From NCBI RefSeq assembly GCF_036669915.1, contig NC_089312.1, forward strand, positions 31,101,330 to 31,165,329: a DNA stretch of 64,000 nucleotides, read 5' to 3'. Origin of the DNA: Pocillopora verrucosa (Eukaryota; Cnidaria; Anthozoa; Scleractinia; Pocilloporidae). The translations under genes and the position numbers were made by a program. Of this stretch, positions 1 through 64,000 are shown one piece after another. Numbering within the stretch: the first letter of the stretch is position 1; each line of letters opens with the position of its first letter. The notes beneath the pieces were generated by a model, which made no database searches, was not told where the DNA came from, and saw only the letters and a program-made list of their open reading frames with translations.

Positions 1-291
1 GTGACATTATTTTAGAACTTTTGTTGTGAGCCATCTGCTCGCGAAAGTAAACTGTTTACCTGTAAACACCTCCATATTAAAAAATAAACCACTTGTATTC
101 CGCTCGAAAGACTTGAAAGTTCCAATTCAAATCCCCCACCCCATCCCACCCCACCCCACCCCACCCAGGCAAGGTTCCGTACCGACACCAGGGCTCAGAC
201 GACAAAATCAAATGCCCGTGGGTTGCCCAGTGGGGAAATGTGGAACCTTTAAATTGATCGACACGTTACAAGACTTTGGTATTTGCTGCAG

Positions 292-492
292 GTTGTACCA
301 CAGTATGGCACTGTGACTGTGTATGCATCAAGGATAACAGATACTCCGGGTCCAGACAATTACACTCTCAAAATTGGACCGGCAGGTAACCTTTTTAATC
401 TCACATTACAGGGTGTGAAAGACGCCAATGCGACTAAATTTTTCACTTTGGCACACCAAATCCTGAAAATTAGTTGCCAAATTGGCTACTAG
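292..492 (+). CDS. possible terminal exon of a gene lying to the left (partial, uncertain)
   Basis: A good acceptor (…gctgcag, AG at 290-291) is followed by an open phase-0 frame that starts VVPQYGTVTVYAS and contains DTPGPDNYTL before a TAG at 490-492. The composition, with beta-strand-like alternation and N-glycosylation-type NYT, NLT and NAT sequons, looks like an extracellular domain. A donor-like GCAG|GTAACC after 385 could instead end an internal exon. I do not recognise the family. It could be the 3' exon of an extracellular protein, or a decayed exon. Confidence 0.25.
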   Translation, partial: VVPQYGTVTVYASRITDTPGPDNYTLKIGPAGNLFNLTLQGVKDANATKFFTLAHQILKISCQIGY

Positions 493-1486
493 AATGTTTC
501 ATCATAACCTTACCAAGAGATAAAGTGAATTTAAAAGATTTGCAAAGATAAATCCGCGGCAAACTTCCTCGTTCAGTTTGTTTCCAAAACGAAGCATGTG
601 CATCTCATTGATAACTAGACGCCATCATGAATTTAGGTGAGCTTGAACGTTGTATATCATCCATCCTAGTGTCCACTTTGTAGCACATTAAAGATCTTTA
701 CCCTAACTTAATTTTGGAGAGTCTATTTAGAACGCTGAGTACCGCTTTCATACATTTTTATCTTTGATTCTGAGTGCTTTTTCCAAAGAAATATCATTTT
801 GGATCAATAATGAGCAAGCATGGAGACTTGAGTTGAATCTGATCTTCATGTTGATGACGCTCACTTCAAAATTTTTTCGCCACGAAACGCCTTTCTAGAA
901 ATAGTTTTGCATTTAGCTATGTTTTGCTTTTTTAAGGAGAAGGAGAAGAGATGCAGCTGCAGTTTACAAACCTTTGTGCCGGTAGGAACATTCACCGATC
1001 GGTTACTTGTAACTGTTAATGACGATCAAATTCATGATCTTTAACTTGGCCAGGAACCCTTTCAAATACAAAAATGTTACTTTAAGAAGCCAATTTACGT
1101 AGAGTACCGTTTATTATTCTAGAAACATGTCTGTCCCGATGACTTTGTTAAAACAAAACCTCCTGTTTTGCAGAGTGATAAACCAAGAAAATCTAATCAG
1201 CAAAACAACCGCCACTGCCCTCCAACCTTATACTTTTCTGAGCAAGCCACGGGCTTATGTGCTGAATTTCCGATGTGTTGGGGGAAACCAATACCTCCAC
1301 TAATATGATCATTAACCGTGTACATGAACTTAAAGTTCATTTGCGTTTACCTCGAATTTCAGGTTACAATTCCTCTGAAACTTGTCCTCCAATCAACATC
1401 GGAATATACGGAGAATCGTCTTCACTTTCCTGCTCAGGTTTTCAAAATTTTCAAATGAGTTTTGCATTTGCTTAATCCGCAAGTTA
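493..1486. other. no feature seen
   Basis: AT-rich sequence with no long frame, splice-bounded coding similarity or clear repeat that I can recognise. Confidence 0.4.
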
Positions 1487-1684
1487 CAGCAAGGGCGTAA
1501 CAAGGGAAGGAGGGTCTAGGGTTGCTCGTGACCCCACTTTGTAAACCTTTTTCGTCACATTGAGAAGAACTCAGCGTGGAGGTCGACAAGACAGCCTGTT
1601 GAGTACCCTCTGTTTGACATAGTGTAAGACCCCTCCCCAACCCTAACCCTAACACTCCCTTGAAAGATCCTGGCTACGCCCCTG
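1487..1684. mobile_element. MITE-like foldback element
   Basis: The right end reads ctacgcccctg, whose complement caggggcgtag matches the left end caagggcgta. The termini are G/C-rich and the interior is non-coding. Ends of the form CAGGGGCGTAGC are common in non-autonomous DNA transposons of animals. The copy of ccctaaccctaac inside is only about two telomere-like units. Confidence 0.5.
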
Positions 1685-2945
1685 TACAGTGGCATTCGTC
1701 GAGTAGTTAGCACTCTAAACCGAGGCAAGTGAGAAAAAATCCAGCGAGTAACAGGGTGGAGTGCTTGAACCGGAGTGGGGGGGGGGGGGGGGACAACCGG
1801 AGATGCCCCAGCCGCTGGGCTGCATTTTCTTCATACCAGAGACCAGGCTAGGTCGTTGGTCAAGACTTATTTGAATGGTTTCGCCCGGGAGAAATTGCAA
1901 TTCCGCTAGTAGTTTTTTGTTCCAGATGCTAGAATAAGCCTCAACATCAATGGCACATTATTTTGACCGCCTAAACCTTTGAGTAGGACCTGTGTTGTTG
2001 CCTTTTTTGCGAGATAAATCGTCTCCTTTACATTTTTTACCTAGAGCGAGACTGCAATCTCCCAAATCAAATCAAATTCAAGATAAGAAGAGGTAAGTTC
2101 TTGTGTTTTTTTTTGGGGGGGGGAGGGGGGGAGGTACTGTTTTAGCCACCCAAGATTGTAAAATTCTGGGGAAATGTTGCAGCTCAAGTTGGTTCTCTAA
2201 ATATCGTGAAACATGCCAACAAACATGCTTGAATAGGGCACAGAAATACCAGGGGGTCATAGCTACCCCTAATCCCTCAGCCCCCAATGTTGGAGTGTTC
2301 TATCCAGTAAATTCGGTGTGCATACAAGTCGACGGTTTTTTTTTTCTATTGAAAACTATCAAAGAAGTATGAAATACCCACAATTGTCCCTCTTGCAGTT
2401 ATAAGAGCAAACTTTACCATTGCCATAAACTGTAATCTTAGGTCAGACAATGAATAATGAGTTTGCCATTTTCGTTTTTTTTTTGACAAGTAACGGAATT
2501 TTTTCTTTGTAACAGGAACAGCTAAAAAAAACAGAGGAGGCATCACGACTACAGACCTGTTTTTCCGTCATTTTCTTCTCACAGCTTCGATCTTGGTTTT
2601 GAATCTTTTGTAACTGATCGTTCGATCACGATTGCTGGCTAAAAAATCCTTCTCTCACAAGTGATATGATAAATCAATAGTTAGTAGGCTGGATAGTCTG
2701 AAAAAGCTTCAGGTCATCTTGGCTGGAGAGTACGTAGAATGGTGCTAAGATCTGCTATTCCTTGTCGAATGAAACACGTAGTTGTGAAACTTAGGCTACG
2801 TTTGACGAGCTTATTTCAACCCAATAGTTTAAGTAGTTTTTAACTTTTACACTTAGTTCACGCCCCTACTGGAAACCAGCATGTTTAAATAAAGTTGATC
2901 TTGATCACTTGATCCAATGTTTTTGTGTCTATTTTAGCATAGGTG
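1685..2945. other. non-coding, low-complexity G runs
   Basis: Contains homopolymer G runs near 1779-1793 and 2115-2132 and poly-T runs near 2337 and 2476. The open frames here are short and compositionally biased. No gene is supported. Confidence 0.4.
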
Positions 2946-2949
2946 TATG

Positions 2950-3620
2950 AACGGGGGGGGGGCTGGGGGGCTGCAGCCTCCCAAATTTTGGGCAGGGGGA
3001 GAAATTTGGGCTAAGTCAGTTTTTACGAAGTTTTCAATTTTTTTATTCTATTTTCTAATAAGCATTCATTGATTTCTACTCCATGGAATCAAACGAAGGA
3101 AAGGCACTGTATACACTGGTGAAGTTTGCTACCATTGAAATCACTTTTGACCACAAGAACAGGGTTGTTAAAGCATTCGATGGGGCAGCTGATTGAAACG
3201 TTGTACATAAGGACTCTCTTCAAGAGTGGAAGGGTGCTTTCTGCTCGGTATCTACGTCCACTGTCACGGACATGTGCTCAACTTTGCCCTATAGGATACT
3301 ATGACACAGAATGAACCATGGAGTTATCTTTGTACTGTGTGTGTAGAAAGTAATCCTGAGCAGCACTGAGGACCGATTATTTACAGAAGATCTAACCCAA
3401 ACCGTGGTTTAACACAAGTAGTGGGCCTTAAGTATTCTATATAAGAGGCCGGTTGCTTCAAATAATGTCCTTCCACTGCCATCTGATGGCCTTCTTAGGG
3501 CTACTTTTCTAAAAGCAACTTTTGCAAAAACTTACTTTTCCCAAACTGATCTCTCTTGCTGCCCAAAAAATTTAAGATGCCTAAAAATTTGATACGGCCG
3601 GAGCCCCCCCCGTCCAACTC
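2950..3620. mobile_element. possible degenerate DNA transposon flanked by inverted G-rich ends
   Basis: The left end (G run, then ccaaattttgggcag) is roughly mirrored at 3560-3618 (ctgcccaaaaaatttaag … gagccccccccgtcc). The interior, 3083-3199, holds a short open stretch (MESNEGKALYTLVKF…) ending at TGA, which may be captured or transposase-derived. The termini match imperfectly, so the boundaries are uncertain. Confidence 0.3.
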
Positions 3621-6450
3621 ATTGCCTATCCGAATGGGACCTCCAACATCAAGAAAAGCCTTTCAGAGCCAAAACACTGCCATTCACGACAACAATTTTG
3701 GGCATAGAAAAACCGATGAAAAAATATGAAAATTACCTCTTTTAATCTTCCTTTTCATTTCCAACGGGTCGTACTTCTTCCTCAAACACAAGACTTTGCA
3801 AGAATAGTACCATGCTGGCTTTAGAAAAATTGTTTGTGATTGTGACACACCCTCTTTTTGACGTGTGAAAGGCTGACCTCATCTCCGCTTTGCAAGACAA
3901 GGACTCGATGCGACAATCATATTGTGTTATGAAGCTGTGAGCTCATCGCCTCTGGAGGCTAAGGATAACCATGGGCATCAGCTGTAAAGTTTTGATATTA
4001 CTCGAAAAAAAGATATTATTTGGTTAAAATAGTCTTCTAACTACTATACTTTCGAGTTATATTCTTACACTTTTGAAAACTAAAAGAGAGAGGCTGTAAA
4101 TCGAGTACCGAAAGTTGGCTCGAAGTTAGGCGAAGAGATGCCAGATCTATTAGCAATAATAACATTAGGACCATCACCTTCTAGCAATCCTACCAATCTA
4201 TACCCATAAGTTATGGAAGGTCTCTGAAGCCATAATCAATACTAAGATTTAGACCATCAGCTGAAAACTATTTCATCACGCCAAGGGCAAGATTCAGCAG
4301 AACTTTGAGTCCACGGTCAATAACAAGATTTGGACGACGCTGAAAAAGGCTTCTCTCACAAACAGTATAATAAAATAATACCTAAAAGAGGCAGTTTATA
4401 TTCTCTTGTACCTAGTAACAATGTCTGATCATAAATAGATAGCTTGATTACGCTATTTTACTGTGCCTCCTACGCTTTACCTTCAGGTTAGTTTACATGT
4501 TTAAACTGCAAGAGGTTATAAGCTGATTGTAATCTCTTGCAGTACCCGCAGCTTAAATGTTTTATAGACTTATATTGCGCAATTATCAATATAAGAATTT
4601 TCAATTGCGAATATACAGATGTTAAAAATGTAAAAAGTCTATTTTAAGTCTTCGTTATTTAGCCTCATTTAATCTATTTTGAACACTACAGCTTTATCTC
4701 CACGTTTGCTGTCTGTTATTACTAACTTACACCTGGGGCGTGTAATTATATCGAAACAATGTCACCTACTTCACGACCGACAGTAAGGTTTTCGCCTGTT
4801 GGGGGAAACGTGAAGGAAAATATTAATATAATCCACAACTTTGATCAGTATCGCAAAAGAACAAAGCTATCCAAAGAAAATTCCTGAAGCTTGGCAAAAC
4901 AAAAAAATAAACCACCCAACGAACAGGATTCTTGTGCTTATTCAGTATTCAGCTAATACTTCAGTTGAATATATTTTTAAAATGAAAAAGCACTGAAAGA
5001 GAAAGAGAAGCAGTCATTAAGATTCACAACAGACATCACTCCCTCTTCCATGGGAAGGCCTCTCAGCCTTCCCCAAAGAGATCTCCAACATCAAGAAAAC
5101 CCATTCAGATCTAGAAGACTGCCATCAGGGAGACAAAAACTACGATCATGAAAAAACTGATGAGTAAATCAGCTCTTTCATTGTTCCTGCCCCTCTCAAA
5201 CGGATCGTAGTTTTTTTCTCAAACACAAGGCTTTGCATGTATAAGACCATGCTGATTTGAGAAAAGTTGTCTTCTATTGAGACAAATCCTTAGCTCTTGT
5301 TGACGTATAGAGGGCTGTCCTTATCACCCGCTTTTTTTGAAAAGTAAAGGATAGGCTTTAAGCTGACAACCGAAATTTCGCTCTTTAAGAGACTTTGTTC
5401 ACCAAAATATATCCTTTTATTTGTTTAAATATGTAACTGTACTGTGTTTGCCCCTCTTACCAAATTCTATTAGCATGTTTTCTTGTGTCTTGTAACCGCC
5501 AACAAGGACAAAATCGAAAACTGATCTAAGAGACTCAAAGAAAATTCTTGAAGTTTGCCTAAAACAAAAAAAAAAAGACCCGATCAAAAGAGTCCTTGTG
5601 GCTATTACTCAGCTAATACTTTAGTTAAATAAATCTGGATAAAAAAACGCACTGAACATGAAAGAGAAGCAGTCATCAAGATTCACCTCCGATATCATTC
5701 CTTTTTCCTTGGGAAGGCCTCTCAGCCTTTCCGGAAGAGACCTCCAACATCGAGAGAAGCCTTTCGGACTCAGAAGACTGCCTTTATGGAGACAGAAATA
5801 ATAATGATAAATAAACTGATGAGTTATATGAGACTCAAACACAAGGCTTTGCATGAATAGAACCATGGTGATTTGAGAAAAGTACTTTTCGAATAAGACA
5901 GCACCTTCTTTTTGACACGTATTTAGGTTGTCATTATCTCAGGACTCGTTAATAATATTGTGTTGAGAAATTGGAAACTTATCACTTCTGCAGTTTACAT
6001 GTAAATATGTGCATTAGCTAGAAAGTTTGATATTTACATGAAAAAGGAGTCATTTGGTTGAAACAGTATTCGTTTTTAAAGAATCTTTCGGCTTATATGC
6101 TTGAGCTTTTAAATACCTATGAAGAGGCTGCAAACTAGGAACCGAAATTTCGCCCTCTAAAAACCTGGTGAACCAAAGGAATCCGTTTTTTATCGTATTT
6201 GCTTATCTATTTTCATCTGCGATGTTTTCGTCGCGCAGATGTTCAATCTTTAGTATAGGGATCGTTCTCGCCTTCACGCTTACTAATGTTTATTAATAGT
6301 TCTCCGTCGTTAGTGTATTGCCCTTTTCACGATTTTATCCCTGATAATAACCAAACTTTCGGCTTACGTTCTCAAGCTTTTAAAAACTAAACAAAAGGCT
6401 GCAAACTGAGAACCGAAATTTTGCTCTTTTACGAAGCTGTGCCAACCATG
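3600..6450. repeat. diverged tandem copies of a segment of about 660 bp
   Basis: Three copies are recognisable. The sentence-like segment 'acctccaacat(c)…aga(a)gcct/ccattcaga/gg' occurs near 3630, 5085 and 5738, each followed by 'cacaaggctttgca' or similar. A second landmark (ggctg(c)aaa…gaaccgaaattt) occurs near 4090, 5360, 6130 and 6385. The best-preserved pair is about 4850-5400 against 5510-6180. A landmark copy recurs at 18690-18720, upstream of the decayed array relative there. The copies are old and non-coding. They lie directly 5' of the RFamide-like array and probably record repeated duplication of its upstream region. Confidence 0.6.
4140..4343 (+). pseudogene. decayed three-unit relative of the RFamide-like array
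   Basis: The DNA from 4183 (agcaatcctaccaatcta…) aligns through 'ggaaggtctctgaagccataatc…agatttagaccatcagctg' with the first units of the large array near 6907-6990. The last unit reads SPRSITRFGRR followed at once by TGA (4341-4343). Upstream in that frame is SILRF-RPSAENYFITPRARF, and then an in-frame TAA at 4233. Unit 1 and unit 2 sit in different frames, so the copy is broken. It shows that a short, terminated version of the same repeat protein existed here. An ending in RFGRR plus stop is a typical way for a neuropeptide precursor to finish. Confidence 0.6.
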
Positions 6451-6639
6451 GTGAATTCTTTTATCATTTGTGATGTTTTCGTTGCACAGATGGATGCTCA
6501 TGGTTGTTCCTTTGCACTGACAGTTCCAACCTGGTCATCTCTTTTCACAGTTGTAGAGTTTTCTATGAAAGATATAAATAAGGCTCTCTAATAGTCCTAC
6601 AATTAGTCTGACCCTCGTCATTTGGGTAAAACAAATCAT

Positions 6640-6735
6640 CATAAATCAGCTACTCAAACCATTCTTATAAAGTACAGCTCAAGAGGCTTGCGACCACATA
6701 AATCCTTCCAAGAATTTTTGCTTAATCCGAAAAAC
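6640..6735 (+). repeat. highly diverged repeat unit just upstream of the array
   Basis: The stretch tcagctactcaaaccattc … aagtacagctc … cttgcgaccacataaat aligns base by base, with gaps, to the array consensus tcagctgacaccaaacctattc … aaatatatcagg … ataagaccacagtcaat. It reads SATQTILIKYSSRGLRPHKS in frame 1, whereas the array uses frame 2. It is probably an ancient out-of-frame unit. Confidence 0.4.
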
Positions 6736-6739
6736 CACT

Positions 6740-9700
6740 ATGAAAATAGTTGTTGGGCCTATTTACCAACTAATACTTTTGTGGAAATTATCACTAACGA
6801 TACATGGACTGAAAAAGGACGAGCCGAAGATATCACATGGAATACCTCAAGAGAGTAAACGTTCTCTCCAGCCACAGTCAATGACTAGATGTGGACGATC
6901 AACAGATAGCAATCCCCCCACAACTCCATGGACAAGACATGGGAAGTCTTTAAGACCACAGTCAGTAACAAGATTTGGACGATCAGCTGACACCAAACCA
7001 ATTCGTGGAGGTAACAATTATATCAGTTCAATAATACCACAGTCGATAGCAAGATTTGGGGGGTTCGCAGATAAAAATCCTATCAGTCAATGGAAAAGAC
7101 ATGGAAGGTCTATAAGACCACAGTCAGTAACAAAATTTGGACGATCAGCTGACACCAAACCTATTCATGGAGGTGACAGTTATACCAGGTCAATAATACC
7201 TCAGTCAATAACAAGATTTGGAAGGTCCGCAGATAAAAATCCTATCAGTCAATGGACAAGAGATGGAGGGTCTTTCAGATCACAATCAACAAAAAGATTT
7301 GGACTATCAGCTGGCACCAAAATTATTCATGGAGAAACCAAATATATCAGGTCTATAAGACCACAGTCAATAACGAGATTTGGACGATCAGCTGGCACCA
7401 AACCTATTCATGGAGGGAACAAATATAACAGGTCTATAAGTCCACAGTCAATAGCAAGATTTGGACGATCAGCCGGCACCAAACCTATTTATGGAGGGAA
7501 CAAATATATCAGGTCCATAAGACAACAGTCAATAACAAGATTTGGAAAGTCTGCAGATAAAAATCCTACCAGTCAATGGACAAGAGATGGAGGGTCTATC
7601 AGATCAAAGTCAACAGAAAGATTTGGACTATCAGCTGGCACCAAAACTATTCATGAAGGGAACAAATATACCAGGTCTATAAGACCACAGTCAATGACAA
7701 GATTTGGACGATCCGCTAGCACCAAACCTATCTATGGAGAGAACAAATATATCAGGTCAATAAGACCACAGTCAATAACGGAATTTGGACTATTAGCTGG
7801 CAACAAACCTATTCATGGAGGGAACAAATATATCAGGTCTATAAGACCGCAGTCAATAACGAGATTTGGAGGATCAGCTGACACCAAACCTATTCATGGA
7901 GGGAACAAATATATCAGGTCTATGAGACAAAAGTCAATAAAAAGATTTGGACTATCAGCTGGCACCAAACCTACTCATATATGGAACAAATATATCAGGT
8001 CTATAAGACCACAGTCAATAACAAGATTTGGACGATCAGTTGGCACCAAACCTACGCATGGAGGGAACAAATATATCAGTTCTATAACACCACAGTCAAC
8101 AAAAAGATTTGGACGATTAGCTGACACCAAACCTATTTATGGAGGGAACAAATATATCAGGTCTATAAGACCACAGTCAGTAACAAGATTTGGAAGGTCT
8201 GCAGATAAAAATCCTATCAGTCAAAGGACAAGAGATGGAGGGTTTATCAGATCACAGTCAACAAAAAGATTTGGACTATCAACTGGCACTAAACCTATTC
8301 ATGGAGGGAACAAATATATCAGGTCTATAAGACCGCAGTCAATAACGAGATTTGGACGATCAGCTGACACCAAACCTATTCATGGAGGGAACAAATATAT
8401 CAGGTCTATAAGACCGCAGTCAATAACGAGATTTGGACGATCAGCTGACACCAAACCTATTCATGGAGGGAACAAATATATCAGGTCTATAAGACAAAAA
8501 TCAATAAAAAGGTTTGGACTATCTGCTGGAACCAAACCTACTAATATATGGAACAAATATATCAGGTCTACAAGACCACAGTCAATAACAAGATTTGGAC
8601 TATCAGCTGACACCAAAGCTATTTATGGAGTGAACAAATATATATGGTCTATAACACCACAGTCAATGACGAGATTTGGACGATCAGCTGACACCAAACC
8701 TATTCATGGAGGGAACAAATATATCAGGTTTATAAGACCAAAGTCAATAACGAAATTTGGACTATCAGCTGACACCAAAGCTATTTATGGAGTGAACAAA
8801 TATATCAGGTCTATAGCACCACAGTCAATAACAAGATTTGGACAATCTGCTGGCACCAAACCTATTCATGGAGAGAACAAATATATCAGGTCTATAACAC
8901 CACAGTCAACGACAAGATTTGGACGATCAGCTGACACCAAACCTATTTATGGAGGGAACAAATATATCAGGTCTATAAGACCACAGTCAATATCAAGATT
9001 TGGAAGGTCTGCAGATAAAAATCCTATCAGTCAAAGGACAAGAGATGGAGGGTTTATCAGATCGCAGTCAACAAAAAGATTTGGACTATCAACTGGCACT
9101 AAACCTATTCATGGAGGGAACAAATATATCAGGTCTATAAGACCACACTCAACGACGAGATTTGGACGATCAGCTGACACCAAACCTATTCATGGAGAGA
9201 ACAAATATATCAGGTCTATAGGACCACAGTCAATAACGAGATTTGGACTATTAGTTGGCACCAAACCTATTCATGGATGGAACAAATATATGAGGTCTAT
9301 AACACCACAGTCAATGACGAGATTTGGACGATCAGCTGACACCAAGCCTAATCATGGAGGGAACAAATATATCAGGTCTATAAAACACAAATCAATACAA
9401 AGATCTGGACTATCAGCTGGCACCAAACCTAAACATAGATGGAACAAATATATCAGGTCTATAAGACCACAGTCAATAACAAGATTTGGACGATCACCTG
9501 GCACCAAACCTATTCATGGAGGGAACAAATATATCAGGTCTATAAGACCACAGTCAATAAGAAGATTTGGACAATCTGCTGACACCAAACCTATTCATGG
9601 AGGCAACAAATATATCAGGTCTATAAGACCACACTCAACGACGAGATTTGGACGATCAGCTGACACCAAACCTATTCATGGAGAGAACAAATATATCAGG

Positions 9701-12700
9701 TCTATAAGACCACAGTCAATAACGAGATTTGGACTATCAGCTGACACCAAAGCTATTTATGGAGTGAACAAATATATCAGGTCTATAACACCACAGTCAA
9801 TAACGAGATTTGGACGATCAGCTGACACCAAACCTATTCATGGAGGGAACAAATATATCAGGTCTATAGCACCACAGTCCATAACAAGATTTGGACGATC
9901 AGCTGACACCAAACCTATTTATGGAGGGAACAAATATATCAGGTCTATAAGACCACAGTCAATAACAAGATTTGGAAGGTCCGCAGATAAAAATCCTATC
10001 AGTCAAAGGACAAGAGATGGAGGGTCTATAAGATCAGAGTCAACAAAAAGATTTGGACTATCGACTGGCACTAAATTTATTCATGGAGGGAACAAATATA
10101 TCAGGTCTATAAGACCACAGTCAAACAGGAGAGTAGGACGATCAGCTGGCACCAAACCTATTCATGGAGGAAACAAATATATCAGGTCTATAACACCCCA
10201 GTCAATAACGAGATTTGGACGATCAGCTGACACCAAAGCTATTTATGGAGTGAACAAATATATCAGGTCTATAAGACCACAGTCAATAACGAAATTTGGA
10301 CGATCAGCTGACACCAAACCTATTCATGGAGGGAACAAATATATCAGGTCTATAAGACCGCAGTCAATAACGAGATTTGGACGATCAGCTGACACCAAAC
10401 CTTTTCATGGAGGGAACAAATATATCAGGTATATAACACAAAAATCAATAAAAAGATTTGGACTATCAGCTGGCACCAAACCTACTAATATATGGAACAA
10501 ATATATCAGGTCTATAAGACCACAGTCAATAACAAGATTTGGACGATCAGTTGGCACTAAACCTAGGCATGTAGGGAACAAATATATCACGTCTATGAGA
10601 CCACAGTCAATAACGAGATTTGGACGATCAGCTGACACCAAACCTATTCATGGAGGCAACAAATATATCAGGTCTATAAGACCACAGTCAATAACGAGAT
10701 TTGGACGATCAGCTGACACCAAACCTATTCATGGAGGGAACAAATATATCAGGTCTATAACACCACAGTCAATAACGAGATTTGGACGATCAGCTGACAC
10801 CAAACCTATTTATGGAGGGAACAAATATATCAGGTCTATAAGACCACAGTCAATAACAAGACTTGCAAGGTCCGCATATAAAAATCCTATGAGTCAAAGG
10901 ACAAGAGATGGAGGGTCTTTCAGATCACAGTCAACAAAAAGATTTGGACTATCAACTGGCACTAAACCTATTCATGGAGGGAACAAATATATCAGGTCTA
11001 CAAGACCACAGTCAATAAGAAGATTTGGACGATCAGCTGGCACCAAACCTATTCCTGGAGGGAACAAATATATCAGGTCTATAAGACTACAGTCAATAAC
11101 TAGATTTGGACGATCAGCTGACACCAAACCTATTCATGGAGGGAACAAATATATCAGGTCTATAAGACCACAGTCAATAACGAGATTTGGACTATCAGCT
11201 GACACCAAAGCTGTTTACGGAGTGAACAAATATATCAGGTCTATAGCACCACAGTCAATGACGAGATTTGGACGATCAGCTGACACCAAACCTATTCATG
11301 GAGGGAACAAATATATCAGGTCTATAAGACCACAGTCAATAACGAGATTTGGACGATCAGCTGACACCAAACCTATTCATGGAGGGAACAAATATATCAG
11401 GTCTATAACACCACAGTCAATAACAAGATTGGGACGATCAGCTGACACCAAACATATTTATGGAGGAAACAAATATATCAGGTCTATAAGACCACAGTCA
11501 ATAACAAGATTTGGAAAGTCCGCAGATACAAATCCTATCAGTAAAAGGACAAGAGATGGAGGGTCTATTAGATCACAGTCAAAAAAAAGATTTGGACCAT
11601 CAGCTGGCACCAAAACTATTCATGGAGGGAACAAATATATCAGGTCTATAAGACCACAGTCAATAACAAGATCTGGACGATCCACTGGCACCAAACCTAT
11701 TCATGGAGGGAACAAATATATCAGGTCTATAGGACCACAGTCAATAACAAGATTTGGACTATTAGTTGGCACCAAACCTTTTCATGGATGGAACAAATAT
11801 ATGAGGTCTATAACACCACAGTCAATGACGAGATTTGGACGATCAGCTGACACCAAGCCTAATCATGGAGGGAACAAATATATCAGGTCTATAAAACACA
11901 AATCAATACAAAGATCTGGACTATCAGCTGGCACCAAACCTAAACATAGATGGAACAAATATATCAGGTCTATAAGACCACAGTCAATAACAAGATTTGG
12001 ACGATCAGCTGGCACCAAACCTATTCATGGAGGGAACAAATATATCAGGTCTATAAGACCACAGTCAATAAGAAGATTTGGACAATCTGCTGACACCAAA
12101 CCTATTCATGGAGGCAACAAATATATCAGGTCTATAGGACCACAGTCAATAACAAGATTTGGACTATTAGTTGGCACCAAACCTATTCATGGATGGAAGA
12201 AATATATGAGGTCTATAACACCACAGTCAATAACGAGTTTTCGACGATCAGCTGGCACCAAGCCTAATCATGGAGGGAACAAATATATCAGGTCTATAAA
12301 ACAAAAATCAATAAGAAGATTTGGACAATCTGCTGGCACCAAAGCTATTCATGGAGGGAACAAATATATCAGGTCTATAAGACCACAGTCAATAACAAGA
12401 TTTGGACGATCCGCTGGCACCAAACCTATTCATGGAGGGAACAAATATATCAGGTCTATAAGACCACAGTCAATAAGACGTTTTGGACAATCTGCTGGCA
12501 CCAAACCTATTCATGGAGGGAACAAATATAGCAGGTCTATAATACCACAGTCAATAACAAGATTTGGACGATCAGCTGACACCAAACCTAGTCATGGAGG
12601 GAACAAATATATCAGGTCTATAAGACCACAGTCAATAACGATATTTGGACGATCAGCTGACACCAAACCTATTTATAAAGTTAACAAATATATCAGGTCT

Positions 12701-14761
12701 ATAAGACCACAGTCAATAACGAGATTTGGACGATCAGCTGACACCAAACCTATTTATGGAGTGAACAAATATATCACGTCTATAAGACCACAGTCAATAA
12801 CGAGATTTGGACGATCAGCTAACACCAAACCTATTTATGGAGTTAACAAATATATCAGGTCTATAAGACCACGGTCAATAACGAGATTTGGACGATCAGC
12901 TGACACCAAACCTATTCATGGAGGGAACAAATATATCAGGTCTATCACACCACAGTCAATAACGAGATTTGGACGATCAGCTGACACCAAACCTATTCAT
13001 GGAGGGAACAAATATATCAGGTCTATAAGACCACAGTCAATAACAAGATTTGGAAGGTCAGCAGATAAAAATCCTATCAGTCAAAGGACAAGAGATGGAG
13101 GGTCTATTAGATCACAGTCAAAAAAAAGATTTGGACCATCAGCTGGCACCAAAACTATTCATGGAGGGAACAAATATATCAGGTCTATAGGCCCACAGTC
13201 AATAACAAGATTTGGACGATCCGCTGGCACCAAACCTATTCGTGGAGGGAACAAATATATCAGGTCTATAGGACCACAGTCAATACCAAGATTTGGACTA
13301 TCAGTTGGCACCAAAACTATTCATGGATGGAACAAATATATCAGGTCTATAAGACCACAGTCAATAACGAGATTTGGACGATCAGCTGACACCAAACCTA
13401 GTCATGAAGGGAACAAATATATCAGGTCTATAAAACAAAAATCAATAAGAAGATTTGGACTATCAGCTGGCACCAAACCTACACATAGATGGAACAAATA
13501 TATCAGGTCTATAAGGTCACACTCAATAACAAGATTTGGACGACCAGCTGGCACCAAACCTATTCATGGAGGGAACAAATATATCAGGTCTATAAGACCA
13601 CAGTCAATAACAAGATTTGGACGATCCGCTGGCACCAAACCTATTCATGGAGGGAACAAATATATCAGGTCTATAAGACCACAGTCAATAAGACGATTTG
13701 GACTATCAGCTGACACCAAAACTATTTATGGATTGAACAAATATATCAGGTCTATAAGACCACAGTCAATAACGAGATTTGGACGATCAGCTGATACTAA
13801 ACCTATTCATGGAGGGAACAAATATATCAGGTCTATAACACCACAGTCAGTAACGAGATTTGGACGATCAGCTGACACCAAACCTATCCATGGAGGGAAC
13901 AAATATATCAGGTCTATAAGACCACAGTCAATAACGAGATTTGGACGATCAGCTGACACCAAACCTATTTATGGAGTTAACAAATATATCAGGTCTATAA
14001 GACCACAGTCAATAACGAGATTTGGACGATCAACTGACACCAAACCTATTCATGGAGGGGACAAATATATCAGGTCTATCACACCACAGTCAATAACGAG
14101 ATTTGGACGATCAGCTGACACCAAACCTATTCATGGAGGGAACAAATATATCAGGTCTATAACACCACAGTCAATAACGAGATTTGGACGATCAGCTGAC
14201 ACCAAACCTATTTATGGAGGGGACAAACATATCAGGTCTATAAGACCACAGTCAATAACAAGATTTGGAAGGTCCGCAAATAAAAATCCTATCAGTCAAA
14301 GGACAAGAGATGGAGGGTCTATTAGATCACAGTCAAAAAAAAGATTTGGACCATCAGCTGGCACCAAAACTATTCATGGAGGGAACAAATATATCAGGTC
14401 TATAGGACCACAGTCAATAACAAGATTTGGACGATCCGCTGGCACCAAACCTATTCATGGATGGAACAAATATATCAGGTCTATAAGACCACAGTCAATA
14501 ACGAGATTTGGACGATCAGCTGACACCAAACTTATTCATGGAGGGAACAAATATATCAGGTCTATAAAACAAAAATCAATAAGAAGATTTGGACTATCTG
14601 CTGGCACCAAACCTACACATAGATGGAACAAATATATCAGGTCAATAAGACCACAGTCAATAAGAAGATTTGGACGACCAGCTGGCACCAAACCTATTCA
14701 TGGAGGGAACAAATATATCAGGTCTATAATACCACAGTCAATAACGAGATTTGGACGATAA
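6740..14761 (+). CDS. giant tandem-repeat protein, candidate RFamide-type neuropeptide precursor
   Basis: One open frame of 2673 codons encodes 98 repeats of 27 residues; the first is 28. The consensus unit is RFGRSADTKPIHGGNKYI then RSIRPQSIT. By hand count about 56 of 98 units carry RFG followed by R or K, the family signature for C-terminal amidation followed by basic cleavage. The predicted peptide is PQSITRFamide or pyroGlu-SITRFamide. About 20 units read FGL instead and would not be amidated. The N-terminus MKIVVGPIYQLILLWKLSLT has a basic residue then a hydrophobic run, so it could be a signal peptide, but a spliced upstream exon is equally possible. The frame closes at a TAA (14759-14761) where a unit should read CGA-TCA-GCT, so the stop looks like a nonsense mutation. 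Anthozoan RFamide precursors are known to hold many peptide copies, but not, to my knowledge, this number. It could alternatively be a non-peptide repeat protein or a coding minisatellite. Confidence 0.6.
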   Translation: MKIVVGPIYQLILLWKLSLTIHGLKKDEPKISHGIPQESKRSLQPQSMTRCGRSTDSNPPTTPWTRHGKSLRPQSVTRFGRSADTKPIRGGNNYISSIIPQSIARFGGFADKNPISQWKRHGRSIRPQSVTKFGRSADTKPIHGGDSYTRSIIPQSITRFGRSADKNPISQWTRDGGSFRSQSTKRFGLSAGTKIIHGETKYIRSIRPQSITRFGRSAGTKPIHGGNKYNRSISPQSIARFGRSAGTKPIYGGNKYIRSIRQQSITRFGKSADKNPTSQWTRDGGSIRSKSTERFGLSAGTKTIHEGNKYTRSIRPQSMTRFGRSASTKPIYGENKYIRSIRPQSITEFGLLAGNKPIHGGNKYIRSIRPQSITRFGGSADTKPIHGGNKYIRSMRQKSIKRFGLSAGTKPTHIWNKYIRSIRPQSITRFGRSVGTKPTHGGNKYISSITPQSTKRFGRLADTKPIYGGNKYIRSIRPQSVTRFGRSADKNPISQRTRDGGFIRSQSTKRFGLSTGTKPIHGGNKYIRSIRPQSITRFGRSADTKPIHGGNKYIRSIRPQSITRFGRSADTKPIHGGNKYIRSIRQKSIKRFGLSAGTKPTNIWNKYIRSTRPQSITRFGLSADTKAIYGVNKYIWSITPQSMTRFGRSADTKPIHGGNKYIRFIRPKSITKFGLSADTKAIYGVNKYIRSIAPQSITRFGQSAGTKPIHGENKYIRSITPQSTTRFGRSADTKPIYGGNKYIRSIRPQSISRFGRSADKNPISQRTRDGGFIRSQSTKRFGLSTGTKPIHGGNKYIRSIRPHSTTRFGRSADTKPIHGENKYIRSIGPQSITRFGLLVGTKPIHGWNKYMRSITPQSMTRFGRSADTKPNHGGNKYIRSIKHKSIQRSGLSAGTKPKHRWNKYIRSIRPQSITRFGRSPGTKPIHGGNKYIRSIRPQSIRRFGQSADTKPIHGGNKYIRSIRPHSTTRFGRSADTKPIHGENKYIRSIRPQSITRFGLSADTKAIYGVNKYIRSITPQSITRFGRSADTKPIHGGNKYIRSIAPQSITRFGRSADTKPIYGGNKYIRSIRPQSITRFGRSADKNPISQRTRDGGSIRSESTKRFGLSTGTKFIHGGNKYIRSIRPQSNRRVGRSAGTKPIHGGNKYIRSITPQSITRFGRSADTKAIYGVNKYIRSIRPQSITKFGRSADTKPIHGGNKYIRSIRPQSITRFGRSADTKPFHGGNKYIRYITQKSIKRFGLSAGTKPTNIWNKYIRSIRPQSITRFGRSVGTKPRHVGNKYITSMRPQSITRFGRSADTKPIHGGNKYIRSIRPQSITRFGRSADTKPIHGGNKYIRSITPQSITRFGRSADTKPIYGGNKYIRSIRPQSITRLARSAYKNPMSQRTRDGGSFRSQSTKRFGLSTGTKPIHGGNKYIRSTRPQSIRRFGRSAGTKPIPGGNKYIRSIRLQSITRFGRSADTKPIHGGNKYIRSIRPQSITRFGLSADTKAVYGVNKYIRSIAPQSMTRFGRSADTKPIHGGNKYIRSIRPQSITRFGRSADTKPIHGGNKYIRSITPQSITRLGRSADTKHIYGGNKYIRSIRPQSITRFGKSADTNPISKRTRDGGSIRSQSKKRFGPSAGTKTIHGGNKYIRSIRPQSITRSGRSTGTKPIHGGNKYIRSIGPQSITRFGLLVGTKPFHGWNKYMRSITPQSMTRFGRSADTKPNHGGNKYIRSIKHKSIQRSGLSAGTKPKHRWNKYIRSIRPQSITRFGRSAGTKPIHGGNKYIRSIRPQSIRRFGQSADTKPIHGGNKYIRSIGPQSITRFGLLVGTKPIHGWKKYMRSITPQSITSFRRSAGTKPNHGGNKYIRSIKQKSIRRFGQSAGTKAIHGGNKYIRSIRPQSITRFGRSAGTKPIHGGNKYIRSIRPQSIRRFGQSAGTKPIHGGNKYSRSIIPQSITRFGRSADTKPSHGGNKYIRSIRPQSITIFGRSADTKPIYKVNKYIRSIRPQSITRFGRSADTKPIYGVNKYITSIRPQSITRFGRSANTKPIYGVNKYIRSIRPRSITRFGRSADTKPIHGGNKYIRSITPQSITRFGRSADTKPIHGGNKYIRSIRPQSITRFGRSADKNPISQRTRDGGSIRSQSKKRFGPSAGTKTIHGGNKYIRSIGPQSITRFGRSAGTKPIRGGNKYIRSIGPQSIPRFGLSVGTKTIHGWNKYIRSIRPQSITRFGRSADTKPSHEGNKYIRSIKQKSIRRFGLSAGTKPTHRWNKYIRSIRSHSITRFGRPAGTKPIHGGNKYIRSIRPQSITRFGRSAGTKPIHGGNKYIRSIRPQSIRRFGLSADTKTIYGLNKYIRSIRPQSITRFGRSADTKPIHGGNKYIRSITPQSVTRFGRSADTKPIHGGNKYIRSIRPQSITRFGRSADTKPIYGVNKYIRSIRPQSITRFGRSTDTKPIHGGDKYIRSITPQSITRFGRSADTKPIHGGNKYIRSITPQSITRFGRSADTKPIYGGDKHIRSIRPQSITRFGRSANKNPISQRTRDGGSIRSQSKKRFGPSAGTKTIHGGNKYIRSIGPQSITRFGRSAGTKPIHGWNKYIRSIRPQSITRFGRSADTKLIHGGNKYIRSIKQKSIRRFGLSAGTKPTHRWNKYIRSIRPQSIRRFGRPAGTKPIHGGNKYIRSIIPQSITRFGR

Positions 14762-16140
14762 GCTGACACCAAACCTATTCATGGAGGGAACAAATATATC
14801 AGGTCTATAAAACAAAAATCAATAAGAAGATTTGGACTATCAGCTGGCACCAAACTTATACATAGATGGAACAAATATATCAGGTCTATAAGACCACAGT
14901 CAATAAGAAGATTTGGACGACCAGCTGGCACCAAACCTATTCATCGAGGGAACAAATATATCAGGTCTATAATACCACAGTCAATAACGAGATTTGAAGG
15001 ATCAGCTGACACCAAACCTAGTCATGGAGGGAACAAATATATCAGGTTTAAAAGACAAAAATCAATAAAAAGATTTGGACTATCAGCTGGCACCAAACCT
15101 ACGCATAGAGGGAACAAATATATCAGGTCTATAAGACCACAGTCAATAACAAGATTTGGACAATCTGCTGACACCAAACCTATTCATGGAGGGAACAAAT
15201 ATATCAGGTCTATAAGACCACAGTCAATAACAAGATTTGGACAATCTGCTGACACCAAACCTATTCATGGAGGGAACAAATATATCAGGTCTATAACACC
15301 ACGGTCAATAACAAGATTTGGACGATCAGCTGACACCAAACCTATTTATGGAGGGAGCAAATATATCAGGTCTATAAGACCACAGTCAATAACAAGATTT
15401 GGAAGGTCCGCAGATAAAAATCCTATCAGTCAAGGGACAAGAGATGGAGGGTCTATTAGATCACAGTCAAAAAAAAGATTTGGACCATCAGCTGGCACCA
15501 AAACTATTCATGGAGAGAACAAATATATCAGGTCTATAAGACCACAGTCAATAAGACGATTTGGACAATCTGCTGACACCAAACCTATTCATGGAGGGAA
15601 CAAATATACCAGGTCTATAAAACAAAAATCAATAAAAGGATTTGGACTATCAGCAGGCACCAAACCTACACATAGATAAAACAAATGTATCAGGTCTATA
15701 AGACCACAGTCAATAAGAAGATTTGGACGATCAGCTGGCACCAAACCTATTCATGGAGGGAACAAATATATCAGGTCTATAATACCACAGTCAATAACGA
15801 GATTTGGAGGATCAGCTGACACCAAACCTAGTCATGGAGGCAACAAATATATCAGGTCTATAAGACCACATGCAATAAACAGATTTGGACTATCAGCTGG
15901 CACCAAACCTACGCATGGAGGGAACAAATATATCAGGTCTATAAGACCACAGTCAATAAGAAGATTTGGACAATCTGCTGGCACCAAACCTATTCATGGA
16001 GGGAACAAATATATCAGGTTTATAACACCACAGTCAATAACAAGATTTGGACGATCAGCTGACACCAAACCTATTCATGGAGGGAACAAATATATCAGGT
16101 CTTTAAGACCACAGTCAATAACAAGGTTTGGAAGATCAGC
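6863..16140 (+). repeat. 81-bp tandem array, 115 units, no net indels
   Basis: The consensus contains agatttggacgatcagctg, acaccaaacctattcatgg and aacaaatatatcaggtctat. The period stays at 81 bp (27 codons) throughout. The last CGA of the open frame ends at 14758 and the last unit's AGA ends at 16135, which is exactly 17 periods. Variants differ mainly at a few positions: cga/cta (R/L), gac/ggc (D/G), cat/tat (H/Y), ggg/tgg. A second unit type carrying KNPISQ(R/W) recurs near 7070, 7232, 7557, 8208, 9019, 9990, 10878, 11526, 13070, 14280 and 15415, always at multiples of 81 bp. Such homogeneity suggests unequal crossing-over under frame constraint. Confidence 0.95.
9213..9630 (+). repeat. block of array units duplicated 31 units downstream
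   Basis: Units containing LLVGTKP-HGWNKYMRS, then NHGGNKYIRSIKHKSIQRSG, then KHRWNKYIRS occur here and again at about 11724-12141, 2511 bp (31 x 81) apart. I see only a few base differences over the rare-variant units. This indicates duplication of a multi-unit block, not single-unit slippage. Confidence 0.8.
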
Positions 16141-16222
16141 TAACTTAATTAAATTATCAAATCAAGTGGAGAAACATTTTAGGAATTGTATATATTTTAA
16201 CATTTTAATATTTTTTTTGTAG
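14762..16222 (+). pseudogene. in-frame continuation of the repeat protein beyond two nonsense codons
   Basis: Frame 2 stays in register after the TAA at 14759-14761. Seventeen more 27-residue units follow, interrupted only by a second TAA at 15677-15679, where sister units read AGA-TGG. The last unit is followed by a non-repeat tail starting SANLIKLSNQVEKHF, ending at TAG 16220-16222. All three stops are in the same frame (position mod 3 = 2). The undisturbed reading frame from 6740 would span 3160 codons. The stops may be real truncations, allelic variants, or sequencing or assembly errors. Confidence 0.65.
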
Positions 16223-16854
16223 CCATTTATGGTTATTATTAGTTAAATGCAAGACCCTACCAGCTATGCTGAATATTTTATCGTAGTTAAATAAAGTTGT
16301 TCGTTCATTCAAGTGATCAGGAGCGTATAATGCTAGTTTCTCTTGAAGACACTCTCCTACTTTAGGTGTAAATTTGAAAAAAAAACAATAAAATAGGCAC
16401 ACGAAAAAAGAAAGGTTATGTTCGGGTCATCAAGCCACGCTGAGAAATAATTTGACAGGTGTAAACTGGGTGTACAAAATGAAATAGTTGCGTGATAATC
16501 GCGTGATGTTTGAAAGCTAGAGAATAAAAAAATCCAACTGCGCGCTACATCTTCACCCATTCTTAATAAAATGAAAGGGCAAAAGTCGTGAATTGATAAA
16601 GTAACAACAACTTTGCGTATACTTTTAAGAAATTTTCTGTTGTTTTTCTCCAAAGATTTGAGAAGAACGTCAATGATTCTTTTCTTTTCTTTTCTTTTTT
16701 TTGATAAACAAGTTGCTAGAGAACCCAAAATCCCAGAGGAGGATTGCGCCATAAATCAATCACTTAAATCTCAGTAACCTCCTTCTTAATTCACCGCTCA
16801 TTTTTTCTTGGGTTGATGAACGAAAATAGATGAAAGAATAGGTTTTTCTAATGC
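16223..16854. other. 3' flank of the array, no gene seen
   Basis: AT-rich. The minus-strand frames here (16205-16402 and 16357-16752) are low-complexity F/K/S-rich and have no recognisable domain. Confidence 0.4.
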
Positions 16855-17530
16855 ATATATTCTGACCACAATAGCTGGGAAGGTCAAGGCAACTGCGCAG
16901 TTCCTCAGCATTAGTATACTTCAGTACATTTTCTGACCACAATAGCTGTCAGAAGGAAAATGCGATTGCGCAATTACTCGGCATTATTAATGACTTTGGC
17001 TAAATGCTGGAATTCCATACGCTTCCTGATGACTCACTTAGAGTCATTTTAGATCAGGCTAGACTAGAGAGAGAGTGTGGTAAGGGCTCACTTCACGCGG
17101 GAGCAGTGGAACTAACAGGCGGTAACACGACCATGTGCACGTGAGTTCCTGACTTCCGAACTTCCGACGTATATGCACTGCACGCAGTTTAAAATGCTTT
17201 TGTATACACATGGTCTGATCGAACTCTTCCATCTCTGAAGAATGAAGGAACGGTGAAACCTAAAACAGAGCGGAAATTCAATTTGAGAAACAAATCGATT
17301 TTTCACACTTTAATCTTATTCGAACATTAGAAGATTGCTTGAAGTGATGATAAAATACAGTTCCAAGCCAAATGATCACCTAAGCCAGTAATTGAATCAG
17401 CTTGTCTGTCGTCGCGTCCTAAGCAAAGCTCTGTTTTGATCAAATACTTCATTAGTAAACAATCGGCCTTTTTCCATTACTCGACCGAATCACGTACATC
17501 TAGAAAGACTACTCTGTAAACTCATTAAAC
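16855..17530. repeat. segmental duplication, copy 1 (partner 19797-20490)
   Basis: Shares a long colinear similarity with 19797-20490. Landmarks are ctgaccacaata(g/a)ctg, cgcaattactcg, gactttggctaaat, and ggctcac/tttca followed by actaacaggc. Later landmarks are gatcagctgtctgtcgtcgcg-like sequence and cattaaacac/cattaggcac. Copy 1 also holds an internal duplication: ttctgaccacaatagctg at about 16860 and 16930. No coding function is recognised. Confidence 0.7.
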
Positions 17531-18640
17531 ACACTTCATACTGATTTTGATGCAAATTACCACAAGTCAACAACTTCCTTATTCTTTCGTTCTGTTATTT
17601 TGCGTTTTTTTTTTTGCGAGATTTTCTCAAGAGGTCCTAACATACTCGGATTTCAATAAATATTTGATCAATTATAATTCTATAAATAATTTATTCATTA
17701 TCATACCATAGATATAGCCTAAAAAAGGTCGAGTATGAAATGGCCTTTTGAGCTTATTCAAACTGGTAAGGAAACTACGCAACCTGAAAACACATTCATG
17801 ACTATGATATCCCCTGAGCCATTAATCAATGGAAAAACAAAAACATTACTACCTATTGTACCCATCATGTCATTTCTACCTACCCCTGTCCCGAACTGGG
17901 GGAGGGGGGGGGGAATTCCTCTTACGGGAGAGAAGTAGCCCCGAATTTTAAACATTACCACTTGGTGAAAGACTACTTACTACATACTAAATACTAAATA
18001 CTAAATACAACATCAACAGAAGACTGTCGAGTGCCGAAAGACTGCTTGAAAAACTACATTGATAAAGATAACGATAAAATGACAAAAATAATCTATCAAA
18101 GTGAGTTTCTTGTTACATTGAAAGGAGTCAAACTCATCGTGACCTTAGTACAGCTCTCTCAATAAATGGGACTCTTTTCGTTAAAGAGAAGTTGTTTTTC
18201 GATTGAGACGACACTCTCTTGCTGATTGCTTCCACGACTGAAAAATTCAACATTACACTAATTTTTTTCTGATATCTAAGAACGAATGGCAGATTCACTG
18301 TTCACCCTCAGTAAACTCAAGAAAAATACGAAGTTCATCGCATGTTATCCTGCACCAGGAAAATGCCAATGAATAGCCTGTTTTCTTGAAAGTTTTTTTT
18401 CTTGAAAGAAAAGCACTATAATATATCGTGTTTGCCTGAATTCGTTAGTCTGCTCTTATCACCTCTCTGCTAGGTAATAACGCGAAAAGGTATTGACACT
18501 GTGAGGGAAACTTGTGTGCTTATTGCCTTTGCGGGCTAAAGGGTTGACATGCAAATCAGTTGCAATTATGTGTTTTCTACAGGAAAAAAGCATTCTTTGC
18601 TTGAAAAAATTCCTGATATGTGAACCTTCGTTTCTCAGTC
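17531..18640. other. no gene seen
   Basis: Contains poly-T near 17606, a G-rich run at about 17899-17914 and short overlapping frames on both strands. Nothing recognisable. Confidence 0.4.
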
Positions 18641-19190
18641 TTCAGCCGTTCGAAACTAAGCTTTCGCTATCTTTTTTAGCGCTGAACGATAGCCTCAAAA
18701 CTGGGAACCCACATTTTGCTAATGTTAACGAATATACGTGTATTTAAATGAATGTGTCTAAACCTTGTTTCCTCCTCCATTTTCAATTATAATGTTTAAT
18801 ATAGTCGCAAGATTTTCAAGCTTTTTGACGCTGAGAGAGATTGTTTTTGCCTTCACACTAGACAAAATTCACCAAGAGTTCTTCGACTGCGTAATCATGT
18901 GTAATGCCTTTTGTTGCGTATACATTTATAAATTAATCGACTTGACATGGAAGCAGAAAATTGACATCAATTTGTGCATCATTAAAAAAGAATGTAAACC
19001 AGGTTCTTTTACTAACTTTCCAACAATTAATGAGGTCTTCGTTATATGGGTAAATACATCGAATGGAATACTTCACCAATGCAGCCACAGTTAGAAAAAA
19101 AGTCAATTGACAAAACATAGAAGGTTTATCTGACCACAGTAAATACCAAGGTATGGACGATCAGACGAAAATTTAAAAATCCAACTGGTA
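18640..19190 (+). pseudogene. decayed second relative of the RFamide-like array with upstream flank
   Basis: At 19097-19175 the sequence gtcaattgacaaaacatag-aaggtttatctgaccacag-taaataccaaggtatggacgatcag aligns with the array-start unit gtcaatggaaaagacatgg-aaggtctataagaccacag-tcagtaacaaaatttggacgatcag near 7088. Upstream, gaatggaatacttc … gcagccacag matches acatggaatacctc … cagccacag before the array. At 18690-18720 ctcaaaactgggaacccacattttgct matches the flank landmark near 6385. The RFG codons have decayed (RYGRS, with TAA for the Q-S pair). It appears to be a short, dead paralogue. Confidence 0.55.
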
Positions 19191-19796
19191 GGAGAAGCGT
19201 AGTTTATTCCCGCATCTACTTTTCATAACAGAGGTTGTAAACAGAGCGCTGATAGAAGCTCCTCATATCCCAGTGACGACCAATACAAAATCCGTGTATT
19301 AATTAATATAAGCCACTACACGTTACGTATCCTTTCAAAAAATATGCTAAGATGTTTTCTCCAAAAAAGAAAAAAATAAATAGGTAAATAACGACAATAA
19401 GTGATATCTATAGCCTCCATATGCGCGAAAATATGCACGGATAATTGACCGTACCGGAATTGAAGAAGTAGACGTAAAGTTTGAAATTTGAGAATATCAC
19501 TTGCGGGCTTGCATAGCTGGGGCGTATTCGAACTCGTGATGTGTTTAGACCAAGCGTGCGCGAGCGCAAATATTTGATGGGTTCTAACGCGTGATTTCTT
19601 TGGTTTCATTTCCTCTATAAGTTTTTTTTTCTGAAAAAAAAAACAAAAAAAACAAAAAAACAATAAGTAGCCTGAGAGGTCAAATTCCTTGAGTCGGATT
19701 GTATTACTAATCAGTCACTTCCTTCGCAGTTTATGACTCGATTTCCGTTTGTTTTAGAATGTGGATGAAAGAAAACACTGAAACGGCGACCTCAAT

Positions 19797-20490
19797 AGCT
19801 GTGAAGGTCAATGCAATAACGCAATTCTCTGGGATTAAGATATTTCAGTATATATTATCTGACCACAATAACTGCAAACGTCCGTGCGATTACGCAATTA
19901 CTCGCCCTAGTAATTGACTTTGGCTAAATTTTGGCATAACTATGTTTTCAATGACTCAACCGGGGTCATTTCAGGTCAGGGTAGTCTACGAAGTATATAG
20001 GAAGTGTGCGTACAATTTTTTTTTAATATTCTGGAAGGCTCATTTCAAGGGGGATCAGTGAGACTAACAGGCCGCAGTATTGCGACCGTGCACGCGTGAG
20101 CCTCTTTCATATTGCATACACGCACTGCACTCTGATAGAAAAACGCTTCTACACACAAGCTCTGGCATCTTTGCAGACTAAAAGCCGAGTGAAACTTTAC
20201 ACAGAGCGGAAATTTAATTGCATACATAAAATAGAGTTTACGCACTCTATTTTTATCCGAACACGGGAAGCTTAGTTAAGTGATATCATAAATACCGTCT
20301 AGTGCTAACTGATTACCTAAGCCAATAATTGGATCAGCTGTCTGTCGTCGCGACCAGAGCTAAGTTATGCTCGATCCGAAACTTCACCAGTAAACAATCA
20401 GCCTTTTACCCATAACGCGACCAACTTACTTACATCGGCGAAGTACACGCTGTACACTCATTAGGCACTTTTCATACAGGTATTCAAAAT
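19797..20490. repeat. segmental duplication, copy 2 (partner 16855-17530)
   Basis: Similar to 16855-17530 across its length with moderate divergence, and in the same orientation. Because each copy follows an array or its relic, the original duplication probably included the repeat-protein gene plus its 3' flank. Confidence 0.7.
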
Positions 20491-23400
20491 TACATTGGTT
20501 AACAAATTCCTTATTATCCAGTTATTTTCTTTTCCCTCTTGCGAGTTATGAACGACCTTCTAACGTACTAGGATTTGATTACTTATTCGACAAACCAATT
20601 AAATATGCTTTACACATTAATATCTTTTAAACGATAAAAAAAGCCACGTGAACAATTTCAAAAATTGCTTTTTGAGCCTTTTTAAACTAGCAAGGACAAT
20701 AGATAATTTAAAGAGACTTCATAGGCTTGGCTAACCAGAAAACGTTCCCCACTCCCTCCCCACCAAGGTTCATTAGACCTACTTTGGAAAAAATGCACAT
20801 CATTTCTATTCAATAGAAATTTTAAATTCTTTTGAAAAAATTCATTGTTTACATTCTTGAATCTTGACCTTATTTAGGGAGAGCACGGCAAAAGAGGAAA
20901 TGCAAAACGAGTCGAAAAGTAAATTGCAATTTTAGATTTGCATCTCACGGAGTAATGTGATCGTTCATATTTTGCATACATAGAATAATTCGCCAGTTCA
21001 GCTGATCTGCTGTTATCAGCTTAGAGTATTTGAAACATCTAATTATAGCTGCATATTTTATTCGAACTGAGAGATTTCCGTTTGCGATCAATGCTGTCTT
21101 TGGTTAGTTTTCTTTCCAAATACAGATGCGTTAAACTGTGTTATTTCAAAGCGTTTATTGCTCGAGGCTACGACACGCTATATTTAGATGATTTCACCTT
21201 GTGCTCAACCCATACTTAACATCAGAAAGGGCTGCCACTGAACATTCTAGAGGGATATGCAACTCTAGCCCAAAAATTTTTCATCATAACAATAAATAAA
21301 GCAGCCTCTTCGCTAAATTCTTCGAAACTGCCGCAAAAATTTGCTGAACCAACTTTAAAAATCCTAAAAAGTAGAAATATGAACTAAAAACATTTTACAC
21401 TCGGCAGAAATCCATTGAAAATAACAGGGACTGGGAGATTCTAAGAGTAAAGTCCAGTGAAAAACTACAGCTATACAAATTGACCTTAAGGTTTGTGATA
21501 ACTTATCCAGCCGCTCGATCTTCCGTTTATAAATTTATCCTGGGTTCGTCATTAGCATTTCCCACTTCTTTGTTTGCTTTTTTGTTTGAATTTTTATCTC
21601 GTTTGTTGGTGTATATCGTTTGAGGAAATGGTATTTATAATTCTGTTTATTTTCCTTTTTGCGGCTTATTAGTATGGTTAGAAACCTTAAATTAAAAAGA
21701 TAGCGTGACTATTGCCATTTCACTGCATTTCATTGGATTTTGCGTAGGTAACTCAAAATATTAATGAAAACTATTTTTATTTTTTTATTGAAATAAAAGC
21801 TAAACGGCGGAGGGTTGACATTTAATTTTACCTCATCGTCTGATGTTGTTTCAAAACTGCAACCTCATTACGTAACCAAATACTTCTGAACTACAACATA
21901 CAAATCATGTCTGGTATGCCATTTCTTAAACATGTAGCGGCAATCAACTGGAATAAAAGAATGACGTCCTTTTCATTTCTTCCTGAACATCACAATAAAT
22001 AGTGATTTTCACGTACGATTTTTCCTTTTACGAACACTCAATTATGGCGCAGAATGAATGAATGAATTAAGACCTCTTTTAAGGAACAACTAAGTTTGGA
22101 AATTAAGTTTTTCCCGAATATTCCGGAATCACAAATCCCACGAAGTGAAATCAGATCTATGAAGTACATTGATCCTTTGGTTTTGAGCGAGTAAAAACAA
22201 ATGGTTTGTCATCATTGATCTGTTCGCTGCACAAGAGGCTGATTATTATTCTGTTCTACTCCTTTCTTTGGGCGAGTTTCGCTTAACGAAACTCAAGATT
22301 GAATGAGTAGCCCGATTGAGTTGCGCCCTTCGTGTGTTTAAAATGAAATTTTGTTCATTCATCAGGAATAATTGAGTTCCAAAAAGTCATCTTTCAGATA
22401 ATTGATAAATTCCCGCTAATGCACTATTTATACCCTCAAAATCTAAACACTGCACAATTTAATCTCACTACGAGGTAAATTTCGAGCCAGATAGAACTGA
22501 ACAATCAACCACACATTTCCTCATTATATTACTAAAAACAAATCAATTTATCGCCAAAATTTCTACTTTTTTCGGTTAAACATCTCCAGCTTGGTCAAAT
22601 ATAGCAAAACTGAACCTAATGGATTGCACCCTAAAGGCTCCGCTGTCTTGTGAAAAGGCAATATAAGCAGTACTGATTATATAATGAAATATCATGCATA
22701 TAATAAAGACTAAGTGCAAATATTGAGGTTTTAAGAAGAGGCTAAGTAAAGCAGGCTAAGTGCAGAAACTGAACCAGTTTCCGGCGCTTGAAGGAAAATC
22801 TCCGTATCATTAACCTGAGATAAAAAGATCTATTAGCTACTGACTTCTTTAGCGTTCTTTAGCAAGCAGGAAGGAGGATGCTGTCAATCGTTTTCTTCTC
22901 CTCAAATACTACATTAACCTGAAAAAAACAAAACAAAACAAACAAACAAACGAATGAAAAAAATAAAAATAAAATATCCAAATCTACCTAATCCAGAAGA
23001 AATTTTAGGTCAAGCGTTTAGATGTACTGCTCATTTATCGACAATATCCGAGCGTCTTGACTTGTGAGCCTATCGTGATTTTTTGAGACTAAGAGGGTGG
23101 AGAAAAACGACTAAAATTTTTTTAACTACACCGGATGCCATTCAAACTCAGCATATCTAGCGAGGCTATGATAAATCTAATGGCAACGCGACCATCTGTT
23201 TCTGAGTCAAGTTTGGTTCAATTGTCTTGTTAATCAGTCCTGTCAATTCACGACAAAGAGCCACCTGAACAAAAGGGTTAAATGTCATCCTTTTATCACT
23301 AGCAAAACCGAAATTTCAACGCGACGTATTTGAATTTGTTCAGTCCACTGAGTTCAATTAAAGATCGCTGAAGCGTATATCGATTGTCGTCAAGTTCTGC

Positions 23401-24746
23401 CGGTGGTGTAGTGAAACACTTTTTTGGGAGAGCAGCGGCCATCGATACTTGGCTTCAAGAAAATTCAATAACCTTTGTCTGGGATCTTAAGCCACTGGCA
23501 CTTGGAGCATGTCACGATTTCCTGAGTCGAACTGCTCGTACCTCATCAAGTGGTCGTATAACTGAGCTAATTAGAAGCGCAAGGGAAATGGGGAGAACAT
23601 CAGACCAGTTACAGTTTCTATCAGTGTCTTTGATTTAGAAAACCCCCGTCTTGAAAGTGGGGCAGCTGTTATGAACTCAGAGACAATGAACAAGTGCCTT
23701 TAGTTTCAAGGATAGTAAAACAGGTTCTCTTTGTGGTGTAGTCTGTCATAAAAAAAAATATAAAATTACCGAGGAAAAAAGAGAAGTCGATTCATTATGC
23801 AGAATAAATAATTGACAATGTTCGGGTTAGGGGCGTCTGCAGTTAAAAGCGAATAAACCAATATGGAAACACTTTTTCTTTTGAGTTGAAATAAAGTTTT
23901 TTTGTTGTTTAGCACAGTATTATAGTCTCGAGTATGCCTAATCTTGATATAATGGGGTGTGTTTCACCTCAGCCAATCACAATTCAGAGTTTTCCTAAAA
24001 TATGCGAGGAACGACGTGGTTTACTAATTATTTTTGTATCAACACAATTCAACCAAACAGTGTACAGAGAAACTTGCATTTGATCAGGTGCTAAATTTGT
24101 AACTTGTGGTTCCAAGAAGCCATTAATTGATCCTCTTTTCCAAAAATTATAAAGGAAAATACTTTGCGAGATTAAGTATGATTTGAAGACCTTTGCGTTA
24201 AAGAAAACATTCTTCGAATTCTATCCCCGTGTTTGGGCATCGAACCACGCGAGCTTCGAATTCTTCTTGAACAAACGCGTGACGAAAGGAAATGTCATTG
24301 ACCCCCCTCTAGGAAGAAATTGCTCAAGTCTTTTGTGGGCGCGCCAGGCATAGTTGTGTCATTCCTCGCATTCTTTGTTAGCCTCCGTTTTCACTCAAGT
24401 AAAGGGCAACTTGCTAATTCCAGGTGATTTTTCGAAGGACGACGTTACTATCATTCCTCTTGTATTTTGAAGAATTCTGTGTGGTTAGGTACGTTTCACG
24501 AAACTTTGAATGGTTTTAAATCATCCGATAGATTTTCCCCCTTCGAATGTTCGATCGGCCTGTTGAATCGTTCGAATTTTTTTCATTTTTCCAGACTTGT
24601 GCTTCCGGAACGACTGATCAAGCCATCAGTTAGAAGTCTACTGGGTCAGAATAAACAGTATTTGGAGATTCCCTCCAGCTAAGATCAATTTTTTACTCAG
24701 TGTTTCCAACAAAACCGCCAAGATTTCGGACCACGAGGACCTCGAA
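20491..24746. other. intergenic, likely includes TEAD promoter and 5' UTR at its right end
   Basis: No gene is supported. A frame at 23384-23638 (VVKHFFGRAAAIDTWLQ…) opens at TTG and resembles nothing I can name. A low-complexity A-rich tract lies at about 22920-22975. The last 400 bp before the TEAD start are less AT-rich (for example ggcgcgccaggc near 24341), which would suit a promoter or leader. No TATA element is clear. Confidence 0.4.
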
Positions 24747-27700
24747 ATGACTAACTCGGCCGACGAGGGCAGCGCGACCAAAAGCCCCGTCGACATGGCC
24801 AATGATGCCGAAGGAGTATGGTCGCCAGATATCGAGCAGTCCTTTCAGGAGGCTCTGGCAATTTACCCTCCTTGTGGGCGGCGAAAAATTATTCTCTCTG
24901 ATGAAGGCAAAATGTACGGTGAGTGGCGCATTCTTGTCTTCGAATTTGTTTAATTCGTCAAGCGTCGATTGTTTGAATATTGCTCAACCCGGAAACCTAA
25001 ACTATGGTCACTAACGAAGTTGCTTGCTCCTTTCGCATAACTCACTTACTTTGAAACTATTTCTAAAATGAGAAACGGCTGGCTTGTTAAGAATAGAGAG
25101 AATGTTGACACTACATACCGCGCTTTCCACGAAGGCATGGAATGGGCAGTCGAGTTGTTTATATCAACTGAACAACGCGATCTCTTGTTGTAATAACTAC
25201 ATATTATTGGCATTCAGCACTCACAGTTTAACACCGATCTCTCGTGGCAGCTGTCCAGCTAGAGTTCATGAAAATGTTAGCATACTTGTAGGCTTCTTGG
25301 CGGTTTTCGCTGAGCAACTAAAAATTCAGCTCCAATGATAAGATGTCACGAACGCTAAGCGTACGCAGCTACGCGTGTTCAATTGTTTGAAATATGCTTG
25401 CTATGTAACTCGCAGTTTTACATTAACCCCTTACCACAGCGGTTGCATGATCAGTATAACTCATCAGTTTTGCTTAATTTGTGTTTTGGAAGACCAACTT
25501 GTCAATTTTGTGGGCGATTAAAAGAAGAAGATCATTTTGATCGCCTCAGTTATTTTGTCTCTCAGAACCGTTGAGATCTCAGGCATAGCATGTGTTTTAC
25601 ATTGCGTTTGTAACAAAGGATCACGAATTATTTTGTTGGAATGCATGTTTAGTTTATTGAGTTTAAAAGATGGCGAACATTAAATTTTAAAAAACTCAGC
25701 TTTTTTATAACTTTTATGTGTTGTGGAACAAAGACCTCGTCATATTTGTATCTGATTAGTATGCCACATGGATAATATTAAGCAACTTGAATAGAATATA
25801 ATGAAATGCTATGCTGAAAAAATACGCAACACTGAAACTTAATTTATGAAATGTGCTTTGGTAATGTCACCCACACTTTTCCTTTTCCTGTAATCTGTAT
25901 TAAGTCCTTAATGCTTTGTTTCCTTCAAATTCAGTTCAAAATACAGATGAAGTTCATTATAATTTTGTATTTTCTTGGCAATATAGTCCTTTCCCCCAGC
26001 CACAGTTTAGGCAGTTTTAGTCCTTCATGGGTGATGAAGAAATTTTTGTTCATTGAAAAAATATACTTTTCCAATTTTAAAGACCAAGAGTTAAAAACAA
26101 CTGATTTTGTTCTGTTATGTTGAATTTTGAACAAAATTCACACTTTACTTAATTATTATTTTCATAATTATTGTGCAATTCAAGGAAAGATAATGCCTCT
26201 TCAACAAAAGTGTGGGTGGTACAAGTACATGCATACTAAGATCTTACTCCGAAACTGTTTTGGCTGATAAACCAAGGTAGTAATTTAGAAAACACTGATA
26301 ATATGAGGAATGGGTGCCAAGTCTCCTAATATACAGCTAACCCTAAAGACTTCTCAAATATTGATTTAAATTTAAGGCAGTGCGACCACACTAATTTTCC
26401 TTTTATTTAAGGATGAGCTAAAGAAACATTGATTGATAATGAGTCTTCCCTATGTAATCTAAATTAAGCGCCTGTCTTCCTAAATTGTAGAATTCAAGTT
26501 AGAGCTCTTTTCTGTTTTTGAATGCAGGCCGTAATGAGTTGATTGCTCGATACATCAAGCTGAGAACTGGAAAAACAAGAACAAGGAAACAGGTAACTAT
26601 TTTAAATCTAGGAGTTACAATCAAGATAGTGTTTTTCGACTCTCAAAGTGGGGAATGAATCTATTAATAAGAATATTGACAAATTTCTTAAACTGAAGTT
26701 ATATTTTTCTCTTTGACTTCAACTTGGCTGGTTCACATCAGTAATAGTAACTTTTCAAAACGTTTTTCTCCATCAGCCAGTTTTCCTTTTGCATGCACCT
26801 GTATCTAGTGATACTGTGAGAAATTCAGAAGAAGGGGTACCTCTTGCAGCTTGGTTGTTCCATTTTTTTTTGTGGTGCCAATTATGATATTCTTTTTTAT
26901 GGAAAAAAAAAAATCAATGAAAGCTATGATCCCAAAAAAGAGGCTTTTTTTTTATCTAGCACCAGACAAAAGTTCTGATTGGTTCAGGCAGCAATATTTT
27001 CAAGCTGGGTGCTTACTGGGTGAAGTTGAGATTTTTCAAATTTTTTTCTTACATAGGTTTCCAGTCACATTCAAGTGTTAGCAAGGAAAAAGGCAAGGGA
27101 GATTCAAGGCAAACTTAAGGTTAGTTACACTGCTTATTTTTTTTTATTTGTGTTTGATAGGTTTCAAGTCACATTCAGGTGTTAGCGAGGAGAAAACCAA
27201 GAGAAGTGCATGCAAAAATTAAGGTTTGTACATAAGTGTATACTGTAGGTGTAAGATTATAACACTTAGAGTAACAATTACAAAGAATTACAAGTCAGCA
27301 ATTACAGTTGTTGAAAACCAAAAGTTGCTTTCGAGCATCCTGTTATAAAGTAACAAAGGACCAGTTGACCTCAGCACCTGAAGTAGAATAGTACTGTTTG
27401 GTTGAAACCTTAGAATCAACATAAAGTGATTGATTCCAGAGATAAATGGTGTTATTGTATTATTAGCCATAATAGTATTTCACCATAGGAAATAACTTCA
27501 ACCTTTCTAAGCTTTTGTATTTCATCTTATCGTTATTGTTTTCCTAATCTCAAACTTTTTTTCAATGGTATTTCTAGCTTTCGGAGTTAATTCCAAGATT
27601 AATGATTTTTTTATCAATGTCAAATGTAGGACCAGGCTGCGCGAGACAAAGCTCTTCAGACTATGGCCTCAATGTCATCGGCACAAATTGTGTCAGCCTC

Positions 27701-30700
27701 TGTACTTCACAGTAAGGCTCTGGCGGCAGCTGGAATGCCTGCATTTAACAATGAAAGCCAAGGATACCAAGTATGTCCAGTACAATTATAATTAATAGAT
27801 ATCTCAAAACTTTTCACACTACATGTTTCTAAAACTTAACTCTTCAAATTGTATTGTTATCTGTTGCATGGTCTTTAAGGTCATCAGATAAACCAGCTTA
27901 AGTTGAAAATTTTGAATTACTATTTTTTTTCTCAGACTGACCCTTTCGGAAAAGCTAGGTCAAGATTTAGTATTTTCGAACACTCTGATTAGAGTGCTCT
28001 TTGCTCTCTTAAATCAATTAAGGTTACTGGTATTTGGAAGATTGACAAATTTACTGGGAGTGTTTTCGGGGAACTGGAAGAGGTCTTTCTGAAATAACTT
28101 CATCTTTTAAATCTTAAAGTAGATTCTTGGGCCATTCCTTTTTCCGGTCAAAATACATGTTTTTTGTTTATTTTAGCAACAATACTGGCCATCTAGCGCA
28201 GGGCAGCCAGTGCCAGGCAGTTATAACAATGCCTCACAAGCTCCATATGGCAGTCCAGGAGTCCAAGCCAGTGTACCTGGTAGTGTTGTGTCCACAGCTG
28301 CAGTTGCAAGCCCCACTGGAGCTGTTGTCAGTACTCCTGAAGACATGGTAAGTTTTCTGTACAACGATTTTAACAGGATGGACTGAGATTTAAGGATGTC
28401 CGTTGATTGTTGTTTGCCAGGTTGAAGGTAAAACATGAAATTTTTTAAGAGCTGAGTGAGAGCAAGATGAAGGTTACATCCTTTACTATCAACCCTTTAC
28501 ATCCTCACAGCAGTATATGTGTTTTCCATACTTTTATCTGGACATTTCCTATGGTAGTTACAAAGGGAATTTGTTCAACAATCAGGAGCTTCTTGAGTTC
28601 ATAGTCATTTCCTTTACTCTCATGAATTAAATGTTTGGTTCAGGGGTGATACTGTCCAGACAAGTTACATGCTTTTCACCCTGTGAGAGAAGAATAATTT
28701 TAGATTCTATTCTTTCATTTTACTTTCCATTCCATCCAGTACATTAAGAGTGGGATTTGATTGTCTTTATTTTTTTTATTTTTTTATTATTTTTTTTTTT
28801 GCAGAGGAGTGTCACACACAGCAGAGGAACTGTATCCTCTACACCACCAACTTTTGCTGCACATGGCAGCTCAACATGGCCTCAGAGATCTGTTGAACAG
28901 CAGCTAGTAAGTGCACCTATCATTACTGCAGCAGTGTTATCTAAAGGTCGATTTACACTTTTATTATAAGCAATGTTGGCCAATTACTATAAGTATATAA
29001 TAAATGGTAGATATCCAAATAATAGTCTTAATATTCTTTGCTGTCCACCTCACACCTTCCACCTTTGCTGTCCACCTCACATCTAAACAGCAGTTTATCA
29101 CAGTGTTGATGGCTAGCTTGGTAAATATTCATCACCAAACACCTCCACTTTGGTGAATAGTTATTAACTATTACTATTTGGATTTGACTTTCTAGGTCTT
29201 TCACATCATTTTTATAGTTTGATATTCAAAAGTTACATGTTATGAAAACCCTTAATAACTAAACATCATTATGCACGTTTTCCATACTGTTCTCTATACA
29301 TTCCAACTGGCACTGACCAGGTGAACTCATTCAACAGTCAGGAACTGCTTGAGTTGTGGATCATTTCCTTTATTTTCATGTTCTGAGCGTTTGACTCATT
29401 AATGATACTGTAAGGGGAATATAGATACTTGTATTAGTCACCAGTGAGAAAAAGAGGGAGAACCTTTCAGCTCCTCTAACTTTGTGACTGTCATGATTTT
29501 AGTTAACTTAATTTTGTTTGATTTTAGCCCCTGCGGCTGGTGGACTTCTCAGCATTTCTCGAACAACAGCGAATGGAACCTGAGTCGGTAATTAGAATCT
29601 CTACCAGACACATGTTAAGCTATTAATTGCAAATTTAAGATATACACACAGCCCGTAGTGTGTTGCATTGGATAGACTGCAGTGTCCTTTAGAAGTTAAC
29701 AGCTACACATACTTCAAAATCCTAAGTAACTGAAGAAATGTCCAGTAAGCAAGATAATGTGGCAGTGGAAACAAACAAAACAGCTTTCAAACATTGAAGT
29801 TTTGAACAAATGTCAAGCTTGAATTTTAAACTAAATTCCTCTTCATTCCTTTCCTTTAGTACCACAAGCATTTGTTTGTTCACTTGGGACCAAACACAGA
29901 TCTTGGTGACCCTCACCTTGAGGTAAAGCATTTAATTAGAATGCATGGATTGAATACAATTTTATTGGTTGTTATTATACTGTGGAATCTCAATTATCCA
30001 GACTCAGGGGGACTGGGCTGAATAATGTGCATAAATGAAATGGCCCCAAAATAAAACTGAATAAATATATTAAACCAATGTCATACAAGAATGAAAGTAC
30101 ATTCTCAAATAACAGTGCATCATTGCCAATACTTGTTAAAGTATTTACAAAATCATTTTACAAGGACTACATTTTATGACCTAGAATGCTTACATGTGCA
30201 CCTTGCTAATTCTTCAATTCTTTGAAACTGCATTATTGAAATTGTTTCAGTGCATCTGCTTGGTTTGATGGGAAAGAGTTGTTACAGATCTCATTTTTGA
30301 ATGATTGACTTTCATGAAAAAATAGGACCAGAGAGGCAAGTCGGGATAATAAAAAAATCTGGATAATTGAGATTCGACTGTAGTGGATTGCCAACAATTT
30401 CCAACATTATGAACTCTTAATTAAGGCTTGTTTGCACAAAAATATCTGTGGATGTGTGACCAAGCAGCTTTATCATGCAGTTTGTCTCAGCGGGGCAGTG
30501 AAAAAATTTCAACAACTGATAACATCACTATTTTTTTTCTTCTTTTGTTGAACTGAAGGCAGTCGACATTCGCCAGATTTATGACAAGTTTCCTGAGAAG
30601 AAAGGAGGCCTTAAAGAGCTTTATGACAAGGGACCCCAAGCAGTATTTTTCTTGGTGAAATTTTGGGTAGGCAGGACTGTCATTATTATTTTTCTGTGTT

Positions 30701-33060
30701 ATGAAGTATGATCCTGATGTTCCTTTGGTTGTTAGTTTTGGTTATAGACACACTTCTTGTTAACCCTCTAACCCTGAGAGTGACCAGCATCTAATTTCTC
30801 TTTACAGTAATACTGCTGAATTATTCTTTAACCCTTTAACTCCTAGATCAAATTTGTTATTCTCCTTACTGTCAACCATACAATTCTTCAGAGAATTTAG
30901 TATTGGATCAGCTAATTATCCCCAAATTTATTTTTTTTCAATTCTCATCACTAATCTGGTTCACATGTTATTGATATAGTAAGGAGAAATTCTGTCTTGG
31001 TCACTCATGGGAGTCAAAGGGTTATTAAGATCATGAGAATAAACAAAAGGATTACCAACTTGAGAAGCTTTGATCATAAAATGAATTCTCCTTGTTTGTA
31101 CCAGGAAAATGTATAGAGGAGAGTATGAAGAATATCGTTACTGATTTTATGGTGTAAATTAAGGGTTTTTCTGATTTTCCTTCCTAGGCTGATCTGAATA
31201 CAAACATACATGATGAAGCTGGAGCATTTTATGGTGTTTCAAGCACGTAAGTGTCTTATTTTTAAATTACAGTACAATCAGTTTATTGGATAAGTTTTTA
31301 CACTCACTGAACTACCCATATACTGTTTCAAATGAAGTTTGGCCATAAATTATCTGGTTTATAGTTCATTATATGCAAGAAATTGTACATAACCCTGTAA
31401 AGTGCCCAAACTCCTTTCCTTAAAATATAACGTGTGTGGGAAATTATTTATAAAAGTAATCCATAGAAATCCTTACAAATTTATGGGGATAAATTTACAC
31501 TGCCACTTGTCACTCAGCCACTTATTTGAACTTGACAGTTAACTAAGGTAAATTGTCACTAATGAAAAGCCTTTGCTTTTATTCTAGTTATGAGTCAAAC
31601 GAAAATATGACCATCACATGTTCCACAAAAGTTTGTTCATTTGGCAAGCAAGTTGTGGAGAAAGTGGAGGTGAGACAAAATGCAAAAAATAATCAATGAA
31701 ATATCAATCAAAGTCTACTGATCTTGCAAGTTAGAAATTACAATTAGTGGTGAGAGTATTGGTGACTGATTTAGCCCATTCATGTAGATATTGTGCTGAG
31801 TTTCTCTTGGCATTTCAGAGACCCATCATACTAGTAAACAGATATTTTGGACGGAGACCCCATCTTTCCTCTTTTTTAGTTACATATATGTACTTTGGGT
31901 ATAGCAACCAAAATTGAGCTGTGTATACATGTACTTTCTAACATGAATGTGGACTTTTTTTTTCTCCTTTCTTTCAGACTGAATTTGGCCACTTCGAAAA
32001 CAGTCGGTTTGTTTACCGCATTCACAGGTCCCCAATGTGCGAATACATGATCAATTTTGTTCACAAACTTAAACAGTTGCCTGAAAAGTACATGATGAAC
32101 AGTGTGTTGGAGAACTTCACGATTCTTCAAGTAAGTTAAAGTGTCACAAGGGAACTGATGTCAGTGGGCTTTAAGTGAATATATACTTTGTACAACTTTT
32201 CATACCACAACAATGAAATTGCCTGTAGTACCTCTGTAGTGTAAGTTGCAAGATTGTGCTACATTGCATGATGTCAATTGTGGCAAGTAAGCATTCCACT
32301 TTAGTTCTCAGGCTCTTTCCAAGCCAGTACAGTCTTTTTGTATTGTCCAACTTGTTTAGTTGAGTGGACAGGCTGAGTTTGCAGTTACTGTGGTGAATGT
32401 GAGGATGCAAATTTGAAACAAAACCAAAACTTTTAACCTTTTTGACCCCTAAGTTTGCCAAGCATCTATTTACTCCTTACATTATTATTCCTGAATCACA
32501 TAAAGATCATAAGAATAAGAGAAATGATTACTAACTAATAAAGCACCAGGTAATTAATCAAATTCTGCTTGCTAGAATATGCATACTGATGTTAGGGTGT
32601 AAAGAGTTAATCAACTCTTTACACCTTAACATCAGTATGTATATTCTCTCTGTTCTCTACACATGTCTTGGTTCTGAAAAAGAGAATTTGTTGAACAATC
32701 AAGAGCTTCTTTAGTTGTAGATCATGTCCCATATTCTCATGACCTTAATGTTTTATTCAGGGTGATCTTAGAAGGAGAAATTTTATGCCAGTCACTCTTA
32801 GGGATTAAAGGGTAAATGTAATCAACAAATGGCTGTCAGGATACAGCCCTTATAGCCAACTTGCTAATTTTTTAGACTTGCTTATAGGGTGTTGGTAAGC
32901 TGCTAACAATTCAGCCATATTTAATTTATTTATCATTCATTTGTAGGTATTATCAAACAGGGAGACACAAGAAACCTTACTCTGCCTTGCCTATGTGTTT
33001 GAAGTATCAACTAGCGAACATGGAGCTCAGCATCATATTTACCGACTAGTTAAAGACTAA
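24747..33060 (+). CDS. TEAD: TEAD/Scalloped transcription factor (Hippo pathway)
   Basis: DNA-binding partner of YAP/Yorkie in the nucleus. Coding exons: 24747-24918, 26528-26592, 27057-27119 or 27161-27223, 27630-27770, 28177-28347, 28805-28906, 29528-29587, 29860-29922, 30559-30666, 31188-31246, 31588-31669, 31978-32130, 32947-33060. All have GT-AG introns and consistent phases, totalling 450 codons, a normal TEAD length. The TEA domain runs from about residue 23 ([15 protein letters not shown]) through [21 protein letters not shown] to about 100. A Pro/Ala/Ser-rich linker follows. The YAP-binding domain starts at about 240 ([13 protein letters not shown]). It includes [10 protein letters not shown], with Cys383 aligned to the palmitoylated cysteine, and ends [14 protein letters not shown] as in other TEADs. 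The ATG at 24747 fits the usual short acidic leader; vertebrate TEADs often use a non-AUG start. Confidence 0.95.
27057..27119 (+). other. TEAD: TEAD alternative exon 3a (TEA-domain helix 3)
   Basis: 63 bp, phase 0-0, encoding [12 protein letters not shown] then AREIQGKLK. The acceptor is ttacatag and the donor AAG|GTTAGT. It is the closer match to vertebrate TEAD (REIQSKLK). Confidence 0.9.
27161..27223 (+). other. TEAD: TEAD alternative exon 3b, tandem duplicate of 3a
   Basis: 63 bp, phase 0-0, encoding [12 protein letters not shown] then PREVHAKIK. The acceptor is tttgatag and the donor AAG|GTTTGT. It lies only 41 bp after exon 3a, which is shorter than usual animal introns. The two exons therefore should not be spliced together and would be used as alternatives. 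The frame is kept with either. Confidence 0.85.
28492..28700. mobile_element. MITE relic (TAACCC family) in a TEAD intron
   Basis: Shares aaccctttacatcctcacag, tttgttcaacaatcaggagc and tcatttcctttactctcatg with the relics at 29255-29430 and 32680-32815. Confidence 0.5.
29250..29430. mobile_element. MITE relic (TAACCC family) in a TEAD intron
   Basis: Contains cattcaacagtcaggaactg, tcatttcctttattttcatg and a degenerate left end. It is related to the elements at 28492 and 32680. Confidence 0.45.
29980..30380. mobile_element. pogo/Tigger-like MITE with TA target duplication
   Basis: The left end CTGTGGAATCTCAATTATCC and the right end, read on the other strand as CAGTCGAATCTCAATTATCC, form terminal inverted repeats of about 23 bp. 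TA dinucleotides flank both ends (29978-29979 and 30381-30382). It is about 400 bp, non-coding, inside a TEAD intron. The TA duplication and CAGT-type ends fit the Tc1/mariner-pogo group. Confidence 0.7.
30828..31026. mobile_element. MITE, TTAACCCTTTAACTCC family
   Basis: The left end ttaaccctttaactcctag is mirrored by gggagtcaaagggttattaa at the right. It sits in a TEAD intron. The copy at 47311-47521 is the same family in the opposite orientation, sharing gacagaatttctccttac and ggggataa…agt/cagttgatccaatac. Confidence 0.75.
32436..32815. mobile_element. composite of two MITE relics meeting head to head, with a perfect-core palindrome
   Basis: At 32580-32640 gcatactgatgttagggtgt-aaagagtt is followed by aatc and then aactcttt-acaccttaacatcagtatgt, a stem of about 28 bp with one or two mismatches. 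The sequences outside belong to the TAACCC family, with a right end near gggattaaagggta. It lies in the last TEAD intron. Confidence 0.6.
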
Positions 33061-33424
33061 AAAATATTATATTAAAAGTAACTGCTTTCTAGAACATGTA
33101 TATGTATATCTTTTTCCTTTGTAAAATTTATTCTTTCAATTTCTTTATATCAAATAACTTGTATTATGTAAATGAAAGAAAACATCAGCCATTTGGAGGA
33201 CTAAAACTATCCATGCAAGATAAGGAAAATTGTTTTAAAGCACATCGATATTGCTTTGGGTTGTGATATTGCATTTTGCTGTGAGTTATAGGAGCTAGAA
33301 ATCATTACTTTTAATCAAGACATTTGAGATGACTGTCAGCTTTACTCCAATTGTAAGTTCCAGCCATCAAAAATATTTTATATTCTCTGAGATATTAAAT
33401 ACTTTTAATATCGTAAAGGGCAAG
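33061..33424 (+). other. TEAD 3' UTR (extent unknown)
   Basis: AT-rich sequence directly after the TEAD stop. I see no canonical AATAAA that can be tied to the gene with confidence. Confidence 0.35.
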
Positions 33425-33643
33425 TAAAATAGTCCATCTCACAGTTGTGTGCTTGGTTGCCAAGCCTTTGAACAGAAGTGAGGCTAAGGTTGACCTTTTT
33501 ATGATACAAACCTTGCTGCTTTGCAGATGCAAATTACTTTGTTATCATGTGAACTAGACACTGGTCTCTATCACTACAAGGTCACCTTCAGCCTCACTCC
33601 AAATTAAAGGCTTGGCAACTAAGTACACAACTATAAAATAGCC
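33425..33643. mobile_element. foldback MITE just 3' of TEAD
   Basis: The left arm agttgtgtgcttggttgcca … agcctttg … gtgaggctaaggttgacc is inverted at the right as ggtcaccttcagcctcac … aaaggcttggcaactaag … cacaact. The arms are about 65-70 bp. It could fall inside the TEAD 3' UTR and form a hairpin there. Confidence 0.65.
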
Positions 33644-36220
33644 TATTGTGTGGTAAATCCATGAATGATTTGTACATGTACGACTGCAGAGCATTCTGGC
33701 CTTAATCTTAGTAGAAAAAGGTAAATACTGTCCATTTACTCCACCCTTTTAATTCAAGAGACAGGGAGTAAAAGGGTATAGGACTTTTTTTTTTGTCTGG
33801 TGATAAAATCCCTTCACTGTCTGCCACACATTTCTACTTTGGAGTTAAACCAACTGAAACCCATTGTTGTTCTTCCTTGTGCTTACTATCTTTCTTCTTG
33901 ACAGTGCAGTGAGAATGTGAGGAGAAATTACTTATTGTTTACTCCAAGGAGTGAAAGAGTTATCTGTAGCTGGCAATGAATCCAGATTGTGAGAAAGATA
34001 TGAGAAAATTTTTTTTTCTAGTCAGTTTTCCAATTTTTTTTTCTTCACTTCTTCTTCTAAATTGCTAAAAATTAGCTTACATGTTCTCCTAGCTGTCCAC
34101 TGATTGAATGTTAATTTGCTGGGAATTGCTGAAGTTAAGTTTTGCAGCTCTAATCGCTGGCTGAATGTTTTTTTTTTCCTGTTTTTGTGGATGCTAAACT
34201 GCACCATAGTGGTGAATTTCTTTGTACTAAGGGGGTTTGTAATTACTTATAAATGTTCTGACATTTAAAGACTGTTACTAGTGTACTCATTCAAACGATG
34301 TAGGCTATTAATCTCTTTTTCTAGTTAGTATTTTCAAACTAGACATTTTTACATGTGTATCTAAAGCAGTACAGCTTAACTGTACTGAGCATAAAATTGC
34401 TTCAAGTTGTGGAGCTTAAGTACTAGGGGAGTTTTCAAGTGTAAAGTGGTACATATTTTCACTTAATTTCTTATCTCTCTACATTCATGTTAATAGAAAT
34501 GTCCAATACACTTCTTGTTCTGTTCTTAGAACATTTATTAGGCAAACACTTAGCACACATCAAACATAAGTAAGAAAGCAAAACTTTGCACAAGTGATCG
34601 TAATTGTGATGTGAACAAGGTATGTGACCACACTGTCTAATGAATATCATTCTTAGAAAAAAAAGAAAACCTGTTTTATTCTAATTTTTAACTTAGGTGT
34701 TGCTAGGGAAGAAAAACTGGCAACTGGCTTAGAAAATTCCTTGAAAGGTGCACCATATTTTTGTACTGTGGTGATAGAGGAAATTCTTTAAAAATGGTAT
34801 ATGTTTCCAAACAAAGCAAAAATATTATTATATAGATAAACTAAAGTAGTTTAGAGGCAGTTTTCAGTAATTATGCTTGGATCTGTTTTGTTGTTATTGT
34901 CAACAAATTTATGTATTATAGGGTACTATACAGCTTAAATATATATATTGGACATTAAAAGATTCTTTCAAGAAGCTTTTTCATTCCATGTGTTTTTATG
35001 GTGTTCAAACAGAAGATATGCTGTTTATACCATGTAGACTTACCACAGCCTTCATTGCTAAAAGAAAGTCAGAGCTTCTGTCGTTATTAAAATTTATTAT
35101 TACAATCATTATTTTTATTCTTATTACAACATGGATAACACACAAAAAGAGTACAGAAATTACAAAAAGGAGCAAGTTAACAAAAATACAGAGTACCGGT
35201 ACACAAAAGAAAAAACTTACTCTAGAATCTCATGAAGCTTTGAGTAAATCTCTGATGCAATACCTGGCTTTAAATTCTTGTCTTTTTATGGCCCTTTGAC
35301 CCCAAAGCGTGACTGGCATCTAATTTCTCTTTACCATATCATCCTTAATCAAACATTTAGGTCATAAGAATAACAGAAATGATGGCTACCTAAATAAGCT
35401 TGATTGTTTAACAAATTATCTTCACCTGTTCATCACAGGAAATGTTTGGACAAAAGTATAAGGAAAATGCTTACTGATGTTAGGGTGTAGAGGGTTAAAA
35501 TAAAATGTACAATTTGCTTTTTGTTAATACAGTGAAACCTCTATAAGTGGACACCCTTGGGACCTTCCCAAGTGTCCACTTCATAGAGGTTTGTAAAATT
35601 GCACAATGTTTGTTAACGATTAACATTCAACTGTTACTCAGTACTGTGACAAAGTTCCATGTTGTTAATGAAGCTATCTAGAGTTCAAGTTCTCTAGAAG
35701 CTAACTAGAGTTCACGTTCATGATTTTTTGAGGGAAAGGAAAAGTGGAGTTTTCTACAAGAGGAATGAAGGGAAAACTTCAGACCACTTCTTCAAATAGA
35801 AATGCAGATCAAAATAAGACAATTCCCTTGGAGGTGTAACGGAATGACCAATTCACCATAGATAGCAAAAATTTGACATTAAGGCATTCAATTTTGTCAT
35901 TGAAAGGCTCAGGACAATTCATCCAGGTGTATGGTAAAATGAGCAAAGCAAAAGAAATTTACTGTCAATCTTGAACTTGATCACTCATTTTTGGTAAAAA
36001 AATATTTATTCAACCATTCGTCCATAGGTCATTCTATGGCCTATGATACAGTGGTATAGAGAGATCTAACCCCAATTATAATGTTCATTAAATTACTCTC
36101 AAAAAAATATTGCAAAATGGTTTTAAATACCAGACTGGAATTAAAAAAAAACAAAACACCTCCAGGAACATCACCTGGAGACAATCATTTGGGAAATTCT
36201 TGTTTTGTATTTAATTTTTT
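33644..36220. other. intergenic with repeat relics, no gene seen
   Basis: Includes a TAACCC-family relic at about 35297-35500 (ctgatgttagggtgtagagg near its end). A 62-bp pogo-like remnant lies at 35530-35591 (cagtgaaacctctataagtg … cacttcatagaggttt). Open frames are short and A/T-biased. Confidence 0.5.
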
Positions 36221-38935
36221 TTAGCTAAGATGTTCTGCATTGTATAAATAAAAGCACTCAACAAACTCTGGTAATTTTGTTTCCTTTTTCAAATATATTT
36301 TCAACTTTGATAGGCCAGTGTTTGGAGAAGTAAATGAAATTCTCCTTTTGGATCCTGGAGGAAACTTTGAGGGTAAATCATCCATACAGTGGAGCAGAAG
36401 CTGCCTTATGAGTCCACCATGAGAAACAGCCAGAATATTAGCTAGCTGTGACATCTTTTCTTGTTTTTGTGTGACACATTTTGAGGTCTGTGGCTCATCA
36501 ATGATTCTATCATTGACACAAATGTCATTCTGAATGGAACTGCTAGAGTCACTACAATGTGAAGTTCCAATTTCATGTATTATGGAGTTCAAAAACTTTG
36601 CTGCTCTTTCTTTGAGTTCAGCAACTGTTTCTCCCCCCTTTGGTGTAAATATGTTTGTCTTCATATTGTTCTCTGCTGCCATTTGTTTAAACCTCTGGTT
36701 GGATACTCCTTCTGCTACACCATAACCCTAGGAACAGAAATAGAAAAAAAATTATTGTAAAATGTTTTTCATAAACAATTTCTTGTCTATTTCTACTTGC
36801 TCACTTCAAATTGAGACAAAAAAGAGACTGTAAGCAGTTTAACTACAATGAATCTATTTCTCGATGACTACTTACTATGTTATCACGATGAACTATTTTC
36901 AATCAATATAGGAAACAATTTATCAAAGGACAAACAAACCAAGTGCAGACTCTGAGAGGGTGAAACAAGAAGATGGTATCTACAAATTTAATATTCAATT
37001 CTCACTCTCTCTCGCAGACGAGAATCCTCTACAATCTTCATTTGAGAGCAGCAATTATTTTGATTGATAATCTCCTCTGCAGTCTGAAAGATGCAAAAAG
37101 AAATTATATTTACCAGTCAGCTAGGATATAAAACTAACATTCACCCACCAGGTCAGATAACAACAAAAACAACTGACTAATTGAAAATAACAACTAGGAA
37201 AATGAGGTACTTCTCTGGAACCAGATAAATCCTTCTTCAGCTTTCAACAAGAAAAAATTTCCACAGGAACAGTCGTGGTAATTTTCATAAACTTTTCATC
37301 CACTCTCTACTGCTGCATGACCACTTCCACAACAAGGAAAAAATAGTTTGACATACCTTTCGAGCTCTTTTCAAATCACTTGAGTAAATGTGAGAGAAAA
37401 CTTCATCATTTAACTTGTTTCCAGCAAGTTGGGCTTGTTTTATACCTTCATCTGAGAGCAAAGTATCTGTCTGCCCTGCAAAATGATTAAGTCAACTTGT
37501 CATCAACACTAATGAAATTATAACTCAACCAGTCCAGATTTGTCACAATGAGAACTGAAACTTATCAACCACAAATAAAATATTTTCTCTCAACCATGAC
37601 TGGTCTTAAGACTGAATATCCAACACCTAAAACAGGGTAATATCCAAGTAACATTCCCAGTTTTCAGATATCACAGATGATTTGTAAAGAAAGTCTTCAT
37701 TTACATCTAATTAAGAATGGCAGAGCCCTTTAGTGTTGTTGCAAAAGAAGAAGTGTTGCTCATTTATAACACCATTTCAGTCATCACCATAAAGTTAACA
37801 TTCAATGCAGTAAACATTTTAATGCTAAGAATTTCATAAACTCCTGGTCTAACTCTTGTAAAAAAAAAAGTAATGGATAGCAAAAGCTATGACCTCCAAC
37901 CAAATGAAACTAATGCTTATACATTTAATCTTAGACGTAACATTTCATCAAAGCTCAAAGGAGAGATACACTCTTGAAATTTAAAACTGTTTGCTTCTTG
38001 TAGCAGATGTCAGAATTGACAGCTATCCAAGAACAATTTTATACCAAATGGAGGCTTCTGTTTCTCTCTGTAAGAAAAATGTTCAAAATAGTTTGATGAA
38101 GGGAACCTTTCAAGTTTGACAACAAAAAAACAGCCAATCAGGTTATTGTTTTTAATCAAAGCAACTATTTATAGGATTTACAATCACAGACATTCAGCAA
38201 GTTTTCACCTTGAATGATGTTTGCCTTGTTTTCTGGAGTTTCACCACTACAAAAAAAATTTCAGAGTATAAAGAATCAGACAATAACATATAATGTAGTG
38301 TTTATCATGTTAAATTACATTGCTCATCTATATATCAAATCTCGGTTCTGTCCCTCTGGTAATCATTATCCCAATCAGTTCATTATCGAGGCTCTATAGT
38401 AAATAAATAAAATTTTAAAGAAGTAAGGAAGAGAGAAAAGCTCAATTTTTATCAGAAGTGATAAGGATCTATAAAATTTTCGAAAGGAGGTCACTTATTT
38501 CCTCCACAAAACCCTGAAAACAACATTTTTTTAACCAGACAAAAACCGAGCAAATTGCAAAGAACTACAAATCATCACAAAGATCAGCCATGTTTGTTGG
38601 ATTACGACACGTCACAGTAACATCTAATTAAAAATAAAATGTTCAGACAATGATTGTATGCGAAGCGTATTTCCCTCTTAAAGGGTTTTTAATGCAGCTA
38701 CATGTCCCATAAATTTTATGCCTTAAAATCATGTGAAAGAGAAAAACAGACGTCCGATCGAGCTGTCCTAGGATGAAAAGCACGTTCAGACGGTCAACTC
38801 CACTAACTACAATTTTTGTTTGCTTATTTCAGTTCAAACAAAGGTTATGAGAGAGAAGTTAACTACTCACTGTCTGACAAGGGTTAGAAGAATAAATGCC
38901 GAGCAGCTATCCCCTGCATCAGTTGCGTCCGCCAT
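36221..38935 (-). CDS. TIGAR: fructose-2,6-bisphosphatase TIGAR
   Basis: Histidine-phosphatase superfamily enzyme that lowers fructose-2,6-bisphosphate, diverting glucose to the pentose-phosphate pathway. Its natural substrate range is debated (2,3-bisphosphoglycerate is also reported). Exons in transcript order: 38871-38935, 38209-38246, 37357-37475, 37006-37083, 36221-36727. Phases agree and give 268 codons against about 270 in the human protein. The catalytic RHGE motif spans the first intron (H22 is the phospho-acceptor type His). Then come GQTDTLLSDEGIKQAQ, FSHIYSSDLKRARKTAEEI, DSRLRERGYGVAEG, FTPKGGETVAELKER and AVSHGG (second catalytic His203), plus TSPNTG near the C-terminus. The insert between about 155 and 190 is Ser/acidic-rich, as in other TIGARs. 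The ATG at 38935 is the only one in frame before RHG. Confidence 0.93.
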
Positions 38936-40985
38936 TTTGCTCAACGATACTTAATGGCAACGAAACATCTGTCCCACCCGTGCCTCCCCTCCACCACCAC
39001 CACCACTACCCCGATCAAAATAAAATAGATTTGTGCGGTAGAGGTACCCTGGGTAAATTTCGGTTGTTGCGTGGAAAGGTTTTCATTCCTTTTTTTTCCT
39101 CTTTTTTTTCTTTTTTCCTCTGTTTGGGTGATGAGAAAATTGAACTCTTTCACTATTTCTTGGCTTCATCATCCATTACTTTTATTTATTTTGTTGTGTT
39201 TTGTTTGGTTTTTATGTTTTTTCTTTTTCAAAATTTTCTACTACAAGAATCACTGTGGCATTTGATACATAAATAGTAAAAATAGTAAAAATAGTCACTT
39301 ACTTCCTGTTATTAAGGGCTATAAATAACTACCTGTCAAATTCAAGATCAACCTAGGTTTTGCATGCTCATGAGCCAAGTTCTGCTCGGTTCAACATCTT
39401 GGGCAACAACTCTGCATTCTAAGAAACAGCTTTATCTCTTAAATCAATCATCAATGCACCCTAAAAATGATCTTGTATCTCATCCTGTAAATGAGAATTG
39501 TTCCTTCAAGTACTGCATTTCTACAAAAATCACTGTGGTCCCAATCCTTCTTTTCAGTGGTAGCTGAAATCTTCAAGAGGGCAAGACTCCATCAGTTTTG
39601 CATGTAAGGTAATTGTGTCTTGTTTGCAAAATTGATACATGGACTTAAAATTTCCCACCCTGGTATTGTTTTTAAGATTGTTTTGACAATTTAAATATTA
39701 TATATCAGGACCCAGAAGGATGGTAGGTTCAGTCAATACTTTATCACATGACTATAACTAAGGTGCCTATCCACCAATTTCGGTCAAACTTTTCAGTTGC
39801 TAAAAATTAAATAAAATTAAGTTAGATTGCTTCATTCTAAATGGCTGATAACCTTGAATGACCTGCAGTTGCATCCTAAACCACTATACCACTCTGGGCA
39901 ACATCCTGTAAAAAAGGAAATATGTTATAGCTGTTTATCATGACCCTTGGCGATCTGCCAGATGGTGTTTGACAACAAAAAAACTGCTCTGCCAGATTTT
40001 CTTCTCAAAATTCAACATCTCAACATGCAGTCATTCAAGCATCCCTTTATTCAAACTACTTATATGCTTGCAAAAGGCTTGTAAATGAGATCAGTATACC
40101 ATGATTTTCTCTCAGCAGTCTGGGAAGGTTGCCAAGGATTTGTAAAGAAATCTACAGAGATAACATGTCTGAATTCACCTGGCAAGTGTAGACATTCTCC
40201 AGATATGCTTAATTAAGAATGTTGGAGAAAAGCCTACAGACCTCAACTTGTCCCTAATGCCCGTGGCACCATACCGTTCATAGTCCAAAAGGCAAAGTTA
40301 AATTTAAGCCCCACAGTCACAAGAAAATCTGCTGATTTACATATCAAAACTACCTCTCTCCCGCATGTGCATTTTGACTCTGTTGTTTGGAAACATTCCT
40401 CAGAGAATTACAGCATTGATTGAAAGAAACGCTAATGCCATTTACGGATACAACTATTCTTTAGGTCAACAGCCTAGTCTGTAGATAAGTACCTACAACT
40501 CTTAAAAATGCATTCCACAGAAAAGTGAATTGTGTTTACAAAATATTGGACCAAAGACGATATTTATTCAGTCGCGACCCATTACCCTCTTCGAGGAAAC
40601 CGCATACACCAAAGATTTTGAAGAGCGATGCATACATTTGACGCTGTCGTGTGACGAATTAATAGCTTTGCCGCTGGCGCGGAAGATGACTTATTTATAA
40701 GTTGTCGCGATAGACAACTTATAAATCGATTTTTAAACAAAACAACTTGATCAAAGTAGTGACATTATTTCCCACAAATACATAAACCAGTCATCAAATT
40801 GACGCTCTAAAATATATGACGATGTTTACTTCTATATATTAATCTATATAAAACTGGCTGGTCAAACGCAGCAAAGATGGGGCGAATATTTAAATTCCTC
40901 CAGCCTCTCAATCCAAGATATGCCGTGGTATCTTGACTGGCAGCGAATGCAAAACAGGTCAAAGCTAGTCAAAGATATCTTCGCA
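38936..40985. other. intergenic between TIGAR and the first WH1 gene
   Basis: CT-rich tract at about 39080-39245 and a (CCA)n-like tract at about 38990-39010. No gene is supported; ORFs here are low complexity. Confidence 0.4.
40694..40725. other. perfect 13-bp stem / 6-nt loop inverted repeat
   Basis: tttataagttgtc, loop gcgata, gacaacttataaa. It lies about 260 bp beyond the stop of the minus-strand WH1 gene, so it could sit in that transcript's 3' UTR. It could also be a small cruciform of no function. Confidence 0.6.
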
Positions 40986-41708
40986 CTACCTTCTCTTCGA
41001 CATACTAAAAGCTCTTCTAATGTGAGCGGGTCTGCTGAGTTCTCCGTTCAAGGTCTTTCCTTTGTCTTTGTCCTTTTTACTTTTGGATTTTTCTCCTTCG
41101 CCGATTTGTGTGGCCGACGTTATACTTGTAACATGGCTAAACAGACATGGCGTTGATATCTCAACTTTTTTTAGCTTGCGGAACTTTTTTAAACGTTCCC
41201 TGTTTGTAGTCGTGGGAAGTTTATTCAATTCCGGAGCCGAAACAGACGACAGGATTTCTTGCACTGCAGCTTCGACCTCTTTTAAGAAAACATTGGCAGA
41301 TTCCTCACAATTAAAGCGAAACCCCGCCATGGACCCGTCCCCATTAGAGAGCATCAACGTATGAAAGTTCTTTTGTTGTTCGTGGTAGTTAGAGTTCGAA
41401 GTGAGGGTTTCTTTCCAAGTCGCAAAGCCGCTATCTCTCTCTACTAAACTCACATGCACTCCTTTAGGATTCCTCGCTCCACAGTCTCCAGTGCTGATGA
41501 CTAACACAGGCACTCCACTTCGCTCAAGGGTCCATTGATTCGAAGGACGATCGATGCTTGGCGGTTGCCAAAGATAAAGGCTTGCTGTTGTTCCGCACAC
41601 CACAACGCGGTTCGATAAACAAGATAACGAAAGTTTGATCTTGAAAATATCTTTGTCCGATAAACGTTCGCTCAAGGCATTGTCACTAAGCGTCGTCCTC
41701 ATGGACAT
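40986..41708 (-). CDS. WH1-domain protein with CRIB-like motif, WASP-related, no VCA
   Basis: Intronless frame of 240 codons. Residues about 20-152 look like the WH1/EVH1 domain of WASP: VVVCGTTASLYLWQ, W59 before SGVPVLVI, TWKETL at 97-102, FHTL at 115-118 and a C-terminal helix ANVFLKEVEAAVQEIL. A basic segment (KKFRKLKK) then leads into ISTPCLFSH (184-192). This matches the start of a Cdc42/Rac-binding CRIB motif (I-S-x-P-x-x-F-x-H) but lacks the following H-V-G. The tail is Lys-rich (KSKSKKDKDKGK) and ends RPAHIRRAFSMSKRR. WASP proteins continue into proline-rich and actin/Arp2/3-binding VCA regions; none is present here. The likely role is adaptor or competitor in Cdc42/WASP signalling, by inference. 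The WH1 call is fairly safe, the CRIB call less so. Confidence 0.65.
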   Translation of the reverse strand: MSMRTTLSDNALSERLSDKDIFKIKLSLSCLSNRVVVCGTTASLYLWQPPSIDRPSNQWTLERSGVPVLVISTGDCGARNPKGVHVSLVERDSGFATWKETLTSNSNYHEQQKNFHTLMLSNGDGSMAGFRFNCEESANVFLKEVEAAVQEILSSVSAPELNKLPTTTNRERLKKFRKLKKVEISTPCLFSHVTSITSATQIGEGEKSKSKKDKDKGKTLNGELSRPAHIRRAFSMSKRR

Positions 41709-44700
41709 GACTGATCGAAAACAGCGAATTCCAATAAGACGTGACCGACGGAGACTTCAAATTAAAAACAGTTCAATTTAAAATACAGACACTGTAGGCA
41801 ATGCACACCTCCGACTGACATCAACCGAAAAATTAGTAGCACCTCAAAGTTGTCACTTGATAATGCACCATTTTGAGTGAGAGAGCGCCCTTGTGACAAA
41901 TTCTCCGTTACTTTCTGTCGCTACAACTGAAGAAACCCTCTTTACGGAAAACATTCATTTACAATAGAGTACAAATGAAGAAGCTTAGTCACAGGAGTAT
42001 GACGTCACGGCCTTTTTTGCTTTCGACGGATGTGACTGGGTGCGGTGAACTTCCGGTACAATCGCCTGAGTTGTGAGTCCCCAGACAGGACAACGAAAGG
42101 TTACGAGGATCGCAGATGGGTAAAATCAGGAGAAAAAGAGATAAAAAAATTTTTTTCCAAAATGAAATAAATCAGGAGGATTTTATTAAAGGGGCAGAAA
42201 AGTATGACATACCAGAGGATCATAGAGGGTCATTCCTCCTTGCATAGAACGTAAATGAAAGGAATGGAAAAGAAAATGAACCAACTAGTTGCTCCACTTG
42301 CAATTTAACTAATCATATCACAAAACGTAACTTTAGCTTCTCTCCAGAGAGACGAAAAGTGGATCTGAATTCCCGTAAGCCGGATAGCGTAAATCATCCC
42401 TGGTGTTATGGCATGGCTCTGTAAATGTTTTAAAAAGAGATATCAACGGGGCTAGGATGGGATTATGTTAGAGAGGACTGGCGGCAAGCAATAAAGAAAG
42501 CATAGATCAAATTACAGAGGGCGACTGGACACTACAAGTAGATTCTTGTACTCTTATCAATCACACATCATTTCAAAATGATTGTGCATTTCGAGGCTTG
42601 ATCATTTGTTGCGTATTCATCTGAAATTAACTTTAAAAGCTTCTCTAGCAAGTATTTCACGGCTTGAATTTCTGATTGGTACCTCAATCTCGGTAATTAG
42701 GAAAACTGTGAGCTTCGTGTGATAGGTAGTGTCCTTGAATAAATAAACGAGAATTTTTCGAGCTAAATGAAAGGCGTATTGTGTTTATCATCCATCACAT
42801 ATTCTTTATTCGAATTTTTACCATTTTCATGTTTCATGCGCAGTTGCGGAAATAAGATTTTGTTCCTGTGACAACTAAATGAAAAAAAGACGGATGGCAT
42901 CACAGAGGAAAATTCTGCTGCATCACTGAATGGAAAGTTGCCAATCTTTACGTTCTCTAATAACCACAAATCTGCTCTTTGACGAAGAATATTTTGATAC
43001 ATTTCGCTTATTTTTTTACCGTCCGGAACTCCATACTGATAGGACGGATGACATGCCGTAAACAAGTAAATGCAAAAAGTTTACAAGTTTTATGTGAGCC
43101 GGAAATTTGTGCTGTCAGATAATTTGACCGAACAACGCCTGATCAAGTGTCATGTCTCGTGGCAGTATTGGCGTAAATCAGGTAAATTTCACAAAGTAAA
43201 TACTGTTCTGATCAGCTTCGCTATTTGATTTTGGTAAAAATCGGGTAACTTTCTTTCTTTATTTTGCAATGTCGTCTGTTGTTTGCTTGTTTAGCTGTTT
43301 GTTATTTCTGGCGCCTTCTCTCGTCTCTTCACACCTCCTGGGTTCCTGGTCTCGCCGTCCCGAAAGCTTGTGGCTATCGTCGATATTTTTCAGTCTCTTG
43401 TTCAGTGAATTTCATTTCCGATCCCTCTTAGTTAAAGTGAGTATTTGACTGGAGATCATTGAAACTAGCCAAATCTGAGTCAGTTCACAATGTTGTTCGT
43501 CTTTCAGTAAAAGCATCCGGTGTTGATATAGCTAAAATGGTTCGTGTCGACATTTTACTCAAACGGAAACGATACACAAACAGAAAAATAGTTCACTGAA
43601 GATGAAGCGCTTGAATCATTTTGATAATGAACATGTAAAGAATTTTGACGAGAGTCTTGACAAACCTGTCGTTAACCAAGGTGTTTTGTTGAATTTTAAT
43701 GTTTCCGAGGTTATTCTATATAAGTTACTTAATCAGCAACTATTTAATACAAAGGTTTCCTTATCAGCTCATTTCCCATTCAGGTCGAGTGTCCCCTAAG
43801 TACTCTCCTCACCACAGCACTTGGTCCGATATATTACGAAACTCGAACTTGAATTTTCTCAGACTGTTTAAGTCCTTCGACATTTATTATTACCCAAAAT
43901 CTCGTCGAAAACTGCAGTACTGTTTTCGAAGAGGAATCGTGAATTGCCCTCGGTTGATTTGACCTCAAAGTTTATCTTTCACATGCCAAAGCTAAGTCAT
44001 CACTTACCACAAAGATAGCCTATAAGGAAAGCCACCCACTGGTGACCACATTTTATTGTTTTGGAAGCCGGCACCGGACATGTGTCACTGATGAAGTACT
44101 GAGGTTTGGGGCGACGTAATTATGTAGAAACTTCCTGCGAATAAATGCATGCAATTTATCCCAGGAAAATTTTTCGAGAGGAAAATTACATTTTATGAAA
44201 CCGGATTCGAAATTGGGATGTCGGGATAAGATTCCCAGTGGTTAGAACCTGTTGAAATCTGTTTACGGTATCTTTTGACTTGTAAATAAATGACTAATTA
44301 GAGGTAATTATTCATCAATACAGAATTGGTCTGTTTAAAGTCTGTGATTTTACGCAGTGTTGAGTCCAATATTAGCTCGACTACACTAAGGAGACACGTC
44401 TGAGAATTAAATACCAGCAGCTTTATTTTTCTCAATAAATTAACTTGAGGAAAGAATTTCTGTACACAATCTGAAACTGATCTAATCTTTCTGTAGATAT
44501 TATAAATCCTTTCTTAATTGCTCAGTTAATCTTTTCTGCATTATGAAGTCTTCTAGGTTTCCATTCACGCAGAGTTTAACATGATCATATTTTGAATATT
44601 AAATTTCACGCCGTCGACAACCCAATGTACTCCTTAACAAATCAAAGCTCTTGAACTTACATCAGTACCGTCACAACATATTTCATGGCAGCGTTTAAAA

Positions 44701-44753
44701 TTTCTGTCGTTCATATTTAGCGTTTCTATTTTTCCTAAGGGATTTCAACTTAT
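41709..44753. other. spacer between the two WH1 genes
   Basis: No convincing gene. A 100-codon minus-strand frame at 42763-43065 (MFTACHPSYQYGVPDGKK…) resembles no family I know. A short plus-strand frame at 43602-43799 is also unsupported. Confidence 0.35.
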
Positions 44754-45629
44754 TTAAAGTTCGGTTGTACATAAATCGGTGACCATCAAGTCTCTTTTCT
44801 TAAACACAGGTTCTGTACATCGCCTAACCAAACTTAAACTGCGGTGTACGGGCCGCGGTTGGCAGGTGAAAAGTTTGTTGGATGGGTTTTCAAAGCGGCT
44901 GATGTCGTTCATGGTTTTCTCGCACCCCTCAGTTATAGAGACGAGACGTCGATTGTTTTCTTGCGACGCAGTCTTTCCTTCAAACAGTGTTGCTGTTTGT
45001 CGTTCGGCTAATTGTCGTCCTTCGGTGCTGAACACTTGCTGTATCTGAATATTCGATAAGGCAACTGTACACCTTTCAAAAGCAGATTCGTGAGCGCGAG
45101 GATGCCTTGGTCTCGGGGCGACATTGAACGAGTGTGACCTTGAAGCCGGCTTATGTCCAGATACTTTTGATGCATCTTTACTGAGCGATTTTGATTGAGA
45201 AGAAAACACGCTCAGAGCCCGAAGAACAAGTCTCGCAATTGTTTCATTTTCGTAGCGAATCCCGGCCTTTTCATTAAAGTTTTTAGTACTATTAAAAGTG
45301 TGAAAAGTTGGCTGAGGTGACTCGATCCTTGTTAAGTCTGCAACTACCGTCTCTTTCCACACAACTGCGCGTGTTTTCAGGGAGGTCAAACAGACTTCAA
45401 TCCTTTGGCCAAGGCTGTCGGTATTGTAGATTAAAGCAATTACTCCTCGGCCGACAGTACTCCATTTCTCTTTAGTTGGTCGTCGTAGAATGCTGAGCCG
45501 AATCTTGTAAACTAATACCTCAGCCAAGCATGGGGCAATAACAATTTTATGACGAGGTGTGAGTGTCTTAGCCAAAGACTCTCTAATTCGTTGGATGTCT
45601 TCGTCAGTCAAAACCATCGTAGGCTTCAT
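44754..45629 (-). CDS. second WH1-domain protein, diverged paralogue
   Basis: Intronless frame of 291 codons. Residues about 25-142 follow the same pattern as the WH1 protein 3 kb away: KIVIAPCLAEVLVYKI, W56 before GRGVIALIYNT, VVWKETVV around 89-96, FHTF at 109-112, and a final helix TIARLVLRALSVF. No CRIB-like segment is visible. The region from 143 to 291 is Ser/Arg-rich and probably disordered; it contains RPVHRSLSLVRR, reminiscent of the RPAHIRRAFSMSKRR end of its neighbour. The shared orientation, lack of introns, fold and C-terminal motif suggest tandem duplication. Function unknown; a cytoskeletal adaptor role is inference. Confidence 0.55.
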   Translation of the reverse strand: MKPTMVLTDEDIQRIRESLAKTLTPRHKIVIAPCLAEVLVYKIRLSILRRPTKEKWSTVGRGVIALIYNTDSLGQRIEVCLTSLKTRAVVWKETVVADLTRIESPQPTFHTFNSTKNFNEKAGIRYENETIARLVLRALSVFSSQSKSLSKDASKVSGHKPASRSHSFNVAPRPRHPRAHESAFERCTVALSNIQIQQVFSTEGRQLAERQTATLFEGKTASQENNRRLVSITEGCEKTMNDISRFENPSNKLFTCQPRPVHRSLSLVRRCTEPVFKKRDLMVTDLCTTEL

Positions 45630-47310
45630 TGGAAATCGCTTTGTTACACCAAAACAAAGGTCTCAAGTGAAGCAGTGTCTCTAATACTGTTATTACAAAC
45701 CAGATCTAAAGAGAAGTGTCCAATCAAACAAACAGATTACCGCACTTTAGTATCGCAGTCAATGTACGGGCAAGCCGAGATAGGCACAGTCGCTTTGGAA
45801 TATTCGTGGCTGGCTGTTTGCGCTACAAGGGCTTGTGGATTTCCGCTTCGGTGAGAAATTATCTCGGAAATCAAGGCGTGGGAGTAAACAGAAGAGCCAT
45901 GAGTCATATTTACATGACTGCGAGTTTGTAAAGCTCTGTTTGTCAACTTGTGGGCAGCGAGAATCCAGCACTTTCCTATGACAGCGTTCTTTGTCTTTTA
46001 CTCTCGAGAAGACCTGGTAACAATTTTACAAAGAACAGAAGTTCGGGTAAAATATTTACCTTGGCTAAAGTCGAAATTGAAAGCTAATTATGGTTGACAC
46101 CATAATGTGCGTATTTGCCCTTCGGCGGTACTAGTCTGCTCGTTATTCAAATTTCTATAGATTATATTGTGTGCAAAGCACAGCTCATTCAGTAAGAAGG
46201 TCAACAACGGATGTACAGAGCGCCGACTCCATTTGCACTGGCTGACACCTCGGATCAGCTTATTTTTGTTTGATTTAAGAGGATTGAGACAGTTTTCAAG
46301 CTAGTTATTGAAATGCGTATAAAAACCAATTTATCAACGTTTTGTTTAAAAGAGCGTGAATAAGTTCTGACAAAGCAGCACAATAGTCTTCCTGTCAAAA
46401 TTTATTTATGCCGAAAAGCGGTCCTTTGGGAGAGAGAGCGTGTGTGCAGCGCAGAGTTAGAGCGTGACGCGTGATATTTAGGGAACGATCAATTAGTCCG
46501 TGACCCGTGCTTTCAATAAGACTTATCAAATGTGAAATGCTTATCTTCCAGCTTTTATCACGAGCCTTCAACTTTTGAAGAGTCTTGTACACTCCTTTCC
46601 GTACGCTTCCTCCTGGGACTTCCTTTTTCTTCTCAGTTTTCCAATTTATTTTTCTTCTCAAGATAGTCTGTTCTACTTAGTTCTTTCTCCTCATCAAACA
46701 ACTACAACCCAACTTTGTCTGCCCTACAAGTTGTTCACGCACTGTTCGTCTACTCGAAAGTCTTCTCTTATCATCATGTTTCTCTTAGTTTTCTAACTAG
46801 TGGTCAAAGAAAAATTTAGAATTTGACGGCAGGTGGTAAAACGTGAATCGTGTCCAAAGGTATGAATGATCCGTGATCGTGAGTGACTTGTTCCTTCGCA
46901 TATCAGTCAAAATAAATTTGATTTTTTCAAAACCGTCAGCCTGTTAGTGTAAAAACGTTAAATGCTGAGATGGTATTTCGGAATTTTTGCACACAAACGG
47001 AAAATTTAAGCATTGATGACCTCTAGATTTAAATCAAGAGAGTTTCTGAATCCGAGGTAATTTGATAAAAGATGTGATTATCACATTTCTTAAGAAAAAA
47101 CAAAACAAAAAATATTCAGTACAGCTGATGAAAGATCCATCCCTGCCTCAACGTCGAGACAAAGCTAGGCGCGAAGGTTGGGTAGAAAAGGGAGCCTAAG
47201 CTTTGGTCGACAGGCTAGGTTCAGCAACCTGACAGAACACACAACTCTTTCTATACGACCGTTACTCAAGATTTCGAATCCCTAATGACAATCACAAGAA
47301 ATTCTAAACT
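45630..47310. other. intergenic, no gene seen
   Basis: Overlapping short frames on both strands around 45716-45971 and 46395-46796 have no recognisable domains and look like chance. Confidence 0.4.
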
Positions 47311-47521
47311 TTAACCCTTTAACTCCCATGAGTGACCAAGACAGAATTTCTCCTTACAATATCAATACAATATCAACCAGATAAGGGATAAGAATAAAGA
47401 AAAATATCAATTTGGGGATAAGTAGTTGATCCAATACTAAATTCTCTGAACTAACATTATAAGAATTGTATGGTTGACAATAAGAAGAATTACAAATTTG
47501 ATCTGGGAGTTAAAGGGTTAA
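47311..47521. mobile_element. MITE, TTAACCCTTTAACTCC family
   Basis: 211 bp. The left end ttaaccctttaactcccatg is mirrored by gggagttaaagggttaa at the right. It is the reverse orientation of the element at 30828-31026 and is the best-preserved copy in the window. Confidence 0.8.
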
Positions 47522-49936
47522 ACGTATCAGCACTCTTATTCATGGCGAAGTAATACCGGAAGCCGGGGTTAGATGACCACAAGCTTCGAAAACGAATCTT
47601 TTTATGCCAATTCGATTGCAGCCCTAAAGTTCCAGTTTTCATCTTTCCTGCCGAATCCCAGGTAATAATAAAAAATGTTTCTGTAAATGTATTAGGATTC
47701 GTTAATATAATGCCTACGATTTTTAAAATTGAAAATGAATCTGCACTCACCGTTTAAACACCGTTCCACGTAGCCCACCTGTGGTTGCCATAACCTAATA
47801 TCCGAAACTTTGTGATCTAAATATAATTAACTAATCCGCGAAAGTAATAGCGAAAATATCTCGCTTTAATGCTATGTAACAGTGATCCGGCCAACCTACA
47901 ATTTTCCCTCAACCACTTCGATCTCTCTGATACTCTGGCCCTTTCAAGGTTTCCTACAAGAAGTAAGTTCACAGAAGATTCAAGAAATCTTTGCCTGGAG
48001 AGAAGTTAAAAATAAATTTAGCTAAAAATTTCTCTTTGTTAGTTAACCGGATAACGACCTGCCCTTTCCTATCTTCTTAATGGTTTTGGGAGGAATTTTA
48101 AGATCACGTTCGTAATTCTATCCAAAATCTTTGAACTAACAAAGGGGTGAAAAAAAGGAAAAAAAAAAAAAAAAGGTGAGAACTAACACGGTTGAAAAAA
48201 AAATTACGAAACGATTGCCCTTCAATAAGTCACCAAGTTCAACAACCACATCTGGTGGACTCACCCAAGTAGCTCTTTAACATATAATTGATAACTGCTT
48301 TCTCGAAAACGTAAAAAAGCGACTGTTTTATGTATAATAAGTCTCGTTGTGCTTCTCGTGACATGCATGCATTAAGTGCTCGAAGAAGACGGTCGTGAAA
48401 ATATCGGATCCACGTCGGTATCTGCGTAAATGCTCACCAAACACTTCTCTAACACAACAACGATCAATTGATGTCAAGTTAGAGAAAATGTTGGAATAGG
48501 GGAGGGGTCGGTGTGCAGTTGCTCAGATACTGACACTGATTCAAAATATCGGCTTCTCAGTCTTATTTGAGCTGGTTGGTAAAATTACGAATAGATGGGA
48601 ATTCCGGCTGGGACAGTTTTTTCGTAAAATATTTGCTAGGAATTTTGTTATTAACTTGTGATAACAGGCAAAATAACCTTGACGTTTTGATGGCCGACAA
48701 TCACTCATCACGGCGTCCTTTTTCTGAGCTCATCTACCCAACAGAGCAGGCGTAATTTTGGCGAGCGAGTGCTCGTTAATTTACGGCCGCCACCTTTGAT
48801 TTTAATGGCAGTGGAAGGCTGGGAAGAGAAAGAAATTTTTACCAAGGGGACGGTGGACGGTCAACAATAAGGAGAGGGGTGGGGGTAGGGGAGTGGTTCT
48901 CAAAAATGATCCAAAATAATCAGGCTAAAGGATTTAATACTTTAATTCTTAGACAAAGATTGTCTTGTTAATGGAAACCTTGTCTATAATCTGATGCAAT
49001 GAGTCCATGCAATTTTAAATATCGATATACAGAGTACTTTGTAAGAATAATTCTTCTAAAAATTATCTTTCCACCCTTTTTGAACTTCTTCAAACTCCCA
49101 AGATCTGATTAGCAGACAACCATTTCCTCTTTTAATAGATTATCTAAACTAATCTAAAAATAAGTGAGGATAATCTGTTGTCATATTCTGACACCATACT
49201 CTGGTTAATTTTCATTTCTCCTCAAGACTAATGCATTGAAGTTGTACCATGAGGTTGCATGTTCATCCTAATAATTAACCGAAGATTTCACTCTTAAATT
49301 CCTGGAGGTGATTAACAAGTAACTTCTCCCTGTAATATCCATACATTATCTAGAAAACAGGCGATGAGAACACTCAAATTTAGCAGGTTAAAGTTGTTAT
49401 CTTAATCTAACACAAATTTCCCTGACTAAGTTACAAGGAAATGTGTAGCAGCTAGAAGGGAGAATCACAAAACAGATCTTGAGAGTAAAATGGTTCAGGA
49501 TAAAGCCCATAAACTTGTCCTCCAGTTCCCAGTTATCCTGAAAACTTTAAATATGGCAAAACAATAAATACAATTTCTTCCTAAGTTTATTTTGAAATTT
49601 ATAGTGACTCCTACTTTTCTTCCCTTGTAAGATGAAGTTCTAAAGAGGGAAATAACTTTTCCAGTCAAATAACACAGACAAACAAACAAATGATGGGTAC
49701 TAAGATATGACAATAACGTCATTTGCCTTTAACTGAGTCACATGGCTCTACAATAAAATCTGCTCACTTTGAGCACTTATTGGAGATTCAAATTTCCATA
49801 GTAAAAAAATGTGTCTCTACCAACTCAATCCTTCTTTGTGGCAAAATACTTTTCACAGCACAAACTTTACTTGATCTGAAAAAAGAAATCTCAGAATGTC
49901 TGAGAAACAAGGTATACTATATTACTCTGCATTTTC
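47522..49936. other. intergenic with one MITE relic
   Basis: 49290-49500 resembles a decayed TAACCC-family element (cttctccctgtaatatccat, cagaaaacaggcgatgaga-like centre). A poly-A run lies at about 48150-48175 and a G-rich patch near 48870-48890. No gene is supported. Confidence 0.4.
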
Positions 49937-51601
49937 CTATGCAGTTTGCTCGTTCTTTTTGTGAGAAAGAATTTGGAAAAAAAGGGATTTATTAAAGCAC
50001 ACCACTAAGCTTGCCCCACAAGCAGAAAGCACAACATGTGCTGGCTCTTCAGCAGTTTCAATTCTTGAAATCATTTCCCCATCTGGTTTAAAGGCCACAA
50101 TTGAATTACCACTACAGTCACAAACTAGAATTACATTGTTGATTACATCAGCAGTTATGCCAACTGGGTCTAAGAGATCCCTGTTTCCAAAATCAAGGAG
50201 AAATTTACCATTACTGTCAAAGACCATGATGCATTCAAGATCACCATCAGTCACAAAGAACTTCCCATGGTGATAAACAACATCTTGAGGGCAAGCCAGT
50301 TTATCTTTGCCAAAACTAAATAGAAATCTTCTATCAGGGCTGTAGACCAGAATACAAGATTGCACTTCATCTTCAGGCTCATCGCAGCAGTCTCGAGGAC
50401 TCGAGGTCACCAACAGGCGGCCACTACCATCTGTTGAAATCCTTGTAAACTTCACAGAGTCATTTGGTGCTTTGACATATTTTTTGATAAATGTACCTTC
50501 TTTGTCGTAGTGAAGAAGGCGATTACATTCTCGGTTCACAACAATTATTTCTTCATCTTTGGAAAATGTTATGTCCCACAAGTCACCGTATCTAATGCGG
50601 AATGATGTAAGGTAGTCTAATTGTGAAGAGAAGACATGTACATGCCTTTCCTCTTCATCGAGTGCCGCAATCTCACCTGATACACTGGACACCGCAAAGG
50701 CAAAAGTAAAGAATTCAGTTTCGATCGTCTTTGTTACTTCTCCGCAAGTGCCATAGTCAATCAATCCAGCACTGGCTCCAGCGTGGATGTATTTTGTAAC
50801 AGACATTGTCAATGTCCCGAGCATTTCAACGCATTTCTCATCTAATTCTAACACCTGAAAATGATTGTAGTATATTTCTGCTTGGCTAGATAGCTTCCTA
50901 GCTTCAAGAGTTCTTGTATCCAAAGTTGAGCTTATTTCTTTTAACTGCTCCTCTAACACATCTCCGAACTTTAAAATCTTTTCAATGTCATCCCCACTGA
51001 GAATTTCATTTGCTTGCTGGATGGAGCTTCTCGCTTTTTGAAATAAATCGATCATGTCTTCCCTCTGTTTTCGAAGGGAGTCAGTGTCGTAGTTTTCAGT
51101 CATAAAATCGTCAAGCTGAGAAAGCAGAATTTTCCTTTTATCATTTATGAACTGAATAATATTATCAGCCATTGTGTTGATCTCACATATCATAGCTTGG
51201 CTCTGCTCGGTCGCTTTATCGTAACAATCTTCCATATCCTTGACTGCTTTTTCTGCTGCCTCTACCCGCTCTTTACAAAATCTCAAGGCTTCAGTAACAG
51301 CTTTTTTCTCTTTCCTTGCGGGAGTGTTATCGATCAGACGCAGCAAAAGATGGTTTGTGGGGAAGGCCGACACCCCTAGGGGGGGAAGAAACGATTCTTC
51401 TCGACACTGAGGACATGAAATCGTAATACTGTTTCTACGAACCATGTTCTGCAAACACCGCTCACAAACGTTATGTGCACAACTTGGAAGACATTTTGGT
51501 TCCTGAAATTCTTCTAAACAGACAGGACAAGTGGTTTCGTCTCCCATAATACTCAAAACTTTCTGAAATTCCTCATGTTCGGATCGAGAGACGCCCGCCA
51601 T
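49937..51601 (-). CDS. RING finger / coiled-coil / NHL-like propeller protein (TRIM-like, no B-box)
   Basis: Intronless, 554 codons. A C3HC4 RING occupies residues 25-66 with ligands C25, C28, C41, H43, C46, C49, C63 and C66 (CPVCLEEF … CPQC), so it is probably a ubiquitin E3 ligase. The segment PTNHLLLRLIDN is usual after TRIM RINGs. The sequence then passes straight into a long helical coiled coil (about 80-245). No B-box zinc ligands are seen, unlike true TRIM-NHL proteins. From about 295 to the C-terminus there are repeated beta-strand motifs such as GDLWDITFSKDEEIIVVN, GRLLVTSS, VFDSNGKFLLDFG and LDPVGITADVINNVILVCD, as in NHL propellers of TRIM2/3/56 relatives. Cnidarian genomes hold many such genes; the target cannot be told. 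The ATG at 51601 gives the standard short leader. Confidence 0.85.
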   Translation of the reverse strand: MAGVSRSEHEEFQKVLSIMGDETTCPVCLEEFQEPKCLPSCAHNVCERCLQNMVRRNSITISCPQCREESFLPPLGVSAFPTNHLLLRLIDNTPARKEKKAVTEALRFCKERVEAAEKAVKDMEDCYDKATEQSQAMICEINTMADNIIQFINDKRKILLSQLDDFMTENYDTDSLRKQREDMIDLFQKARSSIQQANEILSGDDIEKILKFGDVLEEQLKEISSTLDTRTLEARKLSSQAEIYYNHFQVLELDEKCVEMLGTLTMSVTKYIHAGASAGLIDYGTCGEVTKTIETEFFTFAFAVSSVSGEIAALDEEERHVHVFSSQLDYLTSFRIRYGDLWDITFSKDEEIIVVNRECNRLLHYDKEGTFIKKYVKAPNDSVKFTRISTDGSGRLLVTSSPRDCCDEPEDEVQSCILVYSPDRRFLFSFGKDKLACPQDVVYHHGKFFVTDGDLECIMVFDSNGKFLLDFGNRDLLDPVGITADVINNVILVCDCSGNSIVAFKPDGEMISRIETAEEPAHVVLSACGASLVVCFNKSLFFQILSHKKNEQTA

Positions 51602-51672
51602 TGCTGCCAGCTGGGATATTATCCACGTTTCAGTGATTATGCAACTTAGTGCCCAGTTTCCTCACGGGAAAA

Positions 51673-51864
51673 CAGGTAATTTCGTGTTAACAACTAAGTT
51701 TAAAACGTAGATTGGCCACCGTAAAGAGTAAAAAGCTGACGTTTTGGGCGTTAGCCCTTCCTCCATCGCTCTGACGAAGGGATAACGCTCGAAACGTCAG
51801 CTTTTTTACTCTTTACGGCGGCCAGTTTACGTTTTCAACTCAGTTGTTAACACTAAATTACCTG
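51673..51864. mobile_element. near-perfect palindromic MITE just upstream of the RING gene
   Basis: Arms of about 88 bp. The left starts caggtaatttcgtgttaaca and includes ggccaccgtaaagagtaaa and aagctgacgttt. The right carries the same sequence inverted (aaacgtcagctt … tttactctttacggcggcc … tgttaacactaaattacctg). It begins about 70 bp 5' of the RING-gene ATG, so it lies in the leader or promoter. Confidence 0.85.
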
Positions 51865-52259
51865 CTATACTCTCCCACCGACGGAGCACCACAGTTTCTT
51901 TAGAAACCTACCCCCTTTATACATTCCTCACGAAAGTTGGACTGATACAAGTCACGTGGGTAACTTTGTGCGGGATAATTTGGTAAACCAACCAGAGAAG
52001 TACTTTTAGACCAACAAGGATAAGGAGAGTTGAAAGATGTTAATTGTAAATGAGTGCACATCTAGCTTTAAGATGTATCAATGGCAACACAGTCCAGAAA
52101 AAAATTACTATGATATGGTTCTTTATAAACTTGAAAGAACATGGTCATGGCCTCCTGCTACATTAAAATATAAGGTGATGTAGTTCCCCCTACACCCTCC
52201 CTCCCCCCCCAAAAAAAAAAAGTTAATGAAAACATTCAAAAAAGGTAGAATATATGAAA

Positions 52260-52600
52260 TAGGGAGGGTAGGCAAAAGTTAGGTAAAGTCTTCACCTGAT
52301 CCAAGTGGGTCACCCAGCCTAAACTTATCCTGGTTTCTATGGCATGATGTGATTAAGATTATTACTCCTCCCTGCTGGATTCCACCCAGTCCATTGCAGG
52401 GTTCCCTCCAGCATTTTATCAGGCTTCCCTGACTATCCACCAATACCCAGTCATACTCCTGAGTAGAGAGACACATGGTGAAATTCAGGTGTTTAGCACA
52501 TGCCCAAGATCACAGTGCAATGACCCCACAGGTCTTGAACCTGGACTTCTTCACCAAGAGTCCAGTGCTCTTACCACTTGCCCACCATGTCTCACACTGA
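52260..52600 (-). mobile_element. tRNA-derived SINE
   Basis: Read on the minus strand, TGGTGGGCAAGTGGTAAGAG near 52590 fits a pol III A box. AGGTTCAAGACCTG near 52530-52543 fits a B box. The distal part is a non-tRNA body. Confidence 0.6.
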
Positions 52601-53489
52601 GGGGGTAGAGGGGTGGGTAACTTACTTGAGTAATTGCAGAGGCTACTTAACAGCAAAAGTATTGTCAGCTCTTGCAAACTAATTAAACTTTTCAAAGTAC
52701 TTCCTTTTTGACACCTTTCATTATAAACCATAAATCAGAGCAGAGAGGAGATACAGTGATTTTTCCAGTTATAGGAGGAACAAGGGGGAAAATCTCTTCA
52801 TCAAATTTTTCTAACATTTCCACCACCTCACTAAAGAGAAAATTCACAATCAAATCTCACTGTTTCTGGTTCTGCATTTCATTGCTTGAATTCATGATAT
52901 AACTCAAGTTTTACAACAAGTAATCATTGCAACCCTTTTTCTTAACAGCAAAGAATTACCAAACTAAAAATAGCACCAAGATCATCCATAATCATAGCTT
53001 GTATTTAATCTCTTTATCTAAGAAATACTTATTACAAAAAAAACAACCACATAAAGGCTTGCAAAGAATTCTCATGATTGTATTAACTCTTATTTAGGTT
53101 ACTGTAAAAGATCTATGAAACCTATCCTTCTATTCTTAATTATTCATTAATACATCAATAATCCAATTAATTGACTAAACTCAATAGATTAAAAGGGTTT
53201 TAATAACCCACTCTTTAAGTTTCTTCACTACTGGTGTTGGATGGTTAAAACTACCTACATACACCAATACACTGTGCATAAAATACACACACTCATTATT
53301 GCAAAAGGAGTTACTCCTTCATTCTGCTTCTCTTCTAAGCTATGGTCCTGCTCATGAACAATTACCCCCTGTCAACTGCAAAGAAGTAGTTGGATTATTA
53401 TCTTCATTATCAGCAAGACTTTGGTGAAGTCAACCCTTCCAAACAAATGCCTATCACTGACTTAGGATATTTTCCATCTTTAGCCTTGA
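52601..53489. other. intergenic and 3' flank of the minus-strand Bcl-2 gene
   Basis: AT-rich; no gene seen. It probably includes the 3' UTR of the gene ending at 53490. Confidence 0.4.
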
Positions 53490-56400
53490 TTACTGTCTGA
53501 CAAGTGAGTAACATACACCTATTCCAACAGCTGCTGCAGCAACACCATATTTCAACCAGGACTCCCAAGAGTTTCTATTGCTCCTTGTACCACTGGCTGG
53601 TCTTGACTGTGAACCTTCTTTTCCATCTTTCTCTTCTCTTTCATAATACTTCTTTATGAGACTTTTTGTGTCGTGTATGTCATCCTCGTCTTCCTCATCA
53701 AAGGCAGCCTAAGATTAACAGATAATATTGGGATCAAAATGTAGGATGGATTGTTAAAACCTGGAAACTGGTACAGTCAAGACTAACAACAGATGAACCT
53801 GTATTAAGCAACACCTTATTAAGCAATGACCTTGTATTAAGCAGTCAGTTGTCAAAGTCCTAAATTTTTCCCCCATAATTACTTCCTAATAAGTGGGTGA
53901 CATTGTTCTGAATCCCACAATAAACAGCATGAAAAACTATAAGGTCAAAATAACCTGATAACAACATATGGAAGGTGTTTTCAGTTTTGTACTCAAAACT
54001 AAAATCCAGCATTATTGGAAATGAAGTAAAGCCACAGCATTCAGTGGCAGATCCAGACCTTGAGCTAAAGAAGGGGGGGGGTGTTTGTTGCTTGCCCTGC
54101 TGGCTTTTCTTCCTTCTGTGATTCTTTTTTTTTTCTTTCACCAAAATAAGGAGGGTGCCTGAGCCCCCTAGGCCCCTCCCCTTGATCTGCCACTGGTATT
54201 GAGAGATATGATCTAAGGAGGCCAAAACATTTTCCAGCCAAAGTGAACTGTATTTTGTTAGTAAGTAAGTAAGTAAGAACTTTATTTAGAGAGGGTAACA
54301 CATGACAGTATAACAGATAAACTAGTGGCCCTCTGTGCTAAAACATCAACCAGGTAATCATAAAACAACTAGGAAGAGTAAAAAGTAAAAACATTTATTA
54401 TCTATAGTTAAAAATATATAGAAAAAAAATAAGTTAAAAACACAGAGATACCTCAGTCTATAAAGTAACTAAGAATCATACAAAGTATGAACATTAATCC
54501 CAAGTCATCTATCATCTAATCTCTCAAAAAGTTCTTTTTGTGCCCCAAAATTATATTCCTGCTCCTTACCCCTTCCCTGAGCAGTTTGTACCCCCCTACA
54601 TCAAACCTTAGAGACAGCCTTGTAACTTAAGCCATTTTTTGTTTCCCTTAAGAATTTGAGTTTGAAAGGATCTACTTTACATTTTTTAGGTACTTACCCA
54701 TCCTCCCTTCTTTTCTATCCATTCAGCTGTACTCTCTTGTATAAACCTTAAGCTGTGTTCAGCTAACTGCTCAAGCTGCTTATCATCTAACTCTCCAATA
54801 ATGGCTATTTCACGAGCAAAATGGCACAATAGTGCAACCTTTGACCAGCCAACAATGTGATGATCAAAGGTAAGATGTCTTGCAGCTTTGCAAAATTGTT
54901 CGTATGACAGAGATTCTGCTTGAATCATTTTCAAGGGCTCATCTAATAAATTAGGCACCATTTCCATAATTTCTTGACTGATCTTGTCCAGTCGTGCAGC
55001 AACACGACCCTCGGGAGATAACACAGGAGAAGGAGTGTGGTCACGATCAAAGCAAGATTTACATGAAAGCGGTGGAAGCTTGAGCTCATTTGGTCTCTTG
55101 TAAAAATCCCTATTCAAACACACAAGAATGATGTTGATTCCAACTTTTGTTTATACCTTATGTTAATACTAATAGTAAATTTTTTGAGCCCATAAGTAAC
55201 AACCAATTGTGTGGCCTCATTTCCTGGTTAGAAAAACACTGATTTTAATAGCAGAGATGAGATTGACATTTTAAAAAAACCAAGCAAAAGTCATCGTCAG
55301 AGACTAGTCAAAATACTTTTTTAATGAAAAATATTTATAAAATTTTTTAAAATAAATTTTTAAAAAGAAATAAATAACTCAAAAAGACTAAATGTTACTA
55401 AATATAAAGTGAAGTAAATAAAATAAACATTATTTCCAAATCCATATCTCTTGACTTGCATCAAGAGATAGACACAAGCACAGGGTGAAATGTGATAATA
55501 AGACTATCCTGTTTGTCATTATATGTAAATTATCCACTAATTACCAGACATTTTAAAACCATAAAGTGCCCAACCGTTTTTATTATCACCCTTAGTGGCG
55601 GCTCGTAAGACACGTTTTTTGAAAAAAAGAAGTCAAGAAAAGGAATTCTTATACTAAATGAAGGCTTGATTGAGTTAAAAGAGGTAGTTTGAAAATCACA
55701 CTCCTATTCATTCCTCTAAATTAAAATTCAGTGGGCTTAGCAATAATTCTTACTTTCCTTGAAGTTCCGAATGATAGCAGGGGGTATATCGAACCATTGA
55801 ACCATTGTAATAGTCTTATAAATATGGCGATTTTGTGGAGTTTCCTGCACTTCAAATACATGGATGCGTCACGATCTGAGATTCACATGTATGAGATTCA
55901 GACAGTCGCATTTTACTGTCTTTCCTGATTGATTCACACAGCTGTTCGAGTTGTGTTTACAAACGCAAACTATTAGAGAATCTAACCAGGAAACATCTGA
56001 ACCCCCAAAACGTCATGTTAAAACACCTGAAAATAGTGTACTGCGCAATAGACTTGTCATTAAAACGTTCAAACAAAACCGATAACTTACATTTTCTTCT
56101 CTGCTCTTCCTCTGAGTTTGTTATGGTCAAATGTTTCAATGTCTCTCTTCAAGTTCAAGGATAACTTTCGCTGTAGTTTTGCCATTTCCAAAAATTTTTT
56201 CCTCTTAGATTCGTAAGCTCCGGCATCGCTAGCACTCTTCGACAGGCCAATTATAGCTCTTTTAAGATAAGGTGCCCTGTTCTCAGAATTTGTAAAGTTC
56301 CTAGCAGTCAGCCTATCTGCTGGTAACGAACCTAGGTAGTCTAATACTACAATTCGAGTTTCCTCCCGAATTCGTTCGAGTGAGGCCCAACGATCAATGT

Positions 56401-56509
56401 TTGATTTTTCGGGGCCACAGTTTTCCATTTCTTTATCAGAATCTGTATCCGTAGTAACCTCAGGTGTTCCTTGTGAAATGTATGTTTGTTCTACCGGGTC
56501 TTGTTCCAT
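53490..56509 (-). CDS. Bcl-2 family protein with long N-terminal extension and C-terminal membrane anchor
   Basis: Exons in transcript order: 56091-56509, 54698-55109, 53490-53708; 349 codons. Regulator of mitochondrial apoptosis, expected to sit in the outer mitochondrial or ER membrane. A BH1-like stretch VGWSKVALLCHFAREI starts at 226. The BH2 motif WIEKKGGW (270-277) matches the WIQDNGGW type and is split from the next exon exactly as in Bcl-2 genes, where an intron follows the GGW. An acidic hinge and then WLKYGVAAAAVGIGVCYSLV (328-347) form the tail anchor. The first 140 residues (Asp/Glu-rich, then helical with KRKKFLEMAKLQRKLS) are not typical; no clear BH3 is visible. Pro- or anti-apoptotic type cannot be decided. 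ATG 56509 is chosen because the in-frame upstream ATG at 56644 adds a segment that looks like leader sequence. Confidence 0.85.
53770..53870. mobile_element. pogo-like MITE fragment in a Bcl-2 gene intron
   Basis: tacagtcaagactaa near 53773, followed by repeated 'tattaagca' blocks (gtattaagcaacacc, ttattaagcaatgacc, gtattaagcagtcag). It is a truncated relative of the CAGT-ended elements in the window. Confidence 0.4.
54042..54195. mobile_element. MITE with CAGTGGCAGATC terminal repeats
   Basis: The left end cagtggcagatc and the right end gatctgccactg are perfect 12-bp inverted repeats. The body is 154 bp with G and T runs, inside an intron of the minus-strand Bcl-2 gene. Confidence 0.7.
54255..54300 (-). 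repeat. (GTAA)n microsatellite at a probable retroelement 3' end
   Basis: gtaagtaagtaagtaagaac followed by tttatttagaga. On the minus strand this is AATAAAGTTC followed by (TTAC)n, a tail form seen in LINE/SINE 3' ends. The plus-strand SINE at 60180 ends with a similar ctttacttact. Confidence 0.4.
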
Positions 56510-57539
56510 GATAAAGATATAGAAGAAAGATAGTTCTGGTTGCAATACGTTATACCATTCTGTAAAAAATATTGCAAACCGTGGCTGACAGGGAACTGGG
56601 TACAAATTCCTCGCGGCCGAGCTGCGCGTGGGCAGCGCGTGCATGACGTTCGCATCGTGAACTTCCGTCTAAACTTCGCGTCAAAGATTGATTCAGAGGG
56701 ATTTGTGAAGCAATATTGCTCTTTTCATGGCCTAGAACATTTATCTCAAGAGCATAAGGAGCAATGATTTGGGCTTAGGGGAACTTATAGGAGAGAGCCC
56801 TCTGTAAATGGAACAATAAAGAGCTGTCAATCGTCATGATCATGGGGCAATCGATGCTGAGCTCTTGAAACGGTTCTTTCTTTACGCGAGTGAAATTGTT
56901 TGACGGTCGTTTTATTCGGTTGAGATAAAGAGCAAATAATGTCAAGGCCTATAAAAACTTCTATAAAAATTCAGGCTTTTTAAAACTTGTCCCTAAAGCA
57001 AACAAACAAACAAGCAACTTGCTGAGGCAATGCCACGTCGTGATTTTGCTTATTCAGAAATAACATGTGAAAGGCAGATTTCATTCAGGGGAAAGGAAGC
57101 GACCTTTTCCTTAGTGCCTCTGCCATCACGATTGAAATTGAAAGCGAATGGAGGAAATATGGGTTTGACCCCTTCGAGTCACGTGAAATATCCAACACCA
57201 CAGGCAAACTGCTCTATAGCGATAAAAGCATTTTAAAGCGATTAGATAATAGCTCTGAGGCTCGAAAAGAGAGGAAGGTTAAAGTTTATTATACGAATAT
57301 CAAGAGGATGAACACTCGGTAAAGACTGGGCCTGAAATTGGGGGACGTGACGAGGCACGATGACGGCATTGTTAAGGGGAAATTACCGTACACGACGTAT
57401 AATTGAGTTTTTCGGGAAAGTCAAAATCTCAGCGGAAAATCGAATTTCCTGTTTTTCAAAGAATCCTTGAAGACTGCTTTGATCTGCAGAACTTGAACAG
57501 ATTCAGTAGACCCTTGGTGAGGGAACAAGTGCTTTCGTA
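56510..57539. promoter_or_regulatory. shared divergent promoter region of two Bcl-2 family genes
   Basis: About 1 kb separates the start codons of the minus-strand and plus-strand Bcl-2 genes, which read away from each other. The left side has a G/C-richer patch around 56610-56640 (cgcggccgagctgcgcgtgg). No specific binding site is claimed. Confidence 0.45.
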
Positions 57540-60500
57540 ATGGCAGAAGGCATGCCTTATTCCGATCTGAAACCTCAGAGAGCTCCTGTGGAAAGCTATG
57601 AAGAGAGTTTAGAGGATATCGAGAAACAAGCCTGTTTGCTTTTCGAAGAATTTTTAAGACTGCCCCATTCAGCAAGTATGAAGTTAATGGTTAAAAATTC
57701 ATCCAAAGAAGCAGCAGATTCCCCGATCATGCTCGAGAAAAAGGGCCATGAAAATTACAAACAGTCTCGAGGTAACTATTAGTCGTACCCTAGATATTGA
57801 ATTTGATAGTTGTAATCTCGATAGGACTCGATAGAACTATGTTTGTTAGAATGACTAGGACTCTTGTCAAGTTCTGTAGATATCTGCACACTTTGCACGG
57901 CGCAATTTTTTGTGTGTCATTGAATTCCAATTGATAAGCCATTGGCCTCCTTCATAGTCCTTGCATCAGACAGAAGTCACACATGGTTCGCTCTGCATGA
58001 TCCTGTCGAAGTTAATGAAGTTGTAGAGAACTTTCGTCTTCTTGGCGGTGATGACAGTCAATATTCTTGTGTTTCCGTTTGTCCAGCTCTAATATATTTC
58101 TTCTCTATTCTTTGAGGACTGGCAGGTTTTATCTATATTCAATACTAATTGATTTTCCTTACACGTAAGCATCACCCTATTTAAAACAAAGTAGAACAAT
58201 GGGATCCTATCACTTAAACTAGATTTGACGGTAAGGGATGATATGTGAGTGGTTTGACCAGTTCTTGAGTCGAACTTCAATCCCATAATCTCTAATATTT
58301 GAGTAGGCTTGTGTCACGTAATTTCTTGGTTTAAGAGTTAAAAAATTTGTGCCAGACTGTTACAGATCTTTTTGTTGAAAGAACAGCGCATGTTATTAAG
58401 GTACCTACATGTATCTCTTTTTTGTGAATCATGAATATGCTCACAAGAATCTAGTGAAATGTGGTTTTGTTAAGGAACTGAATAATGTATTTTGGCTGTT
58501 TCAAAGGAACATCTGGAATGAGGAAGGCAAACTAATTACTCTCTCAAATGACAAGTTAGGGAGGAAAAAACTTCCCTTTTTCTAAAAATAGTATTTCTAG
58601 GAAAACAGGGAAGTTTTTAAAAAATGCTGAATTATACAATCTCTGCATTAATTCTCAATGTCTTTCTCATATTTTTACTTGTACAAGTTTGGACAAGCAT
58701 ATACTTTTTAAGTAAATCTTCATGACCTTTGTACTTCATGGTGTATGGCCTTACTTTAAAATAAGTGAACCCTGAAAATTCCAGTTGGCCCTTGTATTAA
58801 CAGAATTTTGCTTTCAAATATGAAAGCACAGCTAACAAAGATGTTTTCCTACAGCTAAACACTAAGACATCTTCAAGGCAGGCTAAAAGTACTTAAGTGC
58901 CACACTCTCGTCAACTTTACTTGCCAATCACAGTGATCTGCAAAATTTCTAGGTACTGGTGAAGTGATTGCAATTTTCACTGATCACTGTGTTCAGCATA
59001 TAAAAATGGTCCATATCTGACATGTGAGATACAGTCAACTCTCTTATAAGTGGACATCCTCCAGAATTTAGAAGATTTTCCCTCCTGCAGGAGTGACTCC
59101 CATAAATGGCATGAAAGAAAAGTAGGGTGGATATCTGCTAATGGGAAAGTGTAAGCTACTTTCTTGCGGCTTACAAGAGAGTTTCTGCTTACAGGGATGT
59201 GTAAGGTAATGCTCAGGAATGTGCTTTTGACAGGGAGGCAAAAATTGAAAGTGAAAAAAGTGTTCATCAGTAGAACTGTCCTCTTACAAGGGTGTCAGTT
59301 AGCAGAGAGTTGACTGTAATTGTGCTTTTTGCTGCCGATCATATTCTTCATAATTAGTGAATAAAATCCCCAAGTGTGTCACCACCATAACTAAAGTATG
59401 ACTGAACACTAGAAAAACAAAGAAAACACTAATTGCATTGCAGGATTATTATTGCATCAACATTACACACAGATACAGGGCAAGTCTCAGAGTAAAAAAA
59501 AATGCTTGAGTTATTTTGAGCTGATGTGAGCAAATTGCACTAATCCTTAACTAAATTTCACAGTGTGGTAGCTACAGAAAGTTTGGTTGACCCTTGAACA
59601 CCCTGAAGGAGTAAACATGTATTCCTCTCCCAGAATGTTATTTCAATCCTTCATCAAGTAAACAGGTGACGCAGTTGGACAAACATGTCTGTTAACAATT
59701 TTGTGAGAGGATATTGTCACAGTAGAACACTGATTCTCTTTTTATGATTACATTTTTGTAGAAATTTTTAGCATATATAAAGGGAGAGTTTCACACTAGA
59801 TGGCAAAAGTGAAAGAATTGTAAATTTCATTGTTCATCTTCTCCAGTTCCTTGTGAATGTGATGAAGCAGATGAGGATGATCTTGTAACTGACAGTAAAC
59901 TTGTTGCACAAAGTTCCAGTAATGGAGCGTTACCTGAGCCTGAGCCTGTTTCAACTCAAAACCCAGAACTGACGAGACTTGCACATCAGATGCAACGGGC
60001 TGGTGATGCACTTTATCAACAATATGGCGATCGAGTTGATGTGAGTTGATTTTGTACTTGAAACTTTTTGCTTTGGAATGGGAAGTGGGAACTATTTTAA
60101 GTTAAAAGAACCAGAGTTAATTAGCAGTCAGACTTTATTCTTAGAAATAATTGTATTCCCTGATTAAGTTGGTGGAGGCACGGTGGCCTCATGGTTAGTG
60201 TACTTGACTCTGGATCAGGTGGTCCAGGTTTGAGCCCTGGGTGGGGTCATTGTGTTGTGTTCTTGGGCAAGAAAGACACTTTACTCTCACAGTGCTTCTC
60301 TTCACCCAGGTGTACAAATGGGTACCAGCAAATGTGCTGGGGGTAACCCTGCGATGGACTAGCATCCCATCCAGGGGGGAGTAGCAATACTCCTAGCTGC
60401 TTCATGTTAAGAAAACCGGAGTTAAGCACTGGCCCCATGGGTCACTTGGGCCCATATCAAGGCTTTACTTACTTGTACTGTTTAAGTTGATGTGACTTGT

Positions 60501-61678
60501 ATGTTGTAAAATGATTTTGTACTCATTTGTAGCTTTTTGCACATTCAAGTAATGTCAATCTTTACAACACTTAGAGTAGATCTTAACCCTTTAAACCCTC
60601 AAGATTGAGGGTTAGTGTAATAGCATGAGTCCAGGGTTCATGTATTAGGCACAGTAATACATGGATGTAATAAATACCACAATGTATTTCTAGGAATAAA
60701 ATCTTATTGTCTTTACACATGATATAATTTTCATAGTATAAATGATAAGTGCTGAAAGTTCTGTGAAACTTGGTGACAGCTGAAAGGAAAACTTTCATGT
60801 TAATGTTGGAGTACAAGATTGAATGAAGATCTGTTCTGATATCAACATCAGAATCATAAATTAAACTAATTTGCATCATAACAAAATTTATTGCCACTAT
60901 TTATTTTGTTGTGGTTTATTTTCTTTACAGGGAGTTCAGACACACTTGGTTTCATATGTCCTGGATAATGCTGCTGATCTGACTTATGACAGATTCAGTA
61001 AAGAAATTGATAACATGATTGGTCGAGACAGAAACTGGACCAACTTGATATTTGCATATTATGTTGGTAAAAGAGTGTGCTTAATGACATCTGATGCTTG
61101 TGGTGCAGTGAAGGGCTATTTTGAGCAATACTTGGGTCAGTCATATCGCCGTCCCATGCAAGAGGCTGGTGGAATTGTAAGTTCAACCTCACTGCAGTCA
61201 GTGTTTTTGCTTTTATTCGCAATTTTTTTCTATTTGGATTGATTCCCCAAAGTATGGCCATTGCCATTTCTTCAAATGGTCTTTATTGGTGTTCATATTA
61301 TAGCCATGGCATCTAAATTGTCTTCACTAAAGTACCATTGGAGTCAAGTTACCTTCAGACACTTAGTGAAAAAGTAATTTTCAATATTTATCGTTGCCTG
61401 GAATAAAGCTATGTATTGTGCAAGAGTTATGAAAACACTTGTTCTACAATTAGAAAACTCCCCAAGTTTGATTGCTCAGCATAGGTTCAAGTAGACTATA
61501 ACTAGGTCTCATTATCAATTTTTACTCATGAGCTGGACCAGTTTTTCTTCTTTTTTTTTCCAGTTCAATACTGGAAAGTTTTGCACATGATATCTTTTTT
61601 TGAACTTATACAATATAAACATGGTTTTGTATCTGTTTCTTTACTCAGGCCCGATTTGTGAATTCTAAAGGTCGCTAA
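57540..61678 (+). CDS. BAK/BAX-like Bcl-2 family protein lacking a membrane anchor
   Basis: Exons 57540-57771, 59847-60040, 60931-61176, 61649-61678; 233 codons, with all GT-AG phases consistent. A BH3 motif LAHQMQRAGDALYQQYGD lies at about 122-139 with the invariant G-D at 130-131. The BH1-type NWTNLIFAYYVGKR (177-190) resembles the NWGRVVALLGFGYR of BAK. The BH2 position holds RPMQEAGGIARF, where the usual W-x(4)-GGW has lost both tryptophans. The protein then ends NSKGR, with no hydrophobic tail. The N-terminus is acidic with a helical stretch (SLEDIEKQACLLFEEFLRL). The most likely role is multi-BH apoptosis effector or regulator acting in the cytosol. An unseen alternative last exon could add the anchor. 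Confidence 0.8.
59032..59316. mobile_element. pogo/Tigger-like MITE with TA target duplication
   Basis: Left end CAGTCAACTCTCTTATAAGT, right end gcagagagttgactg, flanked by TA on both sides (59030-59031 and 59317-59318). About 285 bp, inside intron 1 of the BAK-like gene. Confidence 0.75.
60180..60474 (+). mobile_element. tRNA-derived SINE
   Basis: A-box-like TGGCCTCATGGTTAGTG at 60184-60200 and B-box-like GGTTTGAGCCC at 60227-60237. The conserved SINE body follows (gggcaagaaagacactttac, cacccaggtgtacaaatggg), with the end at ctttacttact. It sits in intron 2 of the BAK-like gene. Confidence 0.75.
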
Positions 61679-61930
61679 GTGATGCAGTCAATCAACAAAT
61701 GAAGCATGTTGCTAAAGAGGAGCTGCTCTGATAATGACAGCTGCTTTGCCTGGCAAGGGATGGCCTGCTTGAAAAACATATCTTCCCACATTTAAAAGGA
61801 CAATGGGAATGTGCACCCTGTTACGCACTTCATTTTTTAAAATTCAGTTGAATCAGAGCTGATTTTCTCTTTGTTAATTGATACTTAATTGTTTCAAATT
61901 AAAATAAACCTTTTTTTTAGCAACAGCATG
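61679..61930 (+). terminator. 3' UTR with polyadenylation signal of the BAK-like gene
   Basis: aaattaaaataaacc places an AATAAA at about 61903-61908, 225 bp after the stop codon, followed by a T-rich stretch. The placement is normal for an animal 3' end. Confidence 0.55.
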
Positions 61931-63403
61931 TAGCTGTTAAATTCAACAATAGCGAAGCTAGGTTCAAGAGAGACAAACTTAGGAGATGTTGTTACACATG
62001 GTGAAATGACAGCACCCAGGATGCATTTTTTGTCATTACTCTTTGAGAATCACTGTTTATTTGGTGAAATGTATGAAGTTGATTATCTAGCATGTCTTGA
62101 GTGTCATAGCCTCTTAATTCTTTTCTATTTGTAACTTAAACTTTCAGTATTTTTTTATTCAAAATTAAAGTTGCTGGAAAGCATCACAATATTTGTAGTG
62201 TAGTATTTAATAGAAACTTAGAGTTATTTTTCTAGTTTTCGTTTTCTTGATGTAGAAGTTATGAGCTTAAGTCAGTTGCCTAATACTGCCCCCTTCCCCC
62301 CCGTTCCCTCCCAAAAAAGGAAAACATATCCTCACTCACAAACATGTAAATTTTGTTTTTATGAGCTTTCTTTAATTGATCATTTCAATTAATTAAATAC
62401 TTATATGGCATGTCATGATTTATGATGTTCTTGCTGTTCAGTTATTTCTCAAGAAGACTTTCAACATTTTCAGTTTTAAAATGTGGAAGCAATTCATAAT
62501 CCGCAGTTCACACATACGATCTCTATATATTCACAGTCAGCGCAATGTGAGAGCAAACACGTCTTAAGAGTAAGTTATTTAACGATCCATGCACAGAAGT
62601 TGCTAGTTAAATCTAAAGGTAAATAAACAATGGAACTTATGAAAAGGTGAAACCAGTAAGATAAACATCGTAATGCGTAACTAAGGTAACCCCATTATCG
62701 TGTACCAGATCGAGGCACTTTGCGATAATTTTCGCAACGGAACCATCTTGTTCCTGTTCCGAATTATACGCTCTCTGGACTCGGGTAAAATAGTTTAAAT
62801 TTTCATTATGAAAATTATCGTTATGTTGTCTTCAAAGCAATTTGCAATTTGCAAAGTCAATTTTTTTCCTTTGGACAAAAAGGATCAATGACGACACCCT
62901 CATTAATTAAAAGTCAGTTTAGAAAAGCTGGCCATTCTCTCGTTTAAAGGGTTTTGACAAAGAAGCCAGTCATGAAGAAATGGGTATAGAATGGGCGCCT
63001 GTCCGACAAGTAGACTGGCAGTGAAAGGTTGGAGAAAGCGAGTGAATTCTTCAATTTATCATAACCATTACAATTTCATCAAATGTGATGAGTGCATTGC
63101 CTACTTTATTTTTCACAATTCATTCTGTACAGTTGCTATCGGGCCGCTGGCTGTGATTGGACACCTGTAATCGGGCAGTTAAAGAAGCCAATCATACCTT
63201 TCAGCCAAATCCACCAATCACAGAACTGATCACGATAACCACAACAAAACCACTTATCCTAAAAAAAAACCTTGTGGAATTTCCAAAATCGAGGAATGTT
63301 TTACTTTAGGTATCGTCTTTACCGTAGATATTTGTCCAAAATGTATTTGTTGTTTTCAGGAATTGTAACGGTTATGATTAATTGTTAACAGGACTTTGTG
63401 TCG
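61931..63403. other. intergenic, no gene seen
   Basis: AT-rich; a C-run with poly-A at about 62288-62325. No coding signal. Confidence 0.4.
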
Positions 63404-63503
63404 TCCAGTTCTGTCTGTAATCATACCGATGATAGACAAATCGGAGTCCTGCTTCGCGGTCCTCCGATTTTGTTAATCACCCGTATAATTACAGACCGAA
63501 TTG
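63404..63503. mobile_element. foldback element with long palindrome
   Basis: ccagttctgtctgtaatcat … aaatcggagtcc, loop tgcttcgc, ggtcctccgatttt … cgtataattacagaccgaat. The arms are about 45 bp with some mismatches. Typical of a small MITE or the core of a larger one. Confidence 0.6.
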
Positions 63504-64000
63504 AACTCCACTCGTTCTCATTGCCATTATTAATCGTCTTCATTAGTGTCATGACATAAAAAGCTCGATAACCAAACAAAAGAATAAAAAGGAAACGGTT
63601 GCATTTTAACAAACTATGGACATAGGTTATTAAATTAAACACACCTAACGATATTTTTCGTTACGTTTCGAGCTACTTGTAAATTTTCTTTTGTATTCAA
63701 TACTAGTTGTTCAAAGAACCCTTATCATTCCTAAGCATGCGATTATCGTTGGATATTATGCTTACTGCATGATCTGTAGACGATACAAGTATCTAAGCGG
63801 AGACTGGGGCAGAACTTACCCCCTTTTTCGCTGTACGTGTGCTCTGTCCCTCAGTACCAATGCCGATCAATAAACAGAGTGTGTATGAATGCATTTAACT
63901 GGTAAAAAATTAAATTCACCTGTTTGAAACCTGTCTCATGCAGGTAATCTTGAAAGTCAAAAGGTTTAATTTAATTGACGTCACCTGTTTGGGTGTGGTC
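63504..64000. other. right edge, no gene seen
   Basis: Short frames only. A repeated cacctgtttg motif lies near 63918 and 63982. Confidence 0.35.

Follow-up and report, generated by a model that had tools for sequence, protein, structure and literature searches.

Our results indicate that this stretch of the genome of the coral Pocillopora verrucosa very probably carries a pQSITRFamide preprohormone gene of the scleractinian type, whose array, through recent growth by unequal exchange of blocks, now has 98 translated units, out of 115 in the DNA. The peptide itself belongs to an already described family; what is notable is the length of the array and the pattern of a guarded frame with free units. 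In the best reading, this is a TRFamide precursor that was loosely expanded and is selected to stay open, with single copies under weak selection. The window, that is, the whole stretch of 64,000 nucleotides analysed, starts at C1:31101330 in an assembly of 353 Mb and 52 contigs, which is the scope of the genome-wide counts given below. The gene and its candidate signals are the following:

6573..6580, + strand: candidate TATA box TATAAATA, with no ATG between it and 6740
6740..14761, + strand: precursor open reading frame of 2673 codons, for which an intron is not required
6740..6808, + strand: candidate signal peptide MKIVVGPIYQLILLWKLSLTIHG, residues 1-23, from hydropathy
6863..14758, + strand: units 1-98 of 27 residues, with the consensus RSIRPQSITRFGRSADTKPIHGGNKYI
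14759..14761, + strand: first stop, TAA, in unit 98, adjoining a complete PQSITRFGR
14762..16141, + strand: units 99-115, preceded by the remainder of unit 98, with the register unchanged past the stop
15677-15679, + strand: second in-frame stop, in unit 109
16290..16295, + strand: candidate poly(A) signal AATAAA, a motif match

An earlier note on this DNA had described a 27-residue unit repeated 98 times in one frame of 2673 codons, and 115 times in total, and on this point the open reading frame, TRF and the reading of the register all agree. Translation verified that 6740-14761 on the + strand is a single open frame. TRF reports the array at 6946-16141 with a period of 81, 113.5 copies, 84% matches and 0% indels. 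The 115 units follow one another in register in steps of 27 residues, 98 up to the first stop, which lies in unit 98, and 17 more beyond it, and the uncalibrated count of length changes among them is zero. Unit 1 departs from the others (QSMTRCGR). Of the six frames of the consensus unit, a single one is open and the other five each contain a stop; the predicted pI of the precursor is near 11.9.

The candidate TATA box, the lack of an ATG before 6740 and the AATAAA allow 6740-14761 to be a one-exon gene, and the gene is apparently single-copy and intronless. In the window, the + strand has 19 matches to TATA[AT]A[AT][AG], so that the nearness of one of them to the frame could be chance. AATAAA is likewise a frequent chance motif, its 76 occurrences on that strand including some within the array. 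The best 9-residue hydropathy of residues 1-23 is 1.99, against a maximum of 1.46 elsewhere in the protein; the hydrophobicity of the precursor start is equalled by 16% of 248 ATG-started stretches of 35 codons elsewhere in the window, which leaves the N-terminal signal peptide as a weak candidate.

The heptapeptide QSITRFG followed by Arg or Lys is exact in 38 of the 98 units, and QxxxRFG-R/K is found in 52, which is the repeated QSITRF or QITRF with Gly and a basic residue that characterises a pQ(S)ITRFamide preprohormone. The motif QGRFG, repeated in Antho-RFamide precursors, occurs in none of the 98 unit cores. RFG alone is present in 85 units and RFG-R/K in 56; the earlier statement that most units carry RFG and a basic residue is correct, if generous. 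In 33 of 97 units (units 2-98) the residue after Gly is non-basic (L 23, Q 5, P 3, G 2) and the canonical amidation and cleavage signal is therefore absent there. The residues preceding the peptide are IRPQ in 41, ITPQ in 14 and IGPQ in 6 of the 98 units. A second peptide in the spacer was rejected, the consensus spacer being without a Gly-basic signal. Outside the gene, other amidated-peptide motifs in the window amount to three isolated matches and no array.

Koch & Grimmelikhuijzen (2020; PMC7523074) described pQSITRFamide as neuropeptide 'family 5' of the Scleractinia. In their account, the complete precursors contain from 3 to 30 copies: 19 in Acropora millepora, 30 in A. digitifera and 20 in Stylophora pistillata, with the related 18 pQSVTRFamide in M. 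capitata and 3 pQLVTRFamide in P. rus; the P. damicornis precursor is incomplete. The authors regarded the neuropeptide status of the family as uncertain, since the peptide had never been isolated as of 2020. Both there and here, the heptapeptide is identical, an amide is predicted and the precursor is multi-copy, a likeness at the peptide level. The array described here differs in having 98 translated 27-residue units, of which 38 are exact and processable and many are degenerate, with 17 more beyond the stop. Among the papers listed by a literature search (30 of 31), this is the only neuropeptide paper that contains 'SITRF'.

In Nematostella vectensis, Thiel et al. (2024; PMC11087051) assigned the receptor R196 to the sea-anemone pQITRFamide, with an EC50 of 7.7E-11 as printed, and reported that the precursor is expressed in larval N1.L2 neurons; monobasic C-terminal cleavage of the RxxR type is supported in that species by mass spectrometry in some cases. 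The ITRFamide C-terminus is common to both animals, the coral peptide QSITRF is one residue longer, and two potential paralogues in Nematostella compare with a cluster of one intact copy and two relics here. Antho-RFamide (pQGRFamide) precursors share with the coral array the RFamide C-terminus and the pyroGlu, but not QGRFG, and Koch & Grimmelikhuijzen considered Antho-RFamide and family 5 to be probably unrelated (PMC7523074).

The highest cnidarian copy number that we found in print is 50, for GPRGamide of S. pistillata (PMC7523074), and other papers give 32-38 copies; no larger neuropeptide precursor was found in searches of the open-access literature. The earlier claim of far more copies than in known precursors is borne out for the units, 98 being about twice the cnidarian maximum of 50 and three times the maximum of 30 within the family, but hardly for processable peptides, as the exact (38) or QxxxRFG-R/K (52) copies lie just slightly above the published figures.

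In the whole genome, a codon pattern for Q-S/T-ITRFG gave at least 44 matches, and all 44 of those listed fall inside the array (window 7202-16134), compared with at least 2 for the control codon pattern, these counts being lower bounds. The GPRGG pattern gave at least 100 matches, against at least 47 for its control, with a cluster on C2. One locus there (L020) is a precursor with 46 GPRGG-R/K copies and a clear signal-peptide-like start, similar to the high-copy hexacoral GPRGamide precursors (up to 50 copies; PMC7523074) and published-like in copy number. It is an indirect but favourable sign, of fair confidence, that the host is a hexacoral. Both this precursor and the TRFamide array are high-copy amidated-peptide precursors with spacers. 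The earlier assignment to the RFamide-type precursors stands, given a heptapeptide identical to scleractinian pQSITRFamide and, in the same genome, a GPRGamide precursor that resembles published hexacoral ones.

The two arrays differ in their constraint. The GPRGGR core of L020 is strongly constrained (pN/pS 0.084, pS 0.74, all pairs; the 50 GPRGamide units were chosen by motif likeness, which lowers pN somewhat), whereas the TRFamide units are near-neutral and younger (whole unit 0.94, pS 0.17, all pairs). Among all pairs of TRFamide units, N/S is 0.72 for QSITRFGR, 0.98 for the spacer and, with few changes, 1.17 for RFG alone. For 77 nearest-unit pairs, pN/pS is 0.59 in QSITRFG (95% CI 0.35-1.02), 1.14 in the spacer (0.85-1.56) and 0.97 overall (0.75-1.26). 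A tree of 113 units, for which, as for all tree-based figures, recombination among units is a limit, holds 290 changes (72 synonymous, 215 nonsynonymous and 3 stop-type), with N/S relative to expectation of 1.03 overall, 0.95-1.07 in the core and 1.01 in the spacer. The three stop-type events compare with about 15 expected (binomial P ~1.6e-4).

Neutral simulation along the 113-unit tree, which is sensitive to its midpoint root, placed between the types of unit, gave a mean of 53 units with a stop, against 2 of 113 observed (2 of 400 runs were as low), 23 units with RFG against 99, and 8 with Q...RFG-R/K against 56 (P 0.03). The simulation was repeated on 100 units picked by spacer alone, and our conclusions rest on this conservative subset. 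A stop is found in 1 unit compared with 30 simulated, and none of the 500 runs reached so low a number; RFG is kept in 88 units compared with 50 (P 0.002). The full Q...RFG-R/K (47 against 33, P 0.25) is not significantly retained, the number of units with a basic residue after Gly is, if anything, below the simulated one (59 against 79), and the 47 nonsynonymous events of the core do not fall short of the 41 expected. The frame is guarded, RFG is retained beyond the simulated level, and the unit is for the most part near-neutral and young. The earlier note had taken a neutral N/S between units as evidence against a precursor; over whole units neutrality is nearly reached (0.94-1.03), but stops are strongly depleted, RFG exceeds simulation, and a core constraint is hinted at between nearest units.

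Apart from the peptide, 99 of the 100 units retain the dipeptide TK of the spacer, compared with 68 simulated (0 of 500 runs as high). This retention is stronger than that of the peptide, and it is not predicted by the precursor reading.

Within the array, 11 pairs of blocks of 3-5 units each have at least 95% identity (units 30-34 and 61-65, for example, at 99.3%), the pattern that unequal exchange would leave. The flanks contain decayed copies of the gene and duplicated sequence:

3624..4119, strand unassigned: sequence before relic 1, with two copies between this relic and the gene, at 5066-5334 and 5834-6153 (71% and 67% identity)
4145..4345, + strand: relic 1, a decayed paralogue (nhmmer E 3.6e-7, 2.8e-6 and 0.041)
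16864..17667, strand unassigned: sequence after the gene, with a copy at 19788-20590 after relic 2 (67% over 843 columns)
19101..19184, + strand: relic 2, a decayed second paralogue (nhmmer E 3.5e-6), broken by stops

In relic 1 two units are clear and a third is weak; the relic has in-frame stops and ends in ...SPRSITRFGRR*. The best match on reversed sequence, used as a control, has an E of 1.8. No further relic was found in the 30 kb upstream (best E 0.33), and 56313-56336 was rejected as a relic on its weak match (E 0.63). Judged by its sequence, the locus reads as a tandem cluster of paralogues with one survivor.

If the gene is expressed, as we infer, a very basic precursor of about 300 kDa would enter the secretory pathway and be cleaved after RFGR, a site of the RxxR type for which there is mass-spectrometric evidence from Nematostella (PMC11087051). 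The Gly after RF would provide the amide. Trimming of the N-terminus would leave Q, as pyroGlu, or RP/TP-Q, and yield (p)QSITRFamide with its variants; for cnidarians, a pattern of trimming to Q or X-P has been proposed (PMC7523074). Either pQSITRFamide or a form extended at the N-terminus may thus be the product. Both ends would be intact in 52 of the 98 copies, 38 of them exact, and the remainder would be variants or unprocessable filler. A missense change would be nearly invisible to selection because each copy is a small share of the output, and a stop or frameshift would be selected against because all downstream copies are lost.

The precursor reading is supported by the open frame, the exact 81-nucleotide register, a heptapeptide that is that of family 5 and an RFGR that fits RxxR. 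It gains further from the depletion of stops, the retention of RFG, the nearest-pair core value of 0.59 and the restriction of the pattern to the array, from flanking relics that are broken while the copy at 6740-14761 is not, and from the recurring blocks and the 46-copy GPRGamide precursor of the same genome. An N/S of about 1, a core unconstrained in tree events, the insignificant retention of Q...RFG-R/K, the low number of basic residues after Gly, the weak signal peptide, the two stops in the array, a TK kept beyond the peptide and protein searches that found no homologue at E <= 0.001 speak against it.

Several of these points also suit an unlikely alternative, a former precursor that is turning into a coding-free minisatellite, a self-expanding array truncated at the stop in unit 98 and no longer needed. 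It would account for the N/S near 1, the two stops, the loss of the basic residue after Gly in roughly one unit out of three and the already dead neighbouring paralogues, but stops and length changes are depleted across the whole array, RFG is kept above simulation, a stop that spares 98 of 115 units is mild, and the start of the frame and the candidate TATA and poly(A) signals persist. It is very improbable that the frame encodes a structural or matrix repeat protein in which RFG is incidental and the spacer perhaps the functional part: repeats of 27 residues whose pI is close to 11.9, the TK kept above neutral and the unusual frequency of tandem-repeat proteins in Nematostella (PMC2805694) fit such a protein, but the repeated segment is identical to a coral neuropeptide already in print, processing signals included (PMC7523074), and no Pfam family matches any single stretch. 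Just as improbable is an array length inflated by the assembly, since, difficult as tandem arrays are to assemble, the longest exact repeat here is 227 nucleotides and every 250-mer is unique, so that exact copies of long blocks are absent and long reads could resolve the array; the GPRGamide precursor of the same assembly, moreover, has a published-like 46 copies.

Searches with the 520-residue head and with residues 1-1000 found no protein homologue at E <= 0.001 (7993 candidates each) in a database that is perhaps animal-poor. The Pfam families Transketolase_C_1 and Par3_HAL_N_term passed whole-protein cut-offs with no single stretch passing, and YqgF lay below the whole-protein cut-off, again with no stretch passing alone; all three are read as repeat sums and were rejected. 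An exact 29-base pattern had no match in viral and prokaryotic collections, as expected for an animal gene, and scans of the window with Rfam (gathering threshold) and for tRNAs gave nothing.

Tentatively, and against our own leaning, the precursor may be the largest described, with selection acting on the array, through its frame and a rough dose, and hardly on single copies, in a runaway array that is probably variable in length. In such a runaway of peptide dose, a third of the units would already be unprocessable and the paralogues have decayed. Published precursor copy numbers may be too low if, as we infer, they are based on short reads. The reason for the many copies per peptide precursor is a question for which this genome offers a contrast between a younger, near-neutral array of 98 units and an old, tightly constrained array of 46 copies. 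The length of the array across colonies and related corals, together with peptide output, would bear on copy number as a selected dose.

Within the array of the candidate pQSITRFamide precursor, neutral simulation of 100 units predicts that 68 would still carry the TK dipeptide of the spacer (codons 16-17 of the unit); the observed number is 99. Measured against this simulation, TK is retained more strongly than the peptide itself. Another class of spacer, ADKNPISQRTRDG-like, recurs in about 11 units of the array across 7025-15529, and the units that carry it are mostly followed by a GSIRSQSTKRFGL-like unit without a basic residue after Gly. This second class has been amplified together with its neighbouring units.

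Elsewhere in the genome, a GPRGamide preprohormone with 46 GPRGG-R/K copies lies on the minus strand of L020, a stretch of another contig (G000:C2:2845000-2849000). These copies are under strong constraint, and two further matches to the GPRGG pattern are found about 10 kb from the preprohormone, at C2:2835432 and C2:2835566.

The window also holds the following features:
3624-6153 and 16864-20590, duplicated flanks of the precursor gene
4145-4345, decayed paralogue copy on one side of the precursor gene
19101-19184, decayed paralogue copy on its other side
36224-36727, minus strand, partial histidine phosphatase domain (Pfam E 6e-7)
40989-41756, minus strand, weak WH1 match, under the Pfam cut-off
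44757-45662, minus strand, weak WH1 match, under the Pfam cut-off
49940-51661, minus strand, 574-aa ORF with RING and NHL-like regions, resembling TRIM2/TRIM3
54689-55150, minus strand, domain of the Bcl-2 family (Pfam E 3e-11)

Taken with the duplicated flanks, the relics suggest that the precursor locus is a tandem cluster, of which the precursor gene would be the sole survivor.
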